A DNA stretch of 64,000 bases, taken from Malania oleifera (lineage: Eukaryota; Streptophyta; Magnoliopsida; Santalales; Ximeniaceae). Under the pieces are notes generated by a model. The model made no database searches. It was not told the origin of the DNA and saw only the letters and a program-made list of their open reading frames with translations. Of this stretch, positions 1 to 64,000 are shown piece by piece. Position numbers and translations under genes: made by a program. Position 1 is the first letter of the stretch. The number at the start of each line of letters is the position of its first letter. The stretch spans positions 105,837,773 through 105,901,772 of the forward strand of contig NC_080423.1 of assembly GCF_029873635.1 (NCBI RefSeq). The letters are read 5' to 3'.

Positions 1-645
1 GTGAGTAGCGTGACGACACTGACCATATGTATGTATGTATGTATTTGAGTATCATATGAACTGGAATGGTTTTGTGAAAATATTGGAACTATATAAAATT
101 GTATGGAACTTATTTTGAAACTGTATGTATTGTTTCAAATTGTATCGTATGAATGTGTTATAAAGTATGAAAATGACACCGGTATGTCACACACTGATAT
201 AACCTGTTTTCTCCCTTACTGAGAGGTGTCTCACCCCGAATATATACAAATGTTTTTCAGATCCTTCGGGTAGCCGTAATTAGCATCCTAGCATCCGAAA
301 GCGAGGGGTGTTGTTTAGCTACTGCTAGTGCTTGATAGGTATGAGTTTTTGTAACCGGGTTATCGTGATGGATTTTGTAGACGCCCGTAGTATGTATGGT
401 ATTCATAGAGATGTTTACCCTAGTATGTATAGACTCTGGTATGATACTTTTATGTATGGAAGACTGTTTTCCGTTGCGTATTCTGATGAGTATGGATGTT
501 CAGATATATGTATATAGGGCATCCGTTAACCCCACGGGGTCGGACCTTTTTGTATGATGTATCATGTATGTTTTAATTGATACAGAAACAAGTTAGGTTA
601 TTTAAATTCACCACTGGGTCCCATTTCCGGGTTCGGGGCGTGACA
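1..645 (+). repeat. 3' part of a long gypsy-type LTR, cut by the window edge
   Basis: The stretch runs in parallel with 43207-43768, the end of a solo LTR bounded by target duplications, and ends the same way (GGGGCGTGACA). It also matches, in reverse, the start of the LTRs at 7725 and 27533. It carries the shared LTR block: a CTTACTGAG box near 214, a CTCACCCC box near 229, then TTTTTCAG ending at 260. The left end lies outside the window, so whether it is a solo LTR or part of an element cannot be told. The family link is seen directly; the LTR call follows from the bounded copy. Confidence 0.75.
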
Positions 646-1058
646 ATGTGAATACGGTTAATTAATAAGATAACTTCGAGGGTTTACTGAGAAAGGTGAG
701 TGATTTGGTAGCAGTAATGGTACTAGAGCAGAGGGAAACTATTTGTATGGGCGGGTAATCTTCCCTATTCTCAGCTAATTGGGTATGTGAGTGTAAATTA
801 AGAATTTTTTCATAAATGGGTTTATCTATTTAGTGAACATGTTATTTTCTGTACACTAAATGCATGCTGGTCACACACTGACATTAACTTAGTCTTTTCC
901 TTACTGAACTGTGCCTCACCCCTACTTTACAAACTGTCTTTTTAGGGAATCCTAGAGATCGGGTCTAGCACGCTAGAGGTCTAACGACCTGCTCATTTTT
1001 CACATATATTTTTTTTAATAAATAAATTATCATCACATTATACATTCCAGCTCAGCAG
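646..1058 (+). repeat. Fragment of another LTR-like sequence
   Basis: No gene is visible. The segment repeats the shared LTR block in plus orientation: a CCTTACTGAAC box near 900, CCTCACCCC near 914, and TTTTTAG ending at 945. It is therefore probably the 3' part of an LTR from a further family, lying between the LTR that ends at 645 and the reverse LTR that begins near 1059. Its own ends were not found. Confidence 0.4.
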
Positions 1059-1974
1059 GTCACAATCCACCTGGGTCCGTGGGCACCAGGGATATATCAA
1101 AGCATAAAGTAGAAGCCTTAGCAGCAGAAAATATACAAACATGTACATCTCAATACCATATACCACAATATACTAGAGTTACTACAATCACTGTATTTTC
1201 ATATATACATTCCAAAAATAAAACCTAAGGACATTTCCCACAAAATCTAACTGTCCTTACAAAACTTACCCTTCAAAAAGGGCAGATAGACCGTACTATA
1301 TCAGCGGGGCTTTTTAGCTCTTCTATCCTGGGCTCCTGAAAAGTTAATAAAATTTAGGGGTGAGACACCTCTCAGTAAGGGAAATAAACTAATACCAGTG
1401 TGTGGCAACATGAGTATTATGTGTTCTACATATACCATACATAACATATTCAATACTGTTTATCAAATCTGGGAAAACATACATATATATCAACACATAG
1501 TAGAATATACTGCATTTTCATAAACATATCTCATCTCATACACTAATAATAACATAAAACAATCCTGGTAGGTTAGATGGCTATTGTCATGTATTACCCC
1601 CACATGACTAGGTTGTGTGGCCCGAAGGCGGGACCTGACAATGGTTGGCACTGTCAAGTCAAACAGTAGTCTGTAGGTCTGATGGGTCTACCCAGACTAG
1701 TCCGTACACCAGGGGTGATAACAGCACACTTCTTGAAAATAACCACATCGACCATCCAATCTCACACCACTCCGTACAGCGGCGTTAACACAAATATCGT
1801 GATCACGAAGATCATGGATACATAGCAACGGTACTGTGCAAGTGCTAGCCTAGACCAAGCCAACCAGGTTCTGATATCATATACATATACTAAAATCGTG
1901 ATACATGGATATCTCATATCAATAATTATCAAATCAATCATATCATTTTTCACATATACATATTTCATGAAAAT

Positions 1975-2156
1975 CATCGGCCCGTACGCCGAAATTACAT
2001 ATTTTATCATAGCTCGGCCCATACGCCGGCAAATCACATAGCACAACCCTTACGCTGGCAAATCACATAACTCGGCCTGTACGCCGACAAATCACGTAGC
2101 ACAGCCCGTACGCTGGCAAATCTCATCCGCATAGTACAGCTCGTACACCGGCAAAT

Positions 2157-2160
<4 letters not shown>
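1975..2160 (-). repeat. Minisatellite inside the LTR (CCCGTACGCCGGCAAATC units)
   Basis: About six to eight degenerate copies of a unit of roughly 35-40 bp, each with a core like CCCGTACGCYGGCAAATCAC, run into the CA/TA microsatellite. It sits between the donor-like and acceptor-like sites of the LTR. Confidence 0.8.

Positions 2161-2231
<71 letters not shown>
2157..2231. repeat. (CA)n(TA)n microsatellite
   Basis: A run of about 12 CA units passes directly into about 23 TA units. Short reading frames over it are artefacts. Confidence 0.95.
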
Positions 2232-2233
<2 letters not shown>

Positions 2234-2933
2234 CCTTGGCCCATACGCCGCTTTTCCATCATAGAAATCCATATCGTCCCCATTCTAAAAAAAAAAAACA
2301 GTATTTCACAACATTTTTATACTCATGCCACACTAAAGAAATTTTCCACGTATTCAACATATCATCATTTAAACAGTATTTTCCAAATATAAATCATATA
2401 TATAAATATATTTATTTTTCCTGAAACCAGATGCTACATATATATACATGCATTTTCTCAAAACAAAACTAGCTTAGTTTATCCCCTTACCTGATTACTG
2501 AAAAGCTCCTAAGAAAATCTTCCCCGTACCCACAAGGTTCTCAACTCAACACCCTGAAAATGAAAACTCGCAGAATTAAAGTTTAGTATTTTCGTAAGTA
2601 CAACATTTTCTATAACTACCACTAAGTCAAATTCGACTTAAAAAGTCTTACCTCAACTTAGGGATGATTCCCAACGTTCCCAATCAACACCCTGGAACTG
2701 AAAATTTCCAGTATTAAAGTTCAGTATTTTTATGCGTATATCACTTTCTTCAATTGTCAAAAATCCAAATATTAAATATAAAGCCTTACCTTGGATTTGG
2801 GATGAAATCCAACTTCGTTTCCCTGACGATCCGCTTCGGCAGACTTGTAGAGAACTTCGCCAGGAGCGTCGTGGTGGCTTCAGTTTGTTGATCCGGCATA
2901 AAACTAGCCCGGAATCGAAGAAAGAGAGAGTCG

Positions 2934-2935
<2 letters not shown>

Positions 2936-2983
<48 letters not shown>

Positions 2984-2992
2984 TGTGTGTGT
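2936..2992. repeat. (GA)n(GT)n microsatellite
   Basis: About 20 GA units then GT units. On the minus strand this is the pyrimidine-rich tract that these LTRs carry at the start of the presumed transcript. Confidence 0.95.
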
Positions 2993-3082
2993 GAGAGTGC
3001 ACTGGCCGCAACACAGAAAGAATCCAAGTCAAAGTGGATTTTTTTTTTTTGACTTTTCAAAACTTCTTGAAGAAGCGTGTGG

Positions 3083-3083
<1 letters not shown>

Positions 3084-3131
<48 letters not shown>
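3084..3131. repeat. (TA)n microsatellite
   Basis: Pure TA run of about 24 units within the LTR, near where a TATA box would be expected on the minus strand. Confidence 0.95.
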
Positions 3132-3135
<4 letters not shown>

Positions 3136-3521
3136 CATAGTTACTTACTTATATATATATATACATTTTTTTTTTTGTCCTTATCATACTATTCATTTTA
3201 CTTGTTTATTTTAATTAATTTATTTTATTTTATTATTTTATTATTTTATTATTTATTTATTTATTATTTTTATTATTTATTTATTTATTTTTTTTTCCCG
3301 ATTACTACAAGAGGAGCTGGGCTAGTGGTGTAAATTTTATGTAGGTAGTGTGTAAATAGAGATTTTATTTTTATTTAATTTTATGGGATGTAATTATATG
3401 AAAATGGGTATATTTGTGTATAAAGATAGTTAGAACTCTAGTAATGTAATTTGAGGATTTTCTATTTTATTTTCGCTGCATATGTGTATTTTATATTTGA
3501 TGAATACGGTATTAGGTACAC

Positions 3522-3555
3522 TGACGTCACTAAAGTAGCACTCCGAGCCCACGTG
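3522..3555. promoter_or_regulatory. Palindromic bZIP-type sites at the LTR outer end
   Basis: TGACGTCA (3522-3529) and a G-box core CACGTG (3550-3555) lie 20 bp apart close to the outer end of this LTR, upstream of its presumed promoter on the minus strand. Both are well-known plant bZIP target motifs. That they act here is inference. Confidence 0.4.
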
Positions 3556-3583
3556 GCGGGTCGGGGTTGTTACAATATGCCCC

Positions 3584-5000
3584 TTAGGAGAACCCAAAAA
3601 ACATATTTGACTGCTCTACCTGGAACTTAGACTGCTCGATTGAGTTTGTCTCCTTTCTATCACTTGGAGACATGGAGTCCGGCTTTGTCAAAATATCTGT
3701 TGCATTTTCAAATGTGTGAACCTTCTCCAATACAAGCTCATTCGAAGTAATCAACTCCTGAACCCTATTGAACCTCACATCAACATGCTTGGTTCTAGCA
3801 TGATACACTTGATTCTTTGCTAAGTAAATAACACTCTGACTGTCACAACGCAGTACAACCTTGTCTTGCTGTAAGCCCAGCTCTTTGACCAAATCGGTTA
3901 GCCATAAGACTTCCTTTGCAGCTTCGGCAACTGCCTTATATTCAACTTCAGTTGTGGTTAATGCCACCAGAGATTGAACCATGGATCTCCAACATGTAGG
4001 TCCTCCTACAAGGGTAAAAACATAACTCGTTGTAAACCTTCTGTCATCTATATCTCCTGCATAATCAACATCAACGAACCCCATAATTGAAAGACTACTT
4101 GTTGCTTGCTGAACATGATACCATAACCTGATGTACCCCGTAAGTATCTGAATATCCATTTGATGACTTCCCAATGTTGTCTTCCTGGATTAAAGAAAAA
4201 CTTACTCACCACACTCACAACATGTGCCAAGTCAGGCCTCGTATACACCATGACATACATTAAACTCCCCACGACGCTTGCATAGGGGACCTTTGACATG
4301 TCCCGAATATCCTCATCCATACTTGGGTAATCTGCAGTAGACAACTTAAAATGACTTGCTAGAGGTGTACACATCGGTTTTGCATTAGTCATGCTAAACC
4401 TCTCAAACACCTTCTATACACAATCGCCCTGAGATAACCATAACCTCTCTGCAATTCTGTCTCGGCGAATATCCATCCCAAGTATCTTCTTGGCTGAACC
4501 AAGATCTTTCATGTCAAACTCTTTATGCAACAGTTCCTTTAACTGATTTACTTCGGTTAAATCTTTTACGACTATTAACATGTTATTGACATACAATAAC
4601 ACGAAAATAAGAAAACCATCATCAAACTTGTTCATATACACACAACAGTCATACTGACACCTTTTGTAACAAATCTTCATCATATAGGAATCAAATCTTT
4701 TATACCATTGCCTTGGAGACTGTTTCAACCCATAAAGAGACTTCTTCAACCTGTAAACTAAGTGTTCTTTCTCTGGTTCATTGAATCCCTTTGGTTGTAC
4801 CATATAAATCTGTTCCTCCAAGTCATCGTGAAGAAACGCCGTCTTCACATCCATTTGTTCCAAATGAAGATTATAATGGGCTACCAATACCAACACAATC
4901 CTGATAGAAGTGTGTCAGACCATTGGTGAAAAGATCTCATCATAGTCTATTCCTTTCTTTTGTGAGTACCCTTTTACCACTAAGTGTGTCTTAATTTTTC
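3584..5000 (-). pseudogene. copia reverse transcriptase and RNase H region
   Basis: Recognisable copia RT pieces are KTAFLHDDLEEQIYMVQP, SLYGLKQSPRQWYKRFD, the catalytic-site neighbourhood LLYVNNMLIV and the later VGSLMYVMVYTRPDLAHVV. RNase H follows with GFVDVDYAGDIDDRRFTTSY, ALTTTEVEYKAVAEAAKE and the KHVDVRFNRVQE segment. This is a fossil of the copia element and not a host gene. Confidence 0.85.
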
Positions 5001-5309
5001 TCCTTCCTTTTTTGAAATTGCTTCCTTATTCCTACATACTTATTTGTAACCTATTGGTCTCTTCCCATTTGGAAGCTCCACCAAATTCCAAGTTTGATTC
5101 TTATGTAGTGATTCCATCTCCTCAATCATTACACCCATCTATCTACCTTTCTCCTGGCCGTGCACTGTCTCTTGAAATGTAGTTGGATTGTTGCAATTGG
5201 TAAGAAAAGTATAATATACTAACTCTTTAAATCCATACATTAGTGGTGGTCTGATAGTGTGTCTAGATCTCCGTATAAGAAGATTGTCGACTTGCTGGTA
5301 TTATGAGCT

Positions 5310-6450
5310 AGAACTCCCTACAACCAAAGGACTATGATCATTGCCGTTGCTCTAAGCTTCCAACTCCACCTGCACAATATGTTCATCTTTGCCCTAGTTT
5401 TCTGGCTCCTGTTTCTGATCATCACAATCTTGAGTACGTTCACTGTAGCCTTCTCATCAAAGACTACATCTCTACTGATCACCACTTTATTTGCCATTAG
5501 ATCCCACAACTTGTACCCCCTCACACCTTTTTGATATCCCAAAAAGATGTAATGTCGAGACTTTGGGTTAAGTGTAGACCTTTCTTCACTAGACACGTGA
5601 ACATAGGTTGGACACCCGAATATCTTCAATTTGGAGTAATCTACTGCATTTCCTGTCCATACCTCTTCTGCCACTTTACCTTCTAGTGATGCCCTTGGTG
5701 ATCGGTTTATCAGAAAACAAGTCATACTAATTACCTTGACCCAGAAATTCTTCGGTAGCTCTATATTAAGTTTGAGACACCGAGCTCTTTTAGTCAGAGT
5801 TCGGTTCATCCTTTCAGCCACACCGTTTTGCTGAAGTGCCCTACAAACGGTAAAGTGTCTCTTAATGCCCTGTTACTCACAAAAGTCCATAAACTGAGAA
5901 TCAGCGTACTCGGTCCCATTGTCAAACCTTAGATATCTGATTCTTCTCCTCGTTTGGTTTTTCTCTTCAGCCTTCCACATCTTGAACTTGGCAAACGTAT
6001 CAAACTTATGCCGCATGAAGTATACCTAGACTTTCCGTGAGTAATCGTCAACAAAACTCATATAATACACATGTCCACCCTTTGATGCTACTCTAACTAG
6101 GCCCCAAACATCAGAATGCACATAATCAAGTATGTTTCGTCTTGTGAACAACTGATTTGAATTTTACCCTATTTTATTTTTCAAGAACATAAATCTTGCA
6201 AAAATCTAGTTGACATGATTTCATACCTTTCAAGAGTTTTCTCTTGTGTAGTTTCTTCATACCATGTATCCTTATATGCCTAAGACGCATATGCCACAAG
6301 ATAGTTTCATCAGATTTAACATCTACGACTACAGCTCCACCTACAATAGTAGTTCCCTACAATGTGTAGATATTCCTATCTAGCTTTTGCCCTTTCATCA
6401 CTGTTAGATTACTTTTCCTTACTTTCATAATCCCACATTCGGACTTGTAA
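5310..6450 (-). pseudogene. copia integrase region
   Basis: The pre-integrase segment reads LDSTCSYHMTPNKEWF and RKSLISLGTLD in its upstream protease/GAG-pre part. The integrase core end reads MAERMNRTLTKRARCL, then FLINRSPRASLEGKVAEEVWTG and the KIFGCPTYVHV block. The region is a fossil of the enclosing copia element. Confidence 0.8.
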
Positions 6451-6689
6451 TTGAAACCATTACAATCCAAAGTGCCAAGTGAAATCAAACTCTTCCTTAA
6501 CTCCGGTATGTGTCTCACATTACTCAAGGTTCTCACAGCACTGTCAAGCATTTTTATCTTAACGTTTCCTATGCCAATGATCTTACAAGAAACAACATTA
6601 CCCATAAGAACTGAACTTAAGTTTACCAACCTGTAAGTGCTGAACCACTCCTTGTTTGGAGTCATATGGTAAGAACATGTCGAGTCAAG

Positions 6690-7566
6690 TATCAATGAGT
6701 CCGTAAGGTGATCCGACCCCGATGAAATCGAAAGAACATCACCGTCACTACAAACTGAATCTTCTTGTTGAACCACATTAGCGGATTTTGTAGTACCCTC
6801 ATGCTTTTCAACATTTCCTTTCTTCCATTCCGGATGCTTCGGTTTAAAATGCCCCTTTTTACCGCATTTATAACACCAATATCTTTTTTCTTCTTGGATT
6901 GAATATGGAAGTTCAGACTCGATTTATGTTTGAATTTTCCTTTGCCACGCTTACTGTTACCTTTCACCATGAGTCATTCTCCTTCATCACATATTTCTAG
7001 CCTTCGATGAAAATTTAGTAAGGCACTTGTCACCTCTTCTATATTAAGAAACTCTTTTCGTCAAGTAAAAGTTATAACTAAATTTTCATAAGTGTGAGTC
7101 GCTGGTAAGGAGTTTAGTAACATCAAAACCTTATCATCTTTATCAAACTTAACATCAACATGCATCAAATCACTTATGATTTGATTAAAGGTATTAATAT
7201 GTTGATTTAAGTTTAATCCTTCAACCATCTCAAGCCAATAAAGTCGCTGCTTAAGAAAAAGTTTATTAGAGAGTGATTTGGACATGTACCGATTTTCTAA
7301 CTTTCGCAATACTGCCATTGGAGAATCCTCCTCTATCACATGATAGAGAATTTCATCGGCCAAACACAAGCGTATTGTAGAAACGACATTTGCTTACAAT
7401 TCTCCCCAAGTTGCCTTATCCATATTATCCGGTTGAACACCATGTAGAGCCTTCACCATTCCTTATTGCACAAGTATATCCTTAACTTTCCTTGGCTACA
7501 AACTGAAATTCTCGGTTCTATCGAATTTTATGACATCAAATCTTCCAGAAGAAGTACCCGACGCCA
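6690..7566 (-). pseudogene. copia gag region
   Basis: The usual gag beginning lies at 7566 (MASGTSSGRFDV). Further on there are VLRKLENRYMSKSLSNKLFLKQRLY and a lysine-rich zinc-knuckle area near 6860. The match is to the UBN2-type gag of plant copia elements. Fossil part of the same element. Confidence 0.75.
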
Positions 7567-7592
7567 TGATAACAAACGCTCTGATACCAATT

Positions 7593-7724
7593 TGTTGTGG
7601 AAATCGAGTATAGGATGCACAATAGAATAATTAAATTGGTAGCAAATGATGAAGCACCAAGAACACAAATTCATACACAACCAGTAAATCTGAAAACAAG
7701 TAAAGAGAACAACACGAGAATATA
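7593..7724 (-). repeat. copia 5' LTR, inner portion
   Basis: It starts TGTTGTGGAAAT directly beside the primer-binding site. It ends at the insertion point of the Tekay element, where the 5-bp duplication ATATA lies at 7720-7724 and again at 29263-29267. Confidence 0.8.
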
Positions 7725-9402
7725 TGTCACACCCCTAACCTCGAAAGTGGGACCCAGGGTGTGATTTGAGAACCTAACCTGTATCTGTATCATACAAACA
7801 TCCATGATACGAATAAATATGATGGTCCAACCCAATAGGGCTCGCGGATACCCTACTCACAACCACTATTCACATGAATAACGCAACGGAACATATTTCA
7901 ACCTATTACATTCATTCATACCAGAGTACTAAGTCTATCATAATACAAAACATCAACCAAAGGTATCCAACATAATCCAAAATGACATCCCGGCTATAGT
8001 TCAGTACTCACAATAGTACTTACAAAAACTAACAGAATACTACGCTCTAGAACCCTCTAGAACGCTAGGTCAGGCTACTTCAAGGACTTGAAATAGATTT
8101 GTATGATTGGGGTGAGACACTTCTCAGTAAGAGAGAATCAGATTATATTAGTGTGTGGGCACATGAGTGTTATTCCAATAAGAAACAAAGTATTTCGCAT
8201 TTCCAGTATTTTCACAAACAGTTCCAATATATTTCACAATCATCGGTATAATCTGGCAAATCGGCATGTCATTATTGACCCACGGTATTGAACCGGCATT
8301 ACACAACCCTTGATATTATCTAGCAAACCGGCATGTCATTATTGACCCACGGTATTGAACTGGCATTCCACAACCCTCGATATTATCTGGCAAACCGGCA
8401 TGTCATTATTGACCCCATGGTATTGAACCGACACAAATCTAGTGTTTTCACACTCTTCGGCATAAACTAGCAATTTATGACCATCGGTATTAACTCGGCA
8501 TGTCTTACGACCGCACTGTATTAATTCAGAATGTCTCGACCCCATAGAATCAAACTGGCATGTCATTATTGACCCCACGGTAATGAAACCGGCATGTCAG
8601 TAACCACCATTTTTGAAAATAGTTTGGAACTCCAGTTCCTATATTTCATTTCAAACACATCTCAACTCAATCATCACAAAATATCCTCTTATGCCACACC
8701 TATTTGGATAATTAAACAATCATATGATAATTGATCCGAAAATACAGTTTAACGTAGAATAAAAGTACGGTCATCTCTATACTTTAGTTTTATTCAAATA
8801 AACGATTTTTCAAAAGAAACAGAGACGATACCTGAAACCTTAATTTTCCTAAAAACTGCATACCCGAAAAATTGGCAATCTCACCCGGTGAAATTTTCCA
8901 AACAAGTAACCAAAACATCTGTATAAACATAACCTACAGTTCTACCAGATCAGATTTTAAAAATAACCGATATAAACAAATCCCCTTACCTGTTCTCGAA
9001 TACCAAAACACGACTCCAAACGGCTCGAAACAGCTACACGGTTTCCCAAATTCTAAAATTGAAAGATCATATGTCAATATCACCCATTTTAGTACAGATT
9101 TACAAGTCACTAGGCTCGTTTTGACCATTACCTCAACTGCGGGGTAAAAACCCGAAAATCCTCAAATCGAGATTCTACTCTGTAGGACTTGTAGAGATTC
9201 ACCCGCTGATCCATGTAATAACGTTGGATTGTTAATTCGGGCAATGAGCCGCTCGAGATCTTAGAGAGAGAGTGTGAATTCGCAGTTTAGAGAGAGAAAG
9301 AGAGAGAGAGAGTTATATAATAATCATAACTTAGTCCTTAAGTAATCTAAAAATATCTCCTCCAAGATATTTATATATAAATATCTAAAAATATTTCCTC
9401 CA

Positions 9403-9436
<34 letters not shown>
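7725..9436 (-). repeat. 3' LTR of the minus-strand Tekay element
   Basis: Begins TGTCACACCCC and matches 27533-29262 through most of its length. The inner end has been overrun by a TA microsatellite (9404-9435) next to the reverse purine tract. It carries the shared block GGGGTGAGACACTTCTCAGTAAG (8109-8131) in reverse, an acceptor-like end near 8087 and donor-like GTAAGG/GTAATG at 8989 and 9131. Confidence 0.85.
8255..8580 (-). repeat. LTR minisatellite (GGCATGTCATTATTGACCC units)
   Basis: Four to five units of about 70 bp containing GGCATGTCATTATTGACCC and CACGGTATTGAACYGGCATT. The same array lies in the partner LTR at 28045-28440, so it was present when the element inserted. Confidence 0.85.
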
Positions 9437-9437
<1 letters not shown>

Positions 9438-9744
9438 CTCCCCTCCTTATAAAATTTCGTCCTCGAAATTTGCGAACTATTTCTATCACATCGTCTAAAC
9501 TCTAACTGCTCTATCTCTAAGAAGATTCGGAAGCCACCCACATAGTAGCCCTGCCCCAAATTTATTACCTGTCCTCACTTATGGCGAAGGAATACCGTGG
9601 ATACACATAACGTCTCGGGAGATTACAAATACAAGCTTTTTCGGAGACCAAACAAACCATTTACTTACCACTGTGCTTACCTGTCTAACTTTGAGCATCT
9701 TTGAATAACTGAGGATACTTCTAACGTATCTCTGACTCTAACTC

Positions 9745-11776
9745 CTATGAAGTTTCCTTGACTGCATGATTACACCAAAGTACCTTCACAAGCGAAATTT
9801 TCTTAGTGCGTAACTCCCGTTCCTTACGGTCTAGAATCTGAACCAGTATTTCATTATGTGCTAAAGTGTCCCTGAGCTCCATGGACTCATAGTTGATCAC
9901 ATGCGAAGGATCAAGAACATACCTCCTAAGCATGGACACGTGGAACACGTCGTGAATCCTAGACAGTGCTGGGGGTAATGCTATCATGTATGCCACCGGA
10001 CCGACTCTCTCCAGAATCATCCTCTTTATCTCCTCGTCATTTGAAACACACAACCTAGTGCCAAACCTCAATATACCATCATTAGAGATGTTAAAATCTG
10101 CAACCAACCCCTTCTGCACTTTCTCTACAACCTTCACTAACTCCTCATCATTGGCTCGTGCGACTTTAATTCTCTCAAACAATGTCGGCTGGATCACCAA
10201 GCTAGCAATGAATTACTGGTGATTACCACCCACTAATTCTACGTCGAGACTTTTTAGATCCATTCTGATATGATGTTGATCTGCCACCGCAGATACTGAC
10301 GCATGCTTTAACTTCTGACCCAACGCATCAGCTACCACGTTAGCCCTTCCTGGGTAATAACTGATGGTGCAATCGTAGTCCTTGATCAACTCAAACCACC
10401 TCCTCTGCCTCATATTCAACTCCTTCTGCGTGAAAAAACATTTGAGACTCTTATGGTCCGTGAAGATCTCACACTTTTCGCCGTACATGTAGTGTCTCAA
10501 GATCTTTAACACATACACCACTACCGCCAACTCCAGATCATGTGCAGGGTAATTCTTCTCATATTCCTTGAGTTTCTAAGAAGCATAAGCAATCACTTTT
10601 CCCTATTGCATCAGAACACATCCCAAACCCTTCAAAGATGCGTCGCTATATAATACAAAACCACTGTCCCCAGATGGGATGGTCAAAATTGGAACAATGA
10701 CCAGTCAGTGTTTCAACTCCTAGAAGCTCTACACGCACTCATCAGTCCAGTAAAATTTCACATCCTTCCTCATTAACCGTGTTAGAGGACCAAATAACTT
10801 AGAGAATCCCTCCACGAACTGACAATAATACCTTACTAGTCATAGGAAACTCCGAACCTCCTACATGCTCTTCGGTTTCACCTAGTCAACCACTACTTCA
10901 ATCTTACCTAGATCAACTGAGATACCACCCCTCGACACGACATGACCCAGAAATGCAACTTGTTCCAACCAGAACTCGCATTTCTTCATCTTAGCATACA
11001 ACTTCCTTTCCCGCAGTACCTGAAGTACCAACCTCAGATGGTTTTCATGCTCTTCCAGACTCCTTGAGTATACTAGAATATCATCGATAAACACCACCAC
11101 AAATTGGTCCAAGTATTCATGGAAAATCCTATTCATTAGGTCCATAAATACCGGTGAAGCGTTAGTCAACCCGAATGACATGACAAGAAACTTGTAGTGG
11201 CCATATCTGGTTCGGAAAGTAGTCTTTACCACATTCTCAGACTTAACCTTTACTTGATGATATCCTGACCGTAGATTGATCCTAAAGAAGACCCGCGTTC
11301 CTTACAGCTGGTCAAACAAATCATTTATATGAGGCAACGGGTATATGTTCGTAACTGTTACCTTGTTAATCTCACGGTAGTCAATGCACATCCTCATTGA
11401 CCCGTCTTTTTTTTTTCACGAACAATACTGGAGCTCCCCAAGGCGAAACATTGGGTCTGATAAAGCCTTTATCCAGTAGTTCTTGCAACTGCTCTTTCAA
11501 CTCTTTAAGTTCTGTCGAAGCCATTCGGTATGGAGCTTTAAAAATTGGTACCTTTCCTGGCAGCAATTCAATAGGGAACTCCACCTCACGATCAGGAGGT
11601 AAATTGGGTAAGTATTCTGGGAATACATACGGGAATTCATTAACTACTCGAATATCCTCGAGCTTTAACTCATTCTGCGGTGACTCCTTTACACATCTAG
11701 GTACCCTTGACACTCGTTCAAGAGTAACCTTTTTGCTTGTATTGTCGATAAAATCTGTGGCGCCGAGCGCACACAC
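9745..11776 (-). pseudogene. gypsy pol region (RT, RNase H, C-terminal domain)
   Basis: The RT is seen as [20 protein letters not shown] and [13 protein letters not shown], then [20 protein letters not shown] and the active-site segment [19 protein letters not shown]. RNase H shows [20 protein letters not shown] and [12 protein letters not shown]. The C-terminal part reads ARIHDVFHVSMLRRYV and ILDRKERELRTKKISLVKVL, typical of Tekay chromoviruses. Fossil of the minus-strand element. Confidence 0.85.
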
Positions 11777-12067
11777 GTTCCCACGAACTTATACTCCTAT
11801 CCATCCGGAGGTCTAAACACTGCCTCTTTCCCACGAACTTATACTCCCTGATAGTGTCGCCACGAACAATTTCGTATCCATCACTTGTGTTTCAACTCCA
11901 CACAATTTCACAAAATTTGCAGATATAAAGGAATGAGTTGCTCCCGAATCAAATAAGACAACGACTTTATTCGAAAGCAATCATGTGGAGACCCGAAAAA
12001 TTATCACAATTAAATAATAAAAGAAAAGAAGAAAAGGAAATTTTAAAAAGGAGGTTCAGCAGGGTCT

Positions 12068-12240
12068 CGTCAACGAGTGTATAAGTGCTCGTCGATGAGC
12101 AGGGCTCTTGGGCTCGTCAACGGGGACACGTGTCTCGTTGATGAGAAATTACCAAGAGGTCTGTTTCTAGGGTCTAGAACTCATCGACGAGGATTAAGTG
12201 CTCGCCGATGAACCTTTTTCATGGACTCGTCGACGAGGCC
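12068..12240 (+). promoter_or_regulatory. Cluster of CGTCGACG-type palindromes upstream of an LTR TATA box
   Basis: About seven copies of a TCGTYGAYGA core (for example ACTCGTCGACGAGG at 12224-12237) lie upstream of the TATATATAG near 12256. A GAGAAATTACCAAGAGG box lies among them. Similar clusters occur in other LTRs of the window. Confidence 0.6.
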
Positions 12241-12684
12241 ACATGGACAACACTTTATATATAGCCCAAAACGGATTTTCAGCGAGGAAATTTCATTTTA
12301 TTCGTTTTTTTTTCTCTCTCTCTCTCTCTCTCTACACGGTTTCTCTCACTTCTCTCTAGGTTTCCGGCTGCGTCTCTCCTCGGTTCGACGATCAGAAGTT
12401 ACCACGGTGATCTTGGGGAGATTCTCTACAATATAGCCGAAGCAGAATGTTGATTTGAGAAATTTGGGAATCATCCCAAAATCAAGGTAAGTGGATTTTT
12501 TGGGCATTGTTAGTATTACCAAGTTTATATGAACCTAGATTTTGTATTATATGAGAATATATTGGAGTTTTGGGAAGTAAAATTAGGGTATTATATTTTT
12601 AGGAATATAGTGTTTTGAGGGCCCTAGTGGGCGATATTTCAGGAACTCAGGAAAAATGATAAATGATTAATAATCTAGAAATTG

Positions 12685-15219
12685 TGAAACGCCTCGAACC
12701 CTTAAACCCGGGTTCGGTGCATTAGACCTGATAAAATCCCTAATAAATCCATAATCAACATACGCAGCGGAAAATATCAACAAAATCTCTATATAACATA
12801 ATACTAGAGTTTACTAATTCTAACTATAATCCATAATAAATCATCCAACACCTGCATTTCCATAATTACATATATCTCCAAAACATTTCCAGTATGGTCA
12901 CAAACTTTCTTTTCTCCACAGACTTAAAATATAAGAATGTAAAACATAAATAATTGCATCCCAAAATTAACATAGAAATATACTATTTTCTTTTTCCATT
13001 TCCCAATAATGCTATAAAAACCTCGAGCTCTCTAAACTCGATCTCGAGGAAATCCTGAAGAAAAAATAATACATTTATATTCGGGTGAGACACATCTCAG
13101 TAAGGGAAGAAACAATATATTAAAACAGTGTGTGACCAACATGAGTTTATAATCAACATAATATTTAACATTTAAAAATCATTAACACAATTTTTGAAAT
13201 CATTCTCTGATCCTATTCAAACACATGCAAATGTTTAACCCACGAGATTATCCGAGGATAGGAGTGATTACGCGCCCATACAAGTAGCACCCCTCTGCTA
13301 TGATATTTAGGCAACCCAAAAGTCGCAGTTAAATCATACTAGGGCACTCACCTTACTCAATAAGCCCTCAAGTGATAAATTAATCTCGTACTCACACTGT
13401 TCAACAAAAGTTTACCGGCAAAGGCCTTAAGGATAGGGAAATTTACCTGCCCATACAAGTAGGTTCCCTCTGCCCTAGTACGTTATGTGACTACTGCCAC
13501 ATCTGAAACTATTAGTGCACTCGCCTTACTCAACAAGCTCTCAGGCGAAGAGTTCGCCTTGCCCAATCGTAACATGTTCTACGTACATATATACTTCTAA
13601 TATCATAATACATAATTCTTTTCTATCATTATACATTCATACACATTCATTCAGGTTCATAACTCAACTTTGCATTTCGTTTCACTTTAAGTGACTCTTT
13701 CCCATTTACATCATTTACCTTTGTCATTTCATTTCATTGTCATTTCATCGTCCTTTCATTGTATAACATTTCATTTCATTACTTCGTACTACAACTGGTC
13801 TTTAGCCATCATCAGTTAGTTTATGTATAAACGTGCTAGATCTGCTAACACAACTCCTTTTAGTTGTCATCAGTTAGTCTACATAGAAGTGTGCTAGATC
13901 TGCTAACATGATTGTCTTTTAGCTGTCTTACATTTACATGATTGCATTTAACATACATAGACAACATTGTCCGTATCATATTTTATTCTCATTGCTTTAC
14001 TTACTTAGCCTGCATCTCATACATTTAACATATATTTGCACAGATTCTCATGCCACACAATTTAACAGTAAAATTCATACATATTTCTCATAAAATAAGT
14101 CAACCCACATTTAACATTTATATACTCAAAATACACTTCATCTCTTATTTAATTCATTAGAAAATTCTTTTCACTTTCATTCGTTCACTTTCACATATAC
14201 ATAATTATATCGACAATTCTAAGCTCAGAAAACATAAATTTCATGGCTGACATTTTAATAATTCACACCAAAATATACATATAATATAACATAAATTATT
14301 GCCTTTAATTTCATAAAATCTGATTTAATATATAATTTCCTCTTACCTGGTTTCTTGAACTACGCCAACAGGGACTCCGAAAAAATACCTGCGGCGCTCA
14401 CCCGGATCCTGAAATTAATTTCCTAGTTCCAATAAATTATTCTTGAATAAAATATTATTTAAATATTTCCTAAGACCATAATTCCTAAATAAATAACAAT
14501 ATCCTTAAATTTAGCCGAATTCCCAAATCTCACTCTCGCTTTGGAGTAGGGCTTAGAAAATCCCAATTGATAAATTACCTACGTCAAAATGACGGTGACG
14601 ACGACTAAGACCACGTGGTGGTGTCTGATCGTCGATTTAACCGCATATTAACAGCGAAATTGAGAAAATGGGAAAAAAAATTACCTTTCCCCAGGAGCAG
14701 TGCCTAAGCCGTTCTCATAAAAAATCTGTTCCAGTAAAAATGTCGGCAGCGGAACTAGGATTCTAACGGTACCTTCCGTTTCCCGATCTGCTGCAAACTC
14801 ACCGAGAAATTGAAAGAAGGAGAGAGACGCAGACAGAGTGGCTGTGCGTGCAGGAGAAAATAAAATTGCAGAGGGGGGGGGGGGGCCCCGTGATGCGCTG
14901 TTCCAGCTCATTCTTTTTCTTTCTTCTTTCTTCTTTCTTCTTATTCTTTTAACTTTTAACTTTACTTTATCTATATATATTATAATAACTTACTTATATA
15001 TATCATTCTAATTAAAAATTTTTTTAATCCAATATAAAAAAATTTAATTTAATAACTAATTATTTAATTATTTAATTTATCTTAATTTAATTTAATTTCT
15101 TTATTTTTAATTTTTCTTCTTTTTCCCACGCCATTCTTTTTATTTATTTATCTGTTATTTTATTTATTTATTTATTTATTTTAATTATTTTAATCTTTTT
15201 AAATTTTCGGGTCTTTACA
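12685..15219 (-). mobile_element. Solo gypsy LTR (minus), innermost of the nest
   Basis: Starts TGAAACGCCTCG, ends GGGTCTTTACA, and is flanked by a perfect duplication AATTG (12680-12684 and 15220-15224). Length is 2,535 bp with no coding content. It bears the shared block in reverse (GGGTGAGACACATCTCAGTAAG, 13083-13104), an acceptor-like TTCTTCAG|G ending at 13055 and donor-like GTAAGA at 14346 and GTAATT at 14684. It is inserted in the solo LTR 11984-17022, so it is the youngest layer of that branch. Confidence 0.92.
14872..14884. repeat. G homopolymer
   Basis: A run of 13 or more G followed by CCCC, inside the solo LTR. The length of such runs is often misassembled. Confidence 0.8.
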
Positions 15220-15863
15220 AATTGTGCATATGTGGATTTGGGGAGAATATGTATGTGTTAATTATCTAGGTGAATTCAGTTGTTTGATTGGGAAGTTATA
15301 CATGTGTTATCTCCGGATGTTGAAATTATGAATGTCGCATGCGTGAGATTGTAAATAGCATTTAGTGCTCAGATAGTCAGGTAAAGGAAATATGCTATGC
15401 CAGTTAAATTAGTAATATTATCAGTAGGTTTATGTGTTTCGGGAAAGTATAGATTTCAGTACAAAGATTCTTTATTTAGTTGTGTGACATGAGTTAATAT
15501 CAGATCAGTATAGTATTTTTATAGTTTAAGATAGCATGATTTACAGTATATTAGCAGAAAATATTATTATACTAAATTTACATGAATTTCAAAATATCAT
15601 GATGTACGCTATATATATGTACATAAAAATATCTACAGATAGATAGATATTCTCAGATTTTGCAAAATCACATTTTATGGAATATATTCAGAAAAATAAA
15701 TAATACAACATTTTCAGTATACCATGATTTTCAAATTTTAGAACTATAACACTTTAGATTTTCAGTATTCAGATTACACAATACATTCAGATAAGTTATT
15801 TCATGTTATGGTTATTTCAATTATATCAGAATCATGGTAAAATAGTAATGTAGAAATATCAGT

Positions 15864-15866
<3 letters not shown>

Positions 15867-15917
<51 letters not shown>
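15867..15917. repeat. (TA)n microsatellite
   Basis: A TA run of about 25 units within the intron-like part of the plus-strand solo LTR. A second run lies at 16220-16258 in the same LTR. Confidence 0.95.
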
Positions 15918-15920
<3 letters not shown>

Positions 15921-16216
15921 TTAGACCCTACTGGATTAGATCAGTTTTAGAGCACGGTACCGTAGCTATTTTCAGTTAGAGTGCAACCACATAATTCAAA
16001 TAGTATGTGAATTTTTAGTAGTCAATCGTGCCTATGTTGTGGACAGACTTCCTTTCAGTTAGGGTTGAGGAGGCCGATCTGACTTTCGGAGTTCAGTTGA
16101 CTTATCCTGATTGGTCAGCCAGTGATAGGTCCTGCCTACGGGCCGCACAACCCTATCATGAGGGGTTAAATCATGACTTTCAGTTATCCATTCAAGGAAA
16201 TTTTCTAAGTTATTAT

Positions 16217-16260
<44 letters not shown>

Positions 16261-16700
16261 AGATTTATAGAAATCATAGATATACCTATGCATATTAGAA
16301 GTATTATAAATAGAATATTCAGAAAAACAGTTTTTGTTAAGCAACATAGGTATGAGCTATACTATGTATTAATTATGCATGTTTTCTCGGACTCAGCTAT
16401 TTGCTGTACTTCTAAATCAGATTTTACAATTATGTAAACTCATCTATCACATACTAGCAATAGCATATTTCGTCTTACTGAATGTTGTTTCATTCCAGTG
16501 ATTTAACATTTTTCAGGTGATCTAGTTAGACAAGCAGATCAGGCTTGCAGATAGAAGGGACTACAATATAGCCATGTTTGTAGGGTGAGTGTTTTTGGGA
16601 AGTCATTTTTGAGTAGGCCCTGGTCCAGGTGAGGGCATTTTGGGAATGAGAATGTATGCATATTCTAGAAAAATTCTAACACTCTGGTATTTTATATATT

Positions 16701-16980
16701 GACGTGGTTATATGTATTCTGCTTTCCGCAATATAGGTAGTTTATTAAGTTTCATATTCCACGGTCCCTATCTGGTCCGTGATGATGGTTTGGTTTATAT
16801 CAGAAGGTATCAGAGCAGTGAAATTTTACAGTTCATATATGACGTGGTTATATGTATTCTGCTTTCCGCAGCATAGGTAGTTTATTAAGTTTCATATTCC
16901 ACGGTCCCTATCTGGTCCGTGATGATGGTTTGGTTTATATCAGAAGGTATCAGAGCAGTGAAATTTTACAGTTCATATAT
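16701..16980 (+). repeat. Perfect-length 140-bp tandem duplication near the LTR end
   Basis: Units 16701-16840 and 16841-16980 are identical except for two adjacent bases (CGCAATATAGG versus CGCAGCATAGG). Each unit ends with AAGGTATCAGAGCAGTG, which contains an 11-base match (GGTATCAGAGC) to the initiator Met-tRNA primer site. The near identity shows the duplication is much younger than the LTR around it. Confidence 0.95.
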
Positions 16981-17129
16981 GTGAGGGAAAAAAAAAATGG
17001 CATTAAAATTCAAGTCGCTACAAATAACATGGTACCTATCACAACGTCGCCCGCGTTCTTCGCGTCGATAGGGGTAAGCAAGTAAACTCTTGCCTGAACC
17101 GTGTTTCTCTGCAAATTTCCCTAGGGCGC

Positions 17130-18102
17130 CTAGTTACATCCCCCGTATTGATTCAGTGCAGGTGTAGCACTCATCGGCACACAATAGACTCGTGCCACGT
17201 GACCCTGTTTCGCCGCAATGGTGATAGTTACCCGTGAACGACCGACACTGACCCTCATGGCACCTGGGACACCGTGCCCGAGATGAATCCCCTTGTGGAC
17301 CCCATGGTTCCACCTCCTGTCATTTACCAACACCGTAGTTATTCTTCTTCCACTTCCCCTAACGAGCACTAGTCTGAGAACCAAAAGGCGCTGGCCTCTT
17401 CTTCTGATCCTGGACTACCACTTCCTCTTGAAGACTAGCTTCAGCCATGGTGACTTTATCCACCAGTACAGTGAATTCCCAAATCTGAAGGACTGCCACC
17501 TGCTTACGGAAATCCTTCCTTAGACCCTTTTCGGACCTTTGAGTCTTCTTATACTTATTTGATATCAGGCACGGAGCAAAACAAGATAGCTCAATGTACT
17601 TGGCTTCATATCTTTGCACCATCAAGGTTCCCTAGGTCAGACTTGAGAACTCATTCTCCTTCGCATCTTGGGTGGAATCTGAGAAGTATCGCTCAAAGAA
17701 TACCACTTTGAAATGGCTCCACGTCATCTCTAATGGCTGGGTCCTTTGCTCTTCCAGTAGACTCACAGCCGTCCACCATCTCTCAGTTTCACCTCCTAGC
17801 TGAAATGTAGCGTAGAGAACCATCTATTCGTCTGTGTAGTGTAGAACTTTATGTATCTTCTCCGTCTTCTGCACCCAGTTCTCGGCCACTATTGGGTTAG
17901 ATCCTCCAGTAAACGTCAGAGGATGCATGCAAGTAAATTTCTTGATAATGCAACCCGCAGTAGTAGGTGGATGTTCCCATCCCCTAACACTCCGCCCAAT
18001 CTCCCGCAAGACCTGCTCAATCAAGCTTTGATGCATGACAGGATACCCATCGCTTGAAGTCCCCCTCGAGCTACCGTCCAAGTTGTTACCCTTGGGCTCC
18101 AT
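17130..18102 (-). pseudogene. gypsy gag region of the minus-strand Tekay element
   Basis: Gag starts at 18102 (MEPKGNNLDGSSRGT) and continues with FTCMHPLTFTGGSNPIVAEN, MTWSHFKVVFFERYFSDSTQ and CFAPCLISNKYKK. This is the retrotransposon gag fold of Tekay elements, comparable piece by piece with the plus-strand gag at 20575. Fossil. Confidence 0.8.
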
Positions 18103-18290
18103 TCTGAAAATAGGATAAGAATAGATTAGTATTTTTATGTCATAGCACAATTAAACCAATCCTTGTAAAATAATCATGTTAACATCTAAACTCTTGGGTC
18201 CAGGCCTGCCTCACCGCATCGACATGAAATTATCAATGGCTTGCCATGGTTTTACTGAAATCATCATTCCAATAAAAAACACAGAACACC

Positions 18291-20247
18291 TGTAATAACC
18301 TAAGAAAATGTGGTACATGAGAACCTCGTCGACAAGGGAAGGTTTCGTTGACGAGAAGATGCCAAGAGGGGGTTTGGAATAGTCTGAAATTCGTCGATGA
18401 GGGGTGAAGGTTTGTCGAAGAACTTTGTTCAGGACTTATCGACGAGATGACGTGTCTTGTCGATGAACCCGAGGCTATAAATAGCAAAAACCCAGATTTT
18501 TCAGCTAAAATGGGCGCAAATCCTTTCCTCTCTCTCTCTCTCTCTTTCTAAATGTCTTCCTCTCCTTCTCTCTTCGATTCCGACTCTATTTCTTACTGGA
18601 TCGACAATCTGAGACCACCACGACGCTCCTGGGAAAGTTCTCTGCAAGCCTGTTGGAGCGGATCGTTGGTGGGAGTGGATTGAATTTCATCTCAATCTCA
18701 GGGTAAGATGTTTTATTCAGATTTTGCCTTTCCTATAGTTATATAAAATGTTGTACGTAGAAAAATAATGATATTTTATTCTGGGAGATGTTATTTTCAA
18801 GATTTTGAGTAGGGAACCCTGCGGGAGTAGGACTAGACTGAGTAAGGGGCTTTCGCAGAAATCAAGTAAGGGAAATATGCTATGCTAGGAGTTTTCAAAA
18901 TATTAATAGAATTTTCATAGAAACATGTATATACCGATTTATTATATAGTTTTATAGAATAAGGGTATTTAATGGTTGTGTGGCCCGAGTAGACATTTAT
19001 TTGATATAGAATTTATACAACTTTTTCTAGCATATTATATTGCACAGTATAATAAAAAAATTAAACGGATCAGTACAAGTAGATATTTATTCAGATCAGT
19101 ATATTTTACAGATATTTATCCAGATTAGTAAATACAATATTTCACAGTATGCCATGTTTCCTAATACCATAATACTCAGTTTACACAGACAGTTTATACA
19201 GACAGTTTATGCAAACATAATATACAGTTATAGCATTAAGATGCTACAAATATGTTGTTCAGATATTACAGTAATTATAGTAGAAAATTATAATGTTATG
19301 GTTACTTTGGAAACATGATAAAAACAACAAAGATAATTATAGTATATATATATATATATATAGTATCAGATCCCTGATGAGGTATTACAGATAGATACAG
19401 TTACAGAGCACGGTACTGTTGCTATATAAAGAATAGAGTGCAACCACATATCTTAGATAGTGTGTAGGTACTGTCAAATCGTGCTCAGAGAGGATGGCGC
19501 TCCCCAGTTTGGGTTGAGGGGGCCGGTTTGACGAGGTAGCAATTCCAGTTTCGTGCTTAGGAGTGGATGTAGTTTGGCCGGACTGAGGTAGTGTAGAGTA
19601 CAGTGACTTACCTAGTAGGCCAGCCAGAGTTAAGTCCCGCTTACGGGCCGCACAACCCTGTCATGAGGGGTCAAATCATGACATACAGATTTCCAGGGAA
19701 AAATCATAGTTATATATATATAGTATGATATTAGCAATAAGAAAGAAAGTTCAGATGATACAGTTATATTTTAAGTTACGATAAACGTAAAATATATTTT
19801 TACTGATTTGTCAGCTTTATAGTTTCAAATGTTAATATTATTGATATGCAACTTGGTCACCACACACTAGTAATAGCATATTTCCACTTACTGAGCGTCG
19901 ACTCACCCTATTATTATTATATTTTTCAGGTGAATTAGTTAGGCGAGCTGAGCTGGCTCGCAGATAGAAAGAGACCCCTTTTATTGCCCTGTATATAGGG
20001 TAAGTTTTTATTGGATGTTGAGTTTTGGGTAGAGAGGACTTGTATGTGTAATTATGATGTGGGTAAAATTACTGGGTTTTGGTATTGTATATATATTTGT
20101 GGTTATGTGATTTATGTTTTTCCGCTGCTTAGGTGTGCCCACTATTTACAGAAGTATTTCAGTGCCTAGCTGAGACATGTGAGACTATAACAAGGATATT
20201 AAAATAATATATCTGTAAAAAAAATGGAGAAATTTTAGGTCATTGCA
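18291..20247 (+). repeat. 5' LTR of the plus-strand Tekay element
   Basis: 1,957 bp. Order of parts: CGTCGACG-type palindromes (18327-18470), TATA box CTATAAATAG (18475-18484), CT-rich start, donor-like CAGG|GTAAGA at 18703, the TA run (19343-19362), the GGGCCGCACAACCC block (19645), the CTTACTGAG and CTCACCC boxes (19888-19908) and the acceptor-like TTTTTCAG ending at 19929. Confidence 0.95.
18327..18470 (+). promoter_or_regulatory. CGTCGACG-type palindrome cluster and LTR promoter
   Basis: Six degenerate TCGTCGACGA copies spaced 20-45 bp apart, followed directly by CTATAAATAG at 18475. A GAGAAGATGCCAAGAGGGGG box lies between copies. The partner LTR has the same cluster with two additional copies (25291-25480). 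Confidence 0.6.
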
Positions 20248-20251
20248 TTTG

Positions 20252-20265
20252 TGGTATCAGAGCCT
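20252..20265 (+). other. Primer-binding site (initiator Met-tRNA)
   Basis: TGGTATCAGAGCCT, complementary to the 3' end of plant initiator Met-tRNA, lies 4 bp inside the 5' LTR. Confidence 0.9.
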
Positions 20266-20574
20266 AGGTTCCTAGGTTCTGTAGACTCTAGAGTGCAGCG
20301 GAAAACAATACCAGAATATAGGAAAATGATTTAAAGTTTGTTCTGTGGTCTAGATATAGGATTTTCGTGGTGGTTTCTGTATTTTTCCTAGAGTGACGAT
20401 TTCAGGAAAGTCATGATAAATTACTGACGAGTCGTGTGTTTAGGTTGCAAAATTGGATTTTGGGCCAGAAATAGGGGTGATAATTAATAGAGAATTTAAG
20501 GTTTTCGTTGAATAAGATAAATTATATCTGTATGGGAAATAGGATTTCGAAACGGTATTTGATGTAATTGCAGG

Positions 20575-21540
20575 ATGGATCCAGGGGGTAGTAGCGTTCA
20601 CGCTAGGGGGGACAATGGTGCTGGACCTTCAGACGCAGGAGGTGCAAATTCAGATGCTGTGCTACGCAGTATGGCTCAACAAGTCATGACTGAGATAACG
20701 CGTAGCTCTAGAGAGCAGAGAAGTCCATCTCTAATTCAGGGATATACCATAGAGAAATTTATGAAGATGAACCCACCACCATTCTCTAGAGCAACTGACC
20801 CTGCAGTTGTAGAGAATTGGATGCAGGAAGTGGAGAAGATCTTGACAGTACTTCACTGCATGGATGAGCAGAGAATTCTGTACGCTACGTATAGATTGAC
20901 AAGGGAGGCTGAGAGATGGTTGACGACCACTAGACTATTGGAAGAGTATAGGACGACTCCAGTGCCGATGACTTGGGCCTGTTTCAAGGATATATTTTTC
21001 GATAGATACTATCCTGTCTCAGTTAGAGAGGCTCGAGTGTAGGAGTTTCTGAGCTTATCCTAGGGATCCTTGACCGTCCAGCAGTACGCGGCTTGATTTA
21101 TCGAGGTCTTGTGTTTTTACCAGTATATTGTTCCCGATAAAGTAAAGAAGGCTAGAATGTTCGAGAGAAATTTGAGGCGAGATATTATAGGCATGTGGCA
21201 GTACTGAGGATCCAAGATTTTGCAGAATTGGTAGATAGGGCCATTATAGTAGAGGAGAGTCTACCGAGGGAGAATGAAATATAGAGTCAGAAGAAGAGGA
21301 CTACACCCTTAAGTTTTCAGGCGGGTCCCAGTCGAGGTCCTTGGAGAGGAGATAAATCTAGCAGCAGTCAGAGGCAGATGGCAGAGCATAAAGGATTTTA
21401 GGGTGGACAATCTCCTACCACTTGTCTTAGATGTGGACGAAGACACCCAGGTGAGTGCCGGCTGGGGGAGAATGTCTATTATCGCTGCGGGAAACTTGGC
21501 CATATAGCTCGATCGTATCGGATGCCATCGAATTATGTAC
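20575..21540 (+). pseudogene. gypsy gag region
   Basis: Starts MDPGGSSVHARGDNG at 20575. It continues with FMKMNPPPFSRATDPAVVEN, then WMQEVEKILTVLHCMDEQ and the MTWACFKDIFFDRYYP segment of plant gypsy gag. Zinc-knuckle sequence (CLRCGRRHPGEC and YYRCGKLGHIA) lies near 21421-21510. Fossil. Confidence 0.85.
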
Positions 21541-21639
21541 CGGCTCCCAGACCATTTCGAGGTGGATACCAGGCGCCCTGCAGAGGTCAGCAGAGGAATA
21601 CTGTGCTGGCGAGGGTCTATGCGTTGACGTTGAGACGGC

Positions 21640-22800
21640 TGGAGACGTGGTCACAGGTACTTATTGTTTTATTTGATACATGTGTCACTCACTCCTTTAT
21701 ATTGGCGGGATATGTGAGAATAACTGGGGTAGAAACACAGCTATTAAATGTAAAACTATCTGTGGGTACGCCAATGGGATCTGTAGTAAGATGCAGGAAA
21801 GTGCTTCAAAATTTTCTAGTAAGAATTCAGGAGAGAGTACTACTAGCTGATCTCGTAGTCCTAGTTATGCAGGGGTTTGATATGATACTGGGTATGGACT
21901 GGCTAGCGACTCATCATGCCAATATTGATTGCCATCAGAGAGAAGTGATTTTCAGACCCCCGGATGAGCAAGAATATAGATTTGTGGGATCATATGTACG
22001 TGCCTCACCACAGCTGGTGCCGGCTATTCAGGTGAGGAGGCTGCTACAGGGTGGTTGCTAGGGGTATGTCGCATACATAAAAGATTTTCCAAAAGAAGAA
22101 CTAAAACAAGTTGATATACCCGTGGTGAGAGAATTTCTAGATGTCTTTCTGGAAGAATTGTCTGGCTTGTCACCAGACCAAGAGATCGAGTTTACTGTAG
22201 ATCTGTTGCCGGGGTCAACACCGGTATCTAAAGCACCATACTATATCGCTCCAGTTGAGTTGAAAGAATTGAAAGAATAATTACAGGAATTGCTGGATAA
22301 AGAATCAGGCCCAGTGTGTCGCCTTGGGGAACGTCAGTTCTGTTCGTGAAAAAGAAGGATGGGACCATGAGGTTGTATATCGATTATAGGAAGATAAATA
22401 AACTGAAAGTTAAGAATAAATATTCTCTCCCTAGGATCGATGATTTTGATCAGCTCCAGGGGACCCAGGTTTACTCTAAAATTGACTTGCGGTCGGGTTA
22501 TCACCAGGTGAAAGTAAAAGCAGAAGATATTTCGAAGACAACATTCCGAACCAGATATGGGCATTACGAGTTCTTAGTGTGCCATTTGGGTTGACTAATG
22601 CACCAACAGTATTTATGGATTTAATGAATCGGGTGTTCCATCAATATTTGGACCAGTTTATGGTTGTGTTTATTGATGATATACTGGTCTACTCAAGAAG
22701 TTTTGAGGAGCACGAGCATCACTTGAGGCTGGTGTTACAAATATTGAGAGAAAAGAAATTATATGCAAAATTAAAGAAATGTGAGTCCTAGTTAAGGCAA
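21640..22800 (+). pseudogene. gypsy protease and first part of reverse transcriptase
   Basis: The protease area reads VLFDTCVTHSFIL and DMILGMDWLATHHANIDC. The RT reads [44 protein letters not shown] and the active-site segment [19 protein letters not shown]. Fossil of the plus-strand element. Confidence 0.88.
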
Positions 22801-23480
22801 GTTACTTTTCTCGGCCATGTGATCTCTGAAGTAGGTATATCAGTTGATCCAAGTAAAATAGAGAAAGTGGTAAATTGGGAAAGGCTAGACAGTTCTCAGG
22901 AGGTCAGGAGTTTTCTGGGATTAGCGGACTATTACCGGCGTTTCGTAGATGGCTTCTCTAGATTGTCAAGTCCATTAACATGACTTACGAGAAAAAAATA
23001 TGAAGTTTGATTGGACCGTTGATTGTGAGCAGAGTTTTCAGGAGTTAAAATGACGGCTAGTTTTAGCTCCGATATTAGTTATTCCATCAGGGGAGGACAT
23101 GTTTGTAATATACAGTGACACCTCTTTGAAGGGTCTTAGATGTGTGTTGATGCAACACGACAAGGTTATTGCGTATGCGTCTAGATAGCTTAAAGAGTAT
23201 GAGAAGAACTATCACGTGCATGATTTGGAGTTAGCTGCTGTGGTTTATGCTCTTAAGATCTGGAGGCATTATTTATATAGTGGGAAGCGCGAGATTTTCA
23301 CGGATCACAAAAGTCTGAAATATTTCTTTACCTAGAAAGAACTAAATATGAGACAAAGAAGGTGGCTAAAACTCATTAAAAATTATGACTGCACCATTAG
23401 TTACCACACAGGAAAAGCGAATGTGGTAGTTGATGCTCTGAGTAGGAAATCCGTGGGACCAACATTGGCAGCCGTGGAGA
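22801..23480 (+). pseudogene. gypsy RT connection and RNase H region
   Basis: Translations in the area show [19 protein letters not shown] and [17 protein letters not shown] of the RT end. They also show the RNase H segments [12 protein letters not shown] and KLIKNYDCTISYHTGKANVV. Fossil. Confidence 0.8.
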
Positions 23481-23759
23481 TTTAGAACCTAATTTTGATG
23501 GATTTGGAAAGGCTTGACATAGAATTAGTGGAGGATAGTCCTCAGGCATTTATTGCCAGTCTGGTGGTACAACCTGCACTATATGAGAAAATTAAGACAT
23601 TTCAAGGTGATGACGCAGAATTGGCAGAGGTGATGGCTAGAGTGCGGGATGGTTAGGGAGAGGAGTTCAACATATCAGATGACGAAGCCTTACGGTTCCG
23701 TACTAGGCTATGTGTTCCTATAGATACTGAGATCAGGAGAACTATATTGGAGGAGGCTC

Positions 23760-25013
23760 ACAAATTCCTATATACAGTTCATCCTGATAGTACTAAAATG
23801 TATAGGGATCTGCGAGAGTATTTCTGGTGGAGTGGAATGAAGAAGGAGATAGCTGAGTTTGTTCAGCAATGCTTGATATGCCAGCAGGTTAAAACTGAGC
23901 ACCAGAGACCGGCAGGATAGTTGTAGCCATTGTTCATTGTAGAGTGGAAATGGGATCATGTTTCGATAGACTTCGTTACAGGGTTACCACCAGTGCAACA
24001 GGGGTTGAATGCAATTTGGGTGGTTGTTGATCGTTTGACGAAGACCGCTCATTTCATCCCTATTAAAGTCGGTTATTCCATGGACGTATTAGCGAAAATA
24101 TATGTTCAGGAGATAGTTCGTATCCATGGGGTATCGGTATCCATATTCTCCGACCGAGACCCTCGGTTTACTTTGCAGTTTTGGAAAAAGTTTTCAGGAG
24201 GCTATGGGTACCCAGTTAGCATACATGACTGCTTTTCACCCCTAGATAAATGGGCAGACTGAGAGGACGATCCAGACATTAGAAGATATGCTTCGTGTCT
24301 GCGTGCTTGATTTTGGGGGGAGTTGGACCTGGTTTATGACGCTAGTCAAGTTTGCTTACAATAATAACTATCAGGCTAGTATCAACATGACACCCTACGA
24401 GGCATTGTATGGTAGGAGATGTCATTCTCCTCTATTCTGGGACGAGGTAGGTGAGAGTGGAGTGTTGGGTTCAGAGATTGTGTAGCAGGCCTACGACAAG
24501 GTCCGACTAATTAAAGAAAGGATCAGCACCACGCAGAGTTGGCAGAAAAGTTACGCAGACACTCGCCACCGAGAGTTGGAGTTTGATGTGGGGGATCGAG
24601 TATTTTTGAAGATAGCTCCTTTGAAAGGAGTTATGAGGTTTGAGAAGAAGGGCAAGTTGAGCCCTAGGTATATTGGCCCTTTTGAGATACTAGAGAGAGT
24701 GGGGTTAGTTGCCTATAGGCTAGCTTTGCCGGCAGCTTTGGCTAGAATTCATGACGTGTTCCATGTTACTCTGTTAAGGAAATACGTCCCAGACCCGTCC
24801 CACATAATCAGCTATGTGGAGATAGAACTTAAATATTCATTAGCTTATGAAGAAACGCTAGTTCATATTTTGGACAGAAAGATACAGGAATTACGCACCA
24901 AGGAAATTCAGCTAGTGAAGGTTTTGGGGAAGAATCATGTTGCAGAAGAAGCTTTATGGGAACTTGAGGATAAAATAAGACGGAAATACCCCCATTTGTT
25001 CCAAGAAGATTAG
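23760..25013 (+). pseudogene. gypsy integrase and chromodomain-related C-terminus
   Basis: The zinc-binding part shows the C-X2-C of CLICQQVKTEHQRPAG near 23872-23920. The core shows WDHVSIDFVTGLPPVQQGLN, VVDRLTKTAHFIPIKVGYS and YNNNYQASINMTPYEALYGR. The C-terminal part (24576-25013) has FEKKGKLSPRYIGPFEIL, ARIHDVFHVTLLRKYVPDPS and ILDRKIQELRTKEIQLVKVL, the Tekay signature. Fossil. Confidence 0.88.
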
Positions 25014-25100
25014 CAGTAATCAGGTAAAATGTAAGTAATTGGGTAATGTTTCTTTTGCAGGTACATGTATTGATTTAATTAGTAGGTAGTTTTTAGTTTC

Positions 25101-25170
25101 ATATGTGTAATCTCCCAAAGTTTAGAATGTAACCACGGTATTCCTCCGCCATAAGTGAGGGTAAGTAATA
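25101..25170 (+). repeat. Sequence shared with LINE tails (TGTAATCTCCCAA ... CATAAGTGAGG)
   Basis: GTGTAATCTCCCAAAG, then AATGTAACCACGGTATTCCT and CGCCATAAGTGAGGG, lie between the pol region and the purine tract. The same string of words occurs at 9555-9615 (reverse), 38255-38330 (reverse, weaker), 46820-46900 (plus, LINE) and 55035-55125 (reverse, LINE). Confidence 0.85.
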
Positions 25171-25257
25171 AAATAAGTAGACCATTTATCTCTTGGGATG
25201 ATAGATTATATGGATGATGTTCAATACAAATAGTAAATTTTGAGGACAAAATTTTAT

Positions 25258-25270
25258 AAGGAGGGGAGAA
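25258..25270 (+). other. Polypurine tract
   Basis: AAGGAGGGGAGAA lies directly before the TG of the 3' LTR. Confidence 0.9.
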
Positions 25271-26341
25271 TGTAATAACCCAAGAAAATATTAAGGGCTT
25301 CGTCGATGAATATAGGGGATTCGTCGACGAGTATACATGAGAACCTCGTCGACGAGGGAAGGTTTCGTCGACGAGAAGATGCTAAGAGGGGGTTTGGAAT
25401 AGTCTAAAATTCTTTGATGAGGGGTGAAGGTTTGTTGACAAACTTTGTTCAGGACTCGTCGACGAGATGACGTGTCTCATCGATGAACCCGGGGCTATAA
25501 ATAGAAAAAACCCAAATTTTTCAGCTAAAATGGGCACAAATTCTTTCCTCTCTTTCTCTAAACGTCTCCCTCTCCTCCTCTCTTTGATTCCGACTCTGTT
25601 TCTTGCCGGATCGACAATCTAAGACCACCACGAAGCTCTTGGGAAAGTTCTCTACAAGCCTGCCGGAGCGGATCGTCGGTGGGAGTGGATTGAATTTCAT
25701 CCCAATCTCAAGGTAAGACGTTTTATTCAAATTTGTCTTTCCCATAGTTATATAAAATGTTGTACGTAGAAAAATAATGATATTTTATTTTGAAAGATGT
25801 TTTCAGGATTTTGAGTAGGGAACCCTATGGGAGTAGGACTAGGCTTAGTAAGGGCCCCAGAAATCAAGTAAGGGAAATACGCTATGCTATGAGTTTTCAA
25901 AATGTTAATAGAAATTTCATAGAAACATATACATGCCATTTTATTATATAGTTTTATAGAATAAGGGAATTTAATGGTTGTGTGGCGTGAGTAGACATTT
26001 ATTTGATATAGAATTTATACAGCTTTTTCCAGCATATTATGTTGCACAGTATAATCAGAAAATTATACAAATCAGTACATGTAGATATTTATTCAGATCA
26101 ATATATTTTACAGATATTTATCCAGATTGGTATATACAGTATTTCACAATATGCCATGTTTCCTAATACCATAACACTTAGTTTACACAGATAGTTTATA
26201 CAGTCAGTTTATACAGATAGAATATACAGTTATAACATTAAGATGCTACAGATATGTTGTTTAGATATTACAGTAATTACAGTACAGAATTATAATGTCA
26301 TGGTTACTTTGGAAACATGATAAAAACAACAAAGATAATTA

Positions 26342-26397
<56 letters not shown>

Positions 26398-26748
26398 GTA
26401 GTATCAGATCCCTGATGAGGTATTACAGATAGATACAGTTACAGAGTACGGTACCGTTGCTATATACATAATAGAGTGCAACCACATATCTTAGATAGTG
26501 TGTGGGTACTGTCAAATTGTGTTAGGAGAGGATGACGCTCCCAAGTTTGGGTTGAGGGGGCCAGTTTGACAAGGTAGCTGTATTAGTTCCGTGCTTTGGA
26601 GTGGATGTAGTTTGGCCGGACTGAGGTAGTGTAGAGTACAGTGACTTACCTGGTAGGCCAACCAGAGTTAAGTCCCGCCTATGGGTCGCATAACCCTATC
26701 ATAAGGGGTCAAATCATGACATACAGATTTCTAGGAAAAAAATCATAG

Positions 26749-26809
<61 letters not shown>

Positions 26810-27369
26810 GAATACAGTTTTTACAACATTTGATATATATAGTATGATATTAGCAGTAAGAAAGATATTAAGTTTAGATGATATACTTATATTTTAAGTT
26901 ATGATAAATGTAAAATATATTTTTACTGATTTGTCAGTTTTATAGTTTCAAATGTTAATATTATTGATATGCAACTTGGTCGCCACACACTTGTAATAGC
27001 ATATTTCCACTTACTGAGCGTCGACTCACTCTATTATTCTAATATTTTTCAGGTGAACCAGTTAGGCGAGCTGAGCAAGCTAGCAGATAGAAAGAGACCC
27101 CTTTTATTGCCTTGTATATAGGGTAAGTTTTTGTTGGATATTGTGTTTTGGGTAGAGGGGACTTGTATGTGTAATTATGATGTGGGTAAAACTATTGGGT
27201 TCTGGTATTGTACATATATTTGTGGTTATGTGATTTATGTTTTTCCACTGCTTAGGTGTGCCCACTATTTACAGAAGTACTTCAGTGCCTAGCTGAGGCC
27301 TGTGAGACTATAGCAAGGATATTAAAATAATATATCTATAAAAAAATGGAGAAATTTTGGGTCGTTACA
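25271..27369 (+). repeat. 3' LTR of the plus-strand Tekay element
   Basis: 2,099 bp, the partner of 18291-20247. It is longer mainly because two TA microsatellites grew (26343-26396 and 26751-26806). TATA box CTATAAATAG at 25495, donor-like AAG|GTAAGA at 25713 and acceptor-like TTTTTCAG|G ending at 27052. Confidence 0.95.
26343..26806. repeat. Two expanded (TA)n microsatellites in the 3' LTR
   Basis: Runs at 26343-26396 and 26751-26806 correspond to much shorter runs at 19343-19362 and 19711-19722 in the 5' LTR. They have expanded since insertion. Confidence 0.9.
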
Positions 27370-27374
27370 ACACC

Positions 27375-27532
27375 GTCAATGAATCCCTGTCTAGCCACAA
27401 GACAACCCTCGACCTACTCTATCCATATCTCAATCTACCCATTTCGTACATTCCTATCCTCTAGTATGTTCACCTAATCAAGCCTAACCAAGTCTACAAG
27501 ACCTAACAACCTGGTTAGCTCTGATACCAAGC
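27375..27532 (-). other. 5' leader and primer-binding site of the minus-strand Tekay element
   Basis: The leader resumes after the nested element. AGCTCTGATACCAA at 27517-27530 is the reverse of the initiator Met-tRNA primer site and lies 2 bp from the LTR that starts TGTCACGCCCCG at 27533. Confidence 0.85.
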
Positions 27533-29262
27533 TGTCACGCCCCGAACCCTGAAAGTGGGCCCTAGGGTGTGATATGAGAACCTAACCTGTATTTGTATCA
27601 TACAAACATCCATGATACTAATAAACATGAGGGTCCAACTCAATAGGGCTCGCGGATACCCTGCTAACAATCATTATTCACATGAATAACACAGCGGAAC
27701 ATATTTCAACCTATTACATTCATTCATACCAAAGTACTAAGTCTGTCATAATACAAAATATCAACCCAAGGTATCCAACATAATCCAAAAATGACACAAC
27801 AGTACTTACAAAAACTAACAAAATACTACACTCCAAAACCCTCTAGAACGCTAGGTCCGGCTACTTGAAGGACCTGAAACAAATTTGTATGATTGGTGAG
27901 ACACTTCTTAGTAAGGGAGAATTAGGTTATATTAATGTGTGGGCATATGAGTGTTATTCCAATAAAAAACAAAGCATTTCACATTTCCAGTATTTTCACA
28001 AATAGTTCTAGTATATTTCACAATCATCGGTATAATCTGAAAAATCGGCATGTCATTATTGACCCATCGTATTGAATCGGTATTCCACAACCCTCGATAT
28101 TATCTGGAAAACCGGCATGTCATTATTGACCCCACGGCATTGAATCGACGTTTTAGTAACCATAATCCGGCAAACTGGCATGTCATTATTGATCCACGGT
28201 ATTGAATCGGTATTCCACAACCCTCGATATTATCCGGCAAACCGGCATGTCATTATTGACCCCACGATATTGAACCGATACAAATCTAGTGTTTTTACAC
28301 TCTTCGGCATAAATTGGAAATTTATGACCATTAGTATTAACCCGGCATGTCTTACGACCCCACAGTATTAATCCAGAATGTCTCGACCCCACGGAATCAA
28401 ACCAGCATGTCATTATTGACCCCACGGTAATGAAACTGGTATGTCAGTAACCACAATTCCTGAAAACAGTTTGGAACTCCAGTTCCTATATTTCATTTCA
28501 AACACATCACAACTCAATCATCACAAAATATCCTCTCCTACCACACCTATTTGGATAATTAAACAATCATATGATAATTGATCCAAAAATACAGTTTAAC
28601 AAAGAATAAAGGTACGGTCATCTCTGTAAATAAATGATTTTCCAAAAGAAACGGAGACGATACTCGAAACCCTAATTTCCTCGAAAACCACACACCTAAA
28701 AAATTGGCAATCTCACCTGGTGAAATTTTCCAAACAAGTAACCAAAACATCCGTATAAACATAACCTACAGTTCTACCGAATCAGATTTTAAAAATAATT
28801 GATATAAACAAATCCCCTTACCTGTTCCCAAATACCGAAACATGACTCCAAATGGCTCGAAACAGTCACACGGATTCCCAAATCCTAAAACTGAAAGACC
28901 ATACGTCAATATCACCCTATTTAATACAGATCTACAAGTCACTAGACTCGTTTCGACCCTTACCTCAACTTTGGGGTAAAAACCCGAAAATCCTCAAATC
29001 GAGATTCTACTCTGTAGGAATTGTAGAGATTCACCCGCTAATCCACGTAGTAATGTTGGATCGTTAATTTGGGCAACAAGCCGCTCGAAATCTTAGAGAG
29101 AGAGAAAGAGAGTGAATTCGCAGTTGAGAGAGAGAGAGAGAGAGAGTTATATAATAAACATAACTTAACCCTTAAGTAATCTAAAAATATCTCCTCCAAG
29201 ATATTTATATATAAATATCTAAAAATATCTCCTTCAAGATATTTTTTTTTTGGGTTACTACA
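27533..29262 (-). repeat. 5' LTR of the minus-strand Tekay element
   Basis: 1,730 bp, TGTCACGCCCC ... GGTTACTACA, with target duplication ATATA outside. In reverse reading a TATATAAC box lies at 29144-29155. Next come a CT tract, donor-like GAG|GTAAGG at 28963 and CAG|GTAAGG at 28821, the minisatellite (28045-28440), the CTCACC/CTTACTAAG block (27895-27917) and a good acceptor-like TTTCAG|G ending at 27874. Confidence 0.93.
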
Positions 29263-29267
29263 ATATA

Positions 29268-29760
29268 CGTGGTTCACGGTAGCAATCCAACCAATATTTC
29301 ACTATGAAATTGAAAATTTACAACACACTTCATACAATGATATCTCTATATGCCCAAAAGGACCTATTCTACAACCCCTCAAAGGTTTCCCTTCAAATAT
29401 CCAACTGTCCCAATGTTCCAATTCAAAATTTGAATTCTTCCTCACGGCCCAAGAGCACTCGTTGACGAGAACGAGACACTTGTTAACTAGTATGACCACT
29501 CGTTGACGAGTTTGATTTTATGCTCTCAATATCTCAGAGACTTTGCAATTTCCGGCTTCTTGGTATTTACTCGTCAACGAGAGCAAGGCACTCGTCGACG
29601 AGTCACTGCTGCACTCTTCAAGAATTCAACCCATATGCTTTTCATCTTTTGTTTATGAGCCCTAAGTATAAGAGCCACACATACAAATACAACAAAAACT
29701 CTGCTTAGTATTCATTTATGTATAAATTGAACATGAAAGTTCAATGAAAGGTTTGGTTAT
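29268..29760 (-). repeat. copia 5' LTR, outer portion
   Basis: Continues the LTR interrupted at 7724 (GAGAATATA joined to CGTGGTTCACGG across the insertion). It carries five CTCGTCGACGAG-like palindromes (29455-29600) and, in reverse, GACGAGTAAATACCAAGAAG, the same cassette seen in gypsy LTRs. A TATACTTA-type box lies near 29665 in reverse. The outer end is not sharply defined and is placed near 29760. Confidence 0.65.
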
Positions 29761-29951
29761 TACCTTCTACTTGTTTTCCTTAAGGCTGTTTAGTGTTAAT
29801 TTTTTAATCCTATGTTTGGAGAGATTTTGGATTTGAATGTTTCTTTGAATTGGGATAAGATGTTCTTTAAAATTGTATAAAAAATGTCTAAATTCACCTA
29901 AATCCAAATTCAAGGTTTAAGCCTATACTTCTAAATGTAGCGTAAATGCTT

Positions 29952-30097
29952 TTACCCTGTGCTTGGGAGCATGGATTTTCATCTTGAATTTGGATTTGTG
30001 TATGTTCGGATCAATAATAGTATAAAATTGTATTAAATTTCTTTTAAATTCATAATTTTTAATTCAAAATTTGAAATTCATGCTCTCAAACATTATC
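29952..30097. mobile_element. MITE-like element
   Basis: About 145 bp bounded by imperfect inverted ends: GTGCTTGGGAGCATGGATTT on the left and the reverse of AAATTCATGCTCTCAAACAT on the right, agreeing at about 16 of 21 positions. The interior is AT-rich. Target duplications are not clear. A similar pair of ends occurs at 31617-31722. Confidence 0.35.
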
Positions 30098-31616
30098 CTA
30101 AGGCATAGTATCGAGTAATTTTAATCTATACAATTGACTAACCCGAAACAAGATAAGGATGATGTTTCATTCTTACAATTTTTTCGCTTAAATCCATGCA
30201 ATGCCTCTTTGTAGTAAGAATGAAATGAAATAAAATATTAAATGAGAGTATGCAAAAATTAAGCGAATTAGTAAGATAATAATGTTTCATAACAATAACA
30301 TGTCACTCAATTTCTCACAAGAAGAAACCAAGTGGAATATTATGATTAAAAGCAACAAAATATCATGATAAATGAATATTTTAAATATAGCAAACCCCAA
30401 GAACATGTTTGGAGATATCTATCTAACCTCATGTTGGGAACCTTGAATTTAGATCTTAAAATTAGATGTGTGATTTTTGATCGAATGGAATTTAAATTTA
30501 TATTATTTTATAAGTTGACTTATACATATTTATTATTTATTAATTACTATTCTCTTGAATAGATAAAAGAAACAAATTTAAAAACTCAAATCTATTATGG
30601 AATCGAGTAATTTACATTATGAAATAAGAATAGTAAATATGAAATGCCTAGGGATGAGCAAAAATAATTAATTAGGCCTATTAGTTCACGATTAAAGATT
30701 CTCATTTCGGTAGAAATACATAGTATCATCAACATGTATATTTATATGATGCGCCGATCGTAAGTGATATAAAATGATAAATATCATATTAATATATTTA
30801 TGGTAATGTGATTTATGCTTCATTGTTCAATCACTCAAGATACATACATAATATATATATATATAAAGAACAATTCTGCATTTTATAAGTGATTAAAAGT
30901 TAATTACTATTATCTTAAGTTTATTAAATATGTTATGTGGTGACTCAATAGTGTCTTCATGCTTCAAAATATCTAACAAATAAAAAAAATAAAAAAAAAT
31001 AATTTTTTTTGAATTTTCCTACACATCACATACGTATATCTTAATTCTTAAACACTGATCAAATGATTATTTGTTATAATTATATACTGAAGTTTCTAAT
31101 AATTATAAGAAGCAATAAAAAAAGAAATAAACATATATTCATAAAATTATATATTTGACAATTATTATTTTAATTTTTTAAAAATTATTTTAAGTATAAA
31201 TCTATAAAAAAAAAAATTCTCAAAATAAAAAACATAAAATATGCATGTTAAAGCCTTCTTTTATAAATGAAAATCATTTAACATCTTGAAAGTGGGAGCC
31301 TAAAAGGGTTTGGGGCCCATCTTTGTGAGAGATAGGGCACACTAGATGTGGAGCCCATCCTATGAATAACTCAAAACACATTTAGGATCTCATTTTGAAA
31401 AGTCTACTACAATCCATTATAAATGGATTAGTACTGTAAATAAATTAAATTGTGTTGAGTTTTATCATGTTCAAATTTATTTATTAAATTTTGAATCAAA
31501 AGCTTAATATATTTGTTCAAACTTGTTTATTATGCAAGTGAACGAGCTAATACGTTCTTATTGAGATGGTCATAAATAAATTGCTTCTTTTAAACCCTCT
31601 CATAGAGACTCTTACC

Positions 31617-31722
31617 TTTTGTTTGAGAATAGATTTAAAAATAACTTAATACAAAATTAAATTAAAATTTGTTCAAATTCATTGAAATTCAAATTCAAAG
31701 GCTGAAACCTGTGCTCTCAAAC
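31617..31722. mobile_element. MITE-like element, second copy of a similar type
   Basis: TTTTGTTTGAGAATAGATTT on the left and CTGTGCTCTCAAACAGAA on the right form imperfect inverted ends of the TGTTTGAGAGCA type. About 105 bp with an AT-rich core and no coding content. Confidence 0.35.
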
Positions 31723-32267
31723 AGAATGACAAAGTTTGATTTGACAACAAAAAGTTGGAGAAAGACTCTACTAATAGTCTAATACTATTTTACAAATTCT
31801 TTGATCCCACCAAATCAACCTATTCATTGTAGATTATGGCCCTATCACTAAATTCAAGTGATAGAATTTCGGTTAACCGATATTACGTTCAAACAATCTC
31901 GATTATTAATTTTTAAGTCCTCTATCAAGTTTAACCAACTTTATTAAACGAGGATAATCTAAACCTATTAAATAAACCCAACTAAGTATATAATCCCACC
32001 ATCTATAACTCAAAACTATCCAAATTTATTTATTATGCTTACAAACCCAACTAAGCATATAATCGAAATTTATAGAAACTAGCTTTATTTGTCTACTAAA
32101 ATGGATTATAAACATAAGGTGAACCTAAAGTATTTTGAAAAACTGAAGCGTGCGCAGTACGCACCGTCCATTTTCTCAGTTCCCGCTCATAATTTTTTGC
32201 CCTAACCGCCACGCTCAGAAAATTCCCTATACAAAGAAGTGGAGAAACCGACCCGATCCGAACCGAA

Positions 32268-32317
32268 CTCGAGCTCGAAATCGAAATCGAAATCGAAATC
32301 GAAATCGAAATCGTAAT

Positions 32318-32349
<32 letters not shown>
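32268..32349 (+). repeat. (TCGAAA)n hexamer array and (GA)n run in a 5' leader
   Basis: About six TCGAAA units followed, after GTAATCC, by about 16 GA units that end directly at the ATG of the next gene. Both lie in the presumed 5' untranslated region. Long frames across them are low-complexity artefacts. Confidence 0.9.
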
Positions 32350-32352
<3 letters not shown>

Positions 32353-34009
32353 TTGGGGAGAATGCGAGCAGGTTCTTCTCTGGATTGCTTGGAGAGACCA
32401 CCTTCTAAGCTCATCAAAGACGATACCCTCTCCATCTACGGTAATTTCCTTCTCTTATTCCTCTGAGTTTTTAACATATGCTCAATTCTTGATGCTCCTG
32501 CGTCTACCCGTTTGTTTGGTTGCCGATTGAAAGAGTTAGGAAGGAGGGGTCGATATATTTTCTTTCAATCTAAGGATTTTTAGCATGCTAGTGCTTTAAC
32601 GGGAAGAAAATTGGTTTGGGGGAAGCTGGGAAGGGGTTGGGGAGTGAAGGTTTTTGCTGCCTCCCATATTCCTGAACTTTCTCGCGAGCCAAACAGAAGG
32701 TTACTTTTAGTAATGGTTGCGAGAATGTTTAAATTAGTGGGGGGTTATGAAGAGGAAAGGGAAATATTTACCCCCATTTTTTTGATTTGCTGTGATAGGG
32801 AAATATAGCATGGGCAATGATTTGATTTGGTGAGGAAATTTTCGCTTCGGTTGGCCCCAAGCCCTCCAGTGTTTGTTCAGCTTGGATATGGAGATTATCT
32901 GTTTCGTACCACACTTGCAAATGTCCTATCTGATCTTGCCTATATATATATAATCACAACCCCAAACATGGATTTTGGTTTTGCTGAGTTCTGAGTAGAG
33001 CCGCTTCAAGTATTGAAGTTTTGGGTCATGTTGGGATATGAATGAGAAGGGCAACTCCATTCAAGGGTCTTTCTTGGTCTGCAGCAGCTTAGCCCTATCT
33101 GTGCGTGTTCCTTGGAATATATCCAAAGGAGAAAGTATAGTGAAACTTTATTGAAATAGGTTAACGCAAGAATCATAGCAGTATTTTCTTTTCCTTATTT
33201 AATGCTTAATAATTGCAATTTGCAAGATACTGTCTAAATACTTGATGTTCGGAGGCTGGTAGTCCAAATGCATTATCTGCCATTAAAATATCTTTTCAGG
33301 TGAGATCCTATGAGAACTGTTAGATTGTAACGTAACTTTCCAGGAACACTGCATAAGTAAGCCATCTTAAATTGAGGAAGGAAGCTTGCTTGTTCATTTC
33401 TAATGTGCAGTATAAAAAAATGAATGCTGTATTTCTTTGTGAGGCACTAATCTGTAAATATTTAATGACTCATTACTTGTAGAATTTTATTATGATTCAT
33501 TGTTATATTTAATTATTTGAAAGGCCAAGCTGTTTTTTTTTAATAAGCAAGCAAGTGCAGAAGGCTAAATGGTTACTCATAATCCATGTAATAGTAGTTG
33601 CTAAAAGATCTGAGGTTTATCAAGTTCAAGTTTCTTTTTCCTTTTTGCAGAGGCAACACTTATAAAGCTGACGGAGGGTTCCAGAAATGACCAAAATTCA
33701 TACCCTGAGGTAGCAATGCAGATAGAAACTGATTGTACTTATATGAGCAGTTTGCCCAACGAACATTCAATGACGACAGATACTGATTGTTTTTCGCCAA
33801 ATTCTATTGATTGTCAATCTATGTGCAGCTCAAAACAGCAACAGAGCAGAACTGTCTCAGTTCTTTACCTGTTTTCCAAGTATAAGAGTCCTAGAAAGGC
33901 AATGGCAACTGAGGATTATGGTTCTGCTGGTGCTTCACTGAGCCAAACCCCTAAACCCCCCAGCAACCTAAACACGCTTGCCCCAACCCATCTGGACTCT
34001 CCTCAATAA
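32350..34009 (+). CDS. Two-exon host gene of unknown function, 149 residues
   Basis: Exon 1 is 32350-32440 (MLGRMRAGSSLDCLERPPSK then LIKDDTLSIY). It ends at a GTAATT donor after one base of a split Glu codon. Exon 2 is 33651-34009, begins after TTTTTGCAG and reads EATLIKLTEGSRND, ending LNTLAPTHLDSPQ before TAA. The intron is 1,210 bp. The protein is hydrophilic and serine/glutamine-rich in the middle, with a basic segment SVLYLFSKYKSPRKAM. There is no signal peptide or membrane helix. The short N-terminal motif SKLIKDDTLSIYEATLIKL looks conserved and resembles what I recall of small uncharacterised plant proteins, but I cannot name a family. The start is chosen because it opens the frame that splices cleanly. 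It is convergent with the kinase gene at 35322-38018. The exon structure is inference from splice signals. Confidence 0.65.
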
Positions 34010-35321
34010 AGGTGAGGTTACAGTGACCTATATCAGTTTACAGATGGGGTGGAAGTTGAACAGCGATTGGAAGATGAATGTGTCAGTTCTTTGCCTGTCT
34101 TCTCAGTGCAAGATTTGAACAAATAGAGTCTACAACTCTCATAAGTGTTCTAATTATGTGATTTTTACCTGATTAGCACTTGGATTGGTGCTTGATGAGA
34201 TGTATATTAGTTTGTAACTGTATTTTTGAGCCCTCATAAGAGAGTACTTCAATGCATGAAATGGAAGTGGGTGGCTTGCAGTTGCAAGTAATCGTCCAAT
34301 GAAAATTTACTCCCTGTTTTCTTTGCATTTACAGACTCAGGCATCCCGCATGAAAGTAGCAGGTGCAGAATGAATGTTTCTGCTGAAAAATAGTGTGAAA
34401 TATTACTTCAGCCATTCTGTTCAATTCAAGCTTGAATGATAATAGTGGTAACCAAACTAAGTCCTACTGATGTGTTCTACAAATCTCTTGCTTTTTTATG
34501 ATCCAAAAAATGTTACTAACAGTAATATGGATTCTTTTTACTAGGGTTTAGTTATTTTGTATCTTCCCTTTCTCTTATACATGTCAACCAGATCATTTAC
34601 TTTCTTTTCATGGAAGTGTTGTTTTGACTAGTACCAAGTAGGATGGCTTAAGTTACAAGTACAAATTCATCAAATGTGTGCATAAAATTTGGACAAGTGA
34701 CATGGCTATCCCCCTCTCAATTCAAAAAATTTGCACAGGAAAGGGTCAAAAAAAATCTGGTGATTCAAAAGCTGATTAGGAAAAGAAAATTCAGAAATTC
34801 TATAAAGCTGAAAAAGATTTTAACCTGATATCAATAGCAAGAAACTTCAGGCCAGGTTAGGTACCTTAGGTGCAAAACAACACCATCAGAGGAGATCTGA
34901 AACTACACTTCAATGAAGTAACCTTAGGTTCAAAACAACAAGACTTAACAAGATTAATGGTTGACAATCAACTCAATAATTGCTGGATAAGATTGGGAAG
35001 TTGGGAACTCTTTAGGTGCTGGATAAGAATTTCATATGAATTATGTTCCACTAACAGCATTGGCAAATGGCAACAGTAAATATTTTAAATGTTTGGATTG
35101 AATCACTATTGGCAATTTTAAGTCGAACATTCAAGAGAATGGCATTGAAGAATTCTCACTTGAGCTTACAGAATTACAGCCGGAACATAAAAATTTTAAA
35201 GTCATTAAACCACTTGAAGTTGTATAGGACAACAAATTGACTTTTAAATTACATATTCTTGGTCAATTTCTTCAAAACTGCATTGCTTCATAATTGAGAC
35301 CACGAAGAATGTGGAGAAAGA
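34010..35321. other. Intergenic region between two convergent host genes
   Basis: Probably the 3' untranslated parts of both genes plus spacer. At 34078-34112 the words TCAGTTCTTTGCCTGTCTTC echo TCAGTTCTTTACCTGTTTTC in the coding exon at 33855, a possible small duplication. No further gene is recognised. Confidence 0.5.
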
Positions 35322-38018
35322 TCACTCCTTTAGCCATGGTGCTTGGGCAGGTGTCCATTGGCATAATTCGCCTTCTTTGAACCACAGTGCTGGAGAGAAA
35401 CAAAGAGTCAGGGGAGTAGGGAAGAAAAATCCTACCCTAGCAAAGTAAATACATCTCAATGGTGTGCGGGTATTTAGAGTGCATTAGAAGAATTCATTAT
35501 CACACTAAGAATGGCAAGGTATCAAATCTCCCTCCTCCCAAATTAATTTAAACTAGTTCATTAAGTGTCTGCAATGCAATGCATAGAAATAGTTCAGGCA
35601 GATGCATGCCCACAATATTATGTGAAACCAAGATGCTGTTGATGTGCACTAATGTTGTCCCAATGCAAATAATAGTGGGGGTGGATTGAGCTGACGCTAC
35701 AGGTGCTTAGTAGTTCATTACAATTTTTACCATCAATTTTATCAAAAACTTACATATGGGAATTGTGCTACATTAAAACAAACTTCAAAATAGCAAGAGG
35801 GTGCATTAGGCCAAGTTAAGGTTGTGGTATCAAATGATAAAGATACTTCTGAGAATAGAAACACAATCTTCTTCAGATAAGCAATCACATTTTCTCCACT
35901 CTATCAATCTTAATTTTTTCCACATTGTTCTCAATCCTCAAATTTCACCCATTGGCATTCATTTTTTAAATTTTGTTTCTAGAATTTTTTGCATTATTTT
36001 TAGCACCTACTGGTTTCTCCCCACACTGCACACCAAACAAAACCCCCCCCACTCACCCCCACCAAACCTCCCCCCCTCCCCAAAAAAAAAAAAAACAACT
36101 TCAGGTCCACTTTTCTAAGATAACTTCTATAACCTGCTTACTCTAACTAACTCATCAGCCTCATACTTCTTGATGGAGCATATGCAAAGGCAGAAGTAAA
36201 ATGAGTTATTTTTCTATGTTAAAAACTCAATTAAATTCATGCCCCCATATTCGATAATACACAGAAAAGGGCTCCTTGATTACAACTTTTCAAAAACTTA
36301 AATTTGAAATGAAAACAAAACATGATGCCAATTATCACAAGGGCTATGATAAGAAAAACATCGGTATTAAATTACACACAGCAAGTGACATTACATAACA
36401 AAAGGCATTACCTATCTCACGTTGGCCATTTTCAGGGCTGTCACTGCCATGAACTACATTCCTGCACAAAAGCTTAAAAATAAGATCTTGAATTTGAGGG
36501 AATCATTCATATCACAGAAACTACAAATGATTCTTCACTACGCATTGCAGTCTAGAAATGTATAGCCCAACCTTCCAGTTTCAATGGCAAGATCCCCTCT
36601 GATGGTGCCTGGTTCAGCATTAAGAGGATTTGTTGACCCTATAAGCTTCCGCGCAGAAGCAACAACACCAACACCTTCCCAGGCCTTCTCAATACAAAAT
36701 TATATATATTTAAAAACTATGTATGAAAACTAAACTGCACTAGATTGATAAATGAACAAAAACAAAAGCCTAGACAATGTGCAGTATACCATACACACAA
36801 CTGGACCAGAAGTTATGTACTCAATCAGTTTTGGGAAGAATGATTTGGCCTTGAGATCTTTGTAATGCTCCTGCAAACATTCAAAAGAAAAGACAGAACA
36901 AACATAAGAGTATCGTAATATAGGTATCAGCTATGATCTTCCCGCAATCATTAAATGCACACATTAAGTTAGCACGATCCCAAAACAAAAGGGAATGGAA
37001 TTAAGGGCATTTACTTCTGTTACCTGTTTGAAAGCTCTGAATTTTCTAATAGACAGTGATTGGAGAGCCTTTTGGAAGATTCAGGCATTTTTAAAAAATG
37101 AAAAAAGATTTTTCCTTAATTCCAGAAAAATATGCTCTATTAATATCAAAAGTACAAAATGTTTGCTTAGTTCTAAATCACAAAAAATTCATAAATAAAA
37201 TAAAATGCAGTAAGTCAGATAAATATTACAGATGGACCAGAATTATGAACTTCACAGAATAACAGAATAATGATTGCTGATTGTGCAACAAACCTCTGCT
37301 AATTCTCTTGGGCATTGGAACAGCTTCAATCCTGCAAGCTTAAAACCCTTCTTCTCAAACCTAGAGATTATTTCCCCAACCTAAAACAGCTCGACCCAGA
37401 TAAAAGTCAGTACAAAAGACAAAGGGTTGAGCACCATTTTAAATACAATTTGCAGAAATTGAGTTAAGCAGATTAGAACAAATCTTACAACAACCCTTCT
37501 TGTCAAACCCAGAGATTATCTCCCCAACCTAAAACAACTAGACCCAGATAAATTTTAGGACAAAAATAAAGAACCCAGCACTGATTTTGACTACAAATTG
37601 TAAAAATTGCGCGAATAGATTAGAACAAAGCTTACAAGGCCGCGTTGAACGCCGTCGGGCTTCACCATAATGTAAGTCTCTTGAACTTGCTCCTGCAACA
37701 CAAAACGTAGAAAATAAGAAGTAAATTCAAGTGGGCTTCTGCCCAATTTGGAAAAAATGGCAGAGAGAGAGAGAGAGAGACCATTGCAGCGACCAAGTGG
37801 GGAAGGAAAATATGGGGCTTCGTTTGAAGGGTTTTGGCATTAAGATTGGGTGGGGAGTATGAGAAAAGAGAAGAGGGGGAGTTGAATGAGGAGAGGTGGT
37901 GGCGGGTGATGCACCGGAAACAGTTCTGTGAGGAATAGGATAAGCTGCTTCGGCCCTGAGTTCGGTACACACCGACACTTCCTCCTCCTCCGACTCCCAA
38001 CAGAGCCACTGCTTCCAT
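35322..38018 (-). CDS. NDPK2: Nucleoside diphosphate kinase, chloroplast type 2, seven exons
   Basis: Seven exons on the minus strand splice in frame to 230 residues: 37782-38018, 37636-37692, 37294-37380, 36790-36870, 36572-36684, 36412-36461 and 35322-35389. Most introns keep good GT-AG borders; the first donor (ATG|GTCTCT) is weak. Residues 1-79 are Ser-rich and basic with few acidic residues, a likely chloroplast transit peptide. The mature part starts [20 protein letters not shown] and ends [16 protein letters not shown]. The catalytic histidine (about residue 196) is in [15 protein letters not shown]. The enzyme moves the terminal phosphate of ATP to other nucleoside diphosphates through a phosphohistidine. 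The family is 230-odd residues in plants, so this copy is full length. The gene symbol rests on similarity to Arabidopsis NDPK2. The third exon has a duplicated partial copy upstream. Confidence 0.93.
37343..37635 (-). repeat. Tandem duplication covering intron 2 and half of exon 3 of the kinase gene
   Basis: 37343-37490 and 37493-37635 are about 80-85% alike. The extra copy holds a 40-base pseudo-exon, the counterpart of [12 protein letters not shown], with TTTTAG before it and GTAAGA after it. Since 40 is not a multiple of three, including it would shift the frame. Confidence 0.85.
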
Positions 38019-38085
38019 TTCCGATTTCCCCTCTCTCTCTCTCTCTCGACGCTAAAATGCCAATCGTGTTTTTGGGCAATTGGGT

Positions 38086-38097
38086 ATCTTATAAGAG
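38086..38097 (-). promoter_or_regulatory. Possible TATA box of the kinase gene
   Basis: CTCTTATAAGAT in reverse reading lies about 70-80 bp before the ATG at 38018, upstream of a CT-rich leader (38029-38047). This is the only TATA-like word close by. Confidence 0.4.
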
Positions 38098-38145
38098 CGA
38101 AAGACGACAGTCTTCAGTGGCGGAAGTTCTTGTCGCTAAAACATG

Positions 38146-38229
38146 AAAATTTTGTTCCGTAAAACACAACTTCTAAAAATCTCTTTATTTGTTAATTTTT
38201 GCTTTTTTTTTTTTATTGTCATATTATTT
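38146..38229. other. Spacer between the kinase promoter and a LINE tail
   Basis: AT-rich sequence ending in T runs; nothing else recognised. Confidence 0.4.
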
Positions 38230-38777
38230 TTTTTTGAAAGAGTCAGAAGCCACCATATAACGTCCCATCCCAAATTTATTAATAACTCTCACTTATGACA
38301 GGGGAGTACTGTGAAAACAAAAGGACACTAAGGGCTTACATAATAACCTTAAAACACCCCATGCATCAAAACAATCAACCTATACTAACAAGAAAAAATC
38401 AACTAAACATGTCTTATATACCTATCTTATCCAATCTATACAAATCTTTGATAATTTTAGGAAGTTGACTACTATTTGTAAACAAATTATTCCTCCCCAT
38501 GACATCTTGTCGACCCAAAGCATCTGCCACTTTATTCCCTTATTTATACAAATGATTTATAGAAAAATCTACTCCCTCCAATAAACTAAAAAGTTGCTCC
38601 CAAAAATCCCACAAATACCATAAAGAACATTTACTGGATTTTATCCAATTTACTACAATATTCAAATCATATTCAATGTCAATACTAGTATTGTAGTGAC
38701 CCGAAGAATAATATTATTATTTTAATAATAAAGAGGGAGGAAAATGGAAACATGAACAAAAGGAGGCAATAGACTTC

Positions 38778-39055
38778 GTCGACAACATCGCATTTTAGAG
38801 ATAATGATAATAATAATAATTTCAAGAAATTACCAGAACTCATTGACGAATACAGGGCTTCGTCGACGAGTGCATAAGGAAACTCGTCAACGAATACAAG
38901 GTTTCGCCGACAAGTGCATAAGGAAATTCGTCGATAAATACAAGGTTTCGTCGACGAGAAAATACCGAGAGAGGTTTTGGGGCAGCCTGAATTTCGCCGA
39001 TGAGGAAGCAGGGTTTGTCGACGAAATTATTGAAAGATTCTTCGACGAGATGACA
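38778..39055 (+). promoter_or_regulatory. CGTCGACG-type palindrome cluster
   Basis: About nine copies of TCGTCGACGA-like words, several in the phrase AAGGTTTCGTCGACGAG, precede the TATAAAAG near 39073. A GAGAAAATACCGAGAGAGG box is present near 38957. Confidence 0.6.
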
Positions 39056-39753
39056 TGTCTTGTTAACGAAGGCCGCAGTATAAAAGTGGAAAACCCGAAT
39101 TTTTAACCATTTTTTAACGCTCCTCTCTCTCTCTCTCTCTACGATCTTCTCTCACTTCTCCCTTCGTTTCCGGGCCTATTTCTCGCCGGATCGAAGATCT
39201 GAGGCTACCACGACGCTCCTGGTGAAGTTCTTTGCAAGTCTGCCGGAACTGATCGTTGGAAAAGTTGGGTCGGATTTCGTCCCAATTTTAGGGTAAGACA
39301 TTTTATTTAGTATTTGTCTTTTCCTCAGTTATAAGAAATGTTGTAGGTAAGAAAATACTGATGTTTTGTTCTGAGGGATTTTGTTTTCAGGATGTTGAGT
39401 TAGGAATCCTGCGGGTATAGAGTCAGAATGTAAGAACCCGAACCGTGATATATGGGCTTATTTTGTAAAAGAGGGGTAAAAGTGGAAATTGTATAGATTT
39501 CGTCGACGAGGCCACAATTCGTTGACAAAGCTAGTGAAGAACACATCGACGAAATTCAGAGGGTCGTCGACGAGTAAATGCCGAGGGGTTTAGGAAAATT
39601 TAAATATCAGGATTCGTCGACGAAATTGCTGCCTCGTCGACGAAATATCTGAAGACTTCATCGACGAAGACACCAATTTGTCGACGAAGCCTCTCGGGTC
39701 AAAGGTCTTTATAAGGATATTTTAGTTTCCTTCTTGGCTAAGTTATGAAAATC

Positions 39754-39795
<42 letters not shown>

Positions 39796-40520
39796 GATTG
39801 CTTCGTCATTTGTCGCTTGAATCGCAAATCCAAAGTTACTGCGAGGATCAGTGAAGGATTCTTTACGTTTCTAGCGGATCGGAATCTCGGTCTGAGCGAT
39901 TTCGGGTTTCGGGCTATAATCGAGGTAAGGCTCAATTTCCATTTCTAATTCGGTATATGTGTAGTAGTACGGATTGTAAGTATGTATTGTACTGTGGCTT
40001 GTAGATTTCGGAGTCTCGGTTCATAGTTTTGAGGACTGTAGAGTTTGTAGTTAGATTTCGGGTTAATGTAAGGGGATTCTGTTTATATCAGTTCATTTTC
40101 GAAATCAGGATCAGTAAGCTTGCAGGCTACGATCATATGTATGTTTTGGTTACTTATTTAGGGAAATCTATCGGGTAAAAATGCGAGATTTTTGGGTTAC
40201 AATTTTTGAGAAAATTGGAGATTTCGGGTATCATCTCTACTTTGTTTGGAAAACCGCTTGTCTTGTTTAAACTGTATTATTGAGGTGACTGTAATCCATA
40301 TTTGCATAAACTGTATACTTGAAATTGTAAATGATATGATTTGTCGTAAACCAAATAAATGTGGTATGTATGATTGTATAAAATTGTTCCAGGTATTTGT
40401 AAAACAGCTATGTGGCGGCAAATTACCGTAGACTGAAATGTATAGGAACGTGAGTTCCAAAATGTTCCAGGGATTTGTAAACTGCCAGGTATCAGGTAGT
40501 TACCATGGGCAAGAGTGGCT

Positions 40521-40532
40521 TGTGATGACCCA

Positions 40533-40566
<34 letters not shown>

Positions 40567-43041
40567 TAAAGTACAATAATAATAAAATAATAAAAATAGT
40601 CATTAAGTTAATATCAATACAGAAGTGTTTTTCTGCAGGATCCTTGATTCCATGTTTGATGCCTAAGAAAGATCTTGTCTTAGCGAGTGCTCAGAGACCA
40701 TTGCGGCTCAGTCACTCCCTGGAGGTCGGCCTGATCAAAATGGAATTTCATAGGATAAACAGGATGGACACTGTTTGTACACGTAAATAAGTATATATAC
40801 ATGAAATAGTGTTTTGACAAACATAATTTGTAGAAATACATAATAAGATGATAATAATATAGGTATCATATGTGGGGCCCACAAGACTATGTGGGGTCCA
40901 CATGAGTCCCGGAGCCACAAGACACTGTTTATATACGTAAATAAGTACATAAGATAATATTTTAACTGATATAATTTGAAGAAATATATGATAAAATAAT
41001 AATAATATAGGTATCTTATGCGGGGCCCACAAGACTGTGTGGGGCCCACATGAGTCCCGAAGCTGTATGGAGGTTTACACAAGTCTCAAAGCTATGTAGG
41101 ATGCATAAAATCGTATAAGAGTTATTCGAATTATGTAGGATCCATTCGCGTCTCGAAGTTGTGTGGGGCCCACAAGACCGTGTGGGGTCCACATGAGTTT
41201 TCAAAATTCAAATTTAATTCTTATTCAAAAATAAATAATAAAATAAATAAATACTAAAAATGGTTCAAAATTAATAACAATGATAATAATAATGATAATA
41301 ATGATTAAGAAAAATAATAAAATAATTAATTAACTAATTGATTAATTAATTAGGTAAGTGATTAATTAAAAATTTATTTAATGGGAATGGTGGCAAGCAC
41401 TCCCACATGGCCTCCATTCCCATCCTATACTCAACCCATACCTTGCCCATTCCTTGCCCATTCTTTAATTTTTAAAAATTATAATTTCACCCATCTCCCC
41501 ACACTTTTATAAATTTTATTTCTTCCCCAAAATTTCCTATAAATAGGGAGCTCTCAACCTTCATTTTTCACAACAATTTTTCAAGGAAGAGAAGGATTAG
41601 TGAGTGAAAGAATTTGTGGTGGAGAGAGAATTTTAAGTAAGTTCTCACTCACCCACTCTTTCCGATCTCATTGCTTAAAGATAGTTTTTGTGTTCGTAAC
41701 ACACGGTAAAAGAAGAAGGTAAGTAAAATTTGATTATGTTAGTTTTTTTTTTTATTTAAAATTTATACCCAAGTTTATTTTATAAGTAAATTTCAATTAT
41801 GTTAATTAGTTCCACAAAATTTCCATGAATTTATTTTTACGCGTATTTAATTATACCAGTTCTATCTTTAATATACTTGCATCTATTTTTGGGTTAAGAA
41901 ATGTTCTAATCCCCTCGGGTAAATTTTCAGCATTTCTTTCTATTCAAAAATAAAATTATATATATTTTTAACACAAAAATTATGTGGCATGAGTTTATTT
42001 CTACATTACAATTTTATGTAAATATGAGAAAAGATGAGATTTTTACGATATTATTTTAAATTACATAAATTATAATAAGATGATTTTAAAACCCCTTATG
42101 GCAACGAAAGTTCAAAGTTACAGATACTCGGTACCGCAGCTTAAAATTTATACGGATCAGAGTGCACCCACACTGTTTACAGAGTGGTTATTTATGTTAG
42201 TGGATTTCTCCTGAGTGCACACCTGGTTCCGGACTAGGACTTAATAAGGAAAATCTCACTTAAAGTTTACGTACGTTGATTTAGTTTGGTCGACCAGCCA
42301 GCTAAGTCCAGTCTTCGGACCGCACAACCCAGTCATGGGGGTAAACATGACTTACGGCAAACAGACCTAAGGGTGGTTTTTATAATATATGTTTATACAT
42401 ATTTAATTACGTGTACAAAGTTACTGATGATTTGAAGGAAAAGTGTAAGTTTACGTGAAAATGATCATTTTGGTGCTTAAATGACGATCTAAGGAAAACG
42501 TATAAGGAAAAGTATATGTATGTTTATCATTAAATATTTTTACAGTTTTAAAATTAAAAGTTTAATTTAGCAGTTATAGTATATGATTGTAAAAATTTAC
42601 TGTTGAAATTGATGACAAAAGTTTTATGCAGAAATTTTTAAATCTATATTTATTCTAAAAGCAGTCTTGAAGTTATAGTATTAAATATTATTTTATGAAA
42701 TTCTTTAAAAGCTCATTTTGGCCACACACTAATAATAATCTTATTTACTTACTGAGCATCGTCTCACTCCAATCATATTTTTATTTCAGATAACTCTGAA
42801 GAGCATGTTGGAAATCAGGCTTAGCAAGCATACGGGTGGGGATAGAAAATTAAAGATTGATTAGAAATATTAGTATGGTTTCAGATATTTATGTTTGTGT
42901 AATTTTTCTTCTTTTGAAATAAATGATTGTAATATGGATAATTAGTGCTTTGGTTTAATAAAAATTGAGTTTATTTTGCTTACGCTGTAAATCAGTAGTA
43001 AAAAGTTAATATCCCAGGCCCCTAGGGGTCGGGGTGTTACA
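40521..43041 (+). mobile_element. Solo gypsy LTR (plus), innermost of the triple nest
   Basis: TGTGATGACCC ... GGGGTGTTACA with perfect duplication TGGCT (40516-40520 and 43042-43046). 2,521 bp, no genes. TATA box CCTATAAATAGG near 41538, donor-like AAG|GTAAGT at 41719, a CGCACAACCCAGTCATGGGG block near 42320, CTTACTGAGCATCGTCTCAC near 42747 and acceptor-like TTATTTCAG ending at 42789. It lacks the CGTCGACG cluster and instead has GTGGGGYCCACA repeats upstream. Confidence 0.92.
40767..41205 (+). repeat. Tandem units with palindromic GTGGGGYCCACA words
   Basis: Two full units of about 145-155 bp (from 40767 and from 40922) and one partial unit (41158-41205). Each ends with GGGGCCCACAAGAC and TGTGGGGTCCACATGAGT. 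They sit upstream of the TATA box of this LTR, the place where other LTRs here carry CGTCGACG clusters. Confidence 0.85.
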
Positions 43042-45257
43042 TGGCTGGCTCTATATCTGGGGTGTGAAATATCACCAGTATGTTTCGGCTGGTCACCGAA
43101 GGTGTGCTCTACATCGTATGTAGCAATTGATTCACTATTAGGCCTTGATCGTCGTAGCATAGTTGCGTATGAAGCAATGTAATCGCTGCGAGACGAGGTG
43201 ACCTTGTGTAGTTGCAAATTAGTGTGATGACATTGACCGTATGTATGTATGTACGTATGTATTTGGGTATTGTATGAATTGGAATGGTTTTTGTGAAAAT
43301 ACTGGAACTGTATGGAAATGTATGAAACTGATATAACCTATTTTCTCCCTTACTGAGAGGCGTCTTACCCCGAATATATATAAATATTTTTTAGGTCCTT
43401 CGGGTAGCCAAAACTAGCATCCGGAAGCGAGGGGTGTTATTTAGCTATTGCTAGTACATGTTAGGTATGAGTTTTGGTATCCAGGTTGTCGGGATGATTT
43501 TTGTAGACACCTGGGGTATGTTTTGTATATGGGAAGGTATATCCTAACTTGTATAGACTCTGGTATGACACTGGTTATGTATAAAAGACCGTATTCCGCT
43601 GCATATTTTGATGAGTATGGACATATGTATGTATGTATTTAGGGCATTCGTTCACCCCACGGGGTCGGACCCTCTTTGTTTGTGGTATCATGTATGTTTT
43701 AATTGATAGAGAGACAGATTAGGTTACTAAATTCACACCTGGGACACTTGCGGGTTTGGGGCGTGACACAGAATTTTGTAGGGGCTTTTCAGAGTAAAGG
43801 TAAGGGAAATATGCTATACTAGGAATTTTAATAAAGTTAACAGAGATTTCATAGACATATATTTATACAAGTCTATCATACAGTATTTACAGAATATGAG
43901 TTTAAATGCTTGTGTGGTTTGAGAAGATTTTCATGTGACGAAGAAATTTATGTAACTTTTATAATGTATCATACTATACTGAATATACAGATATTGACAG
44001 TATATACAGTTTATATAGTTTTTCTAGTATATGGGATTACACATAATATATAGATATATATTTATATTCATAGAGAGTACACGGAGAAATGTACATGCAT
44101 ATACAGCTTTTATATGAATAGTTTCATGAAATAGATATATACATATATACATATACATGCATACAGTTTTACTCATATCAGTATTTATATTACAGCTTTA
44201 TACAGAGTTATAACATGCCATGTTTCCTATTACCATAACATATAGAGTATACAGACAGAGTATATAGATAGAGATACAAATAGATATATATAGAGATAGC
44301 ATCAAGATGCTATATATACTGTACATAGAGATTACAGTATTTATAGTACAGAAAGATAGCGTTATGGTAATTTTGGAAACATGATGAAAACAGTAAAAGA
44401 GTATATATGTATATATGTATATAGTATCAGATCCTTGTGGAAAGATTACAGATAGATATAGTACAGATATAGTTACAGACCACGGTACCATTACTATATA
44501 CAGATAGAGTGCAACCACATATCTCAGATAGTGTGTGGGCATCGTCAACCATGCTCGGAGAGGTTGCAGCTACTTAGTTCACTGGGTAGAGCGGGCCGGT
44601 TTTGACGATGTAGTAGCCAGGCCCGAACCTAGGAGTGGATGCAGTTTGGTCGGGCTGAGGTAGTGTAGAGTATATTGACTTATCTAGGGGGCCGACCAGA
44701 TGAAGTCCCGCCTACGGGCCGCACAACCCTGTCATGAGGGGTCAAATCATGACGTATAGAGTCACAGGGATAAAGCACAGTTATGTATATGTATACAGTT
44801 TTACAGTATATGATGAGTATAGTATGATATTATTAGTATGAAAAGTAGAAAATACAGACGATACAGTATATTTTAAATTGAGAAAAAAAGATATGCTTTA
44901 CAGATTATTTGTTGCCTTACAGTTCAGTTATTATTTAAAAGTATCTTTAACTTAGTTCTCACACACTAGTAATAGTATATTTCCACTTACTGAGCGTCGA
45001 CTCACCCCATTACTTTAACATTTTTTAGGTGAGCCAGTTAGGCGAGCAGATCAGGCTCGCGGATAGAGAGTGTTTGAATCACCCTGGTTATAGGGTGAGT
45101 TTTTTGACAGAGTTGAATATATTTTTGAGTAGATGATGGTGGAAGGGTATTTTTGTATGGCTATGGTCTGTATACACTGGATTCTGGTATTGTATATACA
45201 TGTACATGTGGATATGTGATTTATGTTCCCGCTGCTTCGGTATGGATGAAGATATAC

Positions 45258-45259
<2 letters not shown>

Positions 45260-45294
<35 letters not shown>
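45260..45294. repeat. (TA)n microsatellite
   Basis: About 17 TA units near the end of the outer solo LTR. Confidence 0.9.
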
Positions 45295-45297
<3 letters not shown>

Positions 45298-45674
45298 GTA
45301 TGAATTTTGAGGATGTTACAAGTATGGTCCAATTGTTTACAAAGTTTTATTCCTTCCATCACTACTCTCAATTCAGTTTCATTATTAGAACAAGAATCAA
45401 AAGATTTTGAAAAACCGAAAACAAACGAACCTGTACAGTCTCTAAGGATGCCACCACCACCTGCTAGCCTAGGGTTCCCCCAATAGGGAACATTTTCTGG
45501 ATATTGTTAGCTGTTTAAACATCAAATCTTACAGTGATTCATTGCTGTTCCTGGAAAATCAGGATGAACCACCAAAGTTAATTTCAAGACCATTCCCTCC
45601 AATTCCAACAATGAAACACTAGGATCCACATGACTCAAGCTCTGCGACGACCTTATCAACAACCATTCCTGATA

Positions 45675-46936
45675 GAATTTAGGTAAAAGGAATATCGATG
45701 GCTTCGGCTTGTGATTGTTGCGTGGAGAGAAGTCAGAAAAACACTGATCACATTTTTCTTTAGACGATGTGGCTTCAGAGGTTTGGCGTCAGATTAGTGT
45801 GGTGTTAGGGATTCCTTTCCAACGTTTTCTTCCCTGGAAAAATAGGATTGCAAGCTGCAAACTAATTCCATTATGCTCGAAAATCATCTATTAAAGGTAT
45901 TTTAATCGGTCTGATTTCATGTTTGATTACATGGTGCCTTTGGAATTGAAATGCAAAGCGAAAATGAAAGGAGTTTACCAAAGTGCAGTTTAGATGTGGA
46001 GAAGTGTTCGATACTGAGTTAGTTCTTTAGTTGAGAGCTCTAATTCTTTTTGAAACTTGAAGAAATTGGACATTACGATTTTGAAGAGTTTCAAATTCAG
46101 CATCAGGGAGTTTGCGCCAGGCCTAAAAAAATTATCTCGTGGGTTAAACCCCCAGTATTGTGGATAAAACTTAATTGTAATGGAAGCTGTAGGGGTAATC
46201 TAGGTACTTCAGAAGGTGGAGGAATCATTCGGGAATTCCATGGCATGGGGAAAGCGATTTTTTCAAACTATTTTGACAATGATATGAATAATAGTGTGAA
46301 ATTAAAAACAATCTTGGAAGGAATTCGTTTATGCAATGACTTCATTATTTTAAGATGATTATTGAAAGTGACTTGAGAATTGTTATTGATTGGTTTCGAA
46401 AAGGTAGATGTACCTTGTGGTATCTTTGGAATTTTTCGGAGGACCTTGTGGCAGAGTTAGAAGGAGTGAACTTCATGGTGATCCATCAAAATAGGAAAGA
46501 CAATAGTGCGACTGATTTTCTCACTAGAGAAGGAGAAATAGGAAACAATGACATCTACAAAAAATAACATCTTTTACCACATACTTTCAAAGGTATCCTT
46601 TGGATAGATAAGTTAGGTCTCACTTCCCTTCGTCATTAGTTCATCTTCAATTTTTATTTGGTTGGTTTAGATTTGTTGACTTTAGTTTATTTTAGTATTT
46701 TTATTTTTGTTAGGTCTGGTTAGATTTGTTTCTTATTTAGTTTTATTTGGATTTGTAGTTCTGTTTTGGTTGGTTGTTAGTATTATTTTTGGGAGGTTTT
46801 TAATGTTTTTTTTTTTTTTTCTGTAATCTCCCAATGCTTATAATGTAACCACGGTATTCCTTCCCCCAAAAAAGAGGATATATCAATAAATAATTAGAGA
46901 TGTCGCCCTATTTTAGTTATAAAAAAAAAAAAAAAA
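45675..46936 (+). mobile_element. L1-type LINE, 5'-truncated (plus)
   Basis: Runs from the last kinase exon to a poly(A) run (46921-46936). The flanks CAACCATTCCTGATA (45660-45674) and CACCCCTTCTGATA (46937-46950) look like a worn target duplication. It ends with an RNase H domain (46050-46567) and a tail GTAATCTCCCAATGCTTATA then CCACGGTATTCCTTC. Its 5' two-thirds align with the reverse of 55990-56265, so both LINEs are one family. Confidence 0.85.
46050..46567 (+). pseudogene. LINE ORF2 C-terminal RNase H domain
   Basis: Reads WVKPPVLWIKLNCNGSCRGN, GTSEGGGIIREFHGMGKAIF and LKTILEGIRLCNDF, then in another frame MIIESDLRIVIDWFRKGR and FMVIHQNRKDNSATDFLTRE. This is the plant L1 RNase H: first acidic position CNGSCR (Asp usual, Asn here), glutamate in LEG, then ESD and the final DNSATDFL. 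The frame changes near 46356 and the first catalytic Asp is replaced, so the copy is dead. Confidence 0.8.
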
Positions 46937-46940
46937 CACC

Positions 46941-47500
46941 CCTTCTGATACCTCTAATTCATGTAGTAAAGGAAACATATGATATTAAAGGAAATGAATA
47001 TTAGTCTCTCCGAAAATACATTCAACTTGTAGTCTATAAAAGATTTTTTGGCTGTACACCAAAACCCATTTCAAGACTACCTGTGATGAGCTACACGTGC
47101 GACTTATAAAAGGGTTGCCACACAAAACTGGACTTGAATCAAGAGCTCAATCATCTAAATACTTCTTGCTCAGCTCTCTTGCCCACCATCTTTGGCATAT
47201 GTTCTAGCAAAACCTAATCATTAATCTCTTGCACTAAATTGCCTTAAGCAACTTCAAAATATTTCTTCTTAAATTGGCTTGCAATTGACCCTGTTATGCC
47301 AACTACTAGGTCTTGGCAAATGAATCTGGGCTGTCCAGCCTTATTATTTTGGCTTGCCGTAACTGAGGACAGGTCTTAGTTTCATTTTTTATAGCTAGCT
47401 GTGTGCACAATCAGAGAGAGAGAGAGAGAGAGAGAAACAGAAGAGAAGGAGATCTCCCAAAAAGAAAATAGGAAATTGAAAGACACCTAGTGCACAAGGG
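46941..47500. other. Intron remnant of the kinase pseudogene
   Basis: No frame or repeat recognised apart from a GA run (47413-47434). It lies between the LINE poly(A) and the 47678-48091 exon. Confidence 0.5.
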
Positions 47501-48472
47501 TCCTATACCATCAGCGGTCTAGGAAGGCCAAGGTGTAAGCAGTCTTACTCCATGCTGGGGGAGACTGTTCCCAAGATTTGAGCTTTTCATGCATATCATT
47601 TGTATTAAAACAAATTAAGAAATCATAAAAGATGGAAATAGAGAAAATCCAGACAAATATAATAAGAAAATGGATACGGCTGGGCAAAAATATCAGAACA
47701 CAGCCTCCACCCCCAACTCCTGTCAACTTTGAAGCTAACTTATACTTTAATGTCGTCCGAAGCACCGTTTCTATTGATGCATGGGTAACCCCCAAACATT
47801 GGAGCAAACCCTGATTCATTTCCATCAACTCTTCTATCTTCCCTTCCTTCTCAGTAGTAGCACGGTCATCTGGAGCTGGTGCTTGGATAATGGAAGACAA
47901 TTCCATACTGATAAAATCAACAGCTTTAAACACAGCAGCCATCGCATCATGGTGCCTTGAAGTCCTTTCTGAAACACCAGCAACCAATGCCTTTGTGTTT
48001 CTCCCAACTTTTGTATTAGTGACAAGCATTTTGAGCGGCATATTGGACAAGATGCAGGCCAAACTTCCCAACTTGTACATGATCATGTTGCCTGTTGTAT
48101 AAGCTTTTTCAGTTACTTAAAGATCAAAGCACATAACCCTCATTCACTGTGTGTGCGAGTGACAAGAAGTTGACATAATTTTCCAAATTATCCGCAAGTT
48201 TCTATATACTGTATACGAGTATTAAATCATTCCTTAATCCATATTTCACTCCAAAAATTTCTAGGCAGAAATGTATTTCTCCTTTCCTACTCGAACTCAA
48301 TTGTTTTTCTCCCTTCCCGAATATTTTCCAAAATTTGGTCCACATTGTTGACACCATTAATTACCTCAACTTCTTCACCATATTTTCAATAATTTGTTGG
48401 ATTTCAAAATATGCCAAATATTGAATAGCTCCTAGTTGTAACCACTGTACAGCAGAGTCTGCAGAGGCAAGG

Positions 48473-48863
48473 TGTCACGGACCCCCAAAATGGGACTCAA
48501 ATAAGGGCCGTGTGGCACTCGTTGAGAGCTCTCCCTCGACAAGTCAGCCAACTCTCACACGTTCAAGCCTGCAAGCACGAGCACCAGGTGAGTCTCAATA
48601 CTCAAGGTAAACAAGGAACAATAGGATTTCATATGAGCAATATATTCTTATACATCGAATAAGACTATAACAATCAGAGACATCATAATCCAAGGCAACA
48701 GAACACCACAATGAAAAGAACTACTTGTATTATTCATCTACAAAAGAATCACCATACAAGCGATAACACAGATATTCATATATTCATTCTAAATCCTTGA
48801 AGAATACAATTATAACAGTATCTCACTCCCCCATTTTCCCCATTACATTGTCACACCCTAACA
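48473..48863 (-). repeat. 3' LTR of the chromodomain-bearing element
   Basis: 391 bp. It lacks the long-LTR features (no CGTCGACG cluster, no CTTACTGAG block), which sets this family apart from the Tekay elements in the window. Confidence 0.95.
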
Positions 48864-48950
48864 TCCTCCCCCACTCAATTCATCGACGTCCTCGTCGATG
48901 TGTTGTAGACGGTCTTCTCACTCTTCTGATGTCGATGTAGATGTCGTTGA

Positions 48951-49349
48951 CTACGAATTTCTGAAATCTTCAATCTTCTGTATGGCATGCTGAAGGTTGT
49001 CTGCTGTTTCCCAACTATTCTCTTCTTCCCCCACTCCTAACCACTGAACCAGAAATTGTTGTTGTTGACGACCTTCTAGATTGACGACTCTGTCTGCAAT
49101 GATCTCCTGGACTTCTTTGGTGACAGGATGCCTTCTGGAAATTGTTGATCTCCTTAATTTTTGTTGGTGCGAATCTGCTTCATCTGTGTGGAATGGCTTT
49201 AAATTGCTTACATGAAACACGGGATGGACTGGACGTCTGTGGCTTTTCATCCACTCGGGTTGCTCAAGCCGATAAGATGCATGTCCCACCTTTTCGATTA
49301 CTCTGATTGGACCTTCGTAAACGATGTAACAGCCTTTTATCCTTGCCAC
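48951..49349 (-). pseudogene. Integrase C-terminus and chromodomain
   Basis: IKGCYIVYEGPIRVIEKVGH, RRPVHPVFHVSNLKPF, then the chromodomain: EIIADRVVNLEGRQQQQFLV, QWLGVGEEENSWETADNL and IQKIEDF. Chromodomains of this kind are known to bias chromovirus insertion toward marked chromatin. Fossil part of the element. Confidence 0.88.
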
Positions 49350-50181
49350 GAAGAAAGCGAAATGTCTCCGGCGGCACTTTTACAAGAACCAGATCTCCAG
49401 CTTTAAATTGTTGTGGTCGTCTCCCTTTGTCAGCCCATTTCTTCATGCGCTTGGATGCTTTTTCTAACTGAGCTCGGGTGACTTCGATGTTTTGCAACCA
49501 ATTTTTCGTGAATTGGTAGGCTTTTGGGCAATTTCCTTTGTATGGACCATCCAGAGTATGTGGAAGAGTCGGTTGTTGACCTGTCACAATCTCAAAAGGG
49601 CTTTTATTAGTTGCAGAAGATTTCATAGAGTTAAAACAGAATTGTGTCGTGTCCAATAAAGTAACCCAATTCTTCTGATTGGAGTGAACAAAATGTCGCA
49701 AGTATTCTTCCAGCATCCCATTAAAACGTTCAGTTTGACCATCTGTCTATGGGTGATGGCTCGTGGAAAGATTAAGGTTTGAACCCATCAAGCGAAAGAG
49801 TTCACCCCAAAATCCCCCTGTGAATCTAACATCCCTATCACTAATTAAGCTTTCTGGAACACCCCAATACTTCACCACATGCTTGAAGAATAACTGAGCT
49901 GTCTTCTCTGCTGAACACAGCTTCGAGACCGGTACGAAAGTTGCATACTTTGAGAACCGGTCAATCACCACCAAAATTGTGTCAAACTCCTCTACTTTTG
50001 GCAACGAGGAAATGAAATCCAAAGAGACACTCTCCCATGGCCTAGCAGGAACTAGCAATGGCTCCAATAAACCTGAGGTCTTCTTTCTTTCTACCTTGTC
50101 TTGTTGACAGATCAAGCACGTTTTAGTATAACTCATCACATCATCTTGCATATTCGGCCAATAGTACCCCTGTGTAATCAA
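49264..50181 (-). pseudogene. Integrase region of the chromodomain-bearing element
   Basis: Zinc-binding end TKTCLICQQDKVERKKTSGL and core segments WESVSLDFISSLPKVEEFD, DRFSKYATFVPVSKLC, ISDRDVRFTGGFWGELF, HFVHSNQKNWVTLL and SATNKSPFEIVTGQQP. Fossil. Confidence 0.88.
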
Positions 50182-50196
50182 ACCATGAGTTCTTCG

Positions 50197-50847
50197 TCAT
50201 CCCGGATGACCAGCCCACAACGTATCATGACATTCTTTCAGTAAGGTTTTCCTCAAGTTTCCAGCTTTAGGCACATAGACTCTCCTGCCTTTAGTCATTA
50301 TCAGTCCATCTTCTACCCAGAATTGTCGTTTCTTCCCTTTGTTTATTAGTTTGCTTAGTGACTGCGCTTGCTGGTCTGTACTTAAATATTCCTTGATAAG
50401 ATTCTTCAAAGGTAGCGCCACCCTACTAGTTGATAGATGACTGATGATTTTCAATGCTGCCAATTCAGTTTTTCTACTTAAAGCGTCGGCCACTTCATTC
50501 GTCTTCCCCACTTTATATTCAAAAGCAAAATTAAATTCAGCTAGCTTCTCCTGCCAACGGGCTTGTTTTGACGTTAGTCCAGGTTGTGACAAAAAATGAG
50601 TAACTGCTACATTATCGGTTTTTACCACAAATTTGGACCCCAAGAGATAGTGCCTCCACACCCGAAGACAGTGTACCACTGCGAGAAGCTCCTTTTCTTG
50701 TGCTGTATAATTCCGTTCGATCCCCGACAATTTTCTACTTTCAAAAGCAACTGGATGCCCTTCCTGCAAGAGAACTCCCCCTAATGCAAAGTCTGAGGCA
50801 TCTACTTGCACTTCAAACGGTTTTGTCACATCAGGAAAGATTAGCAC
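50197..50847 (-). pseudogene. RNase H region of the chromodomain-bearing element
   Basis: FEVQVDASDFALGGVLLQ with the catalytic Asp, YTAQEKELLAVVHCLRVWRH, VVKTDNVAVTHFLSQPG and VADALSRKTEL. Fossil, well preserved. Confidence 0.9.
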
Positions 50848-50910
50848 AGGATCTCCTACAATCTTTTCTTTTAATTCAACAAATGCTGATTGGCACTCTT
50901 CTGACCACCC

Positions 50911-52301
50911 CTATGGTACCCCCTTCCTCAGTAAATTCGTTAACAATACAACTCTTCTAGAGTACCCCTCTATAAACTTTCGGTAGTAGTTGGCTAGACC
51001 CAAGAAAGATCGCAGTTCTCTAACGGATGTAGGTGCTCGCCACTCCTTGATAGTTTTTACTTTAGCTGAATCCATCCGAATCTGGCCCTCCTCAATGATA
51101 TGCCCCAAGAATTTAATACGCTTTTGAGCGAAAGCACACTTCTCCCCTTTTACATATAACTGATTTTTTTTGAGTTTTTGAAAAACCTTTCGAAGATGAT
51201 CTTTATGTTCTTCTAAGGATGCGCTGAAAACCAGTATGTCATCAAGGTAAACAACAACAAACTGATCAAGGTAGTCCCGAAAAACCTGATTCATTAGAGA
51301 ACAAAAGGTAGCGGGTGCATTTGTTAGCCCAAAAGGCATGACAAGGAATTCAAATGCTCCATACCGTGTGACACAAGTGGTCTTCGTTCATCTCCCTCAA
51401 CAATGCGCACTTGATGATATCCCGACCTCAAGTCCAGTTTCGTGAAATATCTAGCTATACTTAATTGGTCAAAAATATCAGCAATCAGTGGAATAGGATA
51501 CTTGTTGCGCACAGTCACCTTATTAAGAGCTTGATAATCTATACACAAGCGCAAACTACCATCTTGTTTCTTCTGAAATAACACTGGGGCCCCAAAAGGA
51601 GCTTTTGAAGGCCGGATGAACCCTACTGCAATAAGATCATTCAGTTGCCTTCTAAGTTCAGCTAACTCAGGCGGCGCCATTCGATAAGGGGCACGTGCTG
51701 GCGGCTTTACTCCTGGCAAAAGTTCAATTTCGTGGTCAATCTGTCGTCGAGGTGGTAAAACCCTCGGTAGCTGTTCCGGGATCACCTCCTTGAACTCTTC
51801 TAAAACTTCCTTAATCTCAAGTGGATATTTCCCTACTTCTGCCTCTTCTGAGACTATTGGTAGAACCACGAAAGAAGATTCTCCCCTTTTTACTCCCTTT
51901 TTGAATTGGAGGGCTGAAAGCAACTTCCTCTCATCGAAATTGTTGTAGGCTGCGGGGACTGCACAAGGTGCACTTCCCATTATCACAAGACAATCCACAG
52001 CTGGGATCGGCATTGAGCGTGTCACTTTAAGAAAATCCATCCCCAATACCACATCAAAGTCGTCAAGGGGTGCCACAGTGAAATCAACTGTTCCAGACCA
52101 TGATCCCATTTGGCATGCCACTTTAGGTACCACCCCCACCGTGGTTAATGCTGGAGAATTCACTGCTTTTATCTTGCCCACATCTTTATCTACTTGCAAT
52201 TCTAACCGTTGAGCTTCAGAATCAGCAATGAAATTATGGGTGGCCCCAGTATCAATCATGGCCCTGATTTTCTTTCCATTCAAAAGTAGATCCACATACA
52301 T
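50911..52301 (-). pseudogene. Protease and reverse transcriptase of the chromodomain-bearing element
   Basis: Protease: [20 protein letters not shown] and [67 protein letters not shown] and the active-site segment [20 protein letters not shown]. Fossil. Confidence 0.92.
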
Positions 52302-52304
52302 TAG

Positions 52305-53894
52305 TCACTTCTCTTGAGACTTGTTGTTAATTACTTGACGCTCTAATGCCCCCAAAAATCTCAAGGCTCCCACCATATTCGGGTGTTCTTTTGGAATTGC
52401 TGTCGAGGTTTCGGTTTCCCCTCGAAGGGCCTTCATAGCATTCAAAGCCTTACGATCAGGGCACTCCGCCACTCGATGTGGTCCCATGCAAAGAAAACAA
52501 GAGATCGGTCGACGCTCTCCACCCCCCGTTCGTCCGCCCCTCCACTCCCTATTCATGGGCGCTCTTTTATCTTTCCAAGAACTATTTGTCTCCTTATCTC
52601 TTCTCCCATTTGTGGGCTTATACACTTTATTGGGACGGGAATCATTATTGACGGATGTAGGGAAATTTCGCTTCCCAGAATTATTTGAAAAATCATCCAA
52701 CCGTTCAGCAGCAGCGAGGGTAGAAGAGAGATCACCAGCACCTTGCCGACATATTTCATTTCTTGGCCATGTCTTCAAACCCCGAAGAAAATGAATCAGT
52801 TTATCCGATTCAGTCATGTCTATAATTTCCAACATCAAGGCTTGGTATTCCCTTACATAACTCCTTAATGAGCCCGTCTGTTGCAATTCCATTACTTTGC
52901 ACTTTGCTATATACTCCACATTTTCTGGATAGAATTGGGCCTTCAACGCCTGTTTCAACCCCTCCCATGTGTTAATGACACATCTATTGTGCTGAATATC
53001 ATTCCATTTAGTTCTCCACCACAATTTTGTATCCCCAACCAGGTACACCGTTGCCATATTGACCCGGTCCACTTCTAAATCCACCCGGGATCACGTGAAG
53101 TAGTGTTCCATATCAAAGAAGAAATTGTCTAGCTCCTTTGCATCTCGTGTACCCCCAAAAATTTTAGGTTCCGGTACCTTCCATCGAGAACTCTCATTTG
53201 GATGTGCAACTGGCCATCGAGCTAACTGTGCCACTGCATTCACTTTCGCAGTGATCTCTTGTAAATCCCTCTAGACTTGGACCACCGCACTTTTGACATT
53301 GCCCATCTCCTTCAAATCTTCATTCAAAGCAGTAATGGATACTTTAACATCTTCTGTAAGGAAATCAAGATTATCCGTTAGCTCCCGTAAGGAGACCTCA
53401 AGCTCTATTGGCTCTGCCCGTTGGGATGAAAGAGATGGCAATATGCCCTCAATATGTTGTAGCCTGCTCTCAAAGGCTTCCAACTGCTCGATACTCTTCT
53501 GGAAGGCCTCAAGCTCTCTTGGACGTTTCTCCAGGGATTTCACACTTGGAATGAATTTTTCAAGTTCCTCAAGTCTCTTTACGACTTTTGATACCCCATA
53601 GAGATTTTCTCTAGGGTTTTCTTCGGCGGCCTCAAGCTCTGTTGACACGCTGCCTTTCTCTTTTATCAACGTTGCCACCAACCCTTGGAGGTCACCACAC
53701 GTTGTCTCCAGGGTTGCAAGTTTTGTCTCAAGCGCCTCAATGCGCTTCACTCTTCTTGACTTATTTCTCATAATCCCACGCATGGTGCTTGCACACACTG
53801 TGCTCTGATACCAACTGTCACGGACCCTCAAAATGGGACTCAAATAAGGGCCGTGTGGCACTCGTTGAGAGCTCTCCCTCGACAAGTCAGCCAA
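52305..53894 (-). pseudogene. gag region of the chromodomain-bearing element
   Basis: The N-terminal part (53894-53271) is a long heptad-rich coiled coil (RVKRIEALETKLATLETTC, LEELEKFIPSVKSLEKR). The gag core has TKLWWRTKWNDIQHNRCVIN and LKAQFYPENVEYIAKCKVME, and a zinc knuckle CFLCMGPHRVAECP lies near 52500. Fossil. Confidence 0.85.
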
Positions 53895-54207
53895 CTCTCA
53901 CACGTTCAAGCCTACAAGCACGAGCACCAGGTGAGTCTCAATACTCAAGGAAAACAAGGAATAATAGGATTTCACATGAGCAATATATTCTTATACACCG
54001 AATAAGACTATAACAATCAGAGACATCATAATCCAAGGCAACAGAACACCACAATGAAAAGAACTACTTGTATTATTTAATCTACAAAAGAATCACCATA
54101 CAAGCGATAACACAGATATTCATATATTTATTCTAAATCCTTGAAGAATACAATTATAGCAGTATCTCACTCCCCCATTTTCCCCATTACATTGTCACAC
54201 CCTAACA
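53816..54207 (-). repeat. 5' LTR of the chromodomain-bearing element
   Basis: Partner of 48473-48863, next to the Met-tRNA primer site at 53800-53815 in reverse. A 2-bp indel and about nine substitutions separate the two by eye. Confidence 0.95.
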
Positions 54208-56432
54208 CAAGGCATATTTACGTACCACTATCAAAATGATCACATACCATATGTGCTAACAGTGTTGTCAATTCCAGATGGCTTTCCATGAATTATCTTT
54301 TCACCTTCAGAGCCCATTTGTTCACCAATTCCAGCTCACTCACACCAAACATTAACCAGCCTTGGTGGCTGTGATCCAGCTCTACAGAATCTGATAAAGC
54401 AAGCAAAGTTGCTGACAGTGAGACGCAGAATGCAGCAGACGAACCCAAGCCTGAGCCGAGAGGAAGCTCAGAAGTGACAACTACTTTTGCTGCCTTAAAC
54501 CTGGTACATAAAGGGAAAATTTATATTAAGTAAAAAAGTGATAGGAGAGAAGATCACAAAAACAACCATGAATAGATACCGCTGGATAGAAGTGTATAGC
54601 CAGAGAAAAGTTGTTCTCCAGAGGTAAGTCCGATTTTTGCCTCAGGAATATTCTGTTGATCAATTAGAGCCGTAATTGAACTAATCAACTCAGGGGAGCA
54701 TGATATGGGTGCTGAAGGGAGAGGGCCTCGTAAATTTGGTAATGCTACTTTGATTCTTTCAACCGGCAATGAAAATTCTAATGCCATGTCCTTGAGTTGG
54801 AGTTTCAGTGTATCATCATTCTCTTTAAAAGAAAAAAAAAAAAAAGGAAAAAATTTAAAAAGTTCAATGAAAAATATAAAAAATAACAAACAAGCACTAC
54901 ATAAATATAGATTAATTGTTTGAAAAATGACAAGAAAAGCAAATAGAACAAATGCTGGTGAACAGTACTCTTTCAAACTTTTACTCATAACATATGAAGT
55001 AGCAATTGCTACTTTTTTCTTTTTTTTTTTTAAGAAAGGAGGACGACATCTCTAATTATTTATTGATATAACCTCACTTATGGTGGAGGAATACCATGGT
55101 TACAAGACAAGTATTGGAAGATTATAGATAAAAAACATTAAATGCCTTCCAAAAATAATACCAACAACCAACCAAAACCGGATTACAAAACCAAATAAGG
55201 CTAAATAAGAAATAAATCTAAACACGCTTATCAAAAACAAAGATAATAAAATAAACTAAAATAAAAAAAATCTAAACTAACCAAACAAAAATTGAAAGGA
55301 TGAACTAATGACGAAAGGAAGTGAGACATAATCTATCCATCCAAAGAATACCTTTCAGAGAACGTAGTAAAATATGTTGTTCTTTGTAAATGACATTGTT
55401 TCCCATTTCTTATTCTCTAGCGATAAATTAGCTGCACTATTGTCTTCTTTTTATTGATGGATCACCATGAAGTTTACTCCCTCTAGTTTCGCCACGAGGT
55501 CCTCTCAAAAATCTCAAAGATACCACAAGATACATCTACCTTTCTGAAACCAATCAACAGCAGTTCGCAAGTCACCTTTAATAATCACATTAAAATAACG
55601 AAGTCATTTGCATAAACGAATTCCTTCTAGAATTGCTTTTAATTCAGCACTATTGTTCGTATCATTGCCAAAATAGCTTAAAAAAGCCACTTTCACCATG
55701 CCATGGCAGCTCTGAATAATTCCTCCACCTCTTGAAGTACCCGAATTGCTCTTACAGCTCCCATCACAATTAAGTTTAATCCACCCTATTGGGGGTTTAA
55801 CTCATGAGATAATTTTTCTAGGCCTAGCGCAAACTCTCTGATGCTGAATTTGAAACTCTTTCAAAATCGTAATGTCTGATATCTTCAATTTTCAAAAAGA
55901 ATTAGAGCTCTTATCTAAAGAACTAACCCAGTATCGAACACTTCTCCACGTCTGATCCACACTTTGATAAACTCCTTCCATTCTCGCTTTGCATCTTCGA
56001 TTCCAAAGGCACCACGTAATCAAACACGAAATCAGACCGATTAAAATACCTTTAATAGATGATTTTCAAGTATAGTGGAACCAGTTTGCAATTCTGTTTT
56101 TTCAGGGAATGAACTATTGGAAAGGAATCTCCAATACCACACTAGCCCGACGCCAAACCTCTGAAGCCACATCGTCTAAAGAAAGAATGTGATCAGTGTT
56201 TTCCTGACTTCTCTGCACGTAGCAATCACAAGCTGAAGCCATCGATATTCCTTTAACCTGAATTCTATCATCTACTGCCAAGCATCTAAATCAGGTTTTC
56301 CATAAACACATTGAGATTCTTCTAGGCAATAGAAAAATGCCAAAACCAGTCATTCCACTCAAAATTATCACTTCTGCTCCTCACTGCCTCCCATGCCATT
56401 TTTGTAGAGAAATTGTCGTCAAGGGCAGACTT

Positions 56433-56942
56433 TCAAATGAATATATCCTGACCACTTTTACCAGCTGACACATTATGTAAGATTTTCATTGTTTTGTGGG
56501 CCCCAACCAAATCCATTAATAAATCAGAGTTCCAATTGTTATTCAGCCAGCAATCCTTAATACATAACTTCTTGTTCGAAATATCCTCAATGCGCACCGC
56601 TAACGGGCTTGATGTGAGCCACTTATCGAACCAAAAAGAAGAGTCTCCACCTCTCACCAAAATTTTAACATTATCCATAACTTCCGGAACGGTGGCCATT
56701 ACTGATTTCCAGAATCGAGAGTCATTTGGTCTTCCCTTCCTTATTAATAAATGATCATTTCTGTAATATTTAGTCCTGAAAAAACCTAACCATACATTGT
56801 TAGAAGTGAGCAGTCTGAAGGCAAATTTCATGAGAAACGATTTTTGAACTTCTTTAAGATCTCTCAAACCCATACCCCATTCCGAGGTGGGTTTACAAAT
56901 TTTCTCCCAAGAGCACCAATGAATCTTCATTTTACCTTTCAC
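56433..56942 (-). pseudogene. LINE ORF2, region after the reverse transcriptase
   Basis: Reads IHWCSWEKICKPTSEWGMGL, RDLKEVQKSFLMKFAFRLL, WLGFFRTKYYRNDHLL, RFWKSVMATVPEVMDN and ILVRGGDSSFWFDKWLTSSP. This is the typical C-terminal extension of plant LINE ORF2 (WxxicxPkseGGLGlrdl followed by the GdG.sfWfDkW motif). It is open for 169 codons. Confidence 0.88.
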
Positions 56943-57256
56943 CTCTCCCTATAAAAAATTAGCAAGAAGAGAGTTGATGCAAGCAAAAGTGACCTATGAA
57001 ACATTAATAACTGACATAAAATGTATCGGCATGTTAGACAACACGTGTCTTAATAAAATCAATCTTCCATCTTGCGATAGCAACTTAAATTTTCACCCTA
57101 CAATTTTCTTCCTAATCTTCTCCACAAAAGGCTCCAAGATCCTGGAAGACAATTTTCTAGAAACCAAAGGCACACCCAAATACGTAACTAAGAATTTACA
57201 TTCCATGAAACCCGTGATTCTCAATAACCCACATTTCCAAGCAAGAGTAATGTATT

Positions 57257-57442
57257 TCAAAAGGAATAGAGTTGACTTTGTCTTATTGATTTTTTGGCAC
57301 CATTTACAAAAATAAGAATATCATCCATATAAAACAAATGCGAAACCAAAGGAGCCCCAATTGGATGATTAAATTGTTTAATATGACCTGTCTCATAGTT
57401 TTTCCTAAGCAACCTTATCAAAGCTTCCTCCATTATGATGAA
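57257..57442 (-). pseudogene. LINE ORF2 reverse transcriptase, end portion
   Basis: FIIMEEALIRLLRKNYETGH, IGAPLVSHLFYMDDILIFVN and GAKKS. The RT catalytic segment YMDDILIF is intact here. The sequence upstream of 57442 is outside the LINE, so the domain is cut by 5' truncation. Confidence 0.85.
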
Positions 57443-57456
57443 AGCAATTGCTACTT

Positions 57457-60247
57457 CAATATATATGATGTTTTGAAAATTCTTAGTTGCACATAAAGGG
57501 CTTTGAAATTCTGGCAAAAGCTGAAATGGATCAATTGAGAGAAATTATAACTAATCCAAATGCCAGATCTATAGTTTGGACAAGTAACATCCATTTAAAG
57601 GACATAGAAATTGGAAAAGATTAAAATCACAATTTAATCCAAGCCCTAGGAATTAAATTAGTATAATTAAAATTTTTGTACTATAATTCTGAAATATCTG
57701 TAAAATTGCATTTGATGGATTTTGTTTCTCTTATTGGCGGAAAAAGATTCATGCAGCCGAACCTCCCTAGTGCGACTTAAGGCTTGGTTTGTTTTTGTTC
57801 CCCATCTCACTTTTAACTTAGAAAGAATGTTTATGAGAATGGTTTGATTGGTTCGTTTCAGATTTGGTTCAGTTATTTTAGGTGGGTATTTTTCTTGGGT
57901 TCTTTAGGGCTCTGTTAGGATTAAGGATTGTCTTTGAGGAAAGGAAAAGGAAATAGGAAGGAAATCAAATTTTCATTGTATTTTCCTCTCAATCAAATAC
58001 CATTGACTCTTACAATTGAAATTTTGTTCAAATATAATTAAAAATTAAGAAAAAAACAGAGGCTAATGACAATTTTTTTCATTGATTTACCACGTACTTT
58101 GTTTCTTTTCTTTTGTTTCTTTCATATTTTCCTTTCAACATTATCGAATTTCCAAATATGATTTAGGTGTTTGTTGTTTGTGGAAGTGGCTTTCTCCCCC
58201 GATATCGTAAATTCTAAACTAAAATAATTTCCCTTGAGTTGAACTAGAAAGCGAAATTTTTTAAATAACTTCAAATCCTCTTTTAAAGCAAACCCATGAA
58301 AATATTGCTGGCAATTGAGCTACCAGCATATGTGTGTTAATCTCAAAGTAGAAAATGAAAAGATAATGGCCAAATTTTGAAATGCTACTCCCCAAACATC
58401 ATGTCAATGAATTTAAAAAAAAAAAAATCCTCTATTCAATTTCAACTTGCAAAGAACCTATTCGCACACATAAATGTTGCAACAAAAAATCACAACATCA
58501 CAAAGAATTAAAATGATTTCAAGCAAACCACAACAACCCAATTGACAATTGATTACGAAAATAAATTCCAGCAAAAGAGCCAGAGCGCCAATATCGGTAA
58601 AAAATAATGCAGAATGGAAAACGATACCACAAATCTCACAATGGCAGCATCAAATCATTATTTCAAAAAAAAAAACCCCCCCACATGCAAATTCAAATTG
58701 CGGACACCGACTGAAACAAAAATGCCCCACATAACCAATGAAACAAAAAAAGAGGAGTAGATACGAATCAATTTTCAGAATAATCAAATACCAGGAATAA
58801 TCAAAGGGAATCTTATCATAAAATTCACAATGTGTACCAATTTTTCATACAAATTTAAATTTAAACTCCAAACTTTAAACTCTCACACGTAAAGCCAAAG
58901 TTCTGATTAAAATTTGGATTCAAAGTAGGTTTCTGTGTTATGTTGTTCTTCCCCCCACCCCCCCGGCGGCGGGCGGCGGGGAAACTTGGATTTGGATTTT
59001 GCATACTTGAAAGAAACTTAGGTTGGATTTGCGAGTTTGGATTTTAGGCTTTAGATTTGAATTTGTGCGAATTTGGGTATTAGAACTTGATATAATTTTG
59101 TAAAATATTTTGTCTAAATTCATGCAAATTGAAACCAATATTTGACATAAACATAGAGTTAATGTAATTTTATTACAAATGCATTTAATCTAACACAAAC
59201 ATTCTTTCAATATGATTGCTTCTCGAGAGAAAAAAATAAAAAAAAAAAGGAAGGGAAAACCCTCATGCCATATTTAATAATGTAGAAAATTTTACCAAAT
59301 ATATATATACTTAAAATGATGGTGTCCTGAATACTTTGAATACTCGACTAATTTATTGAGATAATAGATTCGTCCCTCTATTCTTGTTCACTTAAATACT
59401 AATATATTATATCAAATGAAAAGTTACTCTCAGGACTCATACGCCAAAAGAGAGTTTTGGGTTTACCAAATATATTTTTATTTCTCCCTGCTTAATTAAT
59501 TAATTAATTGGCACGTGCTTTGCAACCTCATGAGCCACGCGTGGCATTCTCTCACCAATTCAGTACAATTTTGTCATGTGTGGGGGTCAGGACTTAGAAT
59601 GCCAATAAGCTAAAAAAGCCTAAGAGTAAAAGCATACATCACTTGGTACGTGTGGCTTGTTGGATTCAATAAAACAATGAAAGGGTTTGGACTGCTAGCT
59701 GCCTCGTGGAGCACGGGCTATTTAGTATACCGTACTACAGCGGATGTGAGATAGATATACTGTTTTTTATTGAACAGTATAAATTTTAATATATGAAAAA
59801 GATGATACATTTATTGAGTTATGACTCGTATTTAGAGGAGTTAAACTAGGAGAATTCGGAAAATCTCTTTGTCAGTTAAAACTATACCTAATGGAGGTGT
59901 GATCATCTTCACATGTGTACAAAAATTACGAAAAAACTGAAAATCGGATCGAAATTGAACTGAAATCACAAGCGATTCGGTTTTGAGCTTATCTACCCTA
60001 TCATGTAGGTAAAGTATTGATTATTATAGACAATTTTCCCTAATTACTATTACAGACTCAAATTGAATAATAATTAATTACAACACAAAATGATCTTTAG
60101 GGTCTTCATGCTCTTTTTCATGTGTCATCAAAATATCTGTTAATATAAACCTACACCCAAACTTGATAGCCATCAATTAGCAGTATTTGTCATTATCAAA
60201 ATCGAAATATGATCCATAGGATCATCAAAGTCTTTCTTCAATTTTAA
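57457..60247. other. AT-rich intergenic DNA
   Basis: It should hold the first mevalonate kinase exon if that still existed, but I could not find it. Items seen are a C/G-rich patch CCCCCCGGCGGCGGGCGGCG near 58962-58981, runs of TTGGATTT-type words (58980-59080) that resemble the MITE-like region at 29.8-30.1 kb, and TTAATTAATTAATTAATT near 59493. No convincing gene. Confidence 0.5.
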
Positions 60248-60251
60248 CATG

Positions 60252-61790
60252 GTATTAGAGCAGGTTCTTTGCGTAAATTTTTTCAACACAGTTTGAATAT
60301 TTTTTTTTTCCTGCAATCATGTCCAACATCACATATCCGAAGGTCTCCTCCTCCAATCCAACATCCCCATCAATTTTGGATGTGTCTTCTCCATATTTTC
60401 TCTATTTTTCTGATCATCCAAGTGCCATTCTAGTCTCCACTCTTCTCAATGGTGACAATTATTAGAGAAATATCTATACTTTCCATCTATAATCAAATCC
60501 AAAAATAGTTTATAAATTCACAATCAATAGTTAATTGTTCCAATTTGTCTTGAATTTTTGTTACTGAAAACTTGCATTTAATTTTTCAGGGGTTTAGGTA
60601 TTGTGTGTTTTGAGACACTATACAATCAAGATGTATCCAATATTTAGGAAAGGAATTAAGGAAAGGGGGATTCAAGATACAAGTACAATCAATAAAAAAC
60701 AAAGTTCAGTAACTTCTCCAAAAAAGGAGGTTGTCTGTAATCTTGTTCAACGTGGTTCTCTCCAAGTTAGATATGTTCATACACAAGACCAATTAGCTAA
60801 TTTGTTAATAAAGGCATTGTCAAGACAAAGAACTGAAATCTTGAGAAACAAGATTGGGCTGGCTGATGGAAGCTCAATCTTGTGGGGGCATATAAAGACA
60901 AATTGCACAAATCAAGGTCAAGATTGAACAAAACACATATAGCTTACAATCAAGCAAGATCATTTAAAATCAATTTTATATTTTTGTAACTGCTGCATAG
61001 TTTTAGCAAAATTGATGTATATTGCCATAAATAGTTTTTCCCAGTTGTGTATATTGTTGAGAATTCCACTTTTGAGCTTGTCCCACATTAAAAAATTAGA
61101 GTGGATGATGGGTGCTTATATACATGGTTGAGCCCAAGATCCAATAGGTTTAAACTTTTGAGTCAGGTTGGTGTTCACCCATGTGTATCAAGCCCACCCA
61201 TGGGCTCCTCCGGTCCAAACAAGTGGTATCAGAGCTGACGGTTCGTAACTCTGGGTGAGTGACATCATAAAAAGTCAAGACGTGAAACTAATTCTCCTGA
61301 CGTGCTAATAGTTGGAGGACCAAGTGTGTGACTGAGACCAATAAGGATTATCTAGGCTGCGGATGGATCCGAATAGGGTCAAGATGTGAGAGGTAGGATT
61401 GGTTCAAAAGCACGTGGAATGCAATCCGACGCACGCAAGACGTTAGTGGTAAGGCCCACTTGAGCAACTGTTAAAGAATTGAGCTTACTCCTAGAAGGGA
61501 GACGATTTCCATTCAAAGGGGAGCAGTTGGAACTCACAAGTGAGGGGGAGATTGTTGAGAATTCCACTTATGAGCTTATCCCACATTGAAAAATTAGAGT
61601 GGATCATGAGTGCTTATATACATGGTTGAGCCCAAGATCCAAAAGGCTTAACCTTTTGAGTCAGGTTGGTGTTCATCCATGTGTATCAAGCCCCCCCATG
61701 GGCTCCTCTGGTCCTAACATATATAAGTCAGCTCTTATTACATCAATAAAGTGTAGGAAAATATTCATTGAAAAACAGCAGTGTTATTTC
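60252..61790 (+). mobile_element. Ty1/copia element, heavily reduced, holding a TRIM
   Basis: Primer site TGGTATTAGAGCAGG at 60252. Gag start MSNITYPKVSSSNPTSPSI then YFLYFSDHPSAILVSTLLNG (60319-60460). The end of RNase H (RGSLQVRYVHTQDQLANLLI, SRQRTEILRNKIGL) lies at 60748-60870, with a purine-rich end GTGGGGGCATA near 60880. Most of the element between these parts is gone. Sequence after 60890, including an AATAAA near 61743, is probably its 3' LTR, interrupted by the TRIM. The outer ends are not sharply seen. Broken. Confidence 0.7.
61055..61719 (+). mobile_element. TRIM (terminal-repeat retrotransposon in miniature)
   Basis: Two 167-bp terminal repeats, 61055-61221 and 61553-61719, both TGTTGAGAATTCCACTT ... 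AACA and over 90% alike. The duplication TATAT lies at 61050-61054 and 61720-61724. Primer site GTGGTATCAGAGCTGACGG follows the first repeat and a purine tract GTGAGGGGGAGA precedes the second. The 331-bp core has no coding content, so it depends on proteins from other elements. It is inserted in the LTR of the reduced copia copy. Confidence 0.93.
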
Positions 61791-61926
61791 TTCTATAGAC
61801 CATTCACCTCAAAATTGTTCTTATTTAAAAGAAATATATGTGCTTCTAGCTTTTCCTGGAATGACCTGACAAATTAACTGGGTTTTTTTTTTTCCCACTA
61901 ATATTCTACATGCTCTAATACCATGC
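61725..61926. other. End of the copia LTR and junction with the next LTR
   Basis: Contains CATCAATAAAGTG (possible poly(A) signal) and, at 61911-61923, TGCTCTAATACCA. The latter is the reverse of a Met-tRNA primer site, next to the reverse LTR that begins at 61927. Confidence 0.5.
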
Positions 61927-63847
61927 TGGGAATACCCAATCATAAACCTAAGCAGCAAGAAGCGGAAATCATATAAACATAACCATAAATCATTACATAT
62001 ATACTAAACCAATACCAGAGTACTACCGTGTTCCCCAAAATATACACATATCACTGAATCCTCAATTTACTCTCAGCTAACTAGGGCAAATACAAAAATC
62101 CTCCATTGTACTCACTTTGCTGTCAGGGCACTACAAATGCCCCTCTACCTGCAAGCTTGATTTGTTCGCCTACCTGGATCACCTGAAAAATGTTTCAACA
62201 CTAGGATGAACCAACGTTTAGTAAGAAGAAATATGCTGTTACTAGTGTGTGGTAAATGAACTACTATATATCATGAAATCTGTTTTCATATAACATGAAT
62301 AACTGAATACGAAAGTACCGTACAAATAATAAAATACATCACCCCTTTTTCCTATTGCTTAACATAACAGTATTATATTTATAATTCAAAGTACTTCTAG
62401 TGTACATAAGTATGGTCCATGTTTTTGTAAATCCGTACGTAAGTAATAGCAACTGAAACTGTTCCCTGTGGCTATCTGTGTCATGACTTGCCCCCTCATG
62501 ACAAGGTTGTACGGCCCATAGGCTGGATTTATCCTAACTAGCCAATCAGGAATAAATCACTGTACTCCGTCAATCGACCTGCCCACCTCAACCCATATTT
62601 GGATGGGGAGCCTAACCTCTTCAAGGGTCCAGGTGGTCGACCTTACCACGTATTATCTGAATAGATGGTTGCACTCATAAAGTAACATAATATCTGTAGC
62701 AAAGCTACCGTGCTCTGTAACTGCAAGTCAAACAGGGTCTGATATCATATAATATATTTCTATACATATCAATCTGAATTACCATGATTCTGAAGTAATC
62801 GTAATAACCATGATGCTGCATAACTATAATGTATTTTCACATATCGTAATACTGTGAACTGAATAATCATAACACTGAAACTGCATAATCATAATACTGA
62901 TATTCGTATAATCATGGTACTAAAATCTGTATAATCATGGTATTAAAATCCATAAAATCAGAGTACTAAAATTCACATAATCATGGTACTGAAATTTGTA
63001 AAATCATGAAACTAGCATTCGTAAAACATATACTCGTACCATATTCATATTCACAAGCCACACCATACTTAAATATATAATTTTCATAATTAAATAAGAT
63101 GTATAGTATTTTAAGAAACACTTAGCATAACATATTTCCCTTACTTGACTACTAGAAAGACCCTAGGGAATACAAGCCTAACCCCCGCAGGGCCTCCTAC
63201 AAAACACCCTGAAATCAACATATGCCAGAACATAATATCAGTATTTCTCCGCCTACATTATTTCCTATAATTGCCATAAGACCCAAAAGGGACTAAAAGG
63301 CCTCCTGTATTTGGGATGAAATCCAACTTCATTTCCCCAACGATCCGCTCCGATAGATTTGTAGAGAACTGCGCCAGGAGCGTCGTGGAGGCTTCAGATC
63401 TTCGATCTGGCGAGTAACGGGCCCGGAAACGAAGAGAGAAGGGAGAGGAGACGTAAGGAAAGAGAAAGAGAGGAGAGGAGACGAGAGAGAGAGAGACTTT
63501 GAAAGTGAATAAAAATCAAATTTTTGGCTATTTATAGGGTCAGATTCGTCGACGAGACATGTCACCTCGTCGACGAGTCTTTCATAAAATTTGTCGACGA
63601 AGCCCTATATTCGTCGACGAAATTCAGAGCAGCCAGAACCGTCTCTCGGTATTTTCTCGTTGACGAAGCCCTGTATTCATTGACGAAATTCCTTAACCAC
63701 TCGTCAACGAGTTCTGGCAATTTTCTAAAATTGAAATTATCCCAAAAAATGCAATGTTGTCGACGAAGTCTACGGCCTCCTTCTGTTTCTGTGTCTATTT
63801 TCTCTCCCTCTTATTATTAAAATGCTATTATTCTTCGGGTCACTACA
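61927..63847 (-). repeat. Long gypsy-type LTR, minus orientation, with a primer site beside it
   Basis: TGGGAATACCC ... GGGTCACTACA, 1,921 bp. In reverse reading: CGTCGACG palindromes (63775-63545), TATA box CTATAAATAG near 63528-63537, a CT tract (63500-63430), CTTACTAAACG near 62226, and acceptor-like TTTTTCAG|G ending at 62183. The GGGCCGTACAACC-type block lies near 62510. The usual donor site is replaced by CAGGAGG at about 63315. The primer site on the inner side marks it as a 5' LTR whose internal region is missing. Confidence 0.8.
63545..63775 (-). promoter_or_regulatory. CGTCGACG-type palindrome cluster
   Basis: Seven or eight copies of TCGTCGACGA-like words (for example ACCTCGTCGACGAGTC near 63570) lie upstream, in reverse reading, of the LTR TATA box. 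The CGAGAAAATACCGAGAG box lies near 63645-63661. Confidence 0.6.
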
Positions 63848-64000
63848 TTTCCTCTTGATAACATTTACCAATTATTAATTGAGTTGTCACCAAATTATGG
63901 AATTTTCATGGATGACCAGTTAATGAGGTATTTAACCATCAACAAGAAATAAAATTTGGATCCTTGTCATCCTCCATAACTACCGATTGATTTCCACATT
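63848..64000. other. Unassigned sequence at the window edge
   Basis: AT-rich and outside the LTR. It begins TTTCC, which also occurs at 61891-61895 and could be a target duplication. No gene seen. Confidence 0.3.

Follow-up and report, generated by a model that had tools for sequence, protein, structure and literature searches.

The 64,000-nt stretch of NC_080423.1 (105,837,773-105,901,772) from Malania oleifera analysed here (the window; the genome comprises 1.49 Gb) contains LTRs of several retrotransposon families with similar splice-site-like motifs, which raises the question of whether these LTRs carry introns and, if so, what splicing would mean for elements whose repeats are rebuilt in every cycle. 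The preliminary description had proposed a short exon 1 and one large intron, with gag in exon 2.

The element F1 (Table 1) has the layout of an LTR retrotransposon: two LTRs, a TSD, a primer binding site after the 5' LTR and a purine tract before the 3' LTR. Pfam finds RVP_2 (E = 1.2e-27) and SH3_Tf2-1 (E = 1.9e-26) among its protein domains, and since gypsy-type protease and integrase C-terminal domains are present, F1 is assigned to Ty3/gypsy; a match to Ty3_capsid (E = 0.0028) lies under the Pfam cut-off. The group of elements that carries the leader described below is one of abundant Ty3/gypsy retrotransposons. No Pfam chromodomain was found in F1 up to E = 5; the integrase ends in GPFEILERVG...RIHDVFHVTLLRKYVPDPSH, which is followed by a tail that looks chromodomain-like by eye. 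This integrase end, the long LTRs and the primer binding site (TGGTATCAGAGC) are presumably like those of the Tekay/Del chromoviruses. F1 with its TSDs (18286-27374) is nested in F3, whose leader it interrupts about 160 nt downstream of the primer binding site.

Table 1. Features of the F1 and F3 elements and of other LTRs in the window, with putative exons and introns.
Feature	Coordinates	Strand	Remarks
F1 element	18291-27369	+	LTR lengths 1957 and 2099 nt; flanked by TSD ACACC
F1 5' LTR	18291..20247	+	Ends TGTAATAACC...GGTCATTGCA; TSD ACACC at 18286-18290
F1 TATA box	18475..18484	+	CTATAAATAG
F1 exon 1	18530..18702	+	Putative start at CT-rich stretch; from composition and exon 1 profile
F1 intron 1a	18703..18800	+	98 nt; GTAAG...TTTTCAG in most copies, acceptor TTTTCAA in window copy; absent in L089-L096
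F1 exon 1b	18801..18865	+	65 nt; from composition and 16-sequence alignment
F1 intron 1b	18866..19929	+	1,064 nt; GTAAGG...TTTTTCAG; ends in the box of the preliminary description
F1 intron 1b, conserved 3' end	19861..19929	+	CACACACT at 19861-19868; CTTAC at 19887-19891; possible hairpin at 19892-19905; T-rich stretch; CAG
F1 exon 2	19930..19999	+	70 nt; GC-rich, ATG-poor
F1 intron 2	20000..20132	+	133 nt; GTAAGT...GCTGCTTAG
F1 exon 3 (less certain)	20133..20247	+	Runs to LTR end; 2 ATG in window copy
F1 primer binding site	20252..20263	+	TGGTATCAGAGC
F1 acceptor-like site	20559..20573	+	TTGATGTAATTGCAG, directly before GATGG; gag ATG at 20575
F1 3' LTR	25271..27369	+	TSD ACACC after 27369; purine-rich AAGGAGGGGAGAA just before 25271
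F3 5' LTR	27533..29262	-	TGTAGTAACCC...GGCGTGACA; F3 spans 29262-7725, 3' LTR end at 7725; TSD TATAT
F3 intron 1a	28885..28963	-	79 nt; 1 ATG
F3 exon 1b	28822..28884	-	63 nt; 1 ATG
F3 intron 1b	27874..28821	-	948 nt; 27 ATG
F3 exon 2	27810..27873	-	64 nt; no ATG
F3 intron 2	27661..27809	-	149 nt; 8 ATG
LTR of other family	1336..2789	-	Donor 2789 to acceptor 1336, 1454 nt; exon 2 next, at 1270-1335
LTR of another family	13055..14346	-	Exon 1b 14347-14408; intron 1b 14346-13055
LTR of another family	12487..16516	+	Donor 12487, acceptor 16516; putative pairing, other DNA probably nested between
Other LTRs	39293..45028	+	Donors 39293, 39925, 41719; acceptors 42789, 43394, 45028; nested, putative pairing

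The motifs that gave rise to the proposal are present in the window. All 13 acceptor boxes listed earlier contain CTTACT, followed by one of TGAG, TGAA, TAAG and TAAA; after that comes CTCACC or one of its variants (CTCACT, CTTACC, TTCATC and TTCATT among them). The acceptors finish in AG at the position claimed in 13 of 13 cases, with two departures in detail: 8087 reads CAAG, and the base after 260 is A, not G. The nine donors are GTAAG without exception. The donor at 14346 is a second donor, at the end of exon 1b, and not the homologue of 18703; the donor at 41719 shows no clear alignment to the others. The claimed distance from TATA box to donor agrees with F1, whose TATA box at 18475 is 228 nt ahead of the donor at 18703. 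The sites do lie within LTRs: donor and acceptor occur in both LTRs of F1, and the acceptors at 27874 and 8087 are in the two LTRs of the minus-strand element F3.

The same motifs are abundant in the genome. The pattern CACACACT-N10..26-CTTACT-N22..44-TTTCAGG has 10,934 + 11,080 = 22,014 exact matches (reversed control, 0 + 0), and an F1-group donor pattern with up to two mismatches has 6,661 (control, 0). Twenty box loci, the first listed on contig C1 in map order, were chosen without regard to the donor. AGGTAAG lies upstream in 14 of them, against a dinucleotide-shuffle expectation of 0.137 per locus and 1 of 20 in the reversed-sequence control; six of the 20 have two such sites, spaced 143-162 nt apart in five and 295 nt in one. 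An exon 1 profile built without the donor letters and run on the same loci matches 14 (one weakly, E = 0.03, and two over part of the model). By raw counts, a GT lies at most 2 nt from the predicted end of exon 1 in 12 of these 14 matches, with AT in the other two, and GTAAG or GTGAG stands at the exon end in ten.

In the F1 LTR these sites define more than a single intron (Table 1). The succession of a short exon 1, one large intron and gag in exon 2 does not describe it, as there is an extra exon (1b) within the supposed intron, a further intron (intron 2) and an acceptor-like site before the gag ATG. An acceptor-like TTTTCAG|G is found about 60-70 nt before the second donor in most rows of the 16-sequence alignment behind exon 1b, in which most sequences were selected by their first donor. 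The second acceptor of F1, TTCCGCTGCTTAG|G, is still inside the LTR. TTGCAG|GATGG stands at the start of gag in F1 and in most F1 copies, and its F3 counterpart is CTATTTTCAG|AATGGAG; a donor for the putative intron ending at the gag ATG was looked for and not found.

The LTR introns display U2-type features, namely a GT donor, an AG acceptor and a branch-point-like motif at a plausible distance. Judged by the plant branch-point consensus and the usual distance from branch point to acceptor, CTTAC, which had been said to fit a branch-point motif, is a candidate, with the A at 19890 as the branching base. The distance from the candidate A to the AG is 36-49 nt, with a mode of 39, in 93 distinct strings taken from about 100 listed places among the 22,014 box matches. 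A possible hairpin (TGAGN-4 nt-NCTCA, 19892-19905) is situated between the candidate branch point and the acceptor and might regulate splicing.

Base composition follows the same borders. In the F1 group, exons 1, 1b and 2 have more GC and fewer ATGs than the introns: their GC contents are 0.488, 0.493 and 0.480, compared with 0.265, 0.319 and 0.329 for introns 1a, 1b and 2. Per 100 nt, the exons contain 0.69, 0.30 and 0.32 ATGs (dinucleotide shuffles 0.96, 0.74 and 1.50) and the introns 2.78, 2.53 and 5.20 (shuffles 1.96, 2.10 and 3.99), with intron 2 measured on 20000-20133. Exon 1, in 48 copies, is thus only slightly depleted of ATG relative to its own shuffles. Exon 3 has a GC content of 0.349 and 0.40 ATGs per 100 nt versus 2.38 in shuffles (20134-20215, 28 copies). 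These values come from 28-51 F1-group copies depending on the part, which share ancestry and are hence non-independent. The copies belonging to the window element (L009, L010, L039 and L040) were left out here as well as from the conservation and pattern-tolerance counts and the tree rows given below. An ATG-poor spliced leader is what would be expected if the spliced form is the translated one.

The exon-intron layout recurs across different families (Table 1). In F3 and two other families, each measured exon 1, 1b or 2 contains 0 or 1 ATG, and each intron 1b (or whole intron 1) or intron 2 contains 6-69 where measured. The exon 3 region of F3 has 4 ATG in 120 nt, and the contrast in GC between exons and introns is weaker in F3 than in the F1 group. 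A GTAAGT or GTGAGT donor follows exon 2 in several families.

If spliced RNA is copied, LTRs that lack an intron at its exact ends should be found in the genome. Such LTRs exist for intron 1a. Every junction search used exon ends taken from the F1 group and close relatives only. A search for the exon 1|exon 1b junction gave ten matches (control, 0), of which six read as intron losses and four as unspliced acceptors. A second search, which allowed 0-30 leftover bases, gave 11 (control, 0): seven direct junctions, five of them already known, two shortened introns and two unrelated matches. The four look-alikes, the shortened introns and the unrelated matches were judged from the matched strings only. 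The two shortened introns, at G000:C3:42977045 and G000:C11:39217105, keep 21 and 14 nt of intron 1a with GTAAG and TTTTCAG intact, and are either decayed copies or very short introns.

Together, the searches identify eight loci, L089-L096, in which intron 1a is absent at its splice ends. The first six contain other indels of up to 66 nt but otherwise align along almost the whole LTR. The aligner places the gap at exactly 18703-18800 in L089, L091 and L093; in L090 and L092 the gap is shifted and measures 83 and 82 nt, and in L094 it is split into 44 + 45 nt, but the sequences of these three loci pass straight from exon 1 to exon 1b. The same direct passage is read from the sequences of L095 and L096, which stem from the second search. 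Read by eye, four of the loci are solo LTRs: L092 and L094, flanked by perfect TSDs (CAGGG and ATATT), and L089 and L090, whose TSDs have one mismatch. L093 is a 5' LTR with a primer binding site. L097, located 5 kb from it and preceded by a purine-rich stretch, is taken as its 3' LTR by distance and orientation. Both lack intron 1a at the same point, and 1108 of 1240 aligned positions are identical in this element, the only one checked. Because the 5' end of one RNA is the source of both LTRs, as is established for retroviruses, an intron spliced out there would be lost from both; an older loss inherited through transposition would look the same in the two LTRs.

The losses probably do not trace back to a single ancestor. 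A first tree, made from 79 LTR parts taken without intron 1a, requires four changes for the loss, and its well-supported branches force at least three; a more careful tree of 74 rows agrees, with a bootstrap range of 4-5. Three rows were left out of the first tree and five further long rows out of the second. These change counts do not separate loss from regain by recombination. A single clade of all eight loci is rejected (p-AU 1.4e-45). So is a clade of the six without L095 and L096 (p-AU 1.5e-170), whereas one of L089, L091, L092 and L094 is rejected at p-AU 0.0365 only; the latter two groups were named after the first tree had been seen, and the four loci may represent one event. The intron-bearing row nearest to L095 and L096 is L076, which, for exon 1b and the rest of the LTR, lies in a different family from the other six. 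Eight losses at splice ends that need four changes, at least three of them forced, point to reverse transcription of spliced RNA on more than one occasion.

No such copies were found for the other introns. Four genome patterns for retrocopies without intron 1b or intron 2, covering the F1 group and near relatives, gave 0 matches each. These patterns accept the exon ends of 16/44, 36/44, 25/45 and 24/42 known copies, compared with 32/48 for the exon 1|exon 1b pattern, so that their tolerance is comparable except for the stricter one (16/44). A looser junction pattern returned 889 matches, none with 0 mismatches, and was set aside: the approximately 100 matches listed are, to judge from their letters, unspliced acceptors (TTTTCAG|GTGAG, for example) that fall within the permitted mismatches. 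Of the junction 18702|19930, named in the preliminary description as one to be sought, the searches found no retrocopy in the genome, whereas 18702|18801 has such copies. One intron running from 18703 to 19929 was rejected as a full account: it would contain exon 1b, and no copies with the corresponding direct junction turned up in the same searches. Since no retrocopy without intron 1b was found, splicing at the 19929 box rests on sequence features. Either replication fails for RNA lacking intron 1b or 2, or the splicing of these introns is less than their signals suggest. We prefer the first view, given that over half of the LTR consists of intron 1b and that joining exon 2 to the gag acceptor would also remove the primer binding site.

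Could the missing intron 1a be the product of ordinary DNA deletion at short repeats by the intron ends? Many copies do have a direct repeat there (TCAGG at the end of exon 1, TTCAG|G at the end of the intron), two other copies have shortened introns, and L096, which is one base shorter, is compatible with both readings. Slippage between the repeats would, however, leave one G fewer, and L089, L091 and L093, whose exon 1 ends in TCAGG, retain the full number. Six of the seven direct junctions of the gap search show the spacing of splicing, L096 being the exception. A one-base microhomology could yield the splicing product but would have to do so repeatedly, and there is no other related deletion in the searched range apart from the two shortened introns. 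We therefore regard deletion as very unlikely. That only intron 1a is real, with the 19929 box an acceptor in appearance only or one that is rarely used, would account for retrocopies being found for this intron and not for introns 1b and 2. We nevertheless consider it unlikely: exon 2 has high GC and few ATGs and lies between an acceptor and a GTAAGT donor, the box has been kept in 22,014 places, and RNA without intron 1b may simply fail to replicate.

Another reading dispenses with splicing and ascribes the conserved sites to a promoter, a poly(A) signal, a packaging element or a structured RNA. With the branch point and acceptor of ordinary plant introns as the yardstick, and with L009, L039 and L040 left out, the block CACACACT...CTTACTGAG..CTCACC looks longer and more conserved than they are. 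The possible hairpin speaks for the same reading, as the bases of its fifth pair change together between families, being A-T, C-G or T-A (pairing in 29 of 42 distinct boxes, versus 17.9 in shuffles), but this co-variation has few independent changes behind it, and changes in the other four pairs, which are nearly invariant, resemble C-to-T decay. Such a cause leaves unexplained the loss of 18703-18800 at the splice ends in eight loci, the alternation of GC and ATG content at the exon-intron borders and the donors in 14 of 20 loci that were not selected for donors, and in our judgement is highly improbable. Conservation at the splice sites gives a mixed answer. The preliminary description had suggested asking whether GT and AG evolve no slower than their neighbours; in the one family compared, the dinucleotides are no clear outliers, and the GTAAG pentamers stand above the pentamer median. 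The splice-site dinucleotides are intact in 0.78-0.90 of copies, against LTR medians of 0.78 for GT and 0.81 for AG, with acceptor 1b slightly below the AG median; in intron 2, GT is intact in 46/51 copies and AG in 44/50. The three GTAAG pentamers are intact in 39/49, 34/48 and 42/51 copies (0.80, 0.71 and 0.82), where the pentamer median is 0.53 and the 90th percentile is 0.80. This comparison is a weak one because most copies are probably dead and decay neutrally.

We favour splicing, with the losses of intron 1a as the strongest evidence, and consider it very probable that the LTR holds, downstream of its promoter, a multi-exon non-coding leader with GT-AG introns, the spliced mRNA presumably being translated and unspliced or partly spliced RNA being copied. 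The earlier idea of an LTR intron is retained insofar as GT-AG introns lie in the transcribed part of the LTR and intron 1a was lost at its splice ends in eight loci; it is not, however, one intron. The leader would be spliced by host spliceosomes. Splicing would remove about 30 upstream ATGs from the mRNA and perhaps connect its leader to the acceptor next to the gag ATG, and this mRNA would be translated. Unspliced or partly spliced RNA would serve as the genome for copying, because the 5' end of the RNA is the template for new LTRs. Loss of intron 1a alone would apparently leave an RNA that can still be copied. Transcripts without intron 1b or 2 may be barred from replication, as the searches found no copies of them. 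A bolder version, for which we see equal grounds for acceptance and doubt, is that a conserved multi-intron leader inside the LTR characterizes a dominant LTR group of this genome, that splicing rather than a separate promoter sorts RNA for translation from RNA for copying, that intron-less LTRs are fossils of partly spliced genomes, and that intron 1b holds a replication signal. With mostly unspliced RNA being copied, the LTR would keep its introns from one round to the next, and the signal in intron 1b would explain why copies without this intron were not found.

Retroviruses provide a partial parallel. In HTLV-1 and foamy viruses, the major splice donor is located in the R region of the LTR, so that the first exon is in the LTR, and the acceptors are in the internal region; a major splice donor is marked on foamy virus RNA in an excerpt of the published material. 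The Malania elements are similar in having the first exon and a donor in the transcribed part of the LTR, and differ in that whole introns, with donor and acceptor and at least three in number, lie in the LTR. Among plant elements, EVADE reportedly has an intron in its coding region. Passages of a 2025 review describe plant LTR elements as generally lacking introns, with Ogre of legumes and EVADE of Arabidopsis as notable exceptions (PMC12786077), and the Ogre intron is placed between gag-pro and rt-rh-int in a passage of PMC6317226. Neither passage places an intron inside an LTR. The elements described here share with Ogre and EVADE, as portrayed there, the presence of introns in a plant LTR retrotransposon, but carry them inside the LTR.

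A close precedent is BARE1 of barley, a Ty1/copia element whose RNA is partly spliced and divided into separate pools for translation and replication (Chang et al. 2013, PMC3735527). BARE1 has one intron of 104 nt at the end of gag, and its spliced RNA encodes Gag alone (PMC3735527). In Malania, too, retrotransposon RNA would be spliced in part, as judged from DNA. The differences from BARE1 are the placement of the introns, which sit in the non-coding leader within the LTR of a Ty3/gypsy element, and the copies that partly spliced RNA seems to have left in the genome. No LTR intron is described for the Tekay/Del clade in the relevant passages of PMC6317226, neither 'intron' nor 'splic' appears in the main text of PMC3059260, and excerpts of two sunflower papers (PMC7730604, PMC12844716) deal with splicing of other kinds. 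Excerpts from the open PubMed Central literature contained no report of an intron inside a plant LTR. Retroelements that use splicing are known; new would be a splicing retroelement with introns inside the repeat that is rebuilt every cycle.

Intron signals are present inside the LTR in thousands of copies, and one such intron is missing at its exact ends in eight loci. Intron-less LTRs allow the splicing of copied RNA to be recognized in DNA by itself. Should splicing govern the life cycle of these elements, it would bear on how RNA is divided between translation and copying in plant retrotransposons and on the nuclear export of unspliced RNA in plants. It would also bear on chimeric transcripts near genes, since a promoter, a first exon and strong donors would come with every LTR. 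In gene annotation, solo LTRs could pass for first exons of non-coding RNAs.

The window holds three further features of a different kind. Ty1/copia-type domains (RVT_2, SH3_retrovirus and Pol_BBD) are found beside these LTRs at 4414-6923 on the minus strand. A GHMP kinase C-terminal domain at 47511-48116, also on the minus strand, scores above the Pfam cut-off (E = 1.3e-05) and possibly belongs to a host gene or a fragment of one. An inverted pair of 1.28 kb with 84% identity is formed by 45670-46936 and 55013-56270.
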